Shown here: positions 1 to 64,000 of the stretch, one piece after another
How the letters are laid out: the number at the start of each line of letters is the position of its first letter
Position numbering within the stretch: the first letter of the stretch is position 1
Assembly (NCBI GenBank): GCA_950295325.1
Contig: OX485803.1
Location: 62,573,554-62,637,553 of the forward strand
DNA length: 64,000 nucleotides
Source of the DNA: Polytrichum commune
Taxonomy: Eukaryota > Streptophyta > Polytrichopsida > Polytrichales > Polytrichaceae
Direction of reading: 5' to 3'
Position numbers and translations under genes: made by a program
Notes under the pieces: model-generated
Told to the model about the DNA's origin: nothing
What the model saw: the letters and a program-made list of their open reading frames with translations, nothing else
Databases searched by the model: none

Positions 1-97
1 GGATAACTCTTTCAATGTGGTCTTAATCCCATAAAATTTCCAACCAACTAAATAACAACTTCACCACTAAAACATGTGGTAAACATCCACAAAATTC

Positions 98-603
98 TCA
101 ATCATGACCATTAACGGCCACGGAATGAGAGGCTTTCCAACAACGAGGACAAACCCAATTGCCAGAAGGAAGAGTAAAAGGGGGAGGTGTCAAACATGCC
201 ATGTGCCATCCACGTTGACATTGTCGCACAATAACATTGTTGCAGCTCCTTTCTTCTCTCCACAAACATAACAAGGCAGACCCTGTGGTACAACCGCCAA
301 CTCGGGTTGCACAGAGCCGTCAATGGGAAGGTGACATGGAGCACAATTCTTTGAATGCTCACGACATTCCCGTCCATCCTTGCCTTCAAGCAATAATATA
401 CCACTTGGCAAGACATCTTTTACCCGCAAAATCGTGCGCCCAGCCTTGACATCCAATGTCATAGGCGCCTCCCGTTGCAAGTAAACATAATCCCCCTTGG
501 AAAATTTACGAACCTGAGGTCGATAAGCTCCACTGCGGATCCGGGCATACCGTAATGTATCACGATGTTGAGCAATATTTAAGTTCTCCATAGCCATAGG
601 CAT
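98..603 (-). pseudogene. integrase C-terminal region plus PHD finger (gypsy pol end)
   Basis: This is the last part of the methyltransferase-gypsy polyprotein. After the integrase core comes a basic region typical of integrase C-terminal domains (GDYVYLQREAP, then VLPSGILLLEGKDGR). A cysteine-rich module follows: CYVCG, MLLCD, then, after a one-base frameshift near 205-215, CQRGWHMACL and NWVCPRC. Together these give the C4-H-C3 spacing of a PHD finger, a histone-tail reader. In the shifted frame the stop is TGA at 98-100. Chromoviruses usually carry a chromodomain in this position, so the PHD finger may play the same role of steering integration to chromatin (inference). The frameshift makes this copy defective. 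Confidence 0.8.
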
Positions 604-1285
604 GGCCTTTTAGAAGAACGCTGCTTGGTCATGAAGACATTGAGTCCAAACATCTTGATCATCCAAATTTACCACGGGAGCCAATTTCTCTCGCACCGAG
701 CTAGGTAAAATTGGTTCCCGTCCATACAAGAGTTGGTAAAGACTATAGGATGCCAAAGATGTTTGCCTGCTGAAACGATAACCCATTGCTATCCATAGTA
801 ACATCAAGTCCCAATCGCGATGGTTGCCATAAAGCAATCCATACTTCCGCAAACCGCGCTTAACCGTCTGAACAACTCATTCAGCTAAGCCATCTGTCTC
901 AGGGTGATCTCTGGAAGTTGTCCGATGATCAATCAAAGCCTTGGTACACAAAGCCTCGAAAGATCCAAGAAATTCTCTCCCTTGATCCGTCAACACCTCT
1001 GCAGGTGCTCCAAACCGTGCCAAAAACTCAATCAAGAAATGCCATAGCCGCCAATTCTGAGGAATTTTGGGAAAGAGCCACGAGTTCAATCCACTTACTA
1101 AAATGCTCCACCATCACAAGCACATACTTGGAACCACGTGGAGTGATAGTAAGCGGTCCGGCAAAATCCAAAGACCAACGATATCCCAAGCCCATAATAG
1201 GTAAAGGCTGAAGTTGAGGTGACAAAGTATTAAAACTTGACCTGACCCGGTCACATACTTCACACCGAGAAACATAAGTGGCAAC
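604..1285 (-). pseudogene. integrase catalytic core (gypsy pol)
   Basis: Retroviral-type integrase, which inserts element cDNA into the genome. Visible motifs in order are WSLDFAGPL (first catalytic Asp), VLTDQGREF (second Asp) and the segment ending ETDGLAE with the catalytic Glu. The C-terminal part with LYQLLYGREP follows. The first Asp lies in one frame and the rest in another, so a frameshift sits near 1030-1090. There are in-frame stops at about 877 and 606-610. The zinc-binding HHCC module lies just upstream (1286-1400). The family assignment is clear from the motifs and the order RNase H before integrase marks Ty3/gypsy. Confidence 0.85.
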
Positions 1286-2029
1286 CTATTGATACATACC
1301 AGTCCACCAATATTGGTTGCGCAACATAGAGTGCGTCCTTCGCACTCCAAAATGTCCAAGCTTCTCGTGCATTTGCCGCACCAAAGAAGCTCTTTGATCT
1401 GGCCTTGGAACGATGCGCCTCGTTCCGTTCGGCCACACACGAAATAACAAGCTGTTTGCCCAACGAAACCTTGTTATCCGGTAACTAACTCTATCTCGCT
1501 CCATAGCAGATAGTCCAAGAGGAAATATCCCTTGTTGAAGTTTGTGCAAGACCGCCTGGTCTTCCCACACATCACTAACAACGAGAGATTTATCAACCTC
1601 CTCATCTTGTTCTTCTACAAGGATCTCAGCAGCCAATCCCGACATCATTGTGAGATATGTGACAGCATGCCAACCCGGCACTGCCTCACGATCACAATCT
1701 CCATGCCACCTGGCTCTAGTTAAATCCTCATCTGAAGGACTTGGATTGCGAGACAATCCGTCTGCATCCAAGTTGGCAATTCCTGCTCGGTGAACAACTT
1801 CAAAATCATATTCCTGAAGTAACAATGCCCACCTAGCAAGTTTCCCGATGAGCTTATCTGATTCCATAAGCCATTTTAAAGGCTCATGATCAGTCACCAA
1901 AGTAAACTTTTGCCCATACAAATAATGTCGAAAATGTGCAATGGCCCAAACGGCCGCCAAGGCCTCGCCTTCATAAGAAGAATAATTAGATTCAGCACTA
2001 TTATTGCTTTTAGATGCATAAGCCACCAC
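1286..2029 (-). pseudogene. RNase H and integrase zinc-binding region (gypsy pol)
   Basis: RNase H degrades the RNA strand of the RNA:DNA hybrid during reverse transcription. The first acidic motif (LHTDWSAVGLGAVL) lies just upstream at about 2060-2100. This segment has the SYEGEALAAVWAI helix with its Glu and the VTDHEPLKWLM motif with the third acidic residue. A connector (IANLDADGLSR) leads to the integrase HHCC module, visible as HEKLGHFGVRRTHSML and an aromatic-rich stretch. A stop at 2030-2032 separates it from the RT frame. The frame is otherwise the same as the RT and methyltransferase segments, so the polyprotein was once continuous. Confidence 0.85.
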
Positions 2030-2035
2030 ATATTC

Positions 2036-3229
2036 CTATTCCTCTTCATCTTTCTGTGTCAATACCGCTCCCAATCCCACTGCACTCCAATCCGTGTGCA
2101 ATTGAAAAGCTCTAGACACATCCAGGCGTCGAAGCACTGGCGCTGAACCGAGCCTCTGCTTCAATGTATCAAATGTCTGTTGTTGTTCCCGACTCCAAAT
2201 CCATGGTTGGTCTTTCCCCGTGAGAATGGTAAGAGATTTGGCAATAAAACTAAAGTTCTTGACAAACCTCCTATAATAATTTGCCAATCCTAGAAATGTA
2301 CGAAGCCGTGGTACATCACTAGGTGCGGGAATTTTGTGCAAAACATCCACCTTTGCCTGTTGCACACTAAGACCGCCAGGAACAATCATGTGGCCTAAAT
2401 AGGGCAATTGATCATGGAAAAATTTACATTTTCTATGATGTAAACGGAGTCCCCACCGTTGAAGTCGTTCAAATACCGCTTGCAAATGTCTCACATGATC
2501 CTGTGGACTATTACTAAAGATGATAACATCATCAATGTAATATCTAGCAAACGGCAAACCAGCCAATAATTGGTCCATCACCCGCTGAAATTCAGCTGGT
2601 GCATTCTTGAGACCAAATGGCAGAAATTTCCAATGATAAAGTTGATCCTTGCCATCTTTATCAATTCCCTAAAATGCGGTCTTCACCCGATCACCCAATA
2701 ACAAAGGTAATTGGTGATAACCAGACCTCAAATCCAGAGTGCTGAAGATTCTAGAAAATCCTAGTGCATCAAACAACTCCTCTAGCATCGGCATTGGATA
2801 TCGATCCGACTTGGTCTTGCGGTTGACTGGACGATAATCACCACACATCCGTTTTTCCGTCCAGTTGCCAAAGATATCCTTCTTTGACGGCATAACCGTG
2901 GCACAAGCATACTCTCCATTGGAGAGTTCAATCAATTCCGCTGCCAATAACTCTTGACATCGAGTTTGAACACCCAACCTTTCAGAGGTACTAAGTCTGT
3001 ACGGCCGTCTAAAAATAGGGTGGTCGTCCTCGAGTTGAATACGAACAGGTTTACCTTTATATCCTTCAAGATCATGAAGACTAAAGGCAAAACAATTACG
3101 GTAAGAGCGAATAAATGCCCGTACCTTTCGTGCTTCGGCACCAGTAAGCTTTGGCCCCACTTCAATTGGCCAATCGTCAAACTCCGTGGTTTCCTTCTTC
3201 ATAGAAGGATTGCCACTTGGTGCCAGCAC
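2036..3229 (-). pseudogene. reverse transcriptase (gypsy pol)
   Basis: RNA-dependent DNA polymerase. The finger region includes PYRLSTSERLGV and KMCGDYRPVNRKTK-like motifs. The palm has FSTLDLRSGYHQL (first catalytic Asp) and YIDD at about 2528-2539. The thumb and connection show LRTFLGLANYYRRF. An in-frame TAG at 2666-2668 interrupts it. Upstream, 3230-3580 is in the same frame but carries further stops; it is a low-complexity linker between methyltransferase and RT with no recognised domain. All catalytic motifs are present, in contrast to the chromovirus copies in this window, which lack this core. Confidence 0.88.
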
Positions 3230-3580
3230 AGCCTGTGATTGCTAGTCCGTGGAGAGGGCAACACCTTTGCCCCCATCATCTGCACTTGAATCCAAATGCG
3301 TATCCTTTCCACTACAATCAGTTTGTATAGCTAAATAGCTACCCACATATGAAGTATCACCAAGAAATAGAAGTGGAAACATTTTATGGGCCTCCAACTT
3401 TCCAAACTCTTAGGCCAAAGCCGAAAAAACACGTTGGACTCGAAGCTCTTCCGCAACATGAAGTTTCAAAGGAAATAATCCCTCGGTGTCATTGACCTCA
3501 ATGTGATCCTTGGATTGCGGCTCCATTGCCCCCTGACCATTGTTTTCTGCCCTCAGCGTAAGCAATTGGTCATCCATACG

Positions 3581-4852
3581 TTATTGAGCAGCAAGACAAA
3601 TTCCAATTATCCACACAATGCTATTAAGATCCATAGCTTGCCCCAATAGGAAACTTCTCTGACCTTCCTGAAGGCCGTGAGCAACCGTGGTACCTGTAAG
3701 AAAACCCATGGCGCTTTCCCGCTCATCTGCCGTAGGCTCCTCATAAGTTTGGGATTTTGAATCCCAAACCATGCCAGGTCCACGAGATCGAAATGCAAAA
3801 GACTGTGGATATGTCACAAAAGTAGGTAGTGCACCTGTCGGAATTCCCACCTTGTTAATTAATGCAAATGGCAAGGTGTCATCCTTGGTAACTGCCAAGG
3901 AAGCACGATGATCATCTAAAATGTCATCCACCTTGCGATCCATAAGGCGGGGAATGCGGGCAATCGCCGCTGAAAGCACCCGAGGTGATACCAAGTTGGT
4001 CCAAAACCAACGAGGCCGATGAGCAAAGGATCCCAAAGATGCAGCATCCAGAAATGTTGGAGTACCCAGAATTTGGTTAATGTACTCACCATCCTTCACT
4101 ACTTTGTGCCGGATATCACCCAATAATGGTACATTTTCGAAAATGTACCCTGGCGGAGTTGATTGGTGGGTAAACCACCATTGCGTCAATCGCATCAAAT
4201 CCGCAAACAAACTAGACCTAGAATCATCCAATCCCTGGCCAGTTCCTGCCCGCGAATGGCCTTGACAAGGCCATCCTGCAAGAATCAAATCCACGTGGCC
4301 CAACCTTCTCAAATCCTCATCACTAATCATAGTGACATCTTGAGGAAGTTGACCACAACATCCATGAATGGCAGAGGCTGACAATTGTGCGGGGTATCTC
4401 AACAACAATTGTTGGATGTGGTGTCGGACGGCTTTGTTGGCTGCATATCCATTGTCCACATGAATATATTGCCAAACTGTAATTCCAGCCTCCAACACTG
4501 CCGCCAAACCTGTGCCAATCCCCCCAAAGATCTCCACAAGGATAATACCTTCAGGTGATGGTTGCCAACGAATGGGTTGAGCAAAAGGAAATGAAGATGA
4601 AGTTGGAGATGTCTCTCCAAGCTCCAAATCCGCCACAATGTGTCGACAATGGTCGGATAACTCCTTAGGAGTACGCCATGGTGGAGGTGGATCCTTGAAA
4701 TGTCGAGCAGGAATTTGAAAAGATGGTAAAAATTGTTGTTCTGTTGCATTACAAGTGTAGTCCATTGTTTCTTCCAATAAAACTGCAGCACAAGGCAAAT
4801 CTGCAACTAAACCGCTGCAACTAAACATTGCCTCCGCAACCATAGTCATAGC
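3581..4852 (-). pseudogene. cytosine-5 DNA methyltransferase domain inside gypsy polyprotein
   Basis: C5-methyltransferases transfer a methyl group from S-adenosylmethionine to cytosine in DNA. Canonical motifs appear in order: motif I EIFGGIGTG (near 4528), motif IV GWPCQGHS with the catalytic Cys at about 4265-4267, motif VI FENV near 4138, motif VIII-like AHRPRWFW, and motifs IX-X (ERESAMGF, then LLGQAMDLNSIVW). The order is not permuted, unlike plant DRM enzymes, and HRPRWFW recalls the DNMT3/DRM group. The open frame continues upstream into the protease once the nested element and one target duplication are removed, so it was made as part of gag-pro-pol. It ends at a TAA at 3581-3583 in an otherwise shared frame. 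The domain itself looks complete. Confidence 0.88.
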
Positions 4853-4856
4853 AGTG
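4852..4856. other. target site duplication, left copy (CAGTG)
   Basis: CAGTG lies immediately left of the LTR at 4857 and again at 12083-12087 immediately right of the LTR end. A 5-bp duplication is normal for Ty3/gypsy integration and defines the limits of the nested insertion. Confidence 0.95.
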
Positions 4857-5829
4857 TGTCGCAACCCTTGCTAGGTCCCTTAATAATCTTGCCAATTTTC
4901 GTTTCTACCAAAGGTTACGAGCGCTAACCCTTCGCATTCCGCCATGCTAATGGATAGCTCCTCTTACCCCGGACCAATAGTTCATAGGAGGGAACCAACC
5001 CTCCTACTTTGCTTTCGGGACTCACCCCTTAATCGGTAACCCATTTCCCCAATGTGGACTTCCATCCATGGACGTCCAATCCTATGTTGATCATCGCGTT
5101 GCCGGAGCAACACTACAACAACCCGAACCATACTAGGCAACTATGGCCTCACAATGGGCCAATGCCCATGGAGGCCGTGCCGTTCGGCCTCGGGTGGGTG
5201 AGGCCACACCACCTCACCCATATAAGCCTCTAGGACTTCACGCGGGGCCCCTACCCCACCGTCAACCAACCTCTTGTCTCTCTACCAAGAGTTGGGGCCA
5301 AGTGGACATTTTCCCTTAGCCGCTGGGCCTAGAACCCCCCCAGCAGCTTCAGACCATCATAACTTCCTTGTATGATGTCTGATTCCAGCAACCAACCACT
5401 CCATCTTCATCTACGCTTCACGTAGATGCGGATGGACTCCTCACTTGCCCCATTCGGGCAAGTGGTGAGGAAGTTATGCCTGTTTGAACCTTGGCAGTCC
5501 CGGGAATCACTCCCAGGCACTGCTGTAGCAGGGCGCTGTCCCGGGACAGCGCCCCACTCAAATGGCCATAACTCCTAGCTCACACCTCGGATTGAGGTGT
5601 TCTTGAGCATTCTAGAATCACCACGCCATGAACTACGCATAGCTCATGGCCTCACCCTCATGCCTCCTAGTCTTTGTGGGTGGGAGGCGTTCCCAACGCC
5701 CGGGGCCCTCACCCACACTAGGATCACTTGGGCCCTCTCACCAACGGCGCCACAAGTCCCGGGTGTCACTCCGGGGTCCCCCTTCTGCCCATGGTGTTTC
5801 GGCCACTCCTCATGGAGAGGTGCGCGACA
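4857..5829 (-). repeat. 3' LTR of copy 1 (973 bp)
   Basis: It runs from TGTCGCAACC to GTGCGCGACA on the plus strand. In the element's own orientation a TATA-like CTTATATGGG lies near 5215-5225. The LTR is packed with short inverted repeats: GGACTTCCA-type, CATCTACG..CGTAGATG, CTTGCCC..GGGCAAG (5444-5462), a perfect 22-bp palindrome with half-site GGCGCTGTCCC at 5532-5553, and CACCTC..GAGGTG. Confidence 0.95.
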
Positions 5830-5845
5830 CTCACCCCCACCAAAC
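5830..5845 (-). promoter_or_regulatory. polypurine tract of copy 1
   Basis: On the minus strand the bases just before the 3' LTR read GTTTGGTGGGGGTGAG. This G-rich purine run is where plus-strand DNA synthesis is expected to start. Confidence 0.75.
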
Positions 5846-6639
5846 GGAGTCGATGCCCTCATCGACTATACTCGTAGTCGGCACACCAATTCTCAAGTTG
5901 CCATCCTCTATGGTGCGGCATTGTGTTTACCTTAGGGCGCGACCCCCACAATGCATCTTCAAATTTGGCATAGTCCCAAAGGTGTCGTTCCTAGATGGTC
6001 CGTTAGCGACCTTGGATCTCTCATCCAAGGACCTAACCTACACTAGACCCACCTACTTTGGGACTCACTTGGGTTGCCCCTCCTTTGGGGCCTCCCCCGT
6101 TAGGCTCCACTAGCCTAACGTGACACATCTAGGCGAGACCTCAACGCTTCCACTAAGTTGTCTCGGTTGCAACTCCGAGATGGCTTTCCATTGTTAAGCC
6201 ACGCCTCCATCGCACGGGGGTGATGCCAAGTCCCGCCCGACTCGGTTCCCACTTTGCTCTTTCGAGACATGGGTTCATGACTCCCATGCGCCAACTCTCG
6301 TTAGCTCGCGGGTAGCACTTTTATGAGCACGCGCCATCACCTTGTCCCCGCCCGGACAAGCCCACAACTAAGAAGTTTCTTGGTTTTATCCAAGGCCCCT
6401 CCTAGCCATGGCCCCAATTACTCGGCTTACCCAACCTAGTTTGGCATATCTATTCCCCCTCTTCCACTAACCAAGCACAAGTACAAGACTAGGACCTCAT
6501 CTCGTACTTTTCTCTTTGCACCACTAAAGTTTGGACTTTATTCCCTCAAGCCAAAGAACAAGTGCATGTTGTGGCGTAATTAACCTCGAAGCTAACTGTG
6601 CTACTAGCGTCTCTCCCCCACTAAAGGAGATTGATGTCC

Positions 6640-6870
6640 TCATCAATGCCTACGCTTCATTTTATTGGAATCCTTAGCCTTAATTTCTTCAAAGTGCTTT
6701 ACCAATTCCTTGCCGTTCATCATGTCTCTTGCCGCTACCCAAACGGCTTCTTTCTCATGGTATCCTCACCAATTCACCAATTACTCCTTTGTACATTGTC
6801 TTTCCTTTTCACTTGGGCTTCCTACACTTGAGGATGCCCTCCTACCTCATGTTCCAAATGACGTCCACAA
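6640..6870 (-). pseudogene. chromodomain remnant, copy 1
   Basis: Downstream of the integrase, broken frames contain the integrase C-terminal motif KVHPTFHVSFLKPF (about 6930-6970). After it come pieces matching the chromodomain core seen more clearly in copy 5 (EYLVKW, then GYHEKETAW, then a NELVKHFEE-like end). Chromodomains bind methylated histone tails and define the chromovirus branch of Ty3/gypsy. Here frameshifts and stops break the module. Confidence 0.6.
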
Positions 6871-7072
6871 GGTCGGGAGGTGGCCTAATCACTTGCTTGT
6901 GATCGGGCCACAAGGTGTTCTCCTTAAATGGCTTTAGGAATGAGACATGAAATGTCGGATGCACTTTGATCTTGGGCGGTAATTCCAACTTATACATGTC
7001 CTTGAACATTTGTTCCACAACGGGAAGCGGAGTTCCAATTTTGGACATGTACATTGGAGTGAGGCCTTCCGG

Positions 7073-8105
7073 CTAAGTGAAGTTGTTTACATTCAACAAC
7101 ACCTTTTGGCCCACCTCATTCTCCACTTCGCGTCTTCCGGCATTGATTTGCACTCCGTAGCACCTTCGGGCTTTCTCTACCAACAACTTGGTCATCTCCA
7201 AGACTTGTCTCCCATCCTTGGCCAAGTCCTCACCATGTTGGTTGAACTCTAGTGTTGAATGTGCCCCCTCGAGAGCTAGGTTAATAGGTTGGAGCGCATC
7301 CACTCCATAAGCCACCACCAAAGACCACCCCTTGGTAGCCAAGTGCGTGGCTACATTGCAATTACACTCCGCTCGACCCACATAGACCGCCCAATCTCCT
7401 TGGTCCGCCCCCACCAAGTTCCTCAAGTATTGCTTCAAGACTACATTCACATGCTCCGCTTTCCCATTCATTTGGGAATGCAAGGCCGTGCTAAACCTTA
7501 GTTTCATTCCGACCTCCTTAGAGAAATGCATTGAAAATGCACTTGTGAACTTTGGATCTTGATCCCACACAATCACTCTTGGCAACCCGTGGTGCCTCAA
7601 CCATCCTTTGAGAAAAGGCTATGCGGTCTCCAACGCGGTGGCGGTTCCCACAATCGGCACCATGTGCGCCAACTTGGCAAACCGCTCTACCATCAACAAG
7701 ATGGCATCATACCCATGTGACTCCGGCAAACTTGTGATCAAGTCCATGCACATACTATGCCATGGCCCCGACGGGATAGGCAACGGTTGCAAGAAGCCGC
7801 CTTACTTTTGGTAAGAGGCTCGGTTCACTTGGCACTTCATCCAAGCCTTCACAAAGTGGGCTATATCCTTCTTTATGCACCGCCAATGGTACCCCCATGA
7901 CACCATTCTATGGCGGCTTTTTCTTTCTCCTCTATGGCCGGCAATAGGACTATCACATTCTTCCTTCAAAACCGATAGCCTCAACTTGCCTTGTGGCACA
8001 TACACCCGACTTTGTTTACACTTGAACAATCCGTCCACCAACTTAACCTCTTTGAGCACCTTGCTCTTGCGAAGCTCACCTAAAAGCATTTGTGCTTTGG
8101 GGTAG
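7073..8105 (-). pseudogene. integrase, copy 1 (degenerate)
   Basis: The zinc-binding part (7802-8089) has AGHRGERKSRHRM and a WMKCQVNRASY segment. The core has MDLITSLPESHGYD (first Asp region), the VIVWDQDPKF motif (second Asp) and LHSQMNGKAEHVN, where functional integrases have a Glu. All pieces share one frame but have in-frame stops at about 7601 and 7801. Copies 2, 3, 4 and 5 carry the same segment with the same layout. It cannot be translated as one protein here. Confidence 0.8.
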
Positions 8106-8439
8106 TAAATTTACCCCTCCCGTATCTTGCATCACAAGTTTCCTTCGCCGGCACACATTAGCCACAAGGTTTGGATGGTTCTCATTGCTTGGAACTCTTC
8201 CCGTCTACTTAGCGCATCCGGCACCACATTTCCACGGTCCGGTTTGTGGACTAAATCCACCTTCATAAGCGCCAAGCTATCATGCCAACGCAATGACTTG
8301 GCGCTCACTTGCGCTTGTATGTCAAAATACTTTTAGGACACATTGTCCATGTAGACCTTTGCTTTGTGCGACCCCAAATAGTGTCGCCACATCTTCAAGC
8401 AATGCACTACGACAAAGAAGTTCTTTGTCATGAGTTGGT

Positions 8440-9350
8440 TGTCTTCTTTGACAACCATCGAGCTTCATGCTCCCATATGCAATGGCCATCCATCTTACAC
8501 AAAATCCACCATTGGCAAAGTCATTCATCCCCGTATGCACCTCAAAAGGTTTGTCAAGCTCCGCGAACTTGAGCAGGGGCGGCGAAGAGAACTTGCTCTT
8601 AAGCTCCCCAAAGACTTGGTGACAAGGCTCATCCCATTCTTGGGATAGCCATTTCTTTCACGAGTCACACAAGGTCGGACAACCATCGAGCTTCATGCTC
8701 CCATATACAATGGCCATCCATTGTGCATCAACATCCACCAATGGTAAAGTCACTCGCCCCCCGTATGCACCTCAAAAGGTTTGTCAAATTCCAAAAACTT
8801 GAGCACGGGTGGCGAAGAGAAGTTGGTCTTAAGCTCCTCAAAGACTTGGTGGCAAGGCTCATCCCACTCTTGGGATAGCCATTTTTTGCACAAGTTGGAC
8901 AAGGTCGAACAACCATCGAGCTTCATGCTCTTATATGCAATGGCCATCCATTTTGCCTTAACATCCGCCAATGGTAAAGTCACTCGCTCCCGTATGCACC
9001 TCAAAGGTATGTCAAACTCCGCGAACTTGAGCACGGGCGGCGAAGAGAACTTCGTCTTAAGCTCCCCAATGGCTTGGTGGCACGGCTCATCCCACTCTTG
9101 GGATAGCCATTTCTTGCACAAGCCGGACAAGGTTCGACAACCATGGAGCTAAATGCTCTCATAAGCAATGGTCATCCATCTTGGATCAACATCCGCCAAT
9201 GATAAAGTCCTTCGTCTCCATGTGCACCTCAAAATGCTTATGAAAACCCGGAAACTTAACCACATCTTGTGAAGGGAACTTACTCTTGAGCTCCCCAAAG
9301 GCTTGGTGGCAAGGCTCATCCCACTCTTGGGATAGCCATTTTTCCCAACA
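8440..9350 (-). repeat. four tandem 228-230-bp units of the RT-RNase H connection, copy 1
   Basis: Successive anchors AGCTTCATGC (or close variants) lie at 8461, 8689, 8919 and 9147, a period of 228-230 bp (228 is 76 codons). Each unit encodes the same stretch on the minus strand: KKWLSQEWDEPCHQ, then a KFSSPPVLKF-type segment, then PFEVHTGASDFTIGGC. This is the junction of the RT connection and the first acidic motif of RNase H. The final unit runs into the remaining RNase H (8322-8540). Confidence 0.9.
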
Positions 9351-10047
9351 TGTTGACTAAGGTTCTAGCAACCTTAGAAAAACCATGAATGAAGTGGTGG
9401 TAGTAGTTGTCTAGGCCAACAAATGACCTAAGCCCTTTTCTTGAATCAAGGGCCAATTCTCTTCTTGGATTGCCTTGACATTCTTCATGTTCGTCCACCA
9501 ACTTCCTGTGTCACCACATACCTCAAGAACTCAATCTCTCGTTGAGCAAAGTTATTTTTCACTTCTTGGCGGTAACTTTTTGGGCAACACATTGGTGAAT
9601 ACATCCTTGTATCTCACCAACATCCCACCAATGTGGTTTGGAGGAGGCCCATCTTTCCTAGCCTCCCCATACATTCTTTGGAGTTGCTCGAATTGAACCA
9701 CGACCATTATGTTTTCTATTTTTCATTTGGTCCATTAAGACCAAATTCAACTTGGGTCCTCCTACCATAGGAGTCCTTGTCAATTTGAACTTCAATTCTT
9801 TGCCATTATGACACATCATAATGCACCGCAAGCTCACCGGCTTGCACCTCACATCTATCATGTGAGTTTCAAAGTAGGCGGCCTTCACAATGACATGCAT
9901 TTCATCTATTTCACATGGTGTGAAATTTTGACAAAAATCCAATGTCCCACATTGAAAGGTTACATGCATCGCGGCCTCCTTTGTCTCATGCGGTTCGCCC
10001 TTTCCAAACCGCACCTTGGTGGGCTTGCTTTCTCTATCAATCGGCAA
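9316..10047 (-). pseudogene. protease-RT linker with RT core deletion, copy 1
   Basis: 9658-10047 encodes a 129-residue stretch (FTPCEIDEMHVIV, then CIMMCHNGKELKF) resembling the end of retropepsin and its linker. Next come MLVRYKDVFTNVLP and LPPRSE, the usual start of the RT module. The sequence then jumps directly to the end of RT, with LRSFVGLDNYYHHF at about 9360-9440. The whole finger and palm, including YxDD, is missing. The same joint occurs in copies 3 and 5. Confidence 0.75.
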
Positions 10048-10185
10048 ACCCCAACTCCCTTGTGAGTTTTGGGCTCAAAAAGGAGTGGTAGCCTCTTTGT
10101 CAACACATGAGACATTTCTCCCATTCATTGAGCCTCAAGGTACAAAAGATTTGGCCTTGGCTTAAGGCTACTAGCCTTGGCCACA

Positions 10186-10470
10186 ATGCCATCGTCTTAC
10201 ATTCGGTCCTCGGCAACTTGACTTGGCTTGGTCCGCAAAGCCAACTTTAAACATTTCGTCCGCGGGACAAATTGGTTTGGCGCCACAAAACCAATTTCTA
10301 ATAGTTTGTCCGCAAAACAAACATGTTTTGCCTTGGTAGCACAAAGCCACCTTCCCACACTCCGTCCGCGGCACGAACATGAATTGCCTTGGTAGGACAA
10401 ACCCACCTCCCAACATTCCGTCCGCGGCACCAACATGTTTTGCCTAAGTAAAATGGACCAAACAATTTGC
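10186..10470 (-). repeat. 56-bp minisatellite in gag region, copy 1
   Basis: About five units, each starting with a CCGCGGACG-type block and containing an ACCAAGGCAA-type block, repeat every 56 bp (measured in the cleanest copy, 36277-36560). The length is not a multiple of three, so each unit shifts frame; the overlapping cysteine-rich ORFs here come from this and are not a conserved protein. Confidence 0.8.
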
Positions 10471-10768
10471 ACTCATTTCTTTGGGACCTACTTTGGCTAA
10501 AGCCACTTGTGGTGATGCGCCGCCACACTTCTCTTTGGGACCATTGGCTTCAATGCTCTTGCAAACTTGATGGTCCCCACCATGTCCTCAAGAAGCCTTA
10601 GGGACTTAAACAAGGCATCCACCACCCGCTTTTAAAACCCCACCTAAAAGGATGCATTTCTTAGAAAGCTCGTCCGTTTTAGGTGTATCCTTCATTTGTG
10701 CGTTTGAATAGCGCACATAGGCCTTAAGAGGCCCCGGGTGCCTCATTAGCACCAAATTCATTCCAACA

Positions 10769-11095
10769 TCAATACCTTCCAAGCATTTCGAATTGGAATT
10801 TCAATCCAACATTAATGCCCTCCAAGGTTTTGGGTGATTTCGGTATTCTAGGCCCCAAATGTTTTTTGAGGTTTGAGGGAGCCCTTTCAAAGCACTCCTC
10901 CATTTTCCTTACCAAATCCACCCTCATGCCCACCATTGTCATTAGAACCAATGGTATGGTCAAATTCCACATGCACATGATCCTTGTTCCAATTTGAGCC
11001 TCACAACCCTTTTGGAAACCCCGGGCTCACCATCATAACCCGCATTTTTGATAGCCATGTTTCCCTCAAAGTGCGAGCTCAAAACTTGGAACCCT
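10769..11095 (-). pseudogene. gag start remnant, copy 1
   Basis: The first ATG after the primer binding site starts at about 11069 and reads MAIKNAGYDGEPGVSKR before a frameshift. Further down only short broken frames occur, with no recognisable gag motif or zinc knuckle. The same opening is shared by copies 3, 4 and 5, so it marks the ancestral gag start. About 300 bp beyond (10480-10768) is uninformative. Confidence 0.5.
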
Positions 11096-11107
11096 GCTCT
11101 GATACCA
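11096..11107 (-). promoter_or_regulatory. primer binding site of copy 1 (initiator-Met tRNA)
   Basis: On the minus strand TGGTATCAGAGC begins two bases inside the 5' LTR. This is complementary to the 3' end of plant initiator methionine tRNA, the usual primer for many plant LTR elements. Confidence 0.9.
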
Positions 11108-11109
11108 AG

Positions 11110-12082
11110 TGTCGCAACCCTTGCTAGGTCCCTTAATAATCTTGCCAATTTTCGTTTCTACCAAAGGTTACGAGCGCTAACCCTTCGCATTCCGCCATGC
11201 TAATGGATAGCTCCTCTTACCCCGGACCAATAGTTCATAGGAGGGAACCAACCCTCCTACTTTGCTTTCGGGACTCACCCCTTAATCGGTAACCCATTTC
11301 CCCAATGTGGACTTCCATCCATGGACGTCCAATCCTATGTTGATCATCGCGTTGCCGGAGCAACACTACAACAACCCGAACCATACTAGGCAACTATGGC
11401 CTCACAATGGGCCAATGCCCATGGAGGCCGTGCCGTTCGGCCTCGGGTGGGTGAGGCCACACCACCTCACCCATATAAGCCTCTAGGACTTCACGCGGGG
11501 CCCCTACCCCACCGTCAACCAACCTCTTGTCTCTCTACCAAGAGTTGGGGCCAAGTGGACATTTTCCCTTAGCCGCTGGGCCTAGAACCCCCCCAGCAGC
11601 TTCAGACCATCATAACTTCCTTGTATGATGTCTGATTCCAGCAACCAACCACTCCATCTTCATCTACGCTTCACGTAGATGCGGATGGACTCCTCACTTG
11701 CCCCATTCGGGCAAGTGGTGAGGAAGTTATGCCTGTTTGAACCTTGGCAGTCCCGGGAATCACTCCCAGGCACTGCTGTAGCAGGGCGCTGTCCCGGGAC
11801 AGCGCCCCACTCAAATGGCCATAACTCCTAGCTCACACCTCGGATTGAGGTGTTCTTGAGCATTCTAGAATCACCACGCCATGAACTACGCATAGCTCAT
11901 GGCCTCACCCTCATGCCTCCTAGTCTTTGTGGGTGGGAGGCGTTCCCAACGCCCGGGGCCCTCACCCACACTAGGATCACTTGGGCCCTCTCACCAACGG
12001 CGCCACAAGTCCCGGGTGTCACTCCGGGGTCCCCCTTCTGCCCATGGTGTTTCGGCCACTCCTCATGGAGAGGTGCGCGACA
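11110..12082 (-). repeat. 5' LTR of copy 1 (973 bp)
   Basis: Matches the LTR at 4857-5829 base for base by eye, including private variants (TTTCTACCAAAGG, CATGGACGTCC). This indicates a recent insertion. It is followed on the plus strand by the CAGTG duplication at 12083-12087. Confidence 0.95.
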
Positions 12083-13415
12083 CAGTGGCTGCAAATGTAA
12101 CGGGAATAAATACCTTCCTGCCATCTCCAGTGGACCATCCCGGTTTAATCCATGCCTCTTCCGTCCAATTATCCAAACCAAAGCCAAGTGGGTAAAGAGC
12201 TTGCTGACCAACAAGCATATCATAGTTGGTAGCATTAGTAACAACACACTTCATTGACAAATGAGTGTAAGTAGGCCCTGCCCCCATATAAAAAATCAAA
12301 CGTAGAGGTGCCTTGGTGTATCCTGTTGCACGTTCAGTGCCCCCTACTGAAGTCACAATAGTGAATGGACAAGGATCCAAGCTTGATGGCGTCAATCCAA
12401 GACTGTCAGCAAGTCTTTTGCCAATCATAACCGGTTGAACACCGGAATCCATCATAACTCTCAGTGGTGTAGCACGGATAGTAGGCATATCCGTGCATGA
12501 AACGACAAACAAAGATTTGTCGTTCATCAGCCGTACAACTCCAGGTTGCAAATTATGCCGTTCGCGAGCAGGCCTTGCAGAAAAGTCTGCAAGATATGCC
12601 GCTCCCGACGCATAATTCGAAAATGACGTATCCACTGCTGAAATTGATGTTGGAGGAATATCAGTTTGCTTACCAAAAGCAATGATCGCCGCATCCGCAA
12701 GACTCGCTCGCAAATTGGCTAAGTCCTCCACCTCCTCAGCCACAGGTACGTCAACCACAACTTGGAATACTTGAAGGGATGGCAAATCCGCCTTACCTTC
12801 TAACATTCTCCCAGCTAAATGAAAAACTGCAGCAGGCTTGAAATCCGAAGCCATAAACTCCGAACCCGAGAAAATTGGCATATGGAGAATTTTATATGCC
12901 AATGCCTGCGTAACATCCTTCGAGATGGAATCCCCATCTCTCAAAGGTACAGGGTATTTAGCCCCAATAACAGTGGTGTCTACCAATCCAAATGAAAGAG
13001 GTAAACGTGCTTGACCAATTTGATCAGCTGGTCCGGCATGGCGAGGATGTAGCACGTCGTTGCTACCACCACTCGTGGAAGCCACCGCATCTGCCAATGT
13101 TTGTGAGCGAGTAGAAGCCGCCGCCACCACCTCTCCAGCTGCTCCAAACATATACATGTCCGAACCCGAGGTGCCACCACCCACATGCGGCTCAGAAATT
13201 TGAGCAAAAGATGCAGAAGATTTGAGCTTTTGCTCAAGCTCTACCACCTTAGCCTCAAGACTCTGCTCCCTTAGAGACTTTCTAGTGACATAACTGGCAG
13301 GCCGCATCTCAGGATGAAGTTGGAAACAATGATCCACATCGTGATTAGTGCCACCACAATGGTTACATTTCAATTGTCTCTTCTTAGAATTGTCCCCTGC
13401 CTTTACTGGTTCCAT
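12083..13415 (-). pseudogene. gypsy zinc knuckle and aspartic protease (gag-pro)
   Basis: Part of the methyltransferase-gypsy element. A CX2CX4HX4C knuckle (CNHCGGTNHDVDHC) lies near residues 17-30. A predicted coiled region (SLEAKVVELEQKLKSS) and a long variable linker follow. Then comes a retropepsin with the active-site triad in VMMDSGVQPVMIG and the later MLVGQQALYPLGF. The protease matures the polyprotein. The frame runs unbroken to the insertion point at 12083-12087 and, after removing the insert, straight into the methyltransferase segment. It overlaps the gag frame by 13 bp in another frame, so ribosomal frameshifting or a mutation separates gag from pro. Confidence 0.82.
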
Positions 13416-14090
13416 CTTTTGTTTAATTTTCCCAAAGGCTGAGTTTTCTTCTTCTTAGGACAGTTGGGATCATTCTTCGAATGGCCAGCTTCTCCACAAC
13501 CCCAACAATGCAAAATCTTTTGCTCCTTGACGGGTTGAGTCTCAGCTAAACTACTAGTAGATGTGACAATTCTCCTGGGTTTTGGACTCTCTGTCATCCA
13601 AGATACCATATCTGTGGCATCATGTTGGCAAAGAGCCCGATCACATCTCTCAACCACGGCAAACGCTTGTGCAAGCGTAGCTCGGCCCTCGTAGTCGAGG
13701 ATAATCCGAGGTGATGCCAACTCAAGTAGCCACTTGTCAATCTTAGACAAAAAGATTTTAACAAGCTGACTCTCAGCAAAAACACCTCCCGACTCCACAG
13801 CAAATCGCGCGAGTCGCGTATACATGGTCCGTGGAGTATCATCCTTCTCTCGGCGGAAATCCTGGATGCGCTGCATCTGGTCTCGCCGAAACCCACCATA
13901 CTCCACTTAAATGTACGACAAATTCAGTAAGGTGATTAAACGGATGTGGTGGACCAACAGCCGTCAATGCTGCCTGTGTAGCACGTGCCACCCGTGAAAG
14001 GGTTGCCGTGCTACTGCTAGCCACCATTCGCCCAAGTGCCAGGGGAAACTTAGTAGTGTGAGCGTAGAGCGGAGAGCGGAGAGCGGACAT
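13403..14090 (-). pseudogene. gypsy gag (capsid and nucleocapsid), one frameshift
   Basis: The ATG at 14088-14090 opens MSALRSPLYAHTTKF and runs to about 13910, where the frame must change to continue into the main gag segment. That segment contains the typical capsid stretch (MQRIQDFRREKDDTP, then TRLARFAVESGGVF, then LLELASPRIILDYEG) and a zinc knuckle variant CWGCGEAGHSKNDPNC with six residues in the last spacing instead of four. The start codon sits inside a run of 7-bp GAGAGCG-type repeats. Gag forms the particle that packages element RNA. The frameshift near 13910 inactivates it. Confidence 0.72.
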
Positions 14091-14199
14091 TGGAGAACGG
14101 AAAATTTAGATTTTGTTGGGTAATTTTAGGAGAAACAGGGCCTATTTCGTGGAATTAGAGATAGTTTGAATTCAATTTGTTGGAAAGTCACCCCATTCC
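14091..14199 (-). other. leader of the methyltransferase-gypsy element
   Basis: An untranslated leader between gag and the lost 5' LTR. A diverged second copy of this stretch is found at 41400-41580. It ends where chromovirus copy 2 begins (flank ATTCC). Confidence 0.7.
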
Positions 14200-15195
14200 T
14201 GTCGCAACCCTTGCTAGCCCTCCTTGACCATCTTGCCAATTTTCATTTCCTAGCAAAGGTTACGAGCGCTAACCATTCGCATACCGCCATGCTAATGGTT
14301 AGCTCCTCTCACCCCGGACCTTATAGTTCATAGGAGGGGAACCAACCCTCCTACTTTGCTTTCGGGACTCACCCCTTCAATCGCTAACCAACCCCTTTAA
14401 TCGCTAACCAATCCTTAGATGTGGACTTCCATCCATGGAAGTCCAATCTTATGTTGATCATCGCGTTGCCGGAGCAACACTACAACAACCCGAACCATAC
14501 TAGGCAACTATGGCCTCACATTAGGCCAATGCCAATGGAGGCCGTGCCGTTCGGCCTCGGGTGGGTGAGGCCACACCACCTCACCCATATAAGCCTCTAG
14601 GACTTCACGCGGGGCCCCTACCCCACCGTCAACCAACCTCTTGTCTCCCTACCAAGAGTTGGGGCCAAGTGGACATTTTCCTTTAGCTGCTGGGCCTAGA
14701 ACCCCCCAGCAGCTTCAGACCATCATAACTTCCTTGTATGATGTCTGATCATAACAACCAACCACTTCATCCTCATCTACGCTTCACGTAGATGCCGATG
14801 GACTCCTCACTTGCTCCATTCGAGCAAGTCTTGAGGAAGTTATGCCTGTTTGAACCTTGGCAGTCCCGGGAATCCCTCCCAGGCACTGCTGTACCAGGGC
14901 GCTGTCCCGGGACAGCGCCCCACTCAAATGGCCATAACTCCTAGCTCACACCTCCGATTGAGGTGATCTTGAGCATTCTAGAATCACCACGCCATGAGCT
15001 ACGCATAGCTCATGGCCTTGCCCTTGTGCCTCCTAGTCTTCGTGGGTGGGAGGCGTTCCCAACGCCCGGGGCCCTCACCCACACTAGGATCACTTGGGCC
15101 CTCTCACCAACGGCGCCACAAGTCCCGGGTGTCACTCCGGGGTCCCCCTTGTGCCCATGGTGTTTCGGCCACTCCTCATGGAGAGGTGCGCGACA
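14200..15195 (-). repeat. 3' LTR of copy 2 (996 bp)
   Basis: Same family as the copy 1 LTR but longer, because a short block (AATCGCTAACCAA-type) near 14380-14410 is duplicated. The stem CTTGCTC..GAGCAAG at 14810-14828 differs from copy 1 by a paired change that keeps the helix. Confidence 0.92.
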
Positions 15196-15776
15196 CTCAC
15201 CCCCACCAAACGGAGTCGATGCCCTCATCGACTATACTCGTAGTCGGCACACCAATTCTCAAGTTGCCATCCTCTATGGTGCGGCATTGTGTTTACCTTA
15301 GGGCGCGACCCCCACAGTGCATCTTCAAATTTGGCATAGTCCCAAAGGTGTCGTTACTAGGTGGTCCATTAGCGACCTTGGAACTCCTCCAAGGACCTAA
15401 CCTACAATAGACCCACCCACTTTGAGACTCACTTGGGTTGCCCCTCCTTTGGGGCCTCCCCCATTAGGCTTCACTAGCTTAACATGACACATCTAGGCGA
15501 GACCTCAACGCTTCCACTAAGTTGCCTCGGTTGCAACTCCGAGATGGCTTTCCATTGTTAAGCCACGCCTCCATCGCACGGGGGTGATGCCAAGTCCCGC
15601 CCGACTCGATTCCCACTTTGCTCTTTCGAGACATGGGTTCATGACTCCCATGCGCCAACTCTCGTTAGCTCGCGGGTAGCACTTTTATGAGCACGTGCCA
15701 TCACCTTGTCCCCGCCCGGACAAGCCCACAACTAAGAAGTTTCTTGGTTTTATCCAAGGCCCTTCCAAGCCATAGC

Positions 15777-16753
15777 TGTCGCAACCCTTGCTAGCCCCCC
15801 CTTGACCATCTTGCCAATTTTCAATTCTAGCAAAGGTTACGAGTCGCTAACCCTTCGCATACCGCCATGCAAATGGTTAGCTCCTCTAACCCTGGACCAA
15901 TAGTTCATAGGAGGGGAACCAACCCTCCTACTTTGCTTTCGGGACTCACCCCTTAATCGGTAACCCATTTCCCCAATGTGGACTTCCATCCATGGAAGTC
16001 CAATCCTATGTTGATCATCGCGTTGCCGGAGCAACACTACAACAACCCGAACCATACTAGGCAACTATGGCCTCACAATAGGCCAAAGCCCATGGAGGCC
16101 TTGCCGTTCGGCCTCGGGTGGGTGAGGCCACACCACCTCACCCATATAAGCCTCTAGGACTTCACGCGGGGCCCCTACCCCACCGTCAACCAACCTCTTG
16201 TCTCTCTACCAAGAGTTGGGGCCAAGTGGACATTTTCCTTTAGCTGCTGGGCCTAGAACCCCCCCAGCAGCTTCAGACCATCATAACTTCCTTGTATGAT
16301 GTCTGATCATAACAACCAACCACTCCATGTTCATCTACGCTTTACGTAGATGCCGATGGACTCCTCACTTGCTCCATTTGAGCAAGTCTTGAGGAAGTTA
16401 TGCCTGTTTGAACCTTGGCAGTCCCGGGAATCACTCCCAGGCACTGCTGTAGCAGGGCGCTGTCCCGGGACAGCGCCCCACTCAAATGGCCATAACTCCT
16501 AGCTCACACCTCCGATTGAGGTGTTCTTGAGCTTTCTAGAATCACCACGCCATGAGCTACGCATAACTCATGGCCTTACCCTTGTGCCTCCTAATCTTCG
16601 TGGGTGGGAGGCGTTCCCAACGCCCGGGGCCCTCACCCACACTAGGATCACTTGGGCCCTCTCACCAACGGCGCCACAAGTCCCGGGTTTCACTCCGGGG
16701 TGCCCCTTGTGCCCATGGTGTTTCGGCCACTCCTCATGGAGAGGTGCGCGACA
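15777..16753 (-). repeat. solo LTR inside copy 2 (977 bp)
   Basis: A complete LTR with TG..CA ends flanked by ATAGC on both sides (15772-15776 and 16754-16758). No internal region is present, so it formed by recombination between the two LTRs of an inserted element. Confidence 0.95.
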
Positions 16754-16949
16754 ATAGCCCCCAATTACTCGGCTTACCCAACCTAGTTTGGCATATCTAT
16801 TCCCCCTCTTCCATTAACCAAGCACAAGTACAAGACTAGGACCTCATCTCATACTTTTCTCTTTGCACCACTAAAGTTTGGACTTTATTCCCTCAAGCCA
16901 AAGAACAAGTTCATGTTGTGGAGTAATTAGCCTCGAAGCTAAGTGTGCT

Positions 16950-18460
16950 ACTAGCGTCTCTCCCCCACTAAAGGAGATTGATGTCCTCATCAATGCCTAC
17001 GCTTCATTTTATTGGAATGTCTAGCCTTACTTTCTTCAAAGTGCTTCACCAATTCCTTGGCGTTCATCATGTCTCTTGCCGCTACCCAAACGGCTTCATT
17101 CTATCCTCACCATTTCACCAAGTAGTCCTTTGTACATTTTCTTTCATTTTTACTTGGGCTTCCTACACTTGAGGATGCCCTCCTACCTCATGTTCCAAAT
17201 GACGTCCACAAGGTGGGGAGGTGGCCTAATCACTTGTTTGTGATCGGGCCACAAGGTGTCGTCCTTAAATGGTTTTAGGAATGAGACATGAAATGTCGGA
17301 TGCACTTTGATCTTGGGCGGTAATTCCAACTTATATATGTCCTTGAACACTTGTTCCACAATGGAAAACGGAGCTCCAATTTTGGACATGAACTTTGGAG
17401 TGAGGCCTTCCGACTAAGTGAAGTTGTTCAGATTCAACAACACCTTTTGGCCCACCTCATTCTCCACTTCGCGTCTTCCGGCATTGACTTGCACTCCGTA
17501 GCACCTTCGGGCTTTCTCCACCAACAACTTGGTCATCTCCAAGACTTGTTCACGCTTCTTGGCCAAGTCCTCACCATCTTGGTTAAACTCTAGTGTTGAA
17601 TGTGCCCCCTCGAGAGCTAGGTTAATAGGTTGGAGCGCATCCACTCCATAAGCCACCACGAAAGACCACCCCTTGGTAGCCAAGTGCGTGGCTACATTGC
17701 AATTACACTCCGCTCGACCCACATAGTCCGCCCAATCTCCTTGGTCCGCCCCCACCAAGTTCCTCAAGTATTGCTTCAAGACTCCATTCACACGCTCCGA
17801 TTTCCCATTCATTTGGGAATGCAAGGTCGTGCTAAACCTTAGTTTCCTTCCGACCTCCTTAGAGAAATGCATTGAAAATGCACTTGTGAACTTTGGATCT
17901 TGATCCCACACAATCACTCTTGGCAACCCGTGGTGCCTCAACCATCCTTTGAGAAAAGGCTATGCGGTCTCCAACGCGGTGGCGGTTCCCACAATCGGCA
18001 CCATGTGTGCCAACTTGGCAAACCGCTCTACCATCAACAAGATGGTATCATACCCATGTGACTCCGGCAAACTTGTGATCAAGTCCATGCACATAGTATG
18101 CCATGGTGCCGACGGGATAGGGAACGGTGGCAAGAAACCGCCTTGGTTTTGGTAAGAGGCTCGGTTCACTTGGCACTTTGTTCACGCCTTCACAAAATGG
18201 GTTATATTCTCTTTTATGCACCGCCAATGGTACCTCTTTGACACCATTCTATGGCGGCTTTTTCTTTCTCCTCTATGGCCGGCAATAAGACTATCATATT
18301 CCTCCTTCAAAACCGATAGCCTCAACTTGCCTTGTGTCACATACACCCAATTTTGCTTGCACTTGAACAATCCGTCCACCAACTTAACTTCTTTGAGCAC
18401 CTTGCTCTTGCAAAGCTCACCTAAAAGTTTTTGTGCTTTGGGGTAGTTAATTTACCCCTC
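16950..18460 (-). pseudogene. chromodomain and integrase, copy 2
   Basis: The integrase core at 17414-17941 (VIVWDQDPKF, then LHSQMNGKSERVN) keeps a Glu-like position better than copy 1. 17960-18169 holds the first Asp region (MDLITSLPESHGYD) and 18182-18400 the zinc-binding part. The C-terminal domain with KVHPTFHVSFLKPF is at 17183-17389. In-frame stops separate all four pieces. Remnants of the chromodomain lie at 16970-17190. Confidence 0.78.
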
Positions 18461-18639
18461 CCGTATCTTGCATTACAAGTTTCCTTCGCCGGCACACATT
18501 AGCCACAAGGTTTGGATGGTTCTCATTGCTTGGAACTCTTCCGGTCTACTTCGCGCATCCGGCACCACATTTCCACGGTCCGGTTTGTGGATCAAATCCA
18601 CCTTTATAAGCGCCAAACTATCATGTCACCACAATGACT

Positions 18640-19690
18640 TGGCGCTCACTTGCGCTTGTATGTCAAAATTCTTTTAGGACACATTGTCCATGTAGACCTT
18701 TGCTTTGTGCGACCCCAAATAGCGTCGCCACCTCTTCAAGCAATGCACTATGGCAAAGAAGTTCTTTATCATGAGTTGGTTGTCTTCTTTGACAACCATC
18801 GAGCTTCATGCTCCCATATGCAATGGCCATCCATCTTACAAATAATCCACCATTGGCAAAGTCATTCACCCCCATATGCACCTCAAGAGGTTTGTCAAAC
18901 TCCGCGAACTTGAGCAGGGGCGGCGAAGAGAACTTGGTCTTAAGTTCCCCAAAGACTTGGTGAAAAGGCTCATCCCACTATTGGGATAGCCATTTCTTTC
19001 ACAAGTTTCACAAGGTCAGACAACCATCGAGCTTCATGCTCCCATACGCAATGGCCACCCATCTTGCATCATCAACATCCGCTAATAGTAAAGTCACTCG
19101 CCCCCATATGTACCTCAAAAGGTTTGTCAAGCTCCAGGAACTTGACCACGGGCGGCGAAGAGAACGTCGTCATAAGCTCCTTCAAAGACTTGGTGAAAAG
19201 GCTCATCCCACTCTTGGGTTAGCCATTTCTTTCACAAGTCGCACAAGGTTCGACAACCATTAAGCTTAATGCTCCCATATGCAATGGGCATCCATCTTGG
19301 ATCAACATCCACCAATGGTAAAATCACTCGCCCCCGTATGCACCTCAAAAGATTTGTCAAGCTCCGCGAACTTGATCACGGGCGGCGAAGAGAACTTCGT
19401 CTTAAGCTCCCCAAAAGAATTGGTGAAAAGGCTCATCCCACTCTTGGGATAGCCATTTCTTTCACAAGTCACACAAGGTCGGACAACCATCGAGCTTAAC
19501 GCTCTCATATGCAATGGCCATTCACCTTGCATTAACCATCCGCCAATAGTAAAGTCACTCGCCCTTGTATGCACTTCAAAAGGTTTGTCAACCTCCGCGA
19601 ACTTAAGCACGGGCGGCGAAGAGAACTTGCTTTCCAGCTCCCCACATGCTTGGTGACAAGGCTCATCCCACTCTTAGGATAGCCATTTTT
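18640..19690 (-). repeat. tandem RT-RNase H connection units, copy 2
   Basis: Anchors AGCTTCATGC or AGCTTAATGC lie at 18802, 19030, 19263 and 19493, a period of 228-233 bp, with a partial fifth unit to about 19690. Each unit encodes the same KKWLSQ-to-FTIGG segment in broken frames. The residual RT end (LxNYYHHF-like) lies at about 19740-19800. Confidence 0.88.
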
Positions 19691-20015
19691 TTTTCAACAA
19701 ATTGACTAAGGTCCTAGCAACCTTAGAAAAACCTTGAATGAAATGGTGGTAGCAGTTGGCTAGGCTAACAAATGACCTAACTTAGCCGTTTTTTTGAGTC
19801 AAAGACCAATTCTCCTCTTGGATTGCCTTGACATTTTTCATGTTCTTCCACCAACTTCCTTTGTCACCACATACCTCAAAAACTCAATATCTTGTTGAGC
19901 AAAGTTATTTTTCACTCCTTGGCGGTAACTTTTTGGGCAACACATTGGTGAATACATCCTTGTATCTCACCAACATTCCACCAAACGGTTTAGGGGAGGC
20001 CCATCTTTCCTAGCC

Positions 20016-23000
20016 TGTCGCAACCCTTGCTAGGTCCCTTAATAATCTTGCCAATTTTCGTTTCCAGCAAAGGTTACGAGCGCTAACCCTTCGCATTCCG
20101 CCATGCTAATGGATAGCTCCTCTTACCCCGGACCAATAGTTCATAGGAGGGAACCAACCCTCCTACTTTGCTTTCGGGGCTCACCCCTTAATCGGTAACC
20201 CATTTCCCCAATGTGGACTTCCATCCATGGAAGTCCAATCCTATGTTGATCATCGCGTTGCCGGAGCAACACTACAACAACCCGAACCATACTAGGCAAC
20301 TATGGCCTCACAATGGGCCAATGCCCATGGAGGCCGTGCCGTTCGGCCTCGGGTGGGTGAGTGTGAACCCTTTGAGTGGTCCACCACTCTGCGGGATCAC
20401 TTTTAGTTAGAATGTTAGCATTAAAAGTTAGAATTGATAGGGAATTTAGGAAAAAATTAGTTCATTTAGCATTTAGCCTAGAAGAAGGAAGGTCAAAATG
20501 AAACTAAGTAGTGCTAGAAGATAGCAAAGTAGAAAAAATGTGCTAGCTAGTAAAAACAACTAGCTAAGCAAATATTAGTAGATGCTAGTTATTAAGCAAA
20601 TGTTAGTAGATGCTAGCTAAGCAAGTGTTAGTTTATTAGTTAGTGTGAGGCACACAAGACTATTGGAGGTGTTTTACGTAAGAAGATAAAATTGGCGTGA
20701 AGAATTTTGAAGACAAAAAAGAAAGAGAGCAAGGGGGATACTTGCCCACTTGCCCCCTTGCCAACTCGATGGCGGAAAAATTAGAAAGATTTCTAAAGGT
20801 TTTTTGTCGGAGCCACCTCGGCGAGAGGGTGGCAACCTCAACCGGGAAAACCCCCGAGCCAAAATTTCGGGAAAGGGTTTGAAAAATGGATCCGGTGGAG
20901 GAGGGGTCCAACCCTTTTGTGAGAGGGTTTAAAAACCCCTCCTTCCACCTTGTAGCTCTCGCTCTTTCTCTAGTTTTTGGGCGAAGCCCTGCTTCAATGT
21001 AGTTAGAAAAAAATCCTTTAGCATGTATTCTCAATGGTCTAAAAGAAAGGCTTGAGAACCTCCTCTACTCTCTCTCTCCTAGTTAGGTTGTGTGTTTATT
21101 AACACACCAACAAAATTATTCCTTCTTTTGTAGAGGTAGGTTGGATGGTAGAGTTTTGAGTAGAGGCATTATAGACCTCATCTGCCAATGCCCTGAAGGC
21201 TTAGTTCAAAAGCTAGAACAAGATACTTATCATTTTTCTCTTGGAGAGATTTCATATAGCCATCCATAGCCGTTTCCCATTTGTGATTTGGTTGAGATGA
21301 CAATTAGTTATGGATTTTCAAAGATGGAGTAGAAAAACTGGGTGGTCTTGTGGGTAGCGGCTGCTGGATCAGACCTGCGAGCCCAATAGGAATTTTAATT
21401 CCAAGAAATTATATTTTTCCCAAGTAGAACTTTTGTGTAGCTTTCCAAAATGGCTTAGAACATTTGATTTGAGCATGATTTGAATTAGATATGAATTGTG
21501 CAAGATGGGACACATAGTTTGAGAACTTTTGGTTGACTGCTGCATTACAGAGGACCTGCTGGGTTCACTTCGGCTTACCTTTCTAATCACATATTTTTAT
21601 CAAATACATCTTTTTAATATCTCTCCAGGGTCATATAGAACGTTTGATTTGACTAAGATTTGAATTAGATATGAATTGTTGAAGGCGAGATACATAGTTT
21701 AAGCCTTCTTGATTGACTGCTGTGTTACAAGGAGTCCGCTGAATTTCTGTTAGCTTAACCTGCTGATGTCATAATTTTTCTAGTTAGAGCTTGTTCATAG
21801 CTTTCCAATGGTATAAGGAAAGCCTAGATCTAAGTAGTAAGGAATGTGCTATGAATTTTTGAAGTTAGAAGGTAGATAGGTGGGTTGGAAGGGTCGGTTG
21901 AATCGACCTCACACTTCCAACCCTCATAACTTTTGCATTTCTTATCCGATTAGAGTGATTTTTAGATCATTGGAAAGATAATTTGGTGCAATAAGTATAA
22001 ATATTATGCTTAGGATTAAATTACAGGGATGAATAACACTTTATATTTTAATTGTTAACTAAGGTACGCTTACTACCAAACTAGTTACAAAGAAGGAGGC
22101 AAGGTCGACGCTCGGAAAGTGGAGCAAGGAAGGAGGTAGCGGCTCGGCCTACATCAAGCCCAAATCAACCGAGGAAAATTGAGGTAAATTAACTAACCTT
22201 AAGCCTTCCATTTAGGATTGGAGGGAGCACGGCTAAGGTACGCATCTCTAAACCCACTCACCTATCTCGTAAGGTCAAGTGGCTTGACCACTTGACCGCC
22301 AAGGGAGTACCCAATTCCATTGTTTTCGGGGCCCTTGGTATGTTTTGTGGTAGTAGCTTCATTTATTAGCAAGTTTCGTGTGTGGTAAGTCGGATTAATC
22401 ACCGACACGACCACTCTGAATGTTGTTGGTGGAAAGGTGGGGTTAATGACCCGCGAATCCACTATTATGTTGTTGGCCCCATAGATTGGGAGTAATGGCC
22501 CCAATTTATGAAGATTGCGCAACAGGTTGAACCTACAGGTCGCCCGTCACCCTGGTCCCATTGAGTTGCATTTCGTGGTCTATCCAGTGTAAACACATTT
22601 AACAATCAAAACATACAAAATAAATCGTAAACCCTTGTTGGCAAGAGACCCGAGGTAAGGGGTGATGCCTAATATGTTAATGTAGTAAGTTAGGACGTGC
22701 AAACAAAAGTAAGTAATTAAGAAGGAATTTGTGTGAAGGGTGGGACTTAGGCCAAATTCCCCCGCTTAGAAAACTAAATAGAACTAAATAAAGAAATAGG
22801 AAGAATTGAATGGTCCATCAAATTGTCGTTATTCCGTTCGTTGAGTTAGGGTGGTATGAGTCACACCCGGTTGGGTGTATCAGAACCATCCCAATTCACA
22901 AATTAGGATTGCCTTGGTTTCAAGGCTGGTGCGTCTGCGCGTAGAATAGGTTGTAGGTTAAGATTAGAACTAGATATGAAATTGGTTAGTGGAGTTTAAA

Positions 23001-23834
23001 GCCACACTAGTAAAAAACTAAGGCCTAACCTCCGGAGGTACTACGACGCATATTTAATCTCCCTTAAAAATCTAACTACTCACGTTATACACCTATCATC
23101 CGGGTTCGGCTTGGGCGCCTGCAAATGCAGGCCACCTTCACCGAAGGGCTTGTGTGATACTTTTAGGCTCCCTCGAAAGGGGGTGGCCCAAAAGTACCAC
23201 AGTGAGGCCACACCACCTCACCCATATAAGCCTCTAGGACTCTACACGGAGCCCCTACCCCACCGCCAACCAACCTCTTGTCTCTCTACCAAGAGTTGGG
23301 GCCAAGTGGACATTTTCCTTTAGCTGCTGGGCCTAGAACCCCCCCCAGCAGCTTCAGACCATCATAACTTCCTTGTATGATGTCTGATCATAACAACCAA
23401 CCACTCCATCCTCATCTACGCTTCACGTAGATGCCGATGGACTCCTCGCTTGCCCCATTCGGGCAAGTCTTGAGGAAGTTATGCCTGTTTGAACCTTGGC
23501 AGTCCCGGGAATCACTCCCAGGCACTGCTGTACCAGGGCGCTGTCCCGGGACAGCACCCCACTCAAATGGCCATAACTCCTAGCTCACACCTCCGATTGA
23601 GGTGATCTTGAGCATTCTAGAATCACCACGCCATGAGCTACGCATAGCTCATGGCCTCACCCTCATGCCTCCTAGTCTTTGTGGGTGGGAGGCGTTCCCA
23701 ACGCCCGGGGCCCTCACCCACACTAGGATCACTTGGGCCCTCTCACCAACGGCGCCACAAGTCCCGGGTGTCACTCCGGGGTCCCCCTTCTGCCCATGGT
23801 GTTTCGGCCACTCCTCATGGAGAGGTGCGCGACA
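20016..23834 (-). repeat. 3' LTR of copy 3, interrupted
   Basis: The two parts, 20016-20361 and 23207-23834, sum to 974 bp after removing the 20362-23201 insertion and one GTGAG copy. The right part belongs to a sequence variant shared with LTRs at 31011 and 33297. Confidence 0.92.
20362..23201. mobile_element. 2840-bp solo LTR-like insertion of a different family
   Basis: It begins TGTGAACCC and ends AGTACCACA, and lies between two copies of GTGAG (20357-20361 and 23202-23206). TG..CA ends and a 5-bp duplication fit an LTR. No second copy of its ends exists within it, so a solo LTR is the simplest reading. It has no convincing ORF. It contains a short tandem repeat with AGTAGATGCTAG (20540-20640), three diverged units of about 150-190 bp (21423-21900), a hairpin near its left end (GAGTGGTCCACCACTC) and three hairpins in the last 100 bp. 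Confidence 0.75.
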
Positions 23835-25078
23835 CTCACCCCCACCAAACGGAGTCGATGCCCTCATCGACTATATTCTTAGTCGGCACACCAATTCTCA
23901 AGTTGCCATCCTCTATGGTGCGGCATTGTGTTTACCTTAGGGCGCGACCCCCACAATGCATCTTCAAATTTGGCATAGTCCCAAAGATGTCGTTCCTAGG
24001 TGGTCCGTTAGCGACCTTGGATCTCTCATCCAAGGACCTAACCTACACTAGACCCACCTACTTTGGGACTCACTTGGGTTGCCCCTCCTTTGGGGCCTCC
24101 CCCGTTAGGCTCCACTAGCCTAACGTGACACATCTAGGCGAGACCTCAACGCTTCCACTAAGTTGTCTCGGTTGCAACTCCGAGATGGCTTTCCATTGTT
24201 AAGCCATGCCTCCATCGCACGGGGGTGATGCCAAGTCCCGCCCGACTCGGTTCCCACTTTGCTCTTTCGAGACATGGGTTCATGACTCCCATGCGCCAAC
24301 TCTCGTTAGCTCGCGGGTAGCACTTTTATGAGCACGCGCCATCACCTTGTCCCCGCCCGGACAAGCCCACAACTAAGAAGTTTCTTGGTTTTATCCAAGG
24401 CCCCTCCAAGCCATGGCCCCAATTTAGTCGGCTTACCCAACCTAGTTTGGCATGTCTATTCCCCCTCTTCCATTAACCAAGCACAAGTACAAGACTAGGA
24501 CCTCATCTCATACTTTTCTCTTTGCACCACTAAAGTTTGGACTTTATTCCCTCAAGCCAAAGAACAAGTTCATGTTGTGGAGCAATTAGCCTCGAAGCTA
24601 TGTTTGCTACTAGAGTTTCTCCCCCACTAAAGGAGATTGATGTCCTCATCAATGACTACGCTTCTTTTTATTGGAATCCTTAGCCTTAGTTTCTTCAAAG
24701 TGCTTCACCAATTCATTGGTGTTGACCATGTCTCTTGCCGCCACCCAAGCGGTTTCTTTCTCATGGTATCCTCACCATTTCACCAAGTATTCCTTTGTAC
24801 ATTTTCTTTCCTTTTCACTTGGGCTTCCTACACTTGAAGATGCCCTCTTATCTCATGTTCCAAATGACGTCCACAAGGTCGGGAGGTGGCCTAATCACTT
24901 GCTTGTGATCGGGCCACAAGGTGTCGTCCTAAAATGACTTTCGTAATGAGACATGAAATGTCGGATGCACTTTGATCTCCGGCGGTAATTCCAACTTATA
25001 TATGTCCTTGAACACTTGTTCCACAATGGGAAACGGAGCTCCAATTTTGGACATGAACTTTGGAGTGAGGCCTTCCGG

Positions 25079-26162
25079 CTAGGTGAAGTTGTTCACATTC
25101 AACAACGCCTTTTGGCCCACCTCATTCTCCACTTCGCGTCTTCCGGCATTGACTTGCACTCCGTAGCACCTTCGGGCTTTCTCCACCAACAACTTGGTCA
25201 TCTCCAAGACTTGTTCACGCTTCTTGGCCAAGTCCTCACCATCTTGGTTGAACTCTAGTGTTGAATGTGCCCCCTCGAGAGCTAGGTTAATAGGTTGGAG
25301 CGCATCCACTCCATAAGCCACCACCAAAGACCACCCCTTGGTAGCCAAGTGCGTGGCTACATTGCAATTACACTCCGCTCGATCCAAATAGTCCGCCCAA
25401 TCTCCTTGGTCCGCCCCCACCAAGTTCCTCAAGTATTGCTTCAAGACTCCATTCACACGCTCCGATTTCCCATTCATTTGGGAATGCAAGGTCGTGCTAA
25501 ACCTTAGTTTCATTCCGACCTCCTTAGAGAAATGCATTGAAAATGCACTTGTGAACTTTGGATCTTGATCCCACACAATCACTCTTGGCAACCCGTGGTG
25601 CCTCAACCATCCTTTGAGAAAAGGCTATGCGGTCTCCAACGCGGTGGCGGTTCCCACAATCGGCACCATGTGTGCCCACTTGGCAAACCGCTCTACCATC
25701 AACAAGATGGCATCATACCCATGTGACTCCGGCAAACTTGTGATCAAGTCCATGCACATACCATGCCATGGCGCCCACGGGATAGGCAACGGTTGCAAGA
25801 AGCCGCCTTGCTTTTGGTAAGAGGCTCGGTTCACTTGGCACTTTGATTCAAGCCTTCACAAAGTGGGCTATATCTTCCTTTATGCACCGCCAATGGTACC
25901 TCCATGACACCATTCTATGGGGGTTTTTACTTTCTCCTCTAAGGCCGGCAATAGAACTATCATATTCCTCCTTCAAAACCGATAGCCTCAACTTGCCTTG
26001 TGGCACATACACCCAACTTTGCTTGCACTTGAACAATCCGTCCACCAACTTAACCTCTTTGAGCACCTTGCTCTTGCGAAGTTCACCTAAAAGTTTTTGT
26101 GCTTTTGGGGTAGTTAATTTACCCCTCCCGTATCTTGCATCACAAGTTTCCTTCGCCGGCAC
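25079..26162 (-). pseudogene. integrase, copy 3
   Basis: The core is at 25079-25606 (VIVWDQDPKF, then LHSQMNGKSERVN), the first Asp region at 25625-25834 and the zinc-binding part at 25848-26162. All are in one frame, interrupted only by single stops at about 25607 and 25835-25847. Broken chromodomain pieces follow at 24640-24950. The sequence is close to copies 2 and 5. Confidence 0.8.
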
Positions 26163-26439
26163 ACATTAGCCACAAGGTTTGGATGGTTCTCATTGCTTGG
26201 AACTCATCCGGTCTACTTCGCGCATCCGGCACCACATTTCTACGGTCCGGTTTGTGGATCAAATCCACCTTCATAAGCGCCAAACTATCATGCCACCGCA
26301 ATGACTTGGCGCTCACTTGCGCTTGAATGTCAAAATTCTTTTAGGACACATTGTCCATGTAGACCTTTGCTTTGTGCAACCCCAAATAGTGTTGCCACAT
26401 CTTCAAGCAATGCACTACGGCAAAGAAATTCTTTGTCAT

Positions 26440-27345
26440 GAGTTGGTTGTCTTCTTTGACAACCATCGAGCTTCATGCTCGCATATGCAATGGCCATCCA
26501 ATTACACATAATCCACCATTGGCAAAGGCACTCACCCCCGTATGCACCTCAAAAGGTTTGTCAAGCTCCGCGAACTTGAGCACGGGCGTCTAAAAACACT
26601 TGCTCTCAAGCTCCCTAAAGACTTGGTGGCAAGGCTCATCCCACTCTTGGGCTAGCCATTTCTTCTACAAGTCGGATAAGGTCGGATAACCATCAAGCTT
26701 AACGCTCTCATATGTAATGGCCATCCATCTTACATTAACCATCCGCCAATGGCAAAGTCACTCGCCTCCCCCGTATGCACCTCAAAAGGTTTGTCAAGCT
26801 CCGCGAACTTGAACACGGGTGGCAAAGACAATTTTGTATTAAGCTCCCCAAAGACTTGGTGGCAAGGCTCATCCCACTCTTGAGATAGCCATTTCTTTCA
26901 TAGGTCGCACAAGGTTTGACAACCTTTAAGCTTAATACTCCCATATATGCAATGGGCATCCATCTTGGATCAACATCCGCCAATGGTAAAGTCACTCGCC
27001 CCCGTATGCACCTCAAAAGGTTTGACAAATTTCGCAAACTTGAGTACGGGCGGCGAAGAGAACTTGGTCTTAAGCTCCCCAAAGACTTGGAGACACGGCT
27101 CAACCCACTCTTGGGATAGCCATTTCTTTCACAAGTCGCATAAGGTTCGGCAACCATAGAGATTAATGCTCCCATAAGCAATGGTCATCCATCATGAATC
27201 AACATCCGCCAATGGTAAAGTCACTCGCCCCCGTATGCACCTCAAAAGGTTTGTCAAAGTTCGCGAACTTAAGCACGGGCGGCGAAGAGAACTTGTTTTT
27301 GAGCTCCCCAAAGGCTTGGTGACAAGGCTCATCCCACTCTTAGGA
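26440..27345 (-). repeat. tandem RT-RNase H connection units, copy 3
   Basis: About four units of roughly 230 bp, with anchors like AACCATCGAGCTTCATG near 26461 and later variants near 26690, 26925 and 27160. Several short minus-strand frames repeat the PFEVHTGASDFTIGG-like segment. The units have diverged from each other more than in copy 1. Confidence 0.82.
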
Positions 27346-27668
27346 TAGCCATTTTCCTCAATAAGTTGAATAAGGTCCTAGCAACCTTAGAAAACTCTCG
27401 AATGAAGTGGTGGTAGTAGTTGGCTAGGCCAACAAATGACCTAAGCCATTTTTGAATGAAGGGCCAATTATCCTTTTGGATTGCCTTGACATTCTTCATG
27501 TTCGTCCACCAACTTCCTTTGTCACCACATACCTTAAGAACTCAATCTCTCGTTGAGCAAAGTTATTTTTCACTCCTTGGCGGTAACTTTTTGGGCAACA
27601 CATTGGTGAATACATCCTTGTATCTCACCAACATCACACCAATGTTGTTTGGGGAAGGCCCATCTTTC

Positions 27669-28370
27669 CTAGCCTCCCCATACGTTCGTTGGAGTTGCTC
27701 CAATTGAACCACGACCATTATGCTTTCTATTTTTCATTTGGTCCATTAAGACCAAATTCAACTTAGATCCTCCTACCATAGGAGTCCTTGTCAATTTGAA
27801 CTTCAATTCTTTGCCATTATGACACATCATAATGCACCGCAAGCACACCGGCTTGCACCTCACATCTATCATGTGAGTTTCAAAGAAGGCGGCCTTCACA
27901 ATGACATGCATTTCATCTATTTCACTTGGTGTGAAATTTTGACAAAAATCCAATGTCCCACATTGAAAGCTTACATGCATCGCGGCCTCCTTTGTCTCAT
28001 GCGGTTTGCCCTTTCCAAACCGCACCTTGGTGGGCTTGCCCGCTCTACCAATCGGCAAGCCCCAACTCCCTTATGAGTTTTGGGCTCAAGAAGGCATGGC
28101 TTGCCTCTTTGTCAACCCATTAGACGTTTGTCCCATTCATTTGAGCCTCAAGATATAAAATAGTTGGCCTTGGTTTAAGGCTACTAGCCTTGGCCACAAA
28201 ACCATCGTCTAACATTTGGTCCTCGGCAACACCATGAGTTTGGCTTGGTCCGCAAGGCCAACTTTTAACACTCCGTCCGTGGCACAAATATGATCTAGCT
28301 TGGTACCACCAAACCACCTTCTCACATTTCGTCCACGGCACGGGCTAGCATGATTTGCCTTGGTATAATG
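27669..28370 (-). pseudogene. protease-RT linker and minisatellite, copy 3
   Basis: 27669-28058 encodes the same 129-residue linker segment as copy 1 (FTPSEIDEMHVIV here). 28200-28370 holds a shorter set of the 56-bp units. Between 27450 and 27668 the RT core is missing at the same joint as in copies 1 and 5. From 28370 to 29008 only broken gag-start sequence is seen. Confidence 0.72.
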
Positions 28371-29008
28371 GGCCAAACTACTTGCGCTCATTTTCTTGGG
28401 GCCTCTTTCGGCTAAACCCACTTTGTGGTGATGTGCCGCCCAACTTCTTTTTAGGACCATCGGCTTCAATGCTCTTCAAATTTTTATGATTCACACTACG
28501 TCCTCAAGAAGCTTTGGGGTCTTGAACATGGTTTTCACCACCCGCTTTTGAAACCCACCTAAAACGATGCATTTCTTAGAAAGCTCGTCCCTCCTAGATG
28601 TACCCTTCATTTGGGTGTGAAATTCGCACATATACACCTTAAGAGACCCCGCGTGCCTCATGTGCCCCAAGTTCATTTCAACATCACCACCTTCTAAGCA
28701 TTTCGAATTGGAATTTCAATCCAACATTAATGCCCTCCAAGGTTTTGGGTGCATTTGGTATTCTAGCCCCCGAATACTTTTCGAGGTTTGCGGGAGCCTT
28801 TTCAAAGCACTCCTCCATTTTCCTCACCGAATCCACCCTCATGCCCACCATTGTCATTAGAATCAATGGTATGGTCAAAATCCACTTGCACATGATCTTT
28901 GTTCCAATTTGAGCCTTACAACCTTTTGGAAACCCCGGGTCACCATCATAACCCGCTTATATGATAGCTATGCTTCCCTCAAAGTGCTAGCTCAAATATT
29001 GGAACCCT

Positions 29009-29020
29009 GCTCTGATACCA
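29009..29020 (-). promoter_or_regulatory. primer binding site of copy 3
   Basis: TGGTATCAGAGC on the minus strand, two bases from the LTR, as in copy 1. Confidence 0.9.
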
Positions 29021-29022
29021 AG

Positions 29023-29994
29023 TGTCGCAACCCTTGCTAGGTCCCTTAATAATCTTGCCAATTTTCGTTTCTAGCAAAGGTTACAAGCGCTAACCCTTCG
29101 CATTCCGCCATGCTAATGGATAGCTCCTCTTACCCCGGACCAATAGTTCATAGGAGGGAACCAACCCTCCTACTTTGCTTTCGGGACTCACCCCTTAATC
29201 GGTAACCCATTTCCCCAATGTGGACTTCCATCCATGGAAGTCCAATCCTATGTTGATCATCGCGTTGCCGGAGCAACACTACAACAACCCGAACCATACT
29301 AGGCAACTATGGCCTCACAATGGGCCAATGCCCATGGAGGCCTTGCCGTTCGGCCTCGGGTGGGTGAGGCCACACCACCTCACCCATATAAGCCTCTAGG
29401 ACTTCACGCGGGGCCCCTACCCCACCGTCAACCAACCTCTTGTCTCTCTACCAAGAGTTGGGGCCAAGTGGACATTTTCCTTTAGCTGCTGGGCCTAGAA
29501 CCCCCCAGAAGCTTCAGACCATCATAACTTCCTTGTATGATGTCTGATCATAACAAACAACCACTCCATCCTCATCTACGCTTCACGTAGATGCCGATGG
29601 ACTCCTCACTTGCCCCATTTGGGCAAGTTATGAGGACGTTATGCCTGTTTGAACCTTGGCAATCCCGGGAGTCACTCCCAGGCACTCCTGCACCAGGGCG
29701 CTGTCCCGGGACAGCGCCCCACTCAAATGGCCATAACTCCTAGCTCACACCTCGGATTGAGGTGTTCTTGAGCATTCTAGAATCACCACTCTATGAGCTA
29801 CGCATAGCTCATGGCCTTACCCTCATGCTTCCTAGTCTCAGTGGGTGGGAGGCGTTCCCAACGCCCGGGGCCCTCACCCACACTAGGATCACTTGGGCCC
29901 TCTCACCAATGGCGCCACAAGTCCCGGGTGTCACTCCGGGGTCCCCCTTGTGCCCATGGTGTTTCGGCCACTCCTTATGGAGAGGTGCGCGACA
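29023..29994 (-). repeat. 5' LTR of copy 3 (972 bp)
   Basis: Full LTR with TG..CA ends, followed by the TAGCC duplication at 29995-29999. It differs from the copy 3 left LTR at many sites. Confidence 0.93.
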
Positions 29995-31010
29995 TAGCCT
30001 CCCCATAAGTTCTTTGGAGTTGCTCCAATTGAACTCCAACCATTATGTTTTCCATTTTGCATTTGGTCCATTAAGACCAAATTCAACTTGGATCCTCCTA
30101 CCATAGGACTCCTTGTCAATTTGAACTTCATCTCCTTGTCATTATGACACATCATAATGCACCGCAAGCACACCGGCTTCGGCCTCACATCTATCATGTG
30201 AGTTTCAAAGAAGGTGACCTTTACAATGACATGCACCTTATTAATTTCACATGGTGTGAAATTTTGACAAAATTCAATGTCCCACATTGAAAGGTTACAT
30301 GCATCGCGGCTTCCTTTGCTTCATGCGGTTCGCCCTTTGCAAACCGCACCTTGGTGGGCTTGCCCGCTCTATGCGTTGACAAGCCCCAACCCCCTTATGA
30401 GCTTTGGGCTCATGAAAGAGTCCATTGCCTCTTTGTCAACTCATGAGACATATCTCTAATTACTTGAGCCTCAAGGTATAAAAGACTTGGCCTTGGCTTA
30501 AGGCTATTAGCCTTGGCCACAAAGCCATAGTCTAACATTCGGTCCACGGCAACAATATGTTTTGGCTTGGTCCGCAAAGCCAACTTTTAACATCCCGTCC
30601 GCGGCACAAATATGTTCTAGCTTGGTACCACCAATTCACATTGTAACATTCCGTCCGCGGCCCAAACATTATATGGATTAGTAGCATAAAACCAACTTCT
30701 AACATTCCGCATACGGCACAAATATGATTTGGCTTGGTGCCACAAAGCCACCTTCCACATTGCGTCCGCGGAACGAGCATGATTTGCCTTGGTATAATGG
30801 CCACACTACTTACGCCCATTTCCTTGAGACCTCTTTCGGCTAAACCCACTTCATGGTGGTACGCCGTCGAACTTCTTTTTAGGACCATCGACTTCAATGT
30901 TCTTCAAATCTTAAAGATTCCCGATACGTCCTCAAGAAGCTTTCGGGACTCGGACATGGAATTCACCACCCGCTTTTGAATTCCCACCTAAAACGATGCA
31001 TGTCTCACAA
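29995..31010 (-). pseudogene. linker and gag-region remnant of copy 2
   Basis: Copy 2 resumes here after copy 3. The linker (about 29995-30290; FTPCEINKVHVIV) is followed by the 56-bp minisatellite at about 30530-30790 and a broken gag region. It ends abruptly at 31010 where the plus-strand LTR of copy 4 begins. Confidence 0.75.
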
Positions 31011-31984
31011 TGTCGCGCACCTCTCCATGAGGAGTGGCCGAAACACCATGGGCACAAGGGGGACCCCGGAGTGACACCCGGGACTTGTGGCGCCGTTGGT
31101 GAGAGGGCCCAAGTGATCCTAGTGTGGGTGAGGGCCCCAGGCGTTGGGAACGCCTCCCACCCACAAAGACTAGGAGGCATGAGGGTGAGGCCATGAGCTA
31201 TGCGTAGCTCATGGCGTGGTGATTCTAGAATGCTCAAGATCACCTCAATCGGAGGTGTGAGCTAGGAGTTATGGCCATTTGAGTGGGGTGCTGTCCCGGG
31301 ACAGCGCCCTGGTACAGCAGTGCCTGGGAGTGATTCCCGGGACTGCCAAGGTTCAAACAGGCATAACTTCCTCAAGACTTGCCCGAATGGGGCAAGCGAG
31401 GAGTCCATCGGCATCTACGTGAAGCGTAGATGAGGATGGAGTGGTTGGTTGTTATGATCAGACATCATACAAGGAAGTTATGATGGTCTGAAGCTGCTGG
31501 GGGGGTTCTAGGCCCAGCAGCTAAGGGAAAATGTCCACTTGGCCCCAACTCTTGGTAGAGAGACAAGAGGTTGGTTGGCGGTGGGGTAGGGGCTCCGTGT
31601 AGAGTCCTAGAGGCTTATATGGGTGAGGTGGTGTGGCCTCACCCACCCGAGGCCGAACGGCACGGCCTCCATGGGCATTGGCCCATTGTGAGGCCATAGT
31701 TGCCTAGTATGGTTCGGGTTGTTGTAGTGTTGCTCCGGCAATGCGATGATCAACATGGGATTGGACTTCCATGGATGGAAGTCCACATCTAGGAATGGGT
31801 TACCGATTAAGGGGTGAGTCCCGAAAGCAAAGTAGGAGGGTTGGTTCCCTCCTATGAACTATAAGGTCTGGGGTAGGAGGAGCTAATCATTAGCATGGCG
31901 GAATGCGAATGGTTAGCGCTCGTAACCTTTGCTAGAATTGAAAATTGGCAAGATTGTCAAGGGGGGCTAGCAAGGGTAGTGACA
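31011..31984 (+). repeat. 5' LTR of copy 4 (974 bp)
   Basis: Reads TGTCGCGCAC to GTAGTGACA on the plus strand, followed by CT and the primer binding site TGGTATCAGAGC (31987-31998). The last bases (TAGTGACA instead of TTGCGACA) are mutated. Confidence 0.92.
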
Positions 31985-32184
31985 CTTGGTATCAGAGCAG
32001 GGTTCCAATTTTTGAGCTAACACTTTGAGGTAGACATGGCTATCAAAAATGCGGGTTATGATGGTGAGCCCGGGGTTTCCAAAAGGTTGTGAGGCTCAAT
32101 TTGGAACAAGGATCATGTGCAAGTGGATTTTGACCATACCATTGATTCTAATGACAATGGTGGGCATGAGGTTGGATTCGGCGA

Positions 32185-33296
32185 GTGACTTTAGCATTGG
32201 CGGATGTTGAGGCAAAATGGATGGCCATTGCATATAAGAGCATGAATCTCGATGGTTGTCCGACCTTGTCCAACTTATGCAAGAAATGGCTATCCCAAAA
32301 GTGGGATGAGCTTTGCCACCAAGTTTTTAAGGAGCTTAAGACCAAGTTTTCTTCGCCGCCCGTGCTCAAGTTTGCGAAATTTGACAAACCTTTTGAGGTG
32401 CATACGGGGGCGAGTAACTTTACCATTGGCGGATGTTGATCCAAGATGGATGCCCATTGCATATGGGAGCATTAAGCTTAAAGGTTGTCAAACCTTGTGC
32501 GACTTGTGAAAGAAATGGCTATCCCAAGAGTGGGATGAGCCTTGCCACCAAGTCTTTGAGAAGCTTAAGAGCAAGTTCTCTTCGCCGCCCGTGCTCAAGT
32601 TCGCGGAGTTTGACAAACCTTTTGAGGTGCATACGGGGGCGAGTGACTTTACCATTGGCGGATGTTGAGGCAAGATGGATGGCCATAGCATATGAGAGCA
32701 TGAAGCTCGATGGTTGTCCCACCTTGTGCGACTTGTGGAAAAAATGGCTATCCCAAGAGTGGGATGATGTTTGTCACGAGTCTTTGGAGAACTTAACACC
32801 AAGTTCTCTTCGCCGCCTGTGCTCAAGTTTGCGGAGCTTGACAAACCTTTCGAGGTGCATACGGGGGTGAGTGCCTTTGCCAATGGTGGATTATGTGTAA
32901 GATGGATGGCCATTGCATATGGGAGCATAAAGCTCGATGGTTGTCAAAGAAGACAACCAACTCATAACAAAGAACTTCTTTACCGTAGTGCATTGCTTGA
33001 AGATGTGGCGACATTATATGGGGTCGCACAAAGCAAAGGTCTACATGGACAATGTGTCCTAAAAGTATTTTGACATACAAGTGTAAGTGAACGCCAAGTC
33101 ATTGCGGAGGCATGATAGTTTGGCCCTTATGAAGGTGGATTTGATCCACAAACCGGACCGTGGAAATGTGGTGCCGGATGCGCGAAGTAGACCGGAAGAG
33201 TTCCAAGCAATGAGAACCATCCAAACCTTGTGGCTAATGTGTGCCGGCAAAGGAAACTTGTGATGCAAGATACGCGAGGGGTAAATTAACTACCCC
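32185..33296 (+). repeat. tandem RT-RNase H connection units and RNase H, copy 4
   Basis: Three to four units of about 228-230 bp, each with GAGTGACTTT..ATTGGCGGATGTTGA, the FTIGGC part of RNase H. They are followed at 32860-33075 by the rest of the RNase H motif (MAIAYGSIKLDGCQRR, where the family has a substrate-handling segment) and at 33080-33296 by its end. Frames are broken. Confidence 0.85.
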
Positions 33297-34270
33297 TGTC
33301 TCAACCCTTGCTAGGTCCCTTAATAATCTTGCCAATTTTCGTTTCTAGCAAAGGTTACGAGCGCTAACCCTTCGCATTCCGCCATGCTAATGGATAGCTC
33401 CTCTTACCCCGGACCAATAGTTCATAGGAGGGAACCAACCCTCCTACTTTGCTTTCGGGGCTCACCCCTTAATCGGTAACCCATTTCCCCAATGTGGACT
33501 TCCATCCATGGAAGTCCAATCCTATGTTGATCATCGCGTTGCCGGAGCAACACTACAACAACCCGAACCATACTAGGCAACTATGGCCTCACAATGGGCC
33601 AATGCCCATGGAGGCCGTGCCGTTCGGCCTCGGGTGGGTGAGGCCACACCACCTCACCCATATAAGCCTCTAGGACTCTACACGGAGCCCCTACCCCACC
33701 GCCAACCAACCTCTTGTCTCTCTACCAAGAGTTGGGGCCAAGTGGACATTTTCCTTTAGCTGCTGGGCCTAGAACCCCCCCCAGCAGCTTCAGACCATCA
33801 TAACTTCCTTGTATGATGTCTGATCATAACAACCAACCACTCCATGTTCATCTACGCTTCACGTAGATGCCGATGGACTCCTCGCTTGCCCCATTCGGGC
33901 AAGTCTTGAGGAAGTTATCCCTGTTTGAACCTTGGCAGTCCCGGGAATCACTCCCAGGCACTGCTGTACCAGGGCGCTGTCCCGGGACAGCACCCCACTC
34001 AAATGGCCATAACTCCTAGCTCACACCTCTGATTGAGGTGATCTTGAGCATTCTAGAATCACCACGCCATGAGCTACGCATAGCTCATGGCCTCACCCTC
34101 ATGCCTCCTAGTCTTTGTGGGTGGGAGGCGTTCCCAACGCCCGGGGCCCTCACCCACACTAGGATCACTTGGGCCCTCTCACCAACGGCGCCACAAGTCC
34201 CGGGTGTCACTCCGGGGTCCCCCTTCTGCCCATGGTGTTTCGGCCACTCCTCATGGAGAGGTGCGCGACA
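33297..34270 (-). repeat. LTR with unmatched flanks inside copy 4
   Basis: A 974-bp LTR in the orientation opposite to copy 4. It starts TGTCTCAACC (a mutated TGTCGC) and ends GCGCGACA. Left flank ACCCC and right flank ATAGA do not match, and 163 bp of copy 4 interior (equivalent of 38437-38599) is missing at this point. It may be the product of recombination between two LTRs inserted at different sites, or of a target deletion. Confidence 0.85.
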
Positions 34271-34624
34271 ATAGAGGAGAAAGAAAAAGCCGCCATAGAA
34301 TGGTGTCAAAGAGGTACCATTGGCGGTGCATAAAGGAAGATATAGCCCACTTTGTGAAGGCTTGAATCAAAGTGCCAAGTGAACCGAGCCTCTTACCAAA
34401 ACCAAGGCGGCTTCTTGCAACCGTTGCCTATCCCGTTGGCGCCATGGCATGGTATGTGCATGGACTTGATCACAAGTTTGCCGGAGTTACATGGGTATGA
34501 TGCCATCTTGTTGATGGTAGAGCGGTTTGCCAAGTTCGCACACATGGTGCCGATTGTGGGAACCGCCACCGCGTTGGAGACCGCATAGCCTTTTCTCAAA
34601 GGATGGTTGAGGCACCACGGGTTG
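34271..34624 (+). pseudogene. integrase fragment of copy 4
   Basis: Encodes the end of the zinc-binding part (RHRMVSKRYHWRC) and the first Asp region (MDLITSLPELHGYD) of the family integrase up to the insertion of copy 5. Joining to the downstream sequence is lost. It is in the same order as in copies 1, 2, 3 and 5. Confidence 0.75.
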
Positions 34625-35596
34625 TGTCGCGCACCTCTCCATGAGGAGTGCCCGAAACACCATGGGCACAAGGGGGACCCCGGAGTGACACCCGGGACTT
34701 GTGGCGCCGTTGGTGAGAGGGCCCAAGTGATCCTAGTGTGGGTGAGGTCCCCGGGCGTTGGGAACGCCTCCCACCCACGAAGACTAGGAGGCACAAGGGT
34801 AAGGCCATGAGCTATGCGTAGCTCATGGCGTGGTGATTCTAGAATGCTCAAGAACACCTCAATCCGAGGTGTGAGCTAGGAGTTATGGCCATTTGAGTGG
34901 GGCGCTGTCCCAGGACAGCGCCCTGCTACAGCAGTGCCTGGGAGTGATTCCCGGGACTGCCAAGGTTCAAACAGGCATAACTTCCTCACCACTTGCCCGA
35001 ATGGGGCAAGTGAGGAGTCCATCGGCATCTACGTGAAGCGTACATGAAGATGGAGTGGTTGGTTGCTGGAATCAGACATCATACAAGGAAGTTATGATGG
35101 TCTGAAGCTGCTGGGGGCTTCTACGCCCAGCGGCTAAGGGAAAATGTCCACTTGGCCCCAACTCTTGGTAGAGAGACAAGAGGTTGGTTGACGGTGGGGT
35201 AGGGGCCCCGCGTGAAGTCCTAGAGGCTTATATGGGTGAGGTGGTGTGGCCTCACCCACCCGAGGCCGAACGGCAAGGCCTCCATGGGCATTGGCCCATT
35301 GTGAGGCCATAGTTGCCTAGTATGGTTCGGGTTGTTGTAGTGTTGCTCCGGCAACGCGATGATCAACATAGGATTGGACTTCCATGGATGGAAGTCCACA
35401 TTGGGGAAATGGGTTACCGATTAAGGGGTGAGTCCCGAAAGCAAAGTAGGAGGGTTGGTTCCCTCCTATGAACTATTGGTCCGGGGTAAGAGGAGCTATC
35501 CATTAGCATGGCGGAATGCGAAGGGTTAGCGCTTGTAACCTTTGCTAGAAACGAAAATTGGCAAGATTATTAAGGGACCTAGCAAGGGTTGCGACA
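34625..35596 (+). repeat. 5' LTR of copy 5 (972 bp)
   Basis: TGTCGCGCAC to TTGCGACA. A TATA-like CTTATATGGG is at about 35227-35236. The 22-bp palindrome here carries one mismatch (half-site GGCGCTGTCCC against AGGACAGCGCC, 34902-34923). Confidence 0.92.
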
Positions 35597-35598
35597 CT

Positions 35599-35610
35599 TG
35601 GTATCAGAGC
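35599..35610 (+). promoter_or_regulatory. primer binding site of copy 5
   Basis: TGGTATCAGAGC, complementary to initiator-Met tRNA, two bases after the 5' LTR. Confidence 0.9.
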
Positions 35611-36560
35611 AGGGTTCCAATATTTGAGCTAGCACTTTGAGGGAAGCATAGCTATCATATAAGCGGGTTATGATGGTGACCCGGGGTTTCCAAAAGGTTG
35701 TAAGGCTCAAATTGGAACAAAGATCATGTGCAAGTGGATTTTGACCATACCATTGGTTCTAATGACAATGGTGGGCATGAGGGTGGATTTGGTAAGGAAA
35801 ATGGAGGAGTGCATTGAAAAGGGCTCCCTCAAACCTCAAAAAAACATTTGGGGCCTAGAATACCGAAAGGACCCAAAACCTTGGAGGGCATTAATGTTGG
35901 ATTGAAATTCCAATTCGAAATGCTTGGAAGGTATTGATGTTGGAATGAATTTGGTGCTAATGAGGCACCCGGGGCTTCTTAAGGCCTATGTGCGCTATTC
36001 AAACGCACAAATGAAGGATACACCTAAAACGGACGAGCTTTCTAAGAAATGCATCCTTTTAGGTGGGGTTTTAAAAGCGGGTGGTGGATGCCTTGTTTAA
36101 GTCCCCAAGGCTTCTTGAGGACATGGTGGGGACCATCAAATTTGCAAGAGCATTGAAGCCGATGGTCCTAAAAAGAAGTTTGGCGGCGCATCACCACAAG
36201 TGGCTTTAGCCAAATTAGGTCCCAAAGAAATGAGTGCAAATTGTTTGGTCCATTTTACTTGGGCAAAACATGTTGGTGCCGCGGACGGAATGTTGAAAGG
36301 TGGCTTTATGCTTCTAAAGCAAATCATACTTGTGCCGCGGACGGAATGTTGGGAGGTGGGTTTGTCCTACCAAGGCAATTCATGTTCGTGCCGCGGACGG
36401 AGTGTGGGAAGGTGGCTTGGTGCTACCAAGGCAAAACATGTTTGTTTTGCGGACAAACTATTAGAAATTGGTTTTGTGGCACCAAACCAATTTGTTCCGC
36501 GGACGAAATGTTTAAAGTTGGCTTTACGGACCAAGCCAAGCCAAGTTGCCGAGGACCGAA
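35611..36560 (+). pseudogene. gag-region remnant with 56-bp minisatellite, copy 5
   Basis: 35611-36270 is the decayed gag start region with no intact frame over 100 codons. 36277-36560 is a minisatellite. Units starting at 36277, 36333 and 36389 are exactly 56 bp and begin TGCCGCGGACGGA; two or three diverged units follow. Cysteine-rich ORFs across it result from reading the repeat in shifting frames. Confidence 0.78.
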
Positions 36561-36714
36561 TGTAAGACGATGGCATTGTGGCCAAGGCTAGTAGCCTTAA
36601 GCCAAGGCCAAATCTTTTGTACCTTGAGGCTCAATGAATGGGAGAAATGTCTCATGTGTTGACAAAGAGGCTACCACTCCTTCTTGAGCCCAAAATTCAC
36701 AAGGGAGTTGGGGC

Positions 36715-37400
36715 TTGCCGATTGATAGAGCGGGCAAGCCCACCAAGGTGCGGTTTGGAAAGGTCGAACCGCATGAAACAAAGGAGGCTGCGATGCATGT
36801 AACCTTTCAATGTGGGACATTGGATTTTTGTCAAAATTTCACACCATGTGAAATAGATGAAATGCATGTCATTGTGAAGGTTACCTTCTTTGAAACTCAC
36901 ATGATAGATGTGAGGTGCAAGCCGGTGTGCTTGCCGTGCATTATGATGTGTCATAATGGCAAAGAATTGAGGTTCAAATTAACAAGGACTCCTATGGTAG
37001 GAGGATCCAAGTTGAATTTGATCTTAATGGACCAAATGAAATATGGTAAACATAATGGTCGTGATTCAATTGAAGCAACTCCAAGGAACTCATGGGGAGG
37101 CTAGGAAAGATGGGCCTCCCCCAAACCATACTTGTAGGATGTTGGTGAGATACAAGGATGTATTCACCAATGTGTTGCTAAAAATGTTACCGCCAAGAAG
37201 TGAATTGCAACTTTGCTCAAGAAGAAATTGAGTTCTTGAGGCATGTGGTGACAAAGGAAGTTGGTGGACAAACATGAAGAATTTCAAGGCAATCCAAGAG
37301 GAGAATTGGTCCTTGACTCAAAAAAAAAAGCTTAGGTCATTGGTTGGCCTAGCCAACTACTACCACCACTTCATTCTAGATTTGTTTTAAGGTTGCTAGG
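36715..37400 (+). pseudogene. protease-RT linker with RT core deletion, copy 5
   Basis: 36715-37104 encodes the 129-residue linker (FTPCEIDEMHVIV, CIMMCHNGKELRF). Then MLVRYKDVFTNVL and LPPRSE (37141-37205) mark the RT start. Within about 20 bp follows EIEFLRHVVT, which in intact gypsy elements lies about 150 residues further on, past the YxDD motif. The end of RT (thumb) continues to about 37400 with stops. The catalytic palm is therefore deleted. Confidence 0.78.
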
Positions 37401-37429
37401 GCCTTACTCGACTTATTGAGGAAATGACT

Positions 37430-38215
37430 ATTCCAAGAATGGGATGAGCCTTGTCACCAAGCCCTTGGGAAGCTCAAGAGCAAGTTCCCTTCACAAGATG
37501 TGGTTAAGTTTCCGGGTTTTCATAAGCATTTTGAGGTGCACATGGAGACGAAGGACTTTATCATTGGCGGATGTTGATCCAAGATGAATGCCCATTGCAT
37601 ATGGGAGCATTAAGCTTAAAGGTTGTCAAACCTTGTGCGACCTGTGAAAGAAATGGCTATCCCAAGAGTGGGATGAGCCTTGCCACCAAGTCTTTGAGAA
37701 GCTTAAGAGCAAGTGACCTTCGCCGCCCGTGCTCAAGTTCGCGGAGTTTGACAAACCTTTTGAGTTGCATACGGGGGCGAGTGACTTTACCATTGGCGGA
37801 TGTTGAGGCAAGATGGATGGCCATAGCATATGAGAGCATGAAGCTCGATGGTTGTCCCACCTTGTGCGACTTGTGGAAGAAATGGCTATTCCAAGAGGGG
37901 GATGATGTTTGTCACGAGTCTTTGGGGAGCTTAACACCAAGTTCTCTTCGCCGCCCGTGCTCAAGTTCGCGGAGCTTGACAAACCTTTCGAGGTGCATAG
38001 GGGGGTGAGTGTCTTTGCCAATGGCGGATTGTTGATGTAAGATGGATGGCCATTGCATATGCGAGCATGTAGCTCGATGGTTGTCAAAGAAGACAACCAA
38101 CTCATGACAAAGAACTTCTTCGCCGTAGTGCATTGCTTGAAGATGTGGCAACACTATTTGGGGTCGTACAAAGCAAAGGTCTACATGGACAATGTATCCT
38201 AAAAGAATTTTGACA
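37430..38215 (+). repeat. tandem RT-RNase H connection units and RNase H, copy 5
   Basis: Three units of about 228-230 bp with repeated GAGTGACTTTACCATTGGCG-type RNase H starts near 37550, 37785 and 38010. They lead into the remaining RNase H at 38040-38215. The frames contain stops. Confidence 0.85.
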
Positions 38216-38429
38216 TACAAGCGTAAGTGAACGCCAAGTCATTGCGGTGGCATGATAGTTTGGCGCTTATGAAGGTGGATTTGATCCACAAACCGGACCG
38301 TGGAAATGTGGTGCCGGATGCGCGAAGTAGACCACAAGAGTTCCAAGCAATGAGAACCATCCAAACCTTGTGGCTAATGTGTGCCGGCAAAGGAAACTTG
38401 TGATGCAAGATACGGGAGGGGTAAATTAA

Positions 38430-39463
38430 CTACCCCAAAGCACAAAAGCTTTTAGGTGAGCTTCGCAAGAGCAAGGTGCTCAAAGAAGTTAAGTTGGTGG
38501 ACGGATTGTTCAAGTGCAAACAAAGTCGGATATATGTGCCACAAGGCAAGTTGAGGCTATCGGTTTTGAAGGAGGAATATGATAGTCCTATTGCCGGCCA
38601 TAGAGGAGAAAGAAAAAGCTGCCATAGAATGGTGTCAAAGGGGTACCATTGGCGGTGCATAAAGGAAGATATAGCCCACTTTGTGAAGGCTTGAATCAAA
38701 GTGCCAAGTGAACCGAGCCTCTTACCAAAACCAAGGCGGCTTCTTGCAACCGTTGCCTATCCCGTCGGCGCCATGGCATGGTATGTGCATGGACTTGATC
38801 ACAAGTTTGCCGGAGTCACATGGGTATGATGCCATCTTGTTGATGGTAGAGCGGTTTGCCAAGTGGGCACACATGGTGCCGATTGTGGGAACCGCCACCG
38901 CGTTGGAGACCGCATAGCCTTTTCTCAAAGGATGGTTGAGGCACCACGGGTTGCCAAGAGTGATTGTGTGGGATCAAGATCCAAAGTTCACAAGTGCATT
39001 TTCAATGCATTTCTCTAAGGAGGTCGGAATGAAACTAAGGTTTAGCACGACCTTGCATTCCCAAATGAATGGGAAATCGGAGCGTGTGAATGGAGTCTTG
39101 AAGCAATACTTGAGGAACTTGGTGGGGGCGGACCAAGGAGATTGGGCGGACTATTTGGATCGAGCGGAGTGTAATTGCAATGTAGCCACGCACTTGGCTA
39201 CCAAGGGGTGGTCTTTGGTGGTGGCTTATGGAGTGGATGCGCTCCAACCTATTAACCTAGCTCTCGAGGGGGCACATTCAACACTAGAGTTCAACCAACA
39301 TGGTGAGGACTTGGCCAAGAAGCGTGAACAAGTCTTGGAGATGACCAAGTTGTTGGTGGAGAAAGCCCGAAGGTGCTACGGAGTGCAAGTCAATGCCGGA
39401 AGACGCGAAGTGGAGAATGAGGTGGGCCAAAAGGCGTTGTTGAATGTGAACAACTTCACTTAG
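38430..39463 (+). pseudogene. integrase, copy 5
   Basis: 38476-38694 is the zinc-binding part, 38708-38917 the first Asp region and 38936-39463 the core with VIVWDQDPKF and LHSQMNGKSERVN. All three share one frame, interrupted by single stops between them, so only a few point mutations separate it from an open integrase. Integrases join element cDNA ends to target DNA. Confidence 0.82.
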
Positions 39464-39469
39464 CCGGAA

Positions 39470-39865
39470 GGCCTCACTCCAAAGTTCATGTCCAAAATTG
39501 GAGCTCCGTTTCCCATTGTGGAACAAGTGGTCAAGGACATATATAAGTTGGAATTACCGCCGGAGATCAAAGTGCATGCGACATTTCATGTCTTATTACG
39601 AAAGTCATTTTAGGACGACACCTTATGGCCCGATCACAAGCAAGTGATTAGGCCACCTCCCGACCTTGTGGACGTCATTTGGAACATGAGGTAAGAGGGC
39701 ATCCTCAAGTGTAGGAAGCCCAAGTGAAAAGGAAAGAAAATGTACAAAGGAATACTTGGTGAAATGGTGAGGATACCATGAGAAAGAAACCGCTTGGGTG
39801 GCGGCAAGAGACATGGTCAACACCAATGAATTGGTGAAGCACTTTGAAGAAACTAAGGCTAGACA
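39470..39865 (+). pseudogene. integrase C-terminal region and chromodomain, copy 5
   Basis: After KFMSKIGAPFPIVEQ and a KVHA/PTFHV segment, 39680-39865 encodes in two frames EGILKCRKPK, then KEYLVKW, a TGA stop, then GYHEKETAWVAARDMVN and NELVKHFEE. This is the layout of a chromodomain (aromatic cage residues around YLVKW and the ETAW turn). It places the family among chromoviruses. The frameshift and stops disable it. Confidence 0.75.
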
Positions 39866-40690
39866 TTCCAATAAAAAGAAGCGTAGGCATTGATGAGGAC
39901 ATCAATATCCTTTAGTGGGGGAGAGACTCTAGTAGCAAACATAGCTTCGAGGTTAATTGCTCCACAACATGCACTTGTTCTTTGGCTTGAGGGAATAAAG
40001 TCCAAACTTTAGTGGTGCAAAGAGAAAAGTATGAGATGAGGTCCTAGTCTTGTACTTGTGCTTGGTTAATGGAAGAGGGGGAATAGACATGCCAAACTAG
40101 GTTGGGTAAGCCGACTAATTGGGGCCATGGCTTGGAGGGGCCTTGGATAAAACCAAGAAACTTCTTAGTTGTGGGCTTGTCCGGGCGGGGACAAGGTGAT
40201 GGCGCGTGCTCATAAAAGTGCTACCCGCGAGCTAACGAGAGTTGGCGCATGGGAGTCATGAACCCATGTCTCGAAAGAGCAAAGTGGGAACCGAGTCGGG
40301 CGGGACTTGGCATCACCCCCGTGCGATGGAGGCGTGGCTTAACAATGGAAAGCCATCTCGGAGTTGCAACCGAGACAACTTAGTGGAAGCGTTGAGGTCT
40401 CGCCTAGATGTGTCATGTTAGGCTAGTGGAGCCTAACGGGGGAGGCCCCAAAGGAGGGGCAACCCAAGTGAGTCCCAAAGTAGGTGGGTCTAGTATAGGT
40501 TAGGTCCTTGGATGAGAGATCCAAGGTCGCTAACGGACCACCTAGGAACGACATCTTTGGGACTATGCCAAATTTGAAGATGCATTGTGGGGGTCGCGCC
40601 CTAAGGTAAACACAATGCCGCACCATAGAGGATGGCAACTTGAGAATTGGTGTGCCGACTATGAGTATAGTCGATGAGGGCATCGACTCC

Positions 40691-40706
40691 GTTTGGTGGG
40701 GGTGAG
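40691..40706 (+). promoter_or_regulatory. polypurine tract of copy 5
   Basis: GTTTGGTGGGGGTGAG directly before the 3' LTR, identical to the tract of copy 1. Confidence 0.78.
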
Positions 40707-41399
40707 TGTCGCGCACCTCTCCATGAGGAGTGGCCGAAACACCATGGGCAGAAGGGGGACCCCGGAGTGACACCCGGGACTTGTGGCGCCGTTGGTGAGA
40801 GGGCCCAAGTGATCCTAGTGTGGGTGAGGGCCCCGGGCGTTGGGAACGCCTCCCACCCACAAAGACTAGGAGGCATGAGGGTGAGGCCATAAGCTATGCG
40901 TAGCTCATGGCGTGGTGATTCTAGAATGCTCAAGATCACCTCAATCGGAGGTGTGAGCTAGGAGTTATGGCCATTTGAGTGGGGTGCTGTCCCGGGACAG
41001 CGCCCTGGTACAGCAGTGCCTGGGAGTGATTCCCGGGACTGCCAAGGTTCAAACAGGCATAACTTCCTCAAGACTTGCCCGAATGGGGCAAGCGAGGAGT
41101 CCATCGGCATCTACGTGAAGCGTAGATGAGGATGGAGTGGTTGGTTGTTATGATCAGACATCATACAAGGAAGTTAGGATGGTCTGAAGCTGCTGGGGGC
41201 TTCTAGGCCCAGCGGCTAAGGGGAAATGTCCACTTGGCGCCAACTCTTGGTAGAGAGACAAGAGGTTGGTTGGCGGTGGGGTAGGGGCTCCGTGTAGAGT
41301 CCTAGAGGCTTATATGGGTGAGGTGGTGTGGCCTCACCCACCCAAGGCCGAACGGTAAGGCTTCCATGGGCATTGGCCCATTGTGAGGCCATAGTTGCC
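40707..41399 (+). repeat. 3' LTR of copy 5, truncated (693 bp)
   Basis: Begins TGTCGCGCAC and ends at CATAGTTGCC, after which methyltransferase-gypsy leader sequence follows. About 280 bp of LTR end is missing. Confidence 0.92.
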
Positions 41400-41422
41400 G
41401 GGAAACTCAAGTATGTGAGCGT

Positions 41423-41453
<31 letters not shown>

Positions 41454-41640
41454 TTGGAGAGCGGAAAATTTAGATTTTGTTGGGTAATTTTAGGAGAAGC
41501 AGTGCCTATTTCCGTGGAATTAGAGATAGTTTGAATTCTATATTTGGAAAGGTACCCCCATTCCCGTGGACATAATAACCCAGAATTGTTTGAGAAACCA
41601 ACGGATCCTATAGGCGTGGAAGATTGCATTTGTTGTCAAA
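41400..41640 (-). mobile_element. second fragment of the methyltransferase-gypsy leader
   Basis: Aligns with 14042-14199 (GGGAAACT, a GAGAGCG-type repeat run, AATTTAGATTTTGTTGGG, TTAGAGATAGTTTGAATT) but carries extra 7-bp repeat units and several substitutions. The base pattern that gives the gag ATG in the first copy reads GATT instead of CATT here, so the start is lost. It continues about 60 bp beyond the point where the first copy is cut. It is a separate, diverged copy rather than the other flank of the same one. Confidence 0.72.
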
Positions 41641-42407
41641 CATCTTATAGTATATGTTTTCAAATGTATCATATTAAATTAGGGCTGACGTCACCAAATT
41701 GAAATCAAAATACCATACACAAAATATTTTATTGGTCAACAAAATGTAGCCAACCTCAAGACTTACAAAAATGGGTAGTTAGTTAAAATAACTATATACT
41801 CTAGTTTAGGGCCATCTACACCCTATCTGCCGGGCATGTCCAATATGGGTAAAATGATCCAAAGAACATGCCATAAAACTCCGTCACACCATAACAGCCT
41901 TCCAATTCAGTCCTTAGCTTAGCCAAAGACCTCAAAGACAAATCCCCCAAGTCCAACCTTAGAATCCTCTTGGAAATTTTTGAGGTGACGTGCCGGCTCT
42001 TTGAGAACAACATGAATTTTAATTTAAAAAGTTTGACGAGGTTATGTTCGCGTGCCAAACAAAACTTCCAATTGCTATATAGCAATTGGGATTGGAAGAC
42101 GGCCAATGTGATTAGTGTGCACAACCATAAAATAAACCATCCACACTAATAGAAAGTATGGTCCCCCTATAACTAAGATCTCACACTAAGAGCCGAGAGC
42201 TAGATTGTTTTGTGACTAGAAGTTAAGAGATCCGAACGATGAAGAAAAAATAAAGAATGCAATGCGGGTTGACATATGAATATGAAATAATGGAAAGAAA
42301 GAATGAAACTTGCGCCGGATATCAAAAATAAAACCAACACACAACTTTTATTAAAGCCGGATAACAACAACAAACGGAGTTATAATCTCCAAAACCAAAA
42401 TGATAAA
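41641..42407. other. unassigned region
   Basis: AT-rich sequence with one minus-strand open frame at 41816-42124 (102 codons, SKRILRLDLGDLSLRSL near the middle). It resembles nothing I recognise, has no paired copy in the window and no splice context I can support. Otherwise nothing is seen here. The downstream end of the 13-exon gene begins at 42408. Confidence 0.4.
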
Positions 42408-45400
42408 CTAAGGGCTTGGAGAACATTCCCTATCACTCTCCTCACCCTCATTTGCTTCTAACAAGAAAAGATTTCGTGTTCCACGCGAGAAATGACGAAC
42501 GCGAGGAGGAGATGGGGACTCCGCCTTCGCAAAACAATCCGCCATTGCACTAGCATACGGGGGAAGCTCAAACGGCTTCGGAGGACTTGAAAACATGTCT
42601 CGACGAATGACTGCGACCTCCGCTGGCTCTCTAAACACCCAAGCAAAAGGATTAGAAACATGATGACACTAGAAAATGAGAATTTGAAATAAAAGCAAAC
42701 ATGGCAAAATATAGAAAGCAAACTTACGCACAAAGAAATCCGAATGCCCTCTTGGTCATCTTTTGAGGAGGATCAAAGATAGATGTAGACGGTGCGGCAA
42801 CTGAGCGAGATATACGCGCAGGCTGGGGATCGCGCATGGGGAGTAGGAGTGAATTGAAAATGACGGGGTCACTCTCAAGGGCCACAATATGCCGCTCAAG
42901 GGAGCGACATGCTGTAATCGAACCACCTAAAGCAAAGAGAGGTAAAATGTTAGTATGAAAACTAGTCAAGGAAAAATAATGGAAAATTCAAAGTAAGGAT
43001 GAAGTTGAAAAAGAAGGCGTACCTACACCACACTGCCAGTCCATAATAACATCATTCTTGTCGGTGAGAGTAGCGAGAAGGATGGAAAAAAAACAGGATG
43101 CTTCTCACGGGCACCTCGCCAAGGTACCCCATCACTGCGCATCGTCTGGCTCTTCTCATCGGTGAAGGTATTCAACCATCCATCTCGTTGGAGGTTGTAA
43201 CCATACTCTTGTATGGCCTCCTCCCGCACTCTAAGAACGGAGTTAACACGAACAAGAACTTTGATGTTGAACTTCCGAGTCTGCAACAATGAAAATGAAA
43301 TTGAATTGAAATGAAATGGAATTGAAATTGAATTGAAATTGAAATGATAAGCAATACGGAAGGGGAAGAGAGGGAGACTTGCTTACCACTCCAGAGGGAA
43401 CAACGGGAGATTGGAGGTCTAAATCATTCATTCCAAACCAATCTTCCGCGACGTAGAAGTCATAAGTGTGTGCCCAATCGAAAATACTCCTAGAAACACT
43501 GGCACTCGCACAATGGGCAAGAACAAGGACACCATGATCATAGAGGTTAGATTTCGCAAATGCAAAAAGACACTCATAGTATGATTCATGGAGCTTGTTC
43601 CAAGCAGGAACATCGGTGGAGATGTTCGGCACCGGCAAATTTTCGGGAATGTCGGCGAAGAGCAAATCGAGGCCCTTGTGAGTTGTAGTCGAGGTGTTCA
43701 CACGGGAACGACCTGCCCCAACCTGCAATTGAAACTTCATGAGAAAACAAGAAGGAAAGAAATAAACAAAGCAAAGGAAAAAAAATTGAGAATTGACGAA
43801 GGCAAGTATACAAACCTTGGCAATGAACTCTTGGATGCGGGTATATGCGGGGAGGGGACCTCCGGCAACCTCGGAATCCAGCATTAGTTGAACCATGTCC
43901 ACATTTTCGATGAGGGTAAGCGTGTTAGTGGCATCCGAAGAGGTGGCACTGGTATCCAAGAGAGCGGCCTTCCTCTTGCGAGGCAAAGAGAGGAGAGAAG
44001 TGCCACTATGAGATGGAGTGGCAAGAGATTGTGGATGAAATGCAGATGGAGTAACAGAAGGGGCAAGAGAGGGAGCAACGGAGGGAGCGATAGATGGACT
44101 GTGTGGAAGGGTGGGTGGCTCAACCGGGGTCTTAGAAGCAGACCGAGTGAGAATTTGGGAAGATGCTTGAGTGGCGGTCTTCTTTGCTCTGCCCTTTCTC
44201 CTTGGTGCCTTAGGAGGAGGAGGGGGAAGCTCAACGATGTCAGGGTCCTCCAAGGTAACAATGTTATTATCCAGAGCACTACCCACAAGGCTAGCAAACA
44301 AAGCCTTCTCTTTCCCGGGGACAAATCCTGCAGCACAATCCAAGTACCATCCACCACCCTGCAAGTGCAATTCGGAAAACTTGTTTGTTTGCGCGGTCGT
44401 ATACACGCAGAGGCTAGAAAAAATATTCACCCAGTCCGAGAGGTAGTCCGGCAAGGAAGATGAGGCCAATGCATTCTTCACAACCAATTCTCTCATGATA
44501 TACCTACATGACAAAACAAGAATGTAAGAAAACCAACAAAACGAGCAAGAAATGACATTAAGGAGAGGTGCAAAGTGGAGGATAGATGTATTACCGATAG
44601 GCTACACGCTTGATAGCGAGAGCCTCCTCCTCGAACTCCAAGAGATTATCACCTTTGGCAAATGCGATGTCAGGCTTATCGCCGAGATAAGGCTTGAAGG
44701 CCTTGTCCCAAAGGACAATCCGCCAATGATCAACGTACTCACGAGGGCGCAAGATAGTTTTTGATGCGTCCCAATCAATGTCGACGGAGAGGCTCTCCTC
44801 TAAGGTCTCAATTTCAACCGCGACTTCTTTCTCCAACTGCAGAGAAGGAGATGATTAGATATGAGATAAATGGAATAGAGGAAAATGAAAATGAAGAAGG
44901 CCGAGGAATGGATTTACTTGAGCCCAGAAGGACGCCTTGTGTAGCCAGTCGTCCAAAGCCCTCTCCCTCATAGGCTTGTCGACGGGGAACTTGTTATCTA
45001 ACCTTTCACGAAGGGGGGCGTTCCACCAGTGAAGCCACTTAGCTTTGAACGAAGCTTCGACCGGGCATGTGACAATTTTTTGCAATTTTTCAATTGTCAT
45101 GTCCGTCGAAGAGAACTCATTAAAATGACGGTCAATCTGTGCACAAAATAAAAATGATTTGAGTTCAAAAGAGTAATAGAGTTGAAGAGTGATTTGGATG
45201 AATTGCGTTCAAGAGTGATTTGAGTTCAAAAGAGTACCTCATAAAAGAAATCCTCTCCATTGTCAGGGTGTGCAACGGATATGTACTTCTTAAAAGAACG
45301 GGCCCGAATACTTTTGATTGTCCTCTCCTGGGCCTTGGTCATAACATTCCAAATCTCAGTGGCCGACCTCTCCGCAACGGGTGTGGTCTCACGGTAATGC

Positions 45401-48400
45401 CTCACTGCAAGGTCTGCTTGAGCCGAAATGTCTCTCTGCAAGAAATGACCTTGTGAGTTCATATAATCGGTATGGAAATTATCTATGTTGGAAGCTCTAA
45501 ATGATTGAATGCATAAAACCATACCTTGTAAAGAAACTTAACGAACACATCCGCGGTCAAGGTGTACCAAGTTGGGCGACTCTCCTTTATCTTCTCGCAT
45601 GCTTTGTAGTCAGATGGCGATATAAGATCCTTGAAGGTGGACAACTCTAACCTCCCAAAAGTGCGGATTCGAAGGAGCTTGGCCGGAATGTTTGCCTTGA
45701 CATAATCATGCTCGGTTGACCTGAGAAAAAATATGTGAGGAACGTGAGCTGAAAAGAATGGAAAAGAATTGAAACAAAAATGAAAAATGAATGAAAAAAA
45801 TGAATGAGCTTACCAATTAATGTCGCTCATGGCATTGAGGAATATACCGGTGTATCCTCTAGGGTCAACAACAATGCAATCCACCGAAATATGCCAACTC
45901 TTGTCATCGGCGTGGTGGTTATTGATGTGTCTCCACCAAGCGGTGAGACGATGATTGCCTTCCCAGACGAAGAACATCTTCCCGGCGAAATGTGCAAGAT
46001 CCGGATCCTCCTTGAGCTTGGCGTCAAATTCTGCGGAGGCCTCTTGCCAGAGAGGGCTCCAAGAGGCCATAATGCCAGGGGGAATGGGGAGGTCCACGGG
46101 AACGTCGTTGAAAGAAGACACGTAAAGAACCCGATCACCCTCTCGGTATCCCATTACAAATTCACATTCCAAGCGCTGCACCTCAACCTCACTGATAGGA
46201 CGGACGAGAGGGAGGGCTCTCAAGCGGCATAAAGGAATGGATAAGCGGGACTTACATGTTGGCTTAATCCGAAGGCGTTGGATAACACCAATGGAGTCCT
46301 CCTTTTGTGATTTCCGAAGCTCAAGCTCACACACCACGGGATCCGTGTCGGCAACTGCTTGAACGGCATCTTCGCTCATTGCGAGAGCCTAACAAAAACA
46401 CAAACAATAAAACCATGCTTAGAAAGCTAGAACTCAAAAAACTTGCTTAACAAATTATTCAACAACTATCCAACTTACCTCTACTTGTAATGGGCCCTGC
46501 GAATTGAGACTCTCAACCTGCACAGCTTCAACTTCAACCGCGGGGGCCGCAAGAACAACATCCTCTCCAGATTGGGGTTGCGATTGCGCAACCTGTGAAG
46601 AGTCCATATCCTAAGAACATGGAGAAAATGAGAATTTCACAAAGAAAAGTCAATAACTTCGTAACTATAAAGAAACAAATCCTCACAAAAACAATACAAG
46701 GCCGAGAGCAAACTACAAATGGAAATGGCCGAATGCTAAGTCAAGTGCTCAACTCTAGCACTAACCTACCTACGAATGAGAGGCCTCGGATCCGAGGCCT
46801 CTTTTCCTACCTCCTCCTTATGCACTACCCAAAAGAAAAAGGCCGAGAGAAATCTTATGTGAACATAGCAGTTTGACTTTTCAAGCACATACATTGTCTC
46901 CAAAATGAGGCCTCGGATCCGAGGCCTCTTCACAAACCTCCTACTCATGTAGTACCCAAAACAAGAAGGCTGAGAGCAATCTTACACGAACATAACATTT
47001 TGATTTTTCTAGCATAAAATTGACACAAACATGAGGCCTCGGATCCGAGGCCTCTTCCCAAAACACATACTTATTCACTTCCCAAAACAAGAAGGCCGAG
47101 AAGATTCGAAAATGAACATAAGATTTTCATTTTTCAAGCACATACCTTGACACAAAAATGAGGCCTCGGATCCGAGGCCTCTTCACAAAGTACCTACTTA
47201 TGCACTACCCAAAACAAGAGGGCCAAGCGCATTCAAAAATGAACATAACATTTTAACTTTTCATGCACATACCTTGACACAAAAATGAGGCCTCGGATCC
47301 GAGGCCTCTTCCGAATGCCCCTCCTTATGAAATACATACTACAGAAAATGGCCGAGAGAATTAAAAAATGAACCTAACATTTTCATTTTTCAAGCACACA
47401 ACCTGACTCAAAAATGAGGCCTCGGATCCGAGGCCTCTTCCAAATGCCCCTCCTTGATGATTTTAAAACCTAACCAATTTACTTGTTACATGGCTCACGG
47501 GTGTTCACCCGTGAGGTTCACATTTGATGATGTTCCAGGGGAGGTCACTCGATTGCCAAGTTGCATCACCAAAATGGGTCAAACTTTTCTCAAATTTTTT
47601 TGGGACGTAGATATACATGATATCTATTACGGAGTAAAATATCATGACCAAATTTGATGACCATATTTTTCTAGAAAACATACCATTTCTACCTAGAATG
47701 ACGCAGAATTCAACTAAAACAATTACTAGAAAAAATGAAGATGACAAAAAATTTCAAAAAAATATACAAAAGATATAATCAATAGTTATGAATATAGAGA
47801 AAAAAAATCATAATTTTTAAAAATATTTGACATGGAGACATCTCCCTGTGATGATGCTAAATCCTACCCAAGTTACCTGTTACATGGCCCACGGGTGTTC
47901 ACCCGTGGGGCACACATTTGATGATGTTAAAACCTAACCAAATTACTTGTTACATGGCCCACGGGTGTTCACCCGTGGGGCACAAGGCAGAGAGCAAGGA
48001 ACCAAAAAAGCAGGAAAGTTGACATTCTATTAGTTTGAGAAATCAAGAACCTCACCTCTCTCAAAACCCTACCTTTCACATACTCAAACTTACACAAATA
48101 GGAGGCTTCGGATCCGAGGCCTCTTCCCCTAGCTGGTTCTTATGCACTACAGAAAACAAGACAAGACCGAGAGCAATTGATGTGCACATAACATTTTGAT
48201 TTTTCAAGCACAAACCTACCCACAAATAAGAGGCCTCGGATCCGAGGCCTCTTCCTATGGCTCCCACTTATGCACTACACAATAGAAGAAATGGCCGATA
48301 GCAAGGAATCAAGAAAGCAAGAAAGTTGACATTCCATTAGTTTGAGAAATCAAGAACCTCGCCTCTCTCAAAACCCTACCTCTCACATACTCAAACTTAC

Positions 48401-51400
48401 ACAAACAAGAGGCCTCGGATCCGAGGCCTCTTCACAAACCTCCTACTCATGTAGTACCCAAAACAAGAAGGCCGAGAGTAATCTTACACGAACATAACAT
48501 TTTGATTTTTCTTAAATAAAATTGACTCAAACATGAGGCCTCGGATCCGAGGCCTCTTCCCAAAACACATACTTATTCACTACCCAAAACAAGAAGGCCA
48601 AGAGCATTCAAAAATGAACATGAGATTTTCATTTTTCAAGCACATACCTTGACACAAAAATGAGGCCTCGGATCCGAGGCCTCTTCACAAAGTACCTACT
48701 TATGCACTACCCAAAACAAGAAGGCCAAGAGCATTCAAAAATGAACATAAGATTTTCATTTTCAAGCACATACCTTGACACAAAAATGAGGCCTCGGATC
48801 CGAGGCCTCTTCACAAAGTACCTACTTATGCACTACCCAAAACAAGAAGGCCAAGAGCATTCAAAAATGAACATAAGATTTTCATTTTTCAAGCACATAC
48901 CTTGACACAAAAATGAGGCCTCGGATCCGAGGCCTCTTCACAAAGTACCTACTTATGCACTACCCAAAACAAGAAGGCCAAGAGCATTCAAAAATGAACA
49001 TAAGATTTTCATTTTTCAAGCACATACCTTGACACAAAAATGAGGCCTCGGATCCGAGGCCTCTTCACAAAGCACCTACTTATGCACTACCCAAAACAAG
49101 AAGGCCAAGAGCATTCAAAAATGAACATAAGATTTTCATTTTTCAAGCACATACCTTGACACAAAAATGAGGCCTCGGATCCGAGGCCTCTTCCGAATGC
49201 CCCTCCTTATGAAATACATACTACAGAAAATGGCCGAGAGAATTCAAAAATGAACCTAACATTTTGATTTTTCAAGCACAAACCTTGACACAAAAAAGAG
49301 GCCTCGGATCCGAGGCCTCTTCCCAAAGCTCCTACTTATGCACTTAACAAAACACATTTCCCCCCCCCCGCAGCTTCAGACCTCCATATCTTCCACGTGT
49401 GGTCTCCAAATCTAACAATCAACCACTCTATCGTCATCTACGTGAAATGTAGATGCCGATGGACACCTCACTTGCCCCATTTGGGCAAAAATCAAGGAAG
49501 TTATGCCTGTTTAAACATTCGCAGTCCCGGGAGCCACTCCCAGGGGACTGCTGATCGAGGGCACTAAAAGGAGGCCTCGGATCCGAGGCCTCATTTTCAA
49601 ACTAGTGTACATACTCAAAAACAAGCAAAGTGCCTCATTCATACAAGCTATACGTTGAATCAAAAAACCTCAAGTGGCCTCGGCTGAGAGGCCTCGGATC
49701 CGAGGGCTCACACACAAAGTAATTTACGTACTCCAAACCAACCATAGTGCCTCATCCGTACACTAGTTTTGGAACACATAAAAGAGGCCTCGGATCCGAG
49801 GCCTCTTCTCCTAGCTTCTACATATGCACTTAACAAAACACATTTCCCCCCCCCGGCAGCTTCAGACCTCTATATCTTCCACGTGTGGTCTCCGAATCTA
49901 ACAATCAACCACTCTATCGTCATCTACGTGAAATGTAGATGCCGATGGACACCTCACTTGCCCCATTTGGGCAAAAATCAAGGAAGTTATGCCTGTTTGA
50001 ACATTCGGAGTCCCGGGAGCCACTCCCTGGGGACTGCTGATCGAGGGCACTAAAAGGAGGCCTCGGATCCGAGGCCTCATTTTCAAACTAGTTTACATAC
50101 TCAAAAACAAGCAAAGTGCCTCATTCATACAAGCTATACGTTGAATCAAAAAACCTCAAGTGGCCTCGGCCGAGAGGCCTCGGATCCGAGGCCTCACACA
50201 CAAACTAGTTTACATACTCAGAACCAACCAAAGTGCCTCATAAAGACATGCCTAACCAAGTTACTTGTTACATGGCCCACGGGCGTTCGCCCGTGGGGCA
50301 CAAGGCAGAGAGCAAGGAATCAAAAATGGAAGAAAGTTGACATTCCATTAGTTTGAGAAATCAAGAACCTCGCCTCTCTCAAAACCCTACCTCTCACATA
50401 CTCAAACTTACACAAATATGAGGCCTCGGATCCGAGGCCTCTTGCCCTAGCTCGTTCTTGTGCACTACACAAAACAAGACAAGGCCGAGAGCAATTGATG
50501 TGCACATAACATTTTGATTTTTCAAGCACAAACCTACCCACAAATAAGAGGCCTCGGATCCGAGGCCTCTTCCTATGGCTCCCACTTATGCACTACACAA
50601 TAGAAGAAATGGCCGAGAGCAAGGAATCAAGAAAGCAAGAAAGTTGACATTCCATTAGTTTGAGAAATCAAGAACCTCACCTCTCTCAAAACCCTACCTC
50701 TCACATACTCAAACTTACACAAATAAGAGGCCTCGGATCCGAGGCCTCTTCCCCTAGCTCCTTCTTATGCACTACACAAAACAAGACAAGGGCGAGAGCA
50801 ATTGATGTGCACATAACATTTTGATTTTTCAAGCACAAACCTACCCACAAATAAGAGGCCTCGGATCCGAGGCCTCTTCCTATGGCTCCCACTTATGCAC
50901 TACACAATAGAAGAAATGGCCGAGAGCAAGGAATCAAGAAAGCAAGAAAGTTGACATTCTAGCTATTAGGTTGAGAAATCAAGAACCTCACCTCCCTCAA
51001 AACCCTACCTCTCACATACTCAAACTTACACAAATATGAGGCCTCGGATCCGAGGCCTCTTGCCCTAGCTCCTTCTTATGCACTACACAAAACGAGACAA
51101 GGCCGAGAGCAATCGATGTGGACAAAACATTTTGATTTTTCAAGCACAAACCTACCCACAAATAAGAGGCCTCGGATCCGAGGCCTCTTCCTATGGCTCC
51201 CACTTATGCACTACACAATAGAAGAAATGGCCGAGAGCAAGGAATCAAGAAAGCAAGAAAGTTGACATTCTATTAGTTTGAGAAATCAAGAACCTCGCCT
51301 CTCTCAAAACCCTACCTCTCACATACTCAAACTTACACAAATAAGAGGCCTCGGATCCGAGGCCTCTTCCCCTAGCTCCTTCTTATGCACTACACAAAAC

Positions 51401-53474
51401 GAGACAAGGCCGAGAGCAATCGATGTGGACAAAACATTTTGATTTTTCAAGCACAAACCTACCCACAAATAAGAGGCCTCGGATCCGAGGCCTCTTCCTA
51501 TGGCTCCCACTTATGCACTACACAATAGAAGAAATGGCCGAGAGCAAGGAATCAAGAAAGCAAGAAAGTTGACATTCCATTAGTTTGAGAAATCAAGAAC
51601 CTCACCTCTCTCAAAACCCTACCTCTCACATACTCAAACTTACACAAATAAGAGGCCTCGGATCCGAGGCCTCTTCCCCTAGCTCCTTCTTATGCACTAC
51701 ACAAAACAAGACAAGGGCGAGAGCAATTGATGTGCACATAACATTTTGATTTTTCAAGCACAAACCTACCCACAAATAAGAGGCCTCGGATCCGAGGCCT
51801 CTTCCTATGGCTCCCACTTATGCACTACACAATAGAAGAAATGGCCGAGAGCAAGGAATCAAGAAAGCAAGAAAGTTGACATTCTATTAGGTTGAGAAAT
51901 CAAGAACCTCACCTCCCTCAAAACCCTACCTCTCACATACTCAAACTTACACAAATAAGAGGCCTCGGATCCGAGGCCTCTTCCCCTAGCTCCTTCTTAT
52001 GCACTACACAAAACAAGACAAGGGCGAGAGCAATTGATGTGCACATAACATTTTGATTTTTCAAGCACAAACCTACCCACAAATAAGAGGCCTCGGATCC
52101 GAGGCCTCTTCCTATGGCTCCCACTTATGCACTACACAATAGAAGAAATGGCCGAGAGCAAGGAATCAAGAAAGCAAGAAAGTTGACATTCTATTAGGTT
52201 GAGAAATCAAGAACCTCACCTCCCTCAAAACCCTACCTCTCACATACTCAAACTTACACAAATATGAGGCCTCGGATCCGAGGCCTCTTGCCCTAGCTCG
52301 TTCTTGTGCACTACACAAAACGAGACAAGGCCGAGAGCAACATGATGTGCACATAACCTTTTGATTTTTCAAGCACAAACATACCTTTCCTAACATGTTC
52401 CTAAACCCAAATCAAGACAAGGCCGAAAGCAAGTCAAGCTGATATTCCAAATACTATGAGAAATCAAGGTGATAGAAAGCAAAAACGTTGGCGAACATAG
52501 CTTGGCCGAGATCCCGACACCTTACCAGAATTTGGAGTATGCCCTCCACTGAAGCCCCTATATTGGCGCCACTATCTTCCGAGGTCCCGTCCTCTGTCGG
52601 CGATATTGGAGTGCTTCTCGAATCTCCGAGGTTTACTTGCGCCATTCCTCTCCCGCGGCCACGCCCTCGCCTTGATGTTTGTTGTGTTCCGCCCGCCTTG
52701 CTTCGCAGAAATCTTGAAGCAGGGGTCACAACATCCACACTTAGGGTTTCTGCGCATGGGTCTCCTCCTTCAGCTCTTTCGCGGCCTCCCAACAAATTTG
52801 ATTTCAGATCTTCCTTTGCCGCTTTCCTCTTGGACGCCTTCATTTTTTCTCTTGCTTGAATCGTTGGTTGTCCCGACATCGGTTCTCGCTCTTCTAACGC
52901 CTTCTCAATTTGTTGTGCTACCTCCTTGTTGTCTTCTTCATAGATATTTCCACTATCTCCACTCCCCCCCTCTTCCTATATTTAAGATAAAACAATGTTT
53001 ATAACAATGATGACAAACCATAATATCTAAAAGAAAAGTTGTTTCACAGTTGAATATGTTCTACCATTTTCATTATGTGCTCAAACAACTGAATATATGG
53101 AGAACCCGAAGAATACGTACGACACTTGTAGAGTTTGTCTCTTCGCGTGAGTCCTCTTGGATGCTGTCGTTTCCCAACTCCTCCACTTCTGCCATTGGTT
53201 GCGCTTTACTTCCGTCCGCCTCTTCTACAATCGGTGATAAATGAAAAGGCCGAATCCCACAGTCTAACCTCCACGAAGGTTTCCGCAGGTCCTTTATGCT
53301 TTGGCTCAAATCCTCGGGCGTCCCACGGCCCTCAATTGGCGCTTTCCTTGCCTGTGACTTTTGTGTCCTCACTGTCTTTCTCTTCTTATCAGTGTAATGT
53401 GTAGACGATCGCCTCCTCTTCTTTTTCTTAGATGGTTCCGTTGTCGGAGGTTGTGAATTGCCTATTTCCTTCAT
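42408..53474 (-). CDS. 13-exon transposon-linked gene: ParB-like plus N6/N4 methyltransferase-like protein
   Basis: Exons by splice signals: 53474-53121, 52975-52526, 46610-46479, 46388-45814, 45720-45525, 45435-45238, 45136-44918, 44836-44595, 44503-43816, 43722-43387, 43280-43023, 42926-42728, 42630-42408. Phases agree at every junction and the stop is TAG. About 1356 residues: a basic nuclear-signal-like run (KKKKRRRSSTHYTDKKRKT), an acidic Ser-rich part, a ParB/sulfiredoxin-like segment (near 320-500), an unrecognised middle, a Pro/Ser-rich basic linker, then a beta-class amino-methyltransferase-like domain. One base is missing (or two extra) in a T8 run in exon 11, so this copy may be inactive or the base call wrong. 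It is divergently paired with the transposase at 53794. Intron 2 is 5.9 kb and holds a palindrome array. No transcript evidence is available. Confidence 0.72.
42728..43722 (-). other. beta-class N6-adenine/N4-cytosine methyltransferase-like domain (exons 10-12)
   Basis: Exon 10 has GLDLLFADIPENLP (DIPE at 43642-43653) followed by a helix and NLYDHGVLVLAHC, as in the DPPY motif IV strand and the next GG-strand of amino-methyltransferases. Exons 11-12 have EKHPV, then NDVIMDWQCGVGGSITACR and HIVALESDP. This matches the KP..l..., D.VLDPF.GSGTT and R..G.E.d signature of motif X/I in the N6_N4 family. Motif IV before motif I is the beta-class order. The catalytic DPPY reads DIPE and DPF reads DWQ, so activity is doubtful. 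The T8 frameshift lies just before motif I. Confidence 0.6.
45814..46388 (-). other. ParB/sulfiredoxin-like segment (exon 4)
   Basis: The exon encodes LPLVRPISEVEVQRLECEFV, a beta-alpha-like start. After a variable insert it has KMFFVWEGNHRLTAWWRHI (GNHR at 45948-45959) followed by WHISVDCIVVDP. ParB-type folds have a helix-strand module ending in a G-x-x-R box before a helix and a following strand, as here. The conserved box, spacing and following strand fit; other ParB boxes are weak. ParB-like domains fused in front of DNA methyltransferases are common in phages and bacteria. The assignment is inference. Confidence 0.5.
47494..47979. repeat. second hairpin family in the array
   Basis: 22-nt hairpins with 10-bp stems and a TT loop at 47494-47515 (arm CTCACGGGTG), 47888-47909 and 47958-47979 (arm CCCACGGGTG). 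A fourth at 50276-50297 has arm CCCACGGGCG. The right arms carry the matching changes. They share the context AAGTTACxTGTTACATGGC. Confidence 0.88.
48535..49319. repeat. sub-array with 126-129-bp period
   Basis: Seven consecutive cores at 48535, 48662, 48788, 48915, 49042, 49169 and 49298 with nearly identical spacers (AAGTACCTACTTATGCACTA). This is local homogenisation, presumably recent unequal exchange. The same period is seen at 46780-47417. Confidence 0.9.
49361..50050. repeat. two captured chromovirus LTR fragments within the palindrome array
   Basis: 49361-49566 and 49846-50050 are diverged copies of about 200 bp of the chromovirus LTR (equivalent to 5335-5540): CAGCTTCAGACC, ATCTACGT..GTAGATGCCGATGG, CACTTGCCCCATTTGGGCAA, GGAAGTTATGCCTGTTT, AGTCCCGGGA. 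They sit 487 bp apart and were duplicated together with neighbouring palindromes. The LTR ends are absent, so these are not solo LTRs. Confidence 0.85.
50420..52287. repeat. higher-order repeat, 128 + 179 bp, six units
   Basis: Core spacing alternates 128, 179, 128, 183, 128, 179, 128, 179, 128, 179, 128, 179, giving a unit of about 307 bp. The long spacer carries about 51 extra bases including AAGTTGACATTC and CAAGAACCTCACC. The repeated 63-codon minus-strand ORFs here are by-products of the repeat. Confidence 0.92.
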
Positions 53475-53793
53475 GTGTTCAACCCTCCCGCAATTCAGAC
53501 CTATTCGCTCTATTTCCTTTCCACAACCTCACCACATCAAACTCACACATTGGAAAGAAAGTGAGCAATCGCATTCTTCTCAGTATATAATTGCAATACC
53601 TCCCGATGGGAGGCGCGCTTTACTATCTGACAACCATCTTTGTAATTAGGGGTATCTTTTTTTAGGATGCCTGACAGTTTTGTCTCCTTCCTGATATTCA
53701 TGCGTATTTGTTTATAACTTCATCGTCATCACCATTCTCCTTCTCTATGCATCTTTGCATCTTTGTTCCTTCACGTTTGCTTTCTCTGCCTTC
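53475..53793. promoter_or_regulatory. divergent promoter region, element copy A
   Basis: 319 bp between the two divergent start codons. The block next to the minus gene (CACAACCTCACCACATCAAA, CACATTGGAAAG) is shared with the second copy at 59215-59250. A TATA-like AGTATATAATTG lies near 53581. About 120 bp more than in copy B is present between TATA and transposase ATG. Confidence 0.6.
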
Positions 53794-55064
53794 ATGGCTT
53801 CCACCTCAATTCTTCCTCCCGTCTCTGAGATGGCCGAACTTCGTTCACATGGCATCGGGGTCCCTATTATATTCCCCATTGGTGCACAAGGTATTGTTGT
53901 TGTCTCGGAGCTTCATCTTAGCATTAGGTTCTCTTTGAAAGCTAGTACAATATGGGTAGAGCGTGAGATCTACCATCCTGATACTGGATTGCTCGTTCAT
54001 ACCTTCCATGAGACCTCCAAGATAACTGACAATGGCAATGTAGTGTGGGAGCTTGGCGCGGGAAAGTATAGGGTTTGTGGTTGGCCAGATTCTCAGATGG
54101 AAGTGTCAACAGAAATCCTTCCTCCTCTTCGATCATCCACTGTTGCCTTTAGCACACCCCCCGTAATAAGCGTCAAGACCGAGCCTGGTGTAGACAACGT
54201 TATAGACTTGTCTGATTCTTCGAGTGAAGATGTACCAGTGTATAAGGTTGCTGTCCATGATTCCCCTCATTTGTTTCCCTTTGCATCCTACATAACGCCT
54301 TCTCCATCTAGCTCTGTCCCTTCAACTCCTTCGGTCCCTACGTCTAAACCTCCTCAAACTATTGTTCAATGTCTTCGTCGTCTTGGCTCTATGCCCGGTA
54401 GTAAGAACGTCCTCAAGAAAATAGATTACGATAAAATCAAAATCCAAGAAGTTAATCACCTTCCCCCTCGTTTCGATGGCACCCAGTTATTTGTCCTCCC
54501 TGCAGCAGAAGTCTCTTCATCTCAAACCAGGGCCAAGTCGTTGGACGGCATAGACAAGCAATATGATGGCCATGTTTGGACTAAGACTCAAACCACCAAC
54601 ATTACAAACGACGTTGGCCTTGCATTTCGTTCCTCTACCTGTGTTGGCCATCTCCAATGCCAAAACCCGAGTTGTGATTACCTTCAACGCGCCCATCGTA
54701 CCTCTAAGGTCAATGACACAGAATTTGAAGGTTTCACTAAAGATCCTTTCCGTCTCTCTGGCATTGTGCCATCCGGATCTACTCTTGTCTGCAGGATCTG
54801 TAAAGAGCCTCCCAAATGCATTGCACTATGCGAGGCCAAAATCTTCTACGTCCATGGGAAGGAGTCATCCCAAAGAGCCTGCATTCATCTCGGTTCTCAT
54901 CAACATCCAGTGAAGGTTGGAGACTGCAGAGACAGTCGGAAGCGTATCAATGCACTTCTTGAGGAGCACGTTGAACGTACGCCTCAAGCCACCCACAGCA
55001 AGATCGTCCTTGAAGCTAGCAAGGACATTGTTGGTGAGTTTCTCCTTTCTGGCGATAATGACAC
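53794..55064 (+). pseudogene. MULE-type transposase, N-terminal part (copy A, truncated)
   Basis: Start chosen at ATG 53794 (MASTSILPPVSEMAELR), which aligns with the second copy's MASSSSVPCLSEMAELR. The 423 codons are open and parallel the first 40% of copy B: an N-terminal beta-rich region, an acidic VIDLSDSSSED stretch, then a Cys/His module (CVGHLQCQNPSC, VCRICKEPPKC, HLGSHQHPVKVGDCRDS) resembling WRKY-GCM1 zinc fingers, and ASKDIVGEFLL. It is cut at 55064 by an LTR-like insertion; the catalytic domain is absent. Similarity to copy B is clear but many residues differ, so this is another subfamily member. Confidence 0.8.
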
Positions 55065-57258
55065 TGTGAGGCCAAACCCCCCACCCTTAAGCGTCCGTAG
55101 TCCGAGTAGTGGGTTTGGGCTCACATTCCTCCGCGGTAGTGGATTTGGACTTGGATGAGTCCATAGTGCAAGGTTCACCCTTCAAGTGGTCTTGGATTTA
55201 ACTGGAATTTCACTTTTAACAACTCAATGTACGATTTCAATACGTATGTGGAGAATACACAAGTTAACTATGTTATTTTAACCTCCTTATGCTCGGGTGC
55301 TATTTTGTCTTTGTTTGCTTCTAACGTCCATCCGGCTGCTTTAGCTACACAAGCCCTTAAGGATATCCCTCTCCTAAATGGAGTGCGTGCCGTTGACTCT
55401 ATACTACCACTTGAACTATCACTTGTGTATTCCGTATCGCTACTATAAGAGGTCTCACTTGGTGTCTCCATACCGTACATAAGCCTTTAAGTATTAAGAA
55501 ATACTTATGTGACTTATGTCAATCTCTCCCTCGCACCTTTGGTCTTTGCTTCCTTTGTCTTGCCATCGCGAGAGTGCTCCACATTCTCCATTAAGTTGTG
55601 CACGTGGTTTATTTTTAAAGAGAGGATGCAAGTGTTAAAAAAAACACTATTCTCTATAGTCAATCTCAAATACATTTACTTGTGAAAGCCACACATAATA
55701 CTAACTAGCATAATGTAACTAACTACTTGTCTATGAGCTAATTAGGTAGGCTATCTACTAAGCTCCTTCATGAACCCATCTCTTTACTTTCTAATTACAT
55801 AAACCTAGCTCCTTCATAAACCCAGCTTCTTAGCTTCTAACTAAACAAACCCAGCTCCTTCATAAACCCAGGTCCTTCATAAACCCAACTCTTTACTTTC
55901 TAACTAAACAAACCCAGCTCCTTCATAAACCCAGCTCCTTCATGAACCCAGCTCCTTAGCTTCTAACTAAACAAACCCAGGTCCTTTATAAACCCAGCTC
56001 TTTACTTTCTAACTAAACAAACCCAGCTCCTTCATGAACCCACAACTTTGTAGTTGTAATCCCCAACTACCTCACTAATTATTCAAGCCCTTAACTAATC
56101 TTCCTACCTAATTTCCCTAATTCTACTAACAACCCCTTTCTAATCACACAATTCTTCTCTAATCCTAAAATCCTAAAATCCTAGAGAGGAGAGGGGGAGA
56201 GAGAATTTCCTAACTTCACTAAGACTAACTAATCCACACAAGTATATTTTTGCACTCATCACAACATCAAGTGCTCAACTCTTAAACATGGAACTTGCAA
56301 CCACGTGTATTCAAAACATGAACTTTAAGTACCACAAATTGGAATCATGAATTAACTTTAAAATCCTTCACGTCAACACTAATTCTACCAAGAGGTCAAG
56401 CCCTCTTCAAGGCTAACAAGCCTTGGCTCTCAAACTAAAAACTAAGCACACACATGTGCTCCAATATGGCTTCCCACACCCACACTTATAACTCGTGGGG
56501 TGCCTTGGAGCACAAAGGAAAGAGAGGATGAGTGAGGGAAGAATGAGGGATTATATAGTAAGCTTGAGGGGGTGAGCACCCTCAAGGCTCACGATAAGCC
56601 CTTGAGATTTCCTCCTACTTAGTAGGCGCCAATCCTATCTTCTAAGCCTTCCTCCCTCAAATGATCAACAAGGATCCTAATTCGAACATTTAACTAGCCT
56701 TGGCTTTCTACCTACCACACTTTACCAAACTTGGGATGCTTCAACCCAAACTTAGCCTCTTTCGCTTTCCGCCGCCATAACTTTCTCCCCTTACTTTCCC
56801 AAATCGTCGCTCACCACTTAATTCAAACCACGATGCTTAACTCGTGATTTGATTGGTGCTTTGAGAATTTGCTTATCCTCCACCTTGCATTCTTCCTTGG
56901 GCCTTCCCCATTAAGTGGCCATGATGAGGTGGTCCACTTGTGCGCTCCATGTGATCCTCCATTCATCCCAATTCGAATGCACTTGCCTCTTGAGTCACTT
57001 TGGTTGTCTCCATCCATTTGTACTAGCCTACTCACTAACTACTCAATCCAAGTTCTCCTTACCTATCCTCATTCACTCAAATCCTTCCGAAGGTAAAAAC
57101 ACAATAACAACTCACATCCTAGTCTCTTACAACATGGTACTTCTAAGACTAACATTTCACTCTTTTTATATTTTTGTGAAGTAACATGCTACTTCAAAGT
57201 GCATCAACTAACGTTTCAAGGGTCTAAGACTAAATGTGGGCACCCTTTTGGGCTCACA
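55065..57258. mobile_element. 2194-bp solo LTR-like insertion at the junction of two MULE copies
   Basis: Starts TGTGAGGCC and ends GGCTCACA, so short inverted termini with TG..CA. The flanks GACAC (55060-55064) and GGCAC (57259-57263) are similar but not identical. Left of it is transposase A; right of it is intron 2 of accessory gene B. It contains a minisatellite of AAACCCAGCTCCTTCAT-type units (about 55790-56045) and a possible TATA (GATTATATAGTA, about 56550). No coding region is convincing; a 70-codon minus frame at 55268-55480 is unsupported. Confidence 0.62.
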
Positions 57259-58229
57259 GGCACCTACTTCTGATGTTAAGCAAACAAGAAATGCCGAGAG
57301 CAAACTGATGAGGCTTAACCTCCTAGTTTCTTAATGGCCTACTTCTGAACTTAACAAAACTTGAAAGGCCTAAAGCAAACTGATGAGGCATAACAACCTG
57401 ATTTCTTAATGGCACCTACTTCTGATGTTAAGCAAACAAGATATGCCTAAAGCAAACTTATGTGGCAACACCTTCTGATGTCTCAAGCGCCTACTTCTGA
57501 ACTTAACATTTCTTGAAATGCCGTGAGCAAACTCGAAACCCTACATCTCACATACTCTATGCCGTGAGCAACCCAAGTGAGCATTTCATTTAGTCTGAGA
57601 TAGCAAGAACCTCACCACACTCAAAACCCTACCTCCCACATAGTCACTAAACCCAAATCAAGACAAGGCCGTGAGCAACCCAAGTCCACATTCCATGTGC
57701 TTTGAAAATCAAGAACCTCACCTCACTCCAAACCCTACCTCTCACATTCTCACTCAACCCAAATCATGGCAAGGCCGACAGCAACCCATGTCCACCTTCC
57801 ATGTACTTTGAAAATCAAGAACCTCACCTCACTCCAAAGCCTACCTCTCACATTCTCACTCAACCCATTTCAAGCCAAGGCCGAGAGCAACCCATGTCCA
57901 CCTTCCATGTACTTTGAAATTCAAGAACCTCCCCTCACTCAAATCGCTACTCCTCACATTCTCAGTAAACCCAAATTCAATTTGATATTCGATGTACTTT
58001 GAGAAATCAAGGTAATACAAAGGCCGACATGTAGTTTTACCTCACCTGGTTCACTTACCCTAAACATACCAAGGCCGATAGCCGTAGTCATGTAGACTAG
58101 TCTTTTACCTTGATATCAACAGTAACCCTCGGCCAAATGGAGGCCTCGGATCCGAGGCCTCCTTCCCCCACCCTCTCATTATGTGCACTTCTAAACCAAC
58201 ATAGCATTCCCGAGAGCCCGACACCTTAC
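57259..58229 (-). repeat. intron 2 remnant of accessory gene B with one palindrome
   Basis: 57259-57540 has three diverged units around CACCTACTTCTGATGTTAAG. 57590-58010 has about four units of 105-115 bp (CAAGAACCTCACCTCACTCC, CCTACCTCTCACATTCTCAC) related to the long spacer of the copy A array. The palindrome with half-site GAGGCCTCGGA sits at 58140-58161. So the same intron carries the same repeat family but only one palindrome. Confidence 0.75.
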
Positions 58230-59165
58230 CAGGATTTGGAGTATGCCATCCACTGAAGCCCCAATATCCGCGCCGCTATCTTCCGAGCTCCCGTCCTCTG
58301 TCGGCGTTATTTGAGTGCTCCTCGTGTCACCGAGGTTGACCTGCGTTTTTCCTCTCCCGCGGCGACGCCCTCGCTTCGATGTCTCTTGTGTTCCGCCCAC
58401 CTTGCTTCGCAACAATCTTGAAGCAGGGGTCACAATATCCATATTTAGGGTTTCAGTCCCTGGGCCTCCTCCTTCAGCTCTTTCGCGGCCTCCCAGTAAA
58501 TTGGATTTCAGATCTTCCTCAGCCGTTTTCCTCTTCGACGCCTTCATTTTTTCTCTTCTCTGAATCGTTGGCTGTCCCGACAGCGGTCCTGTCTCTTCTA
58601 ACGCCTTTTCAGTTTGTTGTGCTACCTCCACGTTGTCTTCTTCTTCGTAGCTATTTCCACTCTCTCCACTCACCCCTTCCTCCTATATTTTAGACATAAC
58701 AATGTTTAGGGCAATGATGACAAACCATAATATTTAAGATAAAGTTGTTTCACAATTCAATATTTTCCTCCATTTTAATTGTGTGCTCAAACAACTGAAT
58801 ATATGGAGCACCCGAATAATACGTACAACACTTGTAGAGTTCGTCTCCTCGCGTGAGTCCTCTTGGATGCTGTCATTTCCCAACTCTTCCACTTCTGCCA
58901 TTGTCTGTGCTTTACTTCCGTCCGCCTTCTCTACAATCGGTGATAAAAGGAAAGGCCGTATCTCACAGTCTAGCCTCCACGAAGATTTAGGATGCCTTAA
59001 ATCCTTGGGCGTTCCACGGTCCTTGATTGGCGCATTCGTTGACTGTGTCTTTTGTGTCTTCACTGTCTTCCTCTTCTTGTCTGTGTAATGTGTAGACGAT
59101 CGCCTCCTCTTCTTCTTCTTTGATGGTTCCGCTGTCGGAGGTTGTGAATTGCCTATTTCCTTCAT
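58230..59165 (-). pseudogene. accessory gene, first two exons (copy B, truncated)
   Basis: Exon 1 is 59165-58827 (113 codons: MKEIGNSQPPTAEPSKKKKR start, basic run, then ELGNDSIQEDSREETNSTSV). Exon 2 is 58682-58230 (151 codons: NSYEEEDNVEVAQQTEKALE, a KASKRK basic patch, SEDSGADIGASVDGILQIL end). Both introns have GT..AG borders and phase 0, as in copy A. The protein is close to copy A over this part. The remaining eleven exons, including the ParB-like and methyltransferase-like parts, are missing to the left, where an insertion lies at 57258. Confidence 0.78.
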
Positions 59166-59363
59166 GTGTTCAGGCCTCCAGCAATTCAGACCCAATCGCT
59201 ATATTTCCTTTCCACAACCTCACCACATCAAACTCGCACATTGGAAAGTGAGTGAGCTTGCATTTTTCTCAATTTATAATTCATGTTTAGGGTTTTCATC
59301 TTTCTGACAGTCGTTCCGTGTTTTCCATTTTTGGCATCATTCATTTGTTCACTATATATCTCT
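59166..59363. promoter_or_regulatory. divergent promoter region, element copy B
   Basis: 198 bp between divergent start codons. It shares CACAACCTCACCACATCAAA and CACATTGGAAAG with copy A. TATA-like ACTATATATC is at 59351-59360, close to the transposase ATG, and TTTATAAT at about 59272-59279. The conservation between copies suggests one bidirectional promoter for both genes. Confidence 0.6.
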
Positions 59364-62300
59364 ATGGCTTCCTCGTCTTCTGTGCCTTGTTTGTCAGAGA
59401 TGGCGGAGCTCCGTGCCAATGGCTTTGGAGTGCCCATCCTCTTTCCTATAGATGCAGACGGATTTGCACATGTCTCTTCCCTCCACCTTAGCATCAGGTT
59501 CTCCTTGCAAGATGGTTCAATCTGGGTCGAACGCGAAATTTATGATCCCCTTACCTCTTTGTTGTCCTTGACCATGCGTGAGAATCGCATTCTTGCCGAC
59601 AACGGATCATTTGTGTGGAAACTTCCCGCAGGTAATTACAGAGTCTACGGACTCCCTGAATCTCGGCCACACGTTTCCACCGAGATCCGTACCCCTCCTT
59701 ATTCTTCCGCTTCCACGTTCAACACCCCTCCCGCCGTTCGTGTGAAGATTGAACCTGGTATTCATACTGTCATACATCTTTCTGATTCATCTGATAGTGA
59801 TGAGCCCGTTCATTCCACTCCTAATATCGTGCCATCTTCATCCTCCTTCGGTCCCCCCTCCTTGTCCCCCCCCCCTGTGCACCTTGATCCTATGTGTCAT
59901 CTTCCCCCATCCCCTACCAAACACACCCCTTCCATTCTTCAATGTCTTCGTTCTCTTGCTTCCATGCCCGGTAAGAAAAACATCCTTAAGAAGCTAGATT
60001 ATGACACCTTGCGAACTGAAGAGGTGAATTTTCTCCCCCCTCGATTTGATGGTGATCTTATGTTTGTCCTTCCCCCAGTCGGTGTCTCTTCCTCTCATAA
60101 GAAGGCCCAATCTATGGACGGCATGGACAAACGCTATGACAGCCATGTTTGGACTAAGACCCAGACCACCAATATCACCAATGACATGGACCTTGCTTTT
60201 CGCTCCTCCATTTGCGTTGGCCACCTCCAGTGCCAAAATCCTCAGTGCGATTACCTACAACATGCTCATCGGACTTCCCCGGTCAATGATACTGATTTCG
60301 ACGGATTCACCAAGGAGCCATTCCCCGTTGGTGGACCCTTGCCTTTGGGATCCACTCTAGTGTGCCGGATATGTAAGAACCCTCCCAAATGCATTGCACC
60401 ATGTCCTGCCAAAATCTTCTACGTCCACGGCAAAGGCACCACTCAGCGTGCCTATATTCATCTAGGCAACCATCATCATCCCGTCAAGGTTGGCAACTGC
60501 AGAGATAGCCGCAAGCGCATCGACGCCCTAATCGAGGAGCACGTCGAGCGAACGCCCCAAGCCACTCATAGCAAAATCGTCCTCGAAGCCAGCAAGGACC
60601 TTGTGGGTGAGTTCCTCCTCCGCAATGATAGTGATCCTCATCACATTCTCTCCTTGGAAGAACTTGAACCAGTTTTTGATCGTTGCAAGGAGTTGAATTC
60701 CCCCCACCTCCGTAACAAGGTTACCAATTTCAAATACTTACGTAGGTTAGGGGTTATGGATGGAATTGCCAAACTTCGAGGTGTCAGCAACTGGGCCTAT
60801 GTCCAGCGTAATCAATTCCTGGGCCAGGGTGATGATACGGACAAAGTTTTCGTTTTCAAGATGTCCGAAGTCGGCCCTGGTAGTGGGGTCGACTTGGTTA
60901 AGCGCATGCAACCTGGTGGGGATCTCGAGCATGCTTGGATGATGTCTGACCATGTCAAACGCGTTTCCAAGTGGACCACCATGGCCTGCCACGTATACGA
61001 CGGTACCTACCAGCGCGTCATGACCATCGCTTGCTGCGACTTCCAATCCGAAGACAAGGATGCTCAAGTTCTTTTTTGGCATAACCTCAACCACGTCATG
61101 GCCCGCCATGGATTCCCCAAGCCCCACTTCAAAGGCTTCATGGCCGACAGTGCCCAAGCCAATTGGAATGCCGTGAGGATTGTTTACGGGTCCGGAGACC
61201 CAAAGGTTCCCATCGATGGGCGTGAGAGAACGTGCTACTTCCATTGGACCCAGTCTTTGGAGAAACACACCAAGCTATATATCAAGCATGACTTGCAAGA
61301 CCAACACAAGCGTCTCTGCCTGCAGTATCGCGACGCATCCTCTATGCTCAAGGCGGAAACGAGGTACCTCGCCATCAAGGCCTGGTGGGCTTCGTCTAAC
61401 TGCACCTCAGATGAGGGGCTCAAACACCTTCAGCTTTGGCTGGCCTTCTGGCACTTTCGTTATCGACAATGGGGTGGCTTCATGGAATTGGTGTGTCTTT
61501 ATTGTTATTGCTTTTTGTTTTGTGTTTTATCTTTTTTTTCAAGTTTTTCTTATTTCTTGCACACCCTTTCCATTTCATAGGAGAAAATCATGACCGCCGA
61601 GGAATTTGCACAAATGCCCAATTGCAACCTTGCCGAATCCATTCACAACAAATGGCTCCAAGCGTCCGGCAACAAAGGTGGCGATCTATACGTGGCCACT
61701 ATGGATGACTATATTCGAGCTTTCCTCCAAGTTGTGGCGTACCATCAGTTCCTTAAGGGTGGCATTGGGGGCGATGGCCCTAGCAAAGAAGAACTCAAGC
61801 TTCGTGCCGCTCAACGTCGTGCTCAACGTATTGGTGACCCCACTGTCCTGCAGAAGGTTCTTCTCGACATGCCTGGCGGAGAAGAATTTTGTACTTGTAG
61901 TCCCCACCTTGAGGGTGCCGAGGTCTTTGGCTCCCAGAAACGCAAGCCTGACACTCCCATTGGAGCTGACGATGAAACCCACCGCCCTGACACCCTCAAC
62001 TTCTCTCGCCCTCGTGTCGCACAGAGAACCACAAGATCTCAAGTTTCACCTTTGCCTACCATCGTCGAGGAGTCCTCCCCGACATTGCTCGAGGTTCCAC
62101 CACCCCCTTCCACTGGTCTGGATTTTTGCCGTGTCACTGCTGTCCAAGAATCTGAAGTGGACGAGAAGCTCTGGCATATTGCTCGTGTTCCTTACAATTC
62201 CTCAAAGGCATGTTGGGCCATGCATGCTGTCACCAAGAAGAAATGCACTGCCAAAATCGTCTCCAATTCCAAGAGCACCCCTGCACCGGCTTACCTTGGA

Positions 62301-63038
62301 GTTTGGAACTATTACAAATTCACCACACCTAAATCTGAAAAGTTCTTTTTCTGCCCTGACGACATTGAGCGTTGTGTGAAAGGTTCACGTCGCAAGTGGG
62401 TCGACAAATTATCTGCTGACCAAGAACGACCTTCGATTCCTCCCGTGTGGCCTGTCAAGCTTGGTACCAACCTCACTCGTCCAGAGATACTAAAGCTTGA
62501 AAATGCCGGATTCCAGCTCCCGCAGAAAGAACGCATCACGCCAACTCGCCTCTTCAACACTTCAGCTCCTCCCCTTGACCTCTCCGGAATAGATGTTCCT
62601 GCCAACCCCGACTCTTATCCTTCTTCCAGGCAGTCCAAGGCTACGAGACGGTCTGCTACTGCACCGTCAACAAAACAAATGCAGATGGTCGCATCTGCAC
62701 GAGCTATGGACGGGACCATTTTGAAGGTTACTATGATTCCACGCCCTGGATTTGGTTGCGTGCTTACGTTGCAATCCAAACCTGCACCTACACAATCTAT
62801 TTACCAACTGACAGTCAGTTCCTTGCCTGAGTGTAATTGCCCGGCCTTCAAGGATATGATATCAAAGTTTGGCCGGAAACGAAATTCGTTTTTGCACTGC
62901 AAACACCTGTACTTCATATTTGTTAAGGTGTCTAATGCAGACCCTGAAGTTGATTTGTTCATACACGCCCCTACCTTTAGCTTCAATGAAGTCAAACTCA
63001 TCCTAGAAGGAGGCCTCTTGACACAATCTACTTCCTAG
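59364..63038 (+). CDS. MULE-type transposase with WRKY-GCM1-like and SWIM zinc fingers (two exons)
   Basis: Exons 59364-61490 and 61581-63038 (90-bp GT..AG intron, in frame), about 1194 residues. The start MASSSSVPCLSEMAELR was chosen by alignment with copy A. An acidic stretch lies near 135-150. A Cys/His module (CVGHLQCQNPQC, VCRICKNPPKC, HLGNHHHPVKVGNC) spans about 280-380 and probably binds element ends. The catalytic region has DGTYQRVM (Asp546), FMADSAQANWNAV (Asp595), the C-x2-H motif CYFHW (Cys624, His627) and, after the intron, NLAESIHNKW with a candidate Glu. A SWIM finger follows near the C terminus (CNC at 62832-62840, CKH at 62898-62906). The open frame has no stops, so the gene may be functional. 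MULE transposases cut and paste DNA. Confidence 0.85.
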
Positions 63039-63199
63039 AATTCCTCTCAGCCTAGCACTACATTAGGCTATGATATATGTGTCCATTTCTGGACCTCTTG
63101 TGCAATCATAATTGATTGATATAATAAATTTATAATCTCATGGCTTATTTTTATTCATTTCAAAATTTTGTATTATAATGTTTCCTATGTCTATCAACT
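63039..63199 (+). terminator. 3' region of transposase with candidate poly(A) signal
   Basis: AT-rich tail after the stop codon, with AATAAA at about 63126 in GATATAATAAATTTATAATC. The next open frame starts at 63200 on the opposite strand, so the two genes converge here. Confidence 0.45.
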
Positions 63200-63667
63200 C
63201 TATTTCCGTTTTGCATAATTCTTTGATGATTCCGAGGGAGGTGGACCCGGTCGAAGCAAGTCAATATAAGAAACTGTTTTATCTTTCATTCGATCCTTCA
63301 GTGGACGACGATGCGGCGACAATCCTCTCATCCTTTCGCGAAATGAAAGAGACTTGGAAGATTCGCCTACCACCTTCACCTCCTGCTCCGTTTCGTTCGG
63401 TTTGTCTTCATCCAAATCAACGTCCTTCTCCGGTACATCTGCCTGCCTCTTTTCATTTTTCTTATATTCATTCTGCTCCTCCTGCATCCTCCACCTCCAT
63501 GCTTGTATAGACTGCGAAAATGGAGTCACCTCGTAGTCATCACTACTTTGATTTCCAGCAGCAAACTCAAATTCCGGCGATGGATTAAAGGGAATATGAG
63601 GATCTCCTAGACTTCTAATTTCTTTCTCCCATCCTAGTCCAGCAAACATGTCTCTCTCATCTCCCAT
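63200..63667 (-). CDS. hypothetical acidic protein, convergent to transposase
   Basis: An open frame of about 155 codons from ATG 63667 (MGDERDMFAGLGWEKEIRSL) to 63200. It is charged, with an acidic Glu/Asp/Lys-rich middle (EEQNEYKKNEKRQ, VDLDEDKPNETEQEVK) and a basic RMRGLSPHRRPLKDRMK end. I see no known domain. It lies 161 bp from the transposase stop, tail to tail. It could be a third gene or terminal exon of the same element, or part of a neighbouring element running in from the right. No splice sites were assigned. Confidence 0.45.
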   Translation of the reverse strand: MGDERDMFAGLGWEKEIRSLGDPHIPFNPSPEFEFAAGNQSSDDYEVTPFSQSIQAWRWRMQEEQNEYKKNEKRQADVPEKDVDLDEDKPNETEQEVKVVGESSKSLSFRERMRGLSPHRRPLKDRMKDKTVSYIDLLRPGPPPSESSKNYAKRK

Positions 63668-63688
63668 TGTGTGCAAGTGTATATACAA

Positions 63689-64000
63689 TCATGTCGGGTA
63701 TGAGTTCAATTTATAATCTATTCGACCAAAAATGATAATTGCTCCAGTCCAAGCTATAGAGTTGACTCACATATAGGACAAAGAGAAAAGTGATGGAATA
63801 AAAACGAAGCAAGTTGATTATTTTGATTGACTCATTCTTCAATTATACCAATCTCATAAAATTCATTTTCATTGATTATTTCTTGTAATCATCCTTGGTT
63901 TTAATAATTCAACGACCTCACGGTTTCCAAACTTAATGAGACCATTTCAAATTCAGGGCATTTTCTTAATTTTAGGACCTATACATCCCACGGAAATAGG
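63689..64000. other. unassigned AT-rich end of window
   Basis: No open frame, repeat unit or terminal inverted repeat was identified. If the MULE copy ends here its terminal inverted repeat was not recognised. The last 13 bases match part of the gypsy leader, which I treat as chance. Confidence 0.4.

Follow-up and report, generated by a model that had tools for sequence, protein, structure and literature searches.

As described in PMC12477816, the Ectocarpus element Sola1-1_Ec32 carries, opposite its transposase, a gene that joins a ParB-like part to an N4/N6 methyltransferase part, and its product is a protein of 1104 aa. Similar cases are cited there for green and red algae; nowhere in its main text is there a word beginning with "palindrom". 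According to PMC5735166, the motifs of the VANDAL/VANC system of Arabidopsis are spread by tandem repeats, introns included, and the motif of VANC21 is YAGTATTAY. VirB is described as an anti-silencer of the ParB family; its binding site is palindromic and resembles parS, and the protein spreads and relieves silencing (PMC10653881). The ParB-methyltransferase architecture is not new in transposons: the original prediction knew of no such gene fixed beside a MULE transposase, and this claim of novelty is weakened by the gene opposite a transposase already published for Ectocarpus (PMC12477816). In the open-licence PMC literature, we found no report of palindrome arrays with ParB-methyltransferase genes and, with the terms queried separately, none that places such a gene next to a MULE-like transposase.

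We analysed a stretch of 64,000 nucleotides of Polytrichum commune (C1:62573554-62637553; the window in what follows) and searched its genome (407.8 Mb, 64 contigs). We propose that the gene described below is an accessory gene carried by a large MULE-like family of DNA transposons, and that it makes part of a self-recognition system resembling ParB/parS or VANC, probably with an anti-silencing effect, where both the binding and the effect are ones that we infer; to the two statements taken jointly we give an even chance. The ParB-methyltransferase-like gene lies on the minus strand and comprises 13 exons separated by GT-AG introns, from a first ATG at 53474 to a stop codon that ends at 42408:

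53121..53474, minus strand: exon 1, with a basic low-complexity N-terminus; second copy at 58827-59165, protein 82% identical
52526..52975, minus strand: exon 2; second copy at 58230-58682, 79% identical
46611..52525, minus strand: intron 2 (5.9 kb), containing a tandem palindrome array
46479..46610, minus strand: exon 3 of the gene model
45814..46388, minus strand: exon 4, with the ParB-like block containing WEGNHRLTAW
45525..45720, minus strand: exon 5, with homologues in C1a and C4a (50 kb each, around L005 on contig C1 and L004 on contig C4) and in L020
45238..45435, minus strand: exon 6 of the gene model
44918..45136, minus strand: exon 7 of the gene model
44595..44836, minus strand: exon 8 of the gene model
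43816..44503, minus strand: exon 9, with the GGGWYLD block and then a proline/serine-rich linker
43387..43722, minus strand: exon 10, with the methyltransferase motif IV-like strand LLFADIPE
43023..43280, minus strand: exon 11, with the PWRGAREKHP block, a frame slip in the T run 43086-43093 and the beginning of motif I
42728..42926, minus strand: exon 12, with the remainder of motif I, plus SLERHIVALESD
42408..42630, minus strand: exon 13, including the stop

The gene is real, and its ParB-like and methyltransferase-like parts lie within one gene model. All the motifs quoted in the original prediction were present: GNHR in exon 4, DIPE in exon 10, DWQCGVG|GS across exons 11 and 12, and ALESD in exon 12. 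The exon joints are in phase, but exon 11 itself changes frame, which corrects the earlier statement that the model joins in phase throughout. In this exon, one frame is open through the conserved PWRGAREKHPVFF / RSDGVPWRGAREKHPVFF and IMDWQCGVG is found in another frame, the slip being of one base at the run of eight T at 43086-43093. An intron spanning the T run was rejected, as no fitting GT-AG was seen by eye. In the related copy in L014, the stretch matching exon 11 is a single frame. The window copy would thus carry either a one-base lesion in exon 11 or an assembly error.

A different reading splits the model into two genes, one of exons 1-2 and one of exons 3-13, with the array serving as promoter region of the latter instead of being an intron. 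There is an ATG at the fourth base of exon 3, and a repetitive intron of 5.9 kb is unusual next to the other, short introns; however, good-looking splice sites flank intron 2 on both sides and are in phase, and we regard the two-gene structure as fairly unlikely.

We examined the methyltransferase-like part against known families. The window copy reached E 0.12 and 12.7 bits against PF01555 (N6_N4_Mtase), where the cut-off is 26.7, and E 0.006 against the solved DpnA. The Pfam search of the genome gave five N6_N4_Mtase matches, all above the family cut-off. Three of them fall on C10 and C12, which are short contigs; the other two are in 577-aa ORFs on C1 (L005) and C4 (L004), which are near-identical copies and count as one group. 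The three matches on C10 and C12 (L001-L003) are strong, lie on contigs of 47 and 61 kb, and probably represent bacterial sequence within the assembly. The L005 and L004 ORFs align to exons 9-12 with 25% identity, and the blocks GGGWYLD, VDLIIVDIP, PWRGAKEK and GxGxS...A...ERHI come in the same order in L005, L004 and the window gene. A three-sequence profile (window, L005, L004) found DpnA with E 1.7e-4, via the motif I region, while the motif IV stretch aligns with that of DpnA and scores only -1.8 bits alone. The Pfam match of L005 covers positions 1-216 of the 221 of the N6_N4_Mtase profile. The proposed relationship to amino-methyltransferases is thus supported by the related ORFs that pass the Pfam cut-off and by the profile that finds DpnA, and the predicted position of a motif IV-like strand before motif I, which is the beta-class order, was seen in both the window gene and L005.

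The catalytic motif IV of amino-methyltransferases is [DNS]PP[YFW]. We read DIPE in the window copy, DIPY in L005, DIPD in L004 and VIPE in L020/L014: none of them fits this pattern, and the proline-proline core is missing in all four copies read. The changed catalytic residues that had been noticed in the window copy therefore recur in all four, and because motif IV lacks the proline-proline core in these copies, ordinary catalysis appears doubtful across the family, beyond the window copy alone.

The main rival to the anti-silencing reading is a protein that is still active as a DNA methyltransferase: having bound the palindromes, it would methylate adenine or cytosine-N4 at or near them, so marking its own element and recruiting or escaping host factors. 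This is what the authors of PMC12477816 proposed for the Ectocarpus Sola-1 gene; in our data, DpnA, which is named as a methyltransferase in the PDB, is closely matched by the motif I region and by the R/H..ALESD strand, and the motif IV of L005 ends in an aromatic residue (DIPY) in an ORF that passes the Pfam cut-off. Against it, motif IV has I in place of P at its second position in 4/4 copies read, with E, E, Y and D as the last residues, and the domain is frame-broken in the window copy, so that self-marking of this kind seems unlikely to us.

A methylase domain of another class was found elsewhere in the window. Pieces of a gypsy-type reverse transcriptase, RNase H and integrase lie at 1286-4870 on the minus strand, and the ORF at 3581-4870 of this element contains a C5 cytosine DNA methylase domain (PF00145, E 4e-11). 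In this it is similar to gypsy elements with a DNMT that have been reported from the charophyte Klebsormidium (PMC5890265).

As for the ParB-like part, five exon 4 sequences (that of the window and four others, 31 to 66% identical) keep the pattern IPLCR...VRP...GY...KMF..W(D/E)GNH...AW, with W(D/E)GNH present in 5/5 aligned copies and the R of GNHR in 4/5. The ParB/sulfiredoxin fold has a conserved G-x-[HR]-R nucleotide-binding block, and GNHR-type blocks themselves are not the site-reading part of ParB. The predicted ParB fold is plausible: the GNH(R) block is conserved, but searches of Pfam, PHROGs and PDB sequences gave no ParB match and only weak unrelated ones (best E 0.011). A single-sequence AlphaFold2 model of exon 4 gave no usable fold (pLDDT 37.8). 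We take the ParB assignment as a motif-based lead that is likely, because the layout matches the published ParB-methyltransferase architecture.

The transposase gene starts 320 bp from the ParB-methyltransferase-like gene and runs in the opposite direction (head to head), and a second copy of the pair is present in the window:

53794..55062, plus strand: truncated transposase, belonging to the same element as the 13-exon gene, 64% identical to the full one
58230..59165, minus strand: second copy, exons 1 and 2 only, head to head with the full transposase at 59364-63038
59364..63038, plus strand: full-length transposase of the second copy, with two exons in phase at 61490/61581 (junction placed by eye)

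The full transposase contains MULE-like D, D, C..H and E residues plus SWIM-like CxC...CxH residues, a combination which we take to be the signature of a MULE transposase. The Pfam search gave no transposase family at E up to 10, and only UL17 (E 0.047). The MULE class of the original prediction is thus plausible, with the motif residues in its favour and the lack of a Pfam transposase family against it. MULE elements have terminal inverted repeats and a short target duplication. We compared the left flank with the stretches tried and found inverted matches of 13 bp at best (E 0.012), and one of 35 bp in L016, overlapping a (GAGCGGA)n repeat; these comparisons did not reveal the true ends of the element. 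We discounted the inverted (GAGCGGA)n stretches, at 41412-41446 and in L016, as probable simple repeats.

The two copies of the window differ in their divergence from one part to another. Exons 1 and 2 of the first and the second copy gave dN 0.09 and dS 0.31 (dN/dS 0.29), and the stretch between the start codons is 88% identical where aligned, whereas the N-terminal parts of the transposases (53794-55038 vs 59364-60626) gave dN 0.24 and dS of about 2.1; in both comparisons, dN/dS is far lower than 1. Because the transposase halves are far more diverged than the accessory-gene ends, the elements look like mosaics, in which the accessory-gene and transposase halves would differ in age. Between the two transposon copies, at 55761-56042, we also found a tandem array with a 17-bp unit, AAACCCAGCTCCTTCAT.

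When the genome was searched with its own exon 4, 1282 first-look candidates came up, of which 150 were scored and all 150 are listed as matches, 47 of them at an identity of at least 95% (the window's own included) and the lowest at 59%, which argues that exon 4 is not a product of chance. The predicted linkage with a transposase was recovered in three further places, C1a, C4a and L022. In C1a and C4a, a ParB-methyltransferase homologue stands head to head with a transposase homologue, whose first-exon pieces are 38–52% and 36–49% identical, respectively, and whose second exon is about 42% identical. In L022, where the accessory gene is represented by exon 1 only, this exon (32%) is head to head with a transposase that is 73–88% identical over the aligned pieces and from which 336 second-exon residues, most of that exon, are absent. 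The MULE-like residues are kept in the aligned parts of all three, except for the C of C..H in C1a. Another ParB-methyltransferase copy lies 20 kb left of the window (L020/L014), with an exon 4 that is 39.5% identical and contains two stops; a comparison of the transposase with 50 kb at this place gave nothing significant.

Intron 2 (46611-52525) is a tandem array with several unit lengths, and we recorded the following palindromes:

46780..52287, strand not applicable: 22-bp palindrome GAGGCCTCGGATCCGAGGCCTC, 34 copies, 32 exact and 2 with one mismatch
58140..58161, strand not applicable: single exact GAGGCCTCGGATCCGAGGCCTC palindrome beside the second copy
47494-47515, 47888-47909, 47958-47979 and 50277-50298: interrupted palindrome CCCACGGGTG..CACCCGTGGG, found by eye

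The count of 34 leaves out two overlapping partial matches with 4–5 mismatches, and the number of GAGGCCTCGGATCCGAGGCCTC copies expected by chance was 0 in 100 shuffles. Within the 22 bp of the 34 sites, 0.27% of the letters deviate from the column majority, in contrast to 23–53% in the six 22-bp blocks that flank them (three per side), a deviation that is partly due to the array mixing several unit types; some copies are embedded in clearly different flanks. The interrupted palindrome and its variants recur in intron 2, and two occurrences were found in L046 too. Two 205-bp stretches of the array (49361-49565 and 49847-50051) are ~80% identical to a repeat recurring in the left part of the window (e.g. 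5335-5525), so intron 2 appears to hold a duplicated segment in common with another element.

The genome as a whole contains 1903 exact copies of GAGGCCTCGGATCCGAGGCCTC and none of its reversed control. The listing gives 50 of the 1903 sites, which all fall within the first 14 Mb of C1, and 49 of these lie 392–7406 bp upstream of one of three listed exon 4 copies (98, 81 and 95% identical); the upstream regions that hold them make up about 0.2% of the 14-Mb stretch, and the 49 sites are effectively three clusters. The remaining listed site (C1:13839475) has no listed exon 4 nearby, and the sole other listed exon 4 of that stretch (C1:49663, 66% identical) has no GAGGCCTCGGATCCGAGGCCTC site near. 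Among the close-copy loci examined, 30/30 (the window's own included) carry 2–7 exact copies in the 1.5 kb before exon 4.

Other element groups carry other palindromes. In L053 (exon 4 66% identical), we found 15 sites of the type CCTCTCGATTCCGAGAGG, with arms around an asymmetric 4-base centre, in ~200-bp repeats before exon 4. L022 contains 12 sites like ACCCTCTCGGATCCGAGAGGGT, 5 of them exact, at about 218 to 2610, adjoining exon 1 and the transposase (two of the 14 CCGAGA matches there are non-palindromic and were left out). The outline CTCG....CGAG is common to the palindromes of the window, L053 and L022, while the outer half-sites differ. In L020, about 15 exact or near copies of GGTATTGGCGGYRCCGCCAATACC occur at about 5491-6904 and exon 4 follows at 7613; TGTTTGTGCGCTGGCGCACAAACA occurs, exactly or partially, at 5 sites in C1a and 3 sites in C4a, between the two divergent genes. 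The palindromes of these two groups (39.5% and 32–33% identity, respectively) are unrelated to that of the window. Family-specific motif arrays are thus present in non-coding parts, with five array types in five groups, a pattern that may reflect the co-evolution of palindrome and protein. When two of the perfect palindromes were compared, both stayed perfect with 5/11 half-site positions differing; we rejected such a symmetric difference as evidence, since it is a property of every pair of perfect palindromes that differ. Downstream of the L020/L014 copy, the region L014:2809-7801 has several open frames and contains 7 copies of palindromes with a ACGGACGCGCGTCCGT core and arms of up to 23 bp.

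These palindromes could also be binding sites of the transposase, or structural or replication elements, with the ParB-methyltransferase gene merely adjacent. Transposases bind repeated sites in their own elements, and the arrays of C1a and C4a do lie between the two divergent genes. In L022, however, the transposase is closely similar to that of the window, yet the palindrome differs and so does exon 1, a comparison of one case which suggests that the palindrome type goes with the ParB gene and not with the transposase; moreover, the array is internal to the gene pair. We find transposase sites quite unlikely as an account of the arrays.

We also examined the selection acting on the gene. When the exon 4 of the window was compared in turn with that of 29 close copies (29 of the 30 close loci, leaving out the window's own; the comparisons are not independent), the pooled values were pN 0.0061, pS 0.0323 and pN/pS 0.19, and a stop was found in one of the 29. 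Compared with L053, dN was 0.23 and dS was saturated, and the exon 4 copies in L020, C1a and C4a carry stops. Exon 4 and exons 1-2 are under purifying selection. Close viral or phage relatives were rejected, none being found by searches that reach near relatives only. That the gene is a captured passenger in decay, to which the frame slip of the window copy and the exon 4 stops in some copies could point, is very improbable, because the selection test contradicts it for the close group, and the pair is kept across elements that are about 30% identical.

In the anti-silencing reading that we prefer, the protein would combine a ParB-like DNA-binding part with an amino-methyltransferase fold whose ordinary catalysis has probably been lost. 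Dimers of it would load on the palindrome array of the element that encodes it and then spread or cluster there, and the element would be kept transcribable against host silencing, as VANC does in VANDAL elements and VirB does against H-NS. Each protein would serve its own element group, because the groups carry different palindromes. In favour of this reading are the near-invariance of GAGGCCTCGGATCCGAGGCCTC among variable flanks and the tie of its sites to exon 4 copies, together with the purifying selection, the abnormal motif IV, the group-specific palindromes and the precedents of VANC and VirB. Against it, the transposase or a host factor could be what binds the palindromes, the ParB fold is without a library match, GNHR-type blocks are not what reads the site in ParB, the window copy is frame-broken, and the distant groups have few sites and exon 4 stops. 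The guess in the original prediction that the protein became a silencing antagonist gains support from the palindrome arrays. The fuller version, a ParB/parS-like system of the transposon family's own in which protein and palindrome co-evolved and gave each group a private protection from silencing, we put forward tentatively, as somewhat less than an even prospect. The arrays supply candidate binding sites and natural specificity variants, so that binding, self-marking and anti-silencing are directly testable.

Compared with the DpnA-type, beta-class amino-methyltransferases (PF01555; PDB 5hek, 5hfj), the window gene is alike in the motif I region, the downstream strand and the order of motif IV before motif I, but its motif IV departs from [DNS]PP[YFW]. 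It shares with Sola1-1_Ec32, as described in PMC12477816, the presence of a ParB-like and a methyltransferase-like part in one predicted protein, the strand opposite the transposase and the location inside a DNA transposon; unlike that element, to which it is likened by its description, it combines a MULE-like transposase, an abnormal motif IV and intronic palindrome arrays. ParB/parS and VirB have in common with it the palindromic site, while spreading and the relief of silencing are theirs (PMC10653881) and palindromes alone are seen here; those systems are bacterial, whereas the relation proposed here rests on the GNH(R) block as recognised by eye. As in VANDAL/VANC (PMC5735166), an accessory protein of a transposon is accompanied by family-specific short motifs that form tandem repeats in introns and other non-coding parts, but YAGTATTAY is no palindrome, and the likeness drawn here is one of layout. 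If true, the system would be a second answer to the problem that VANC solves, independent of VANC as far as is visible, and would show a segregation-type protein of bacteria put to use in a eukaryote.
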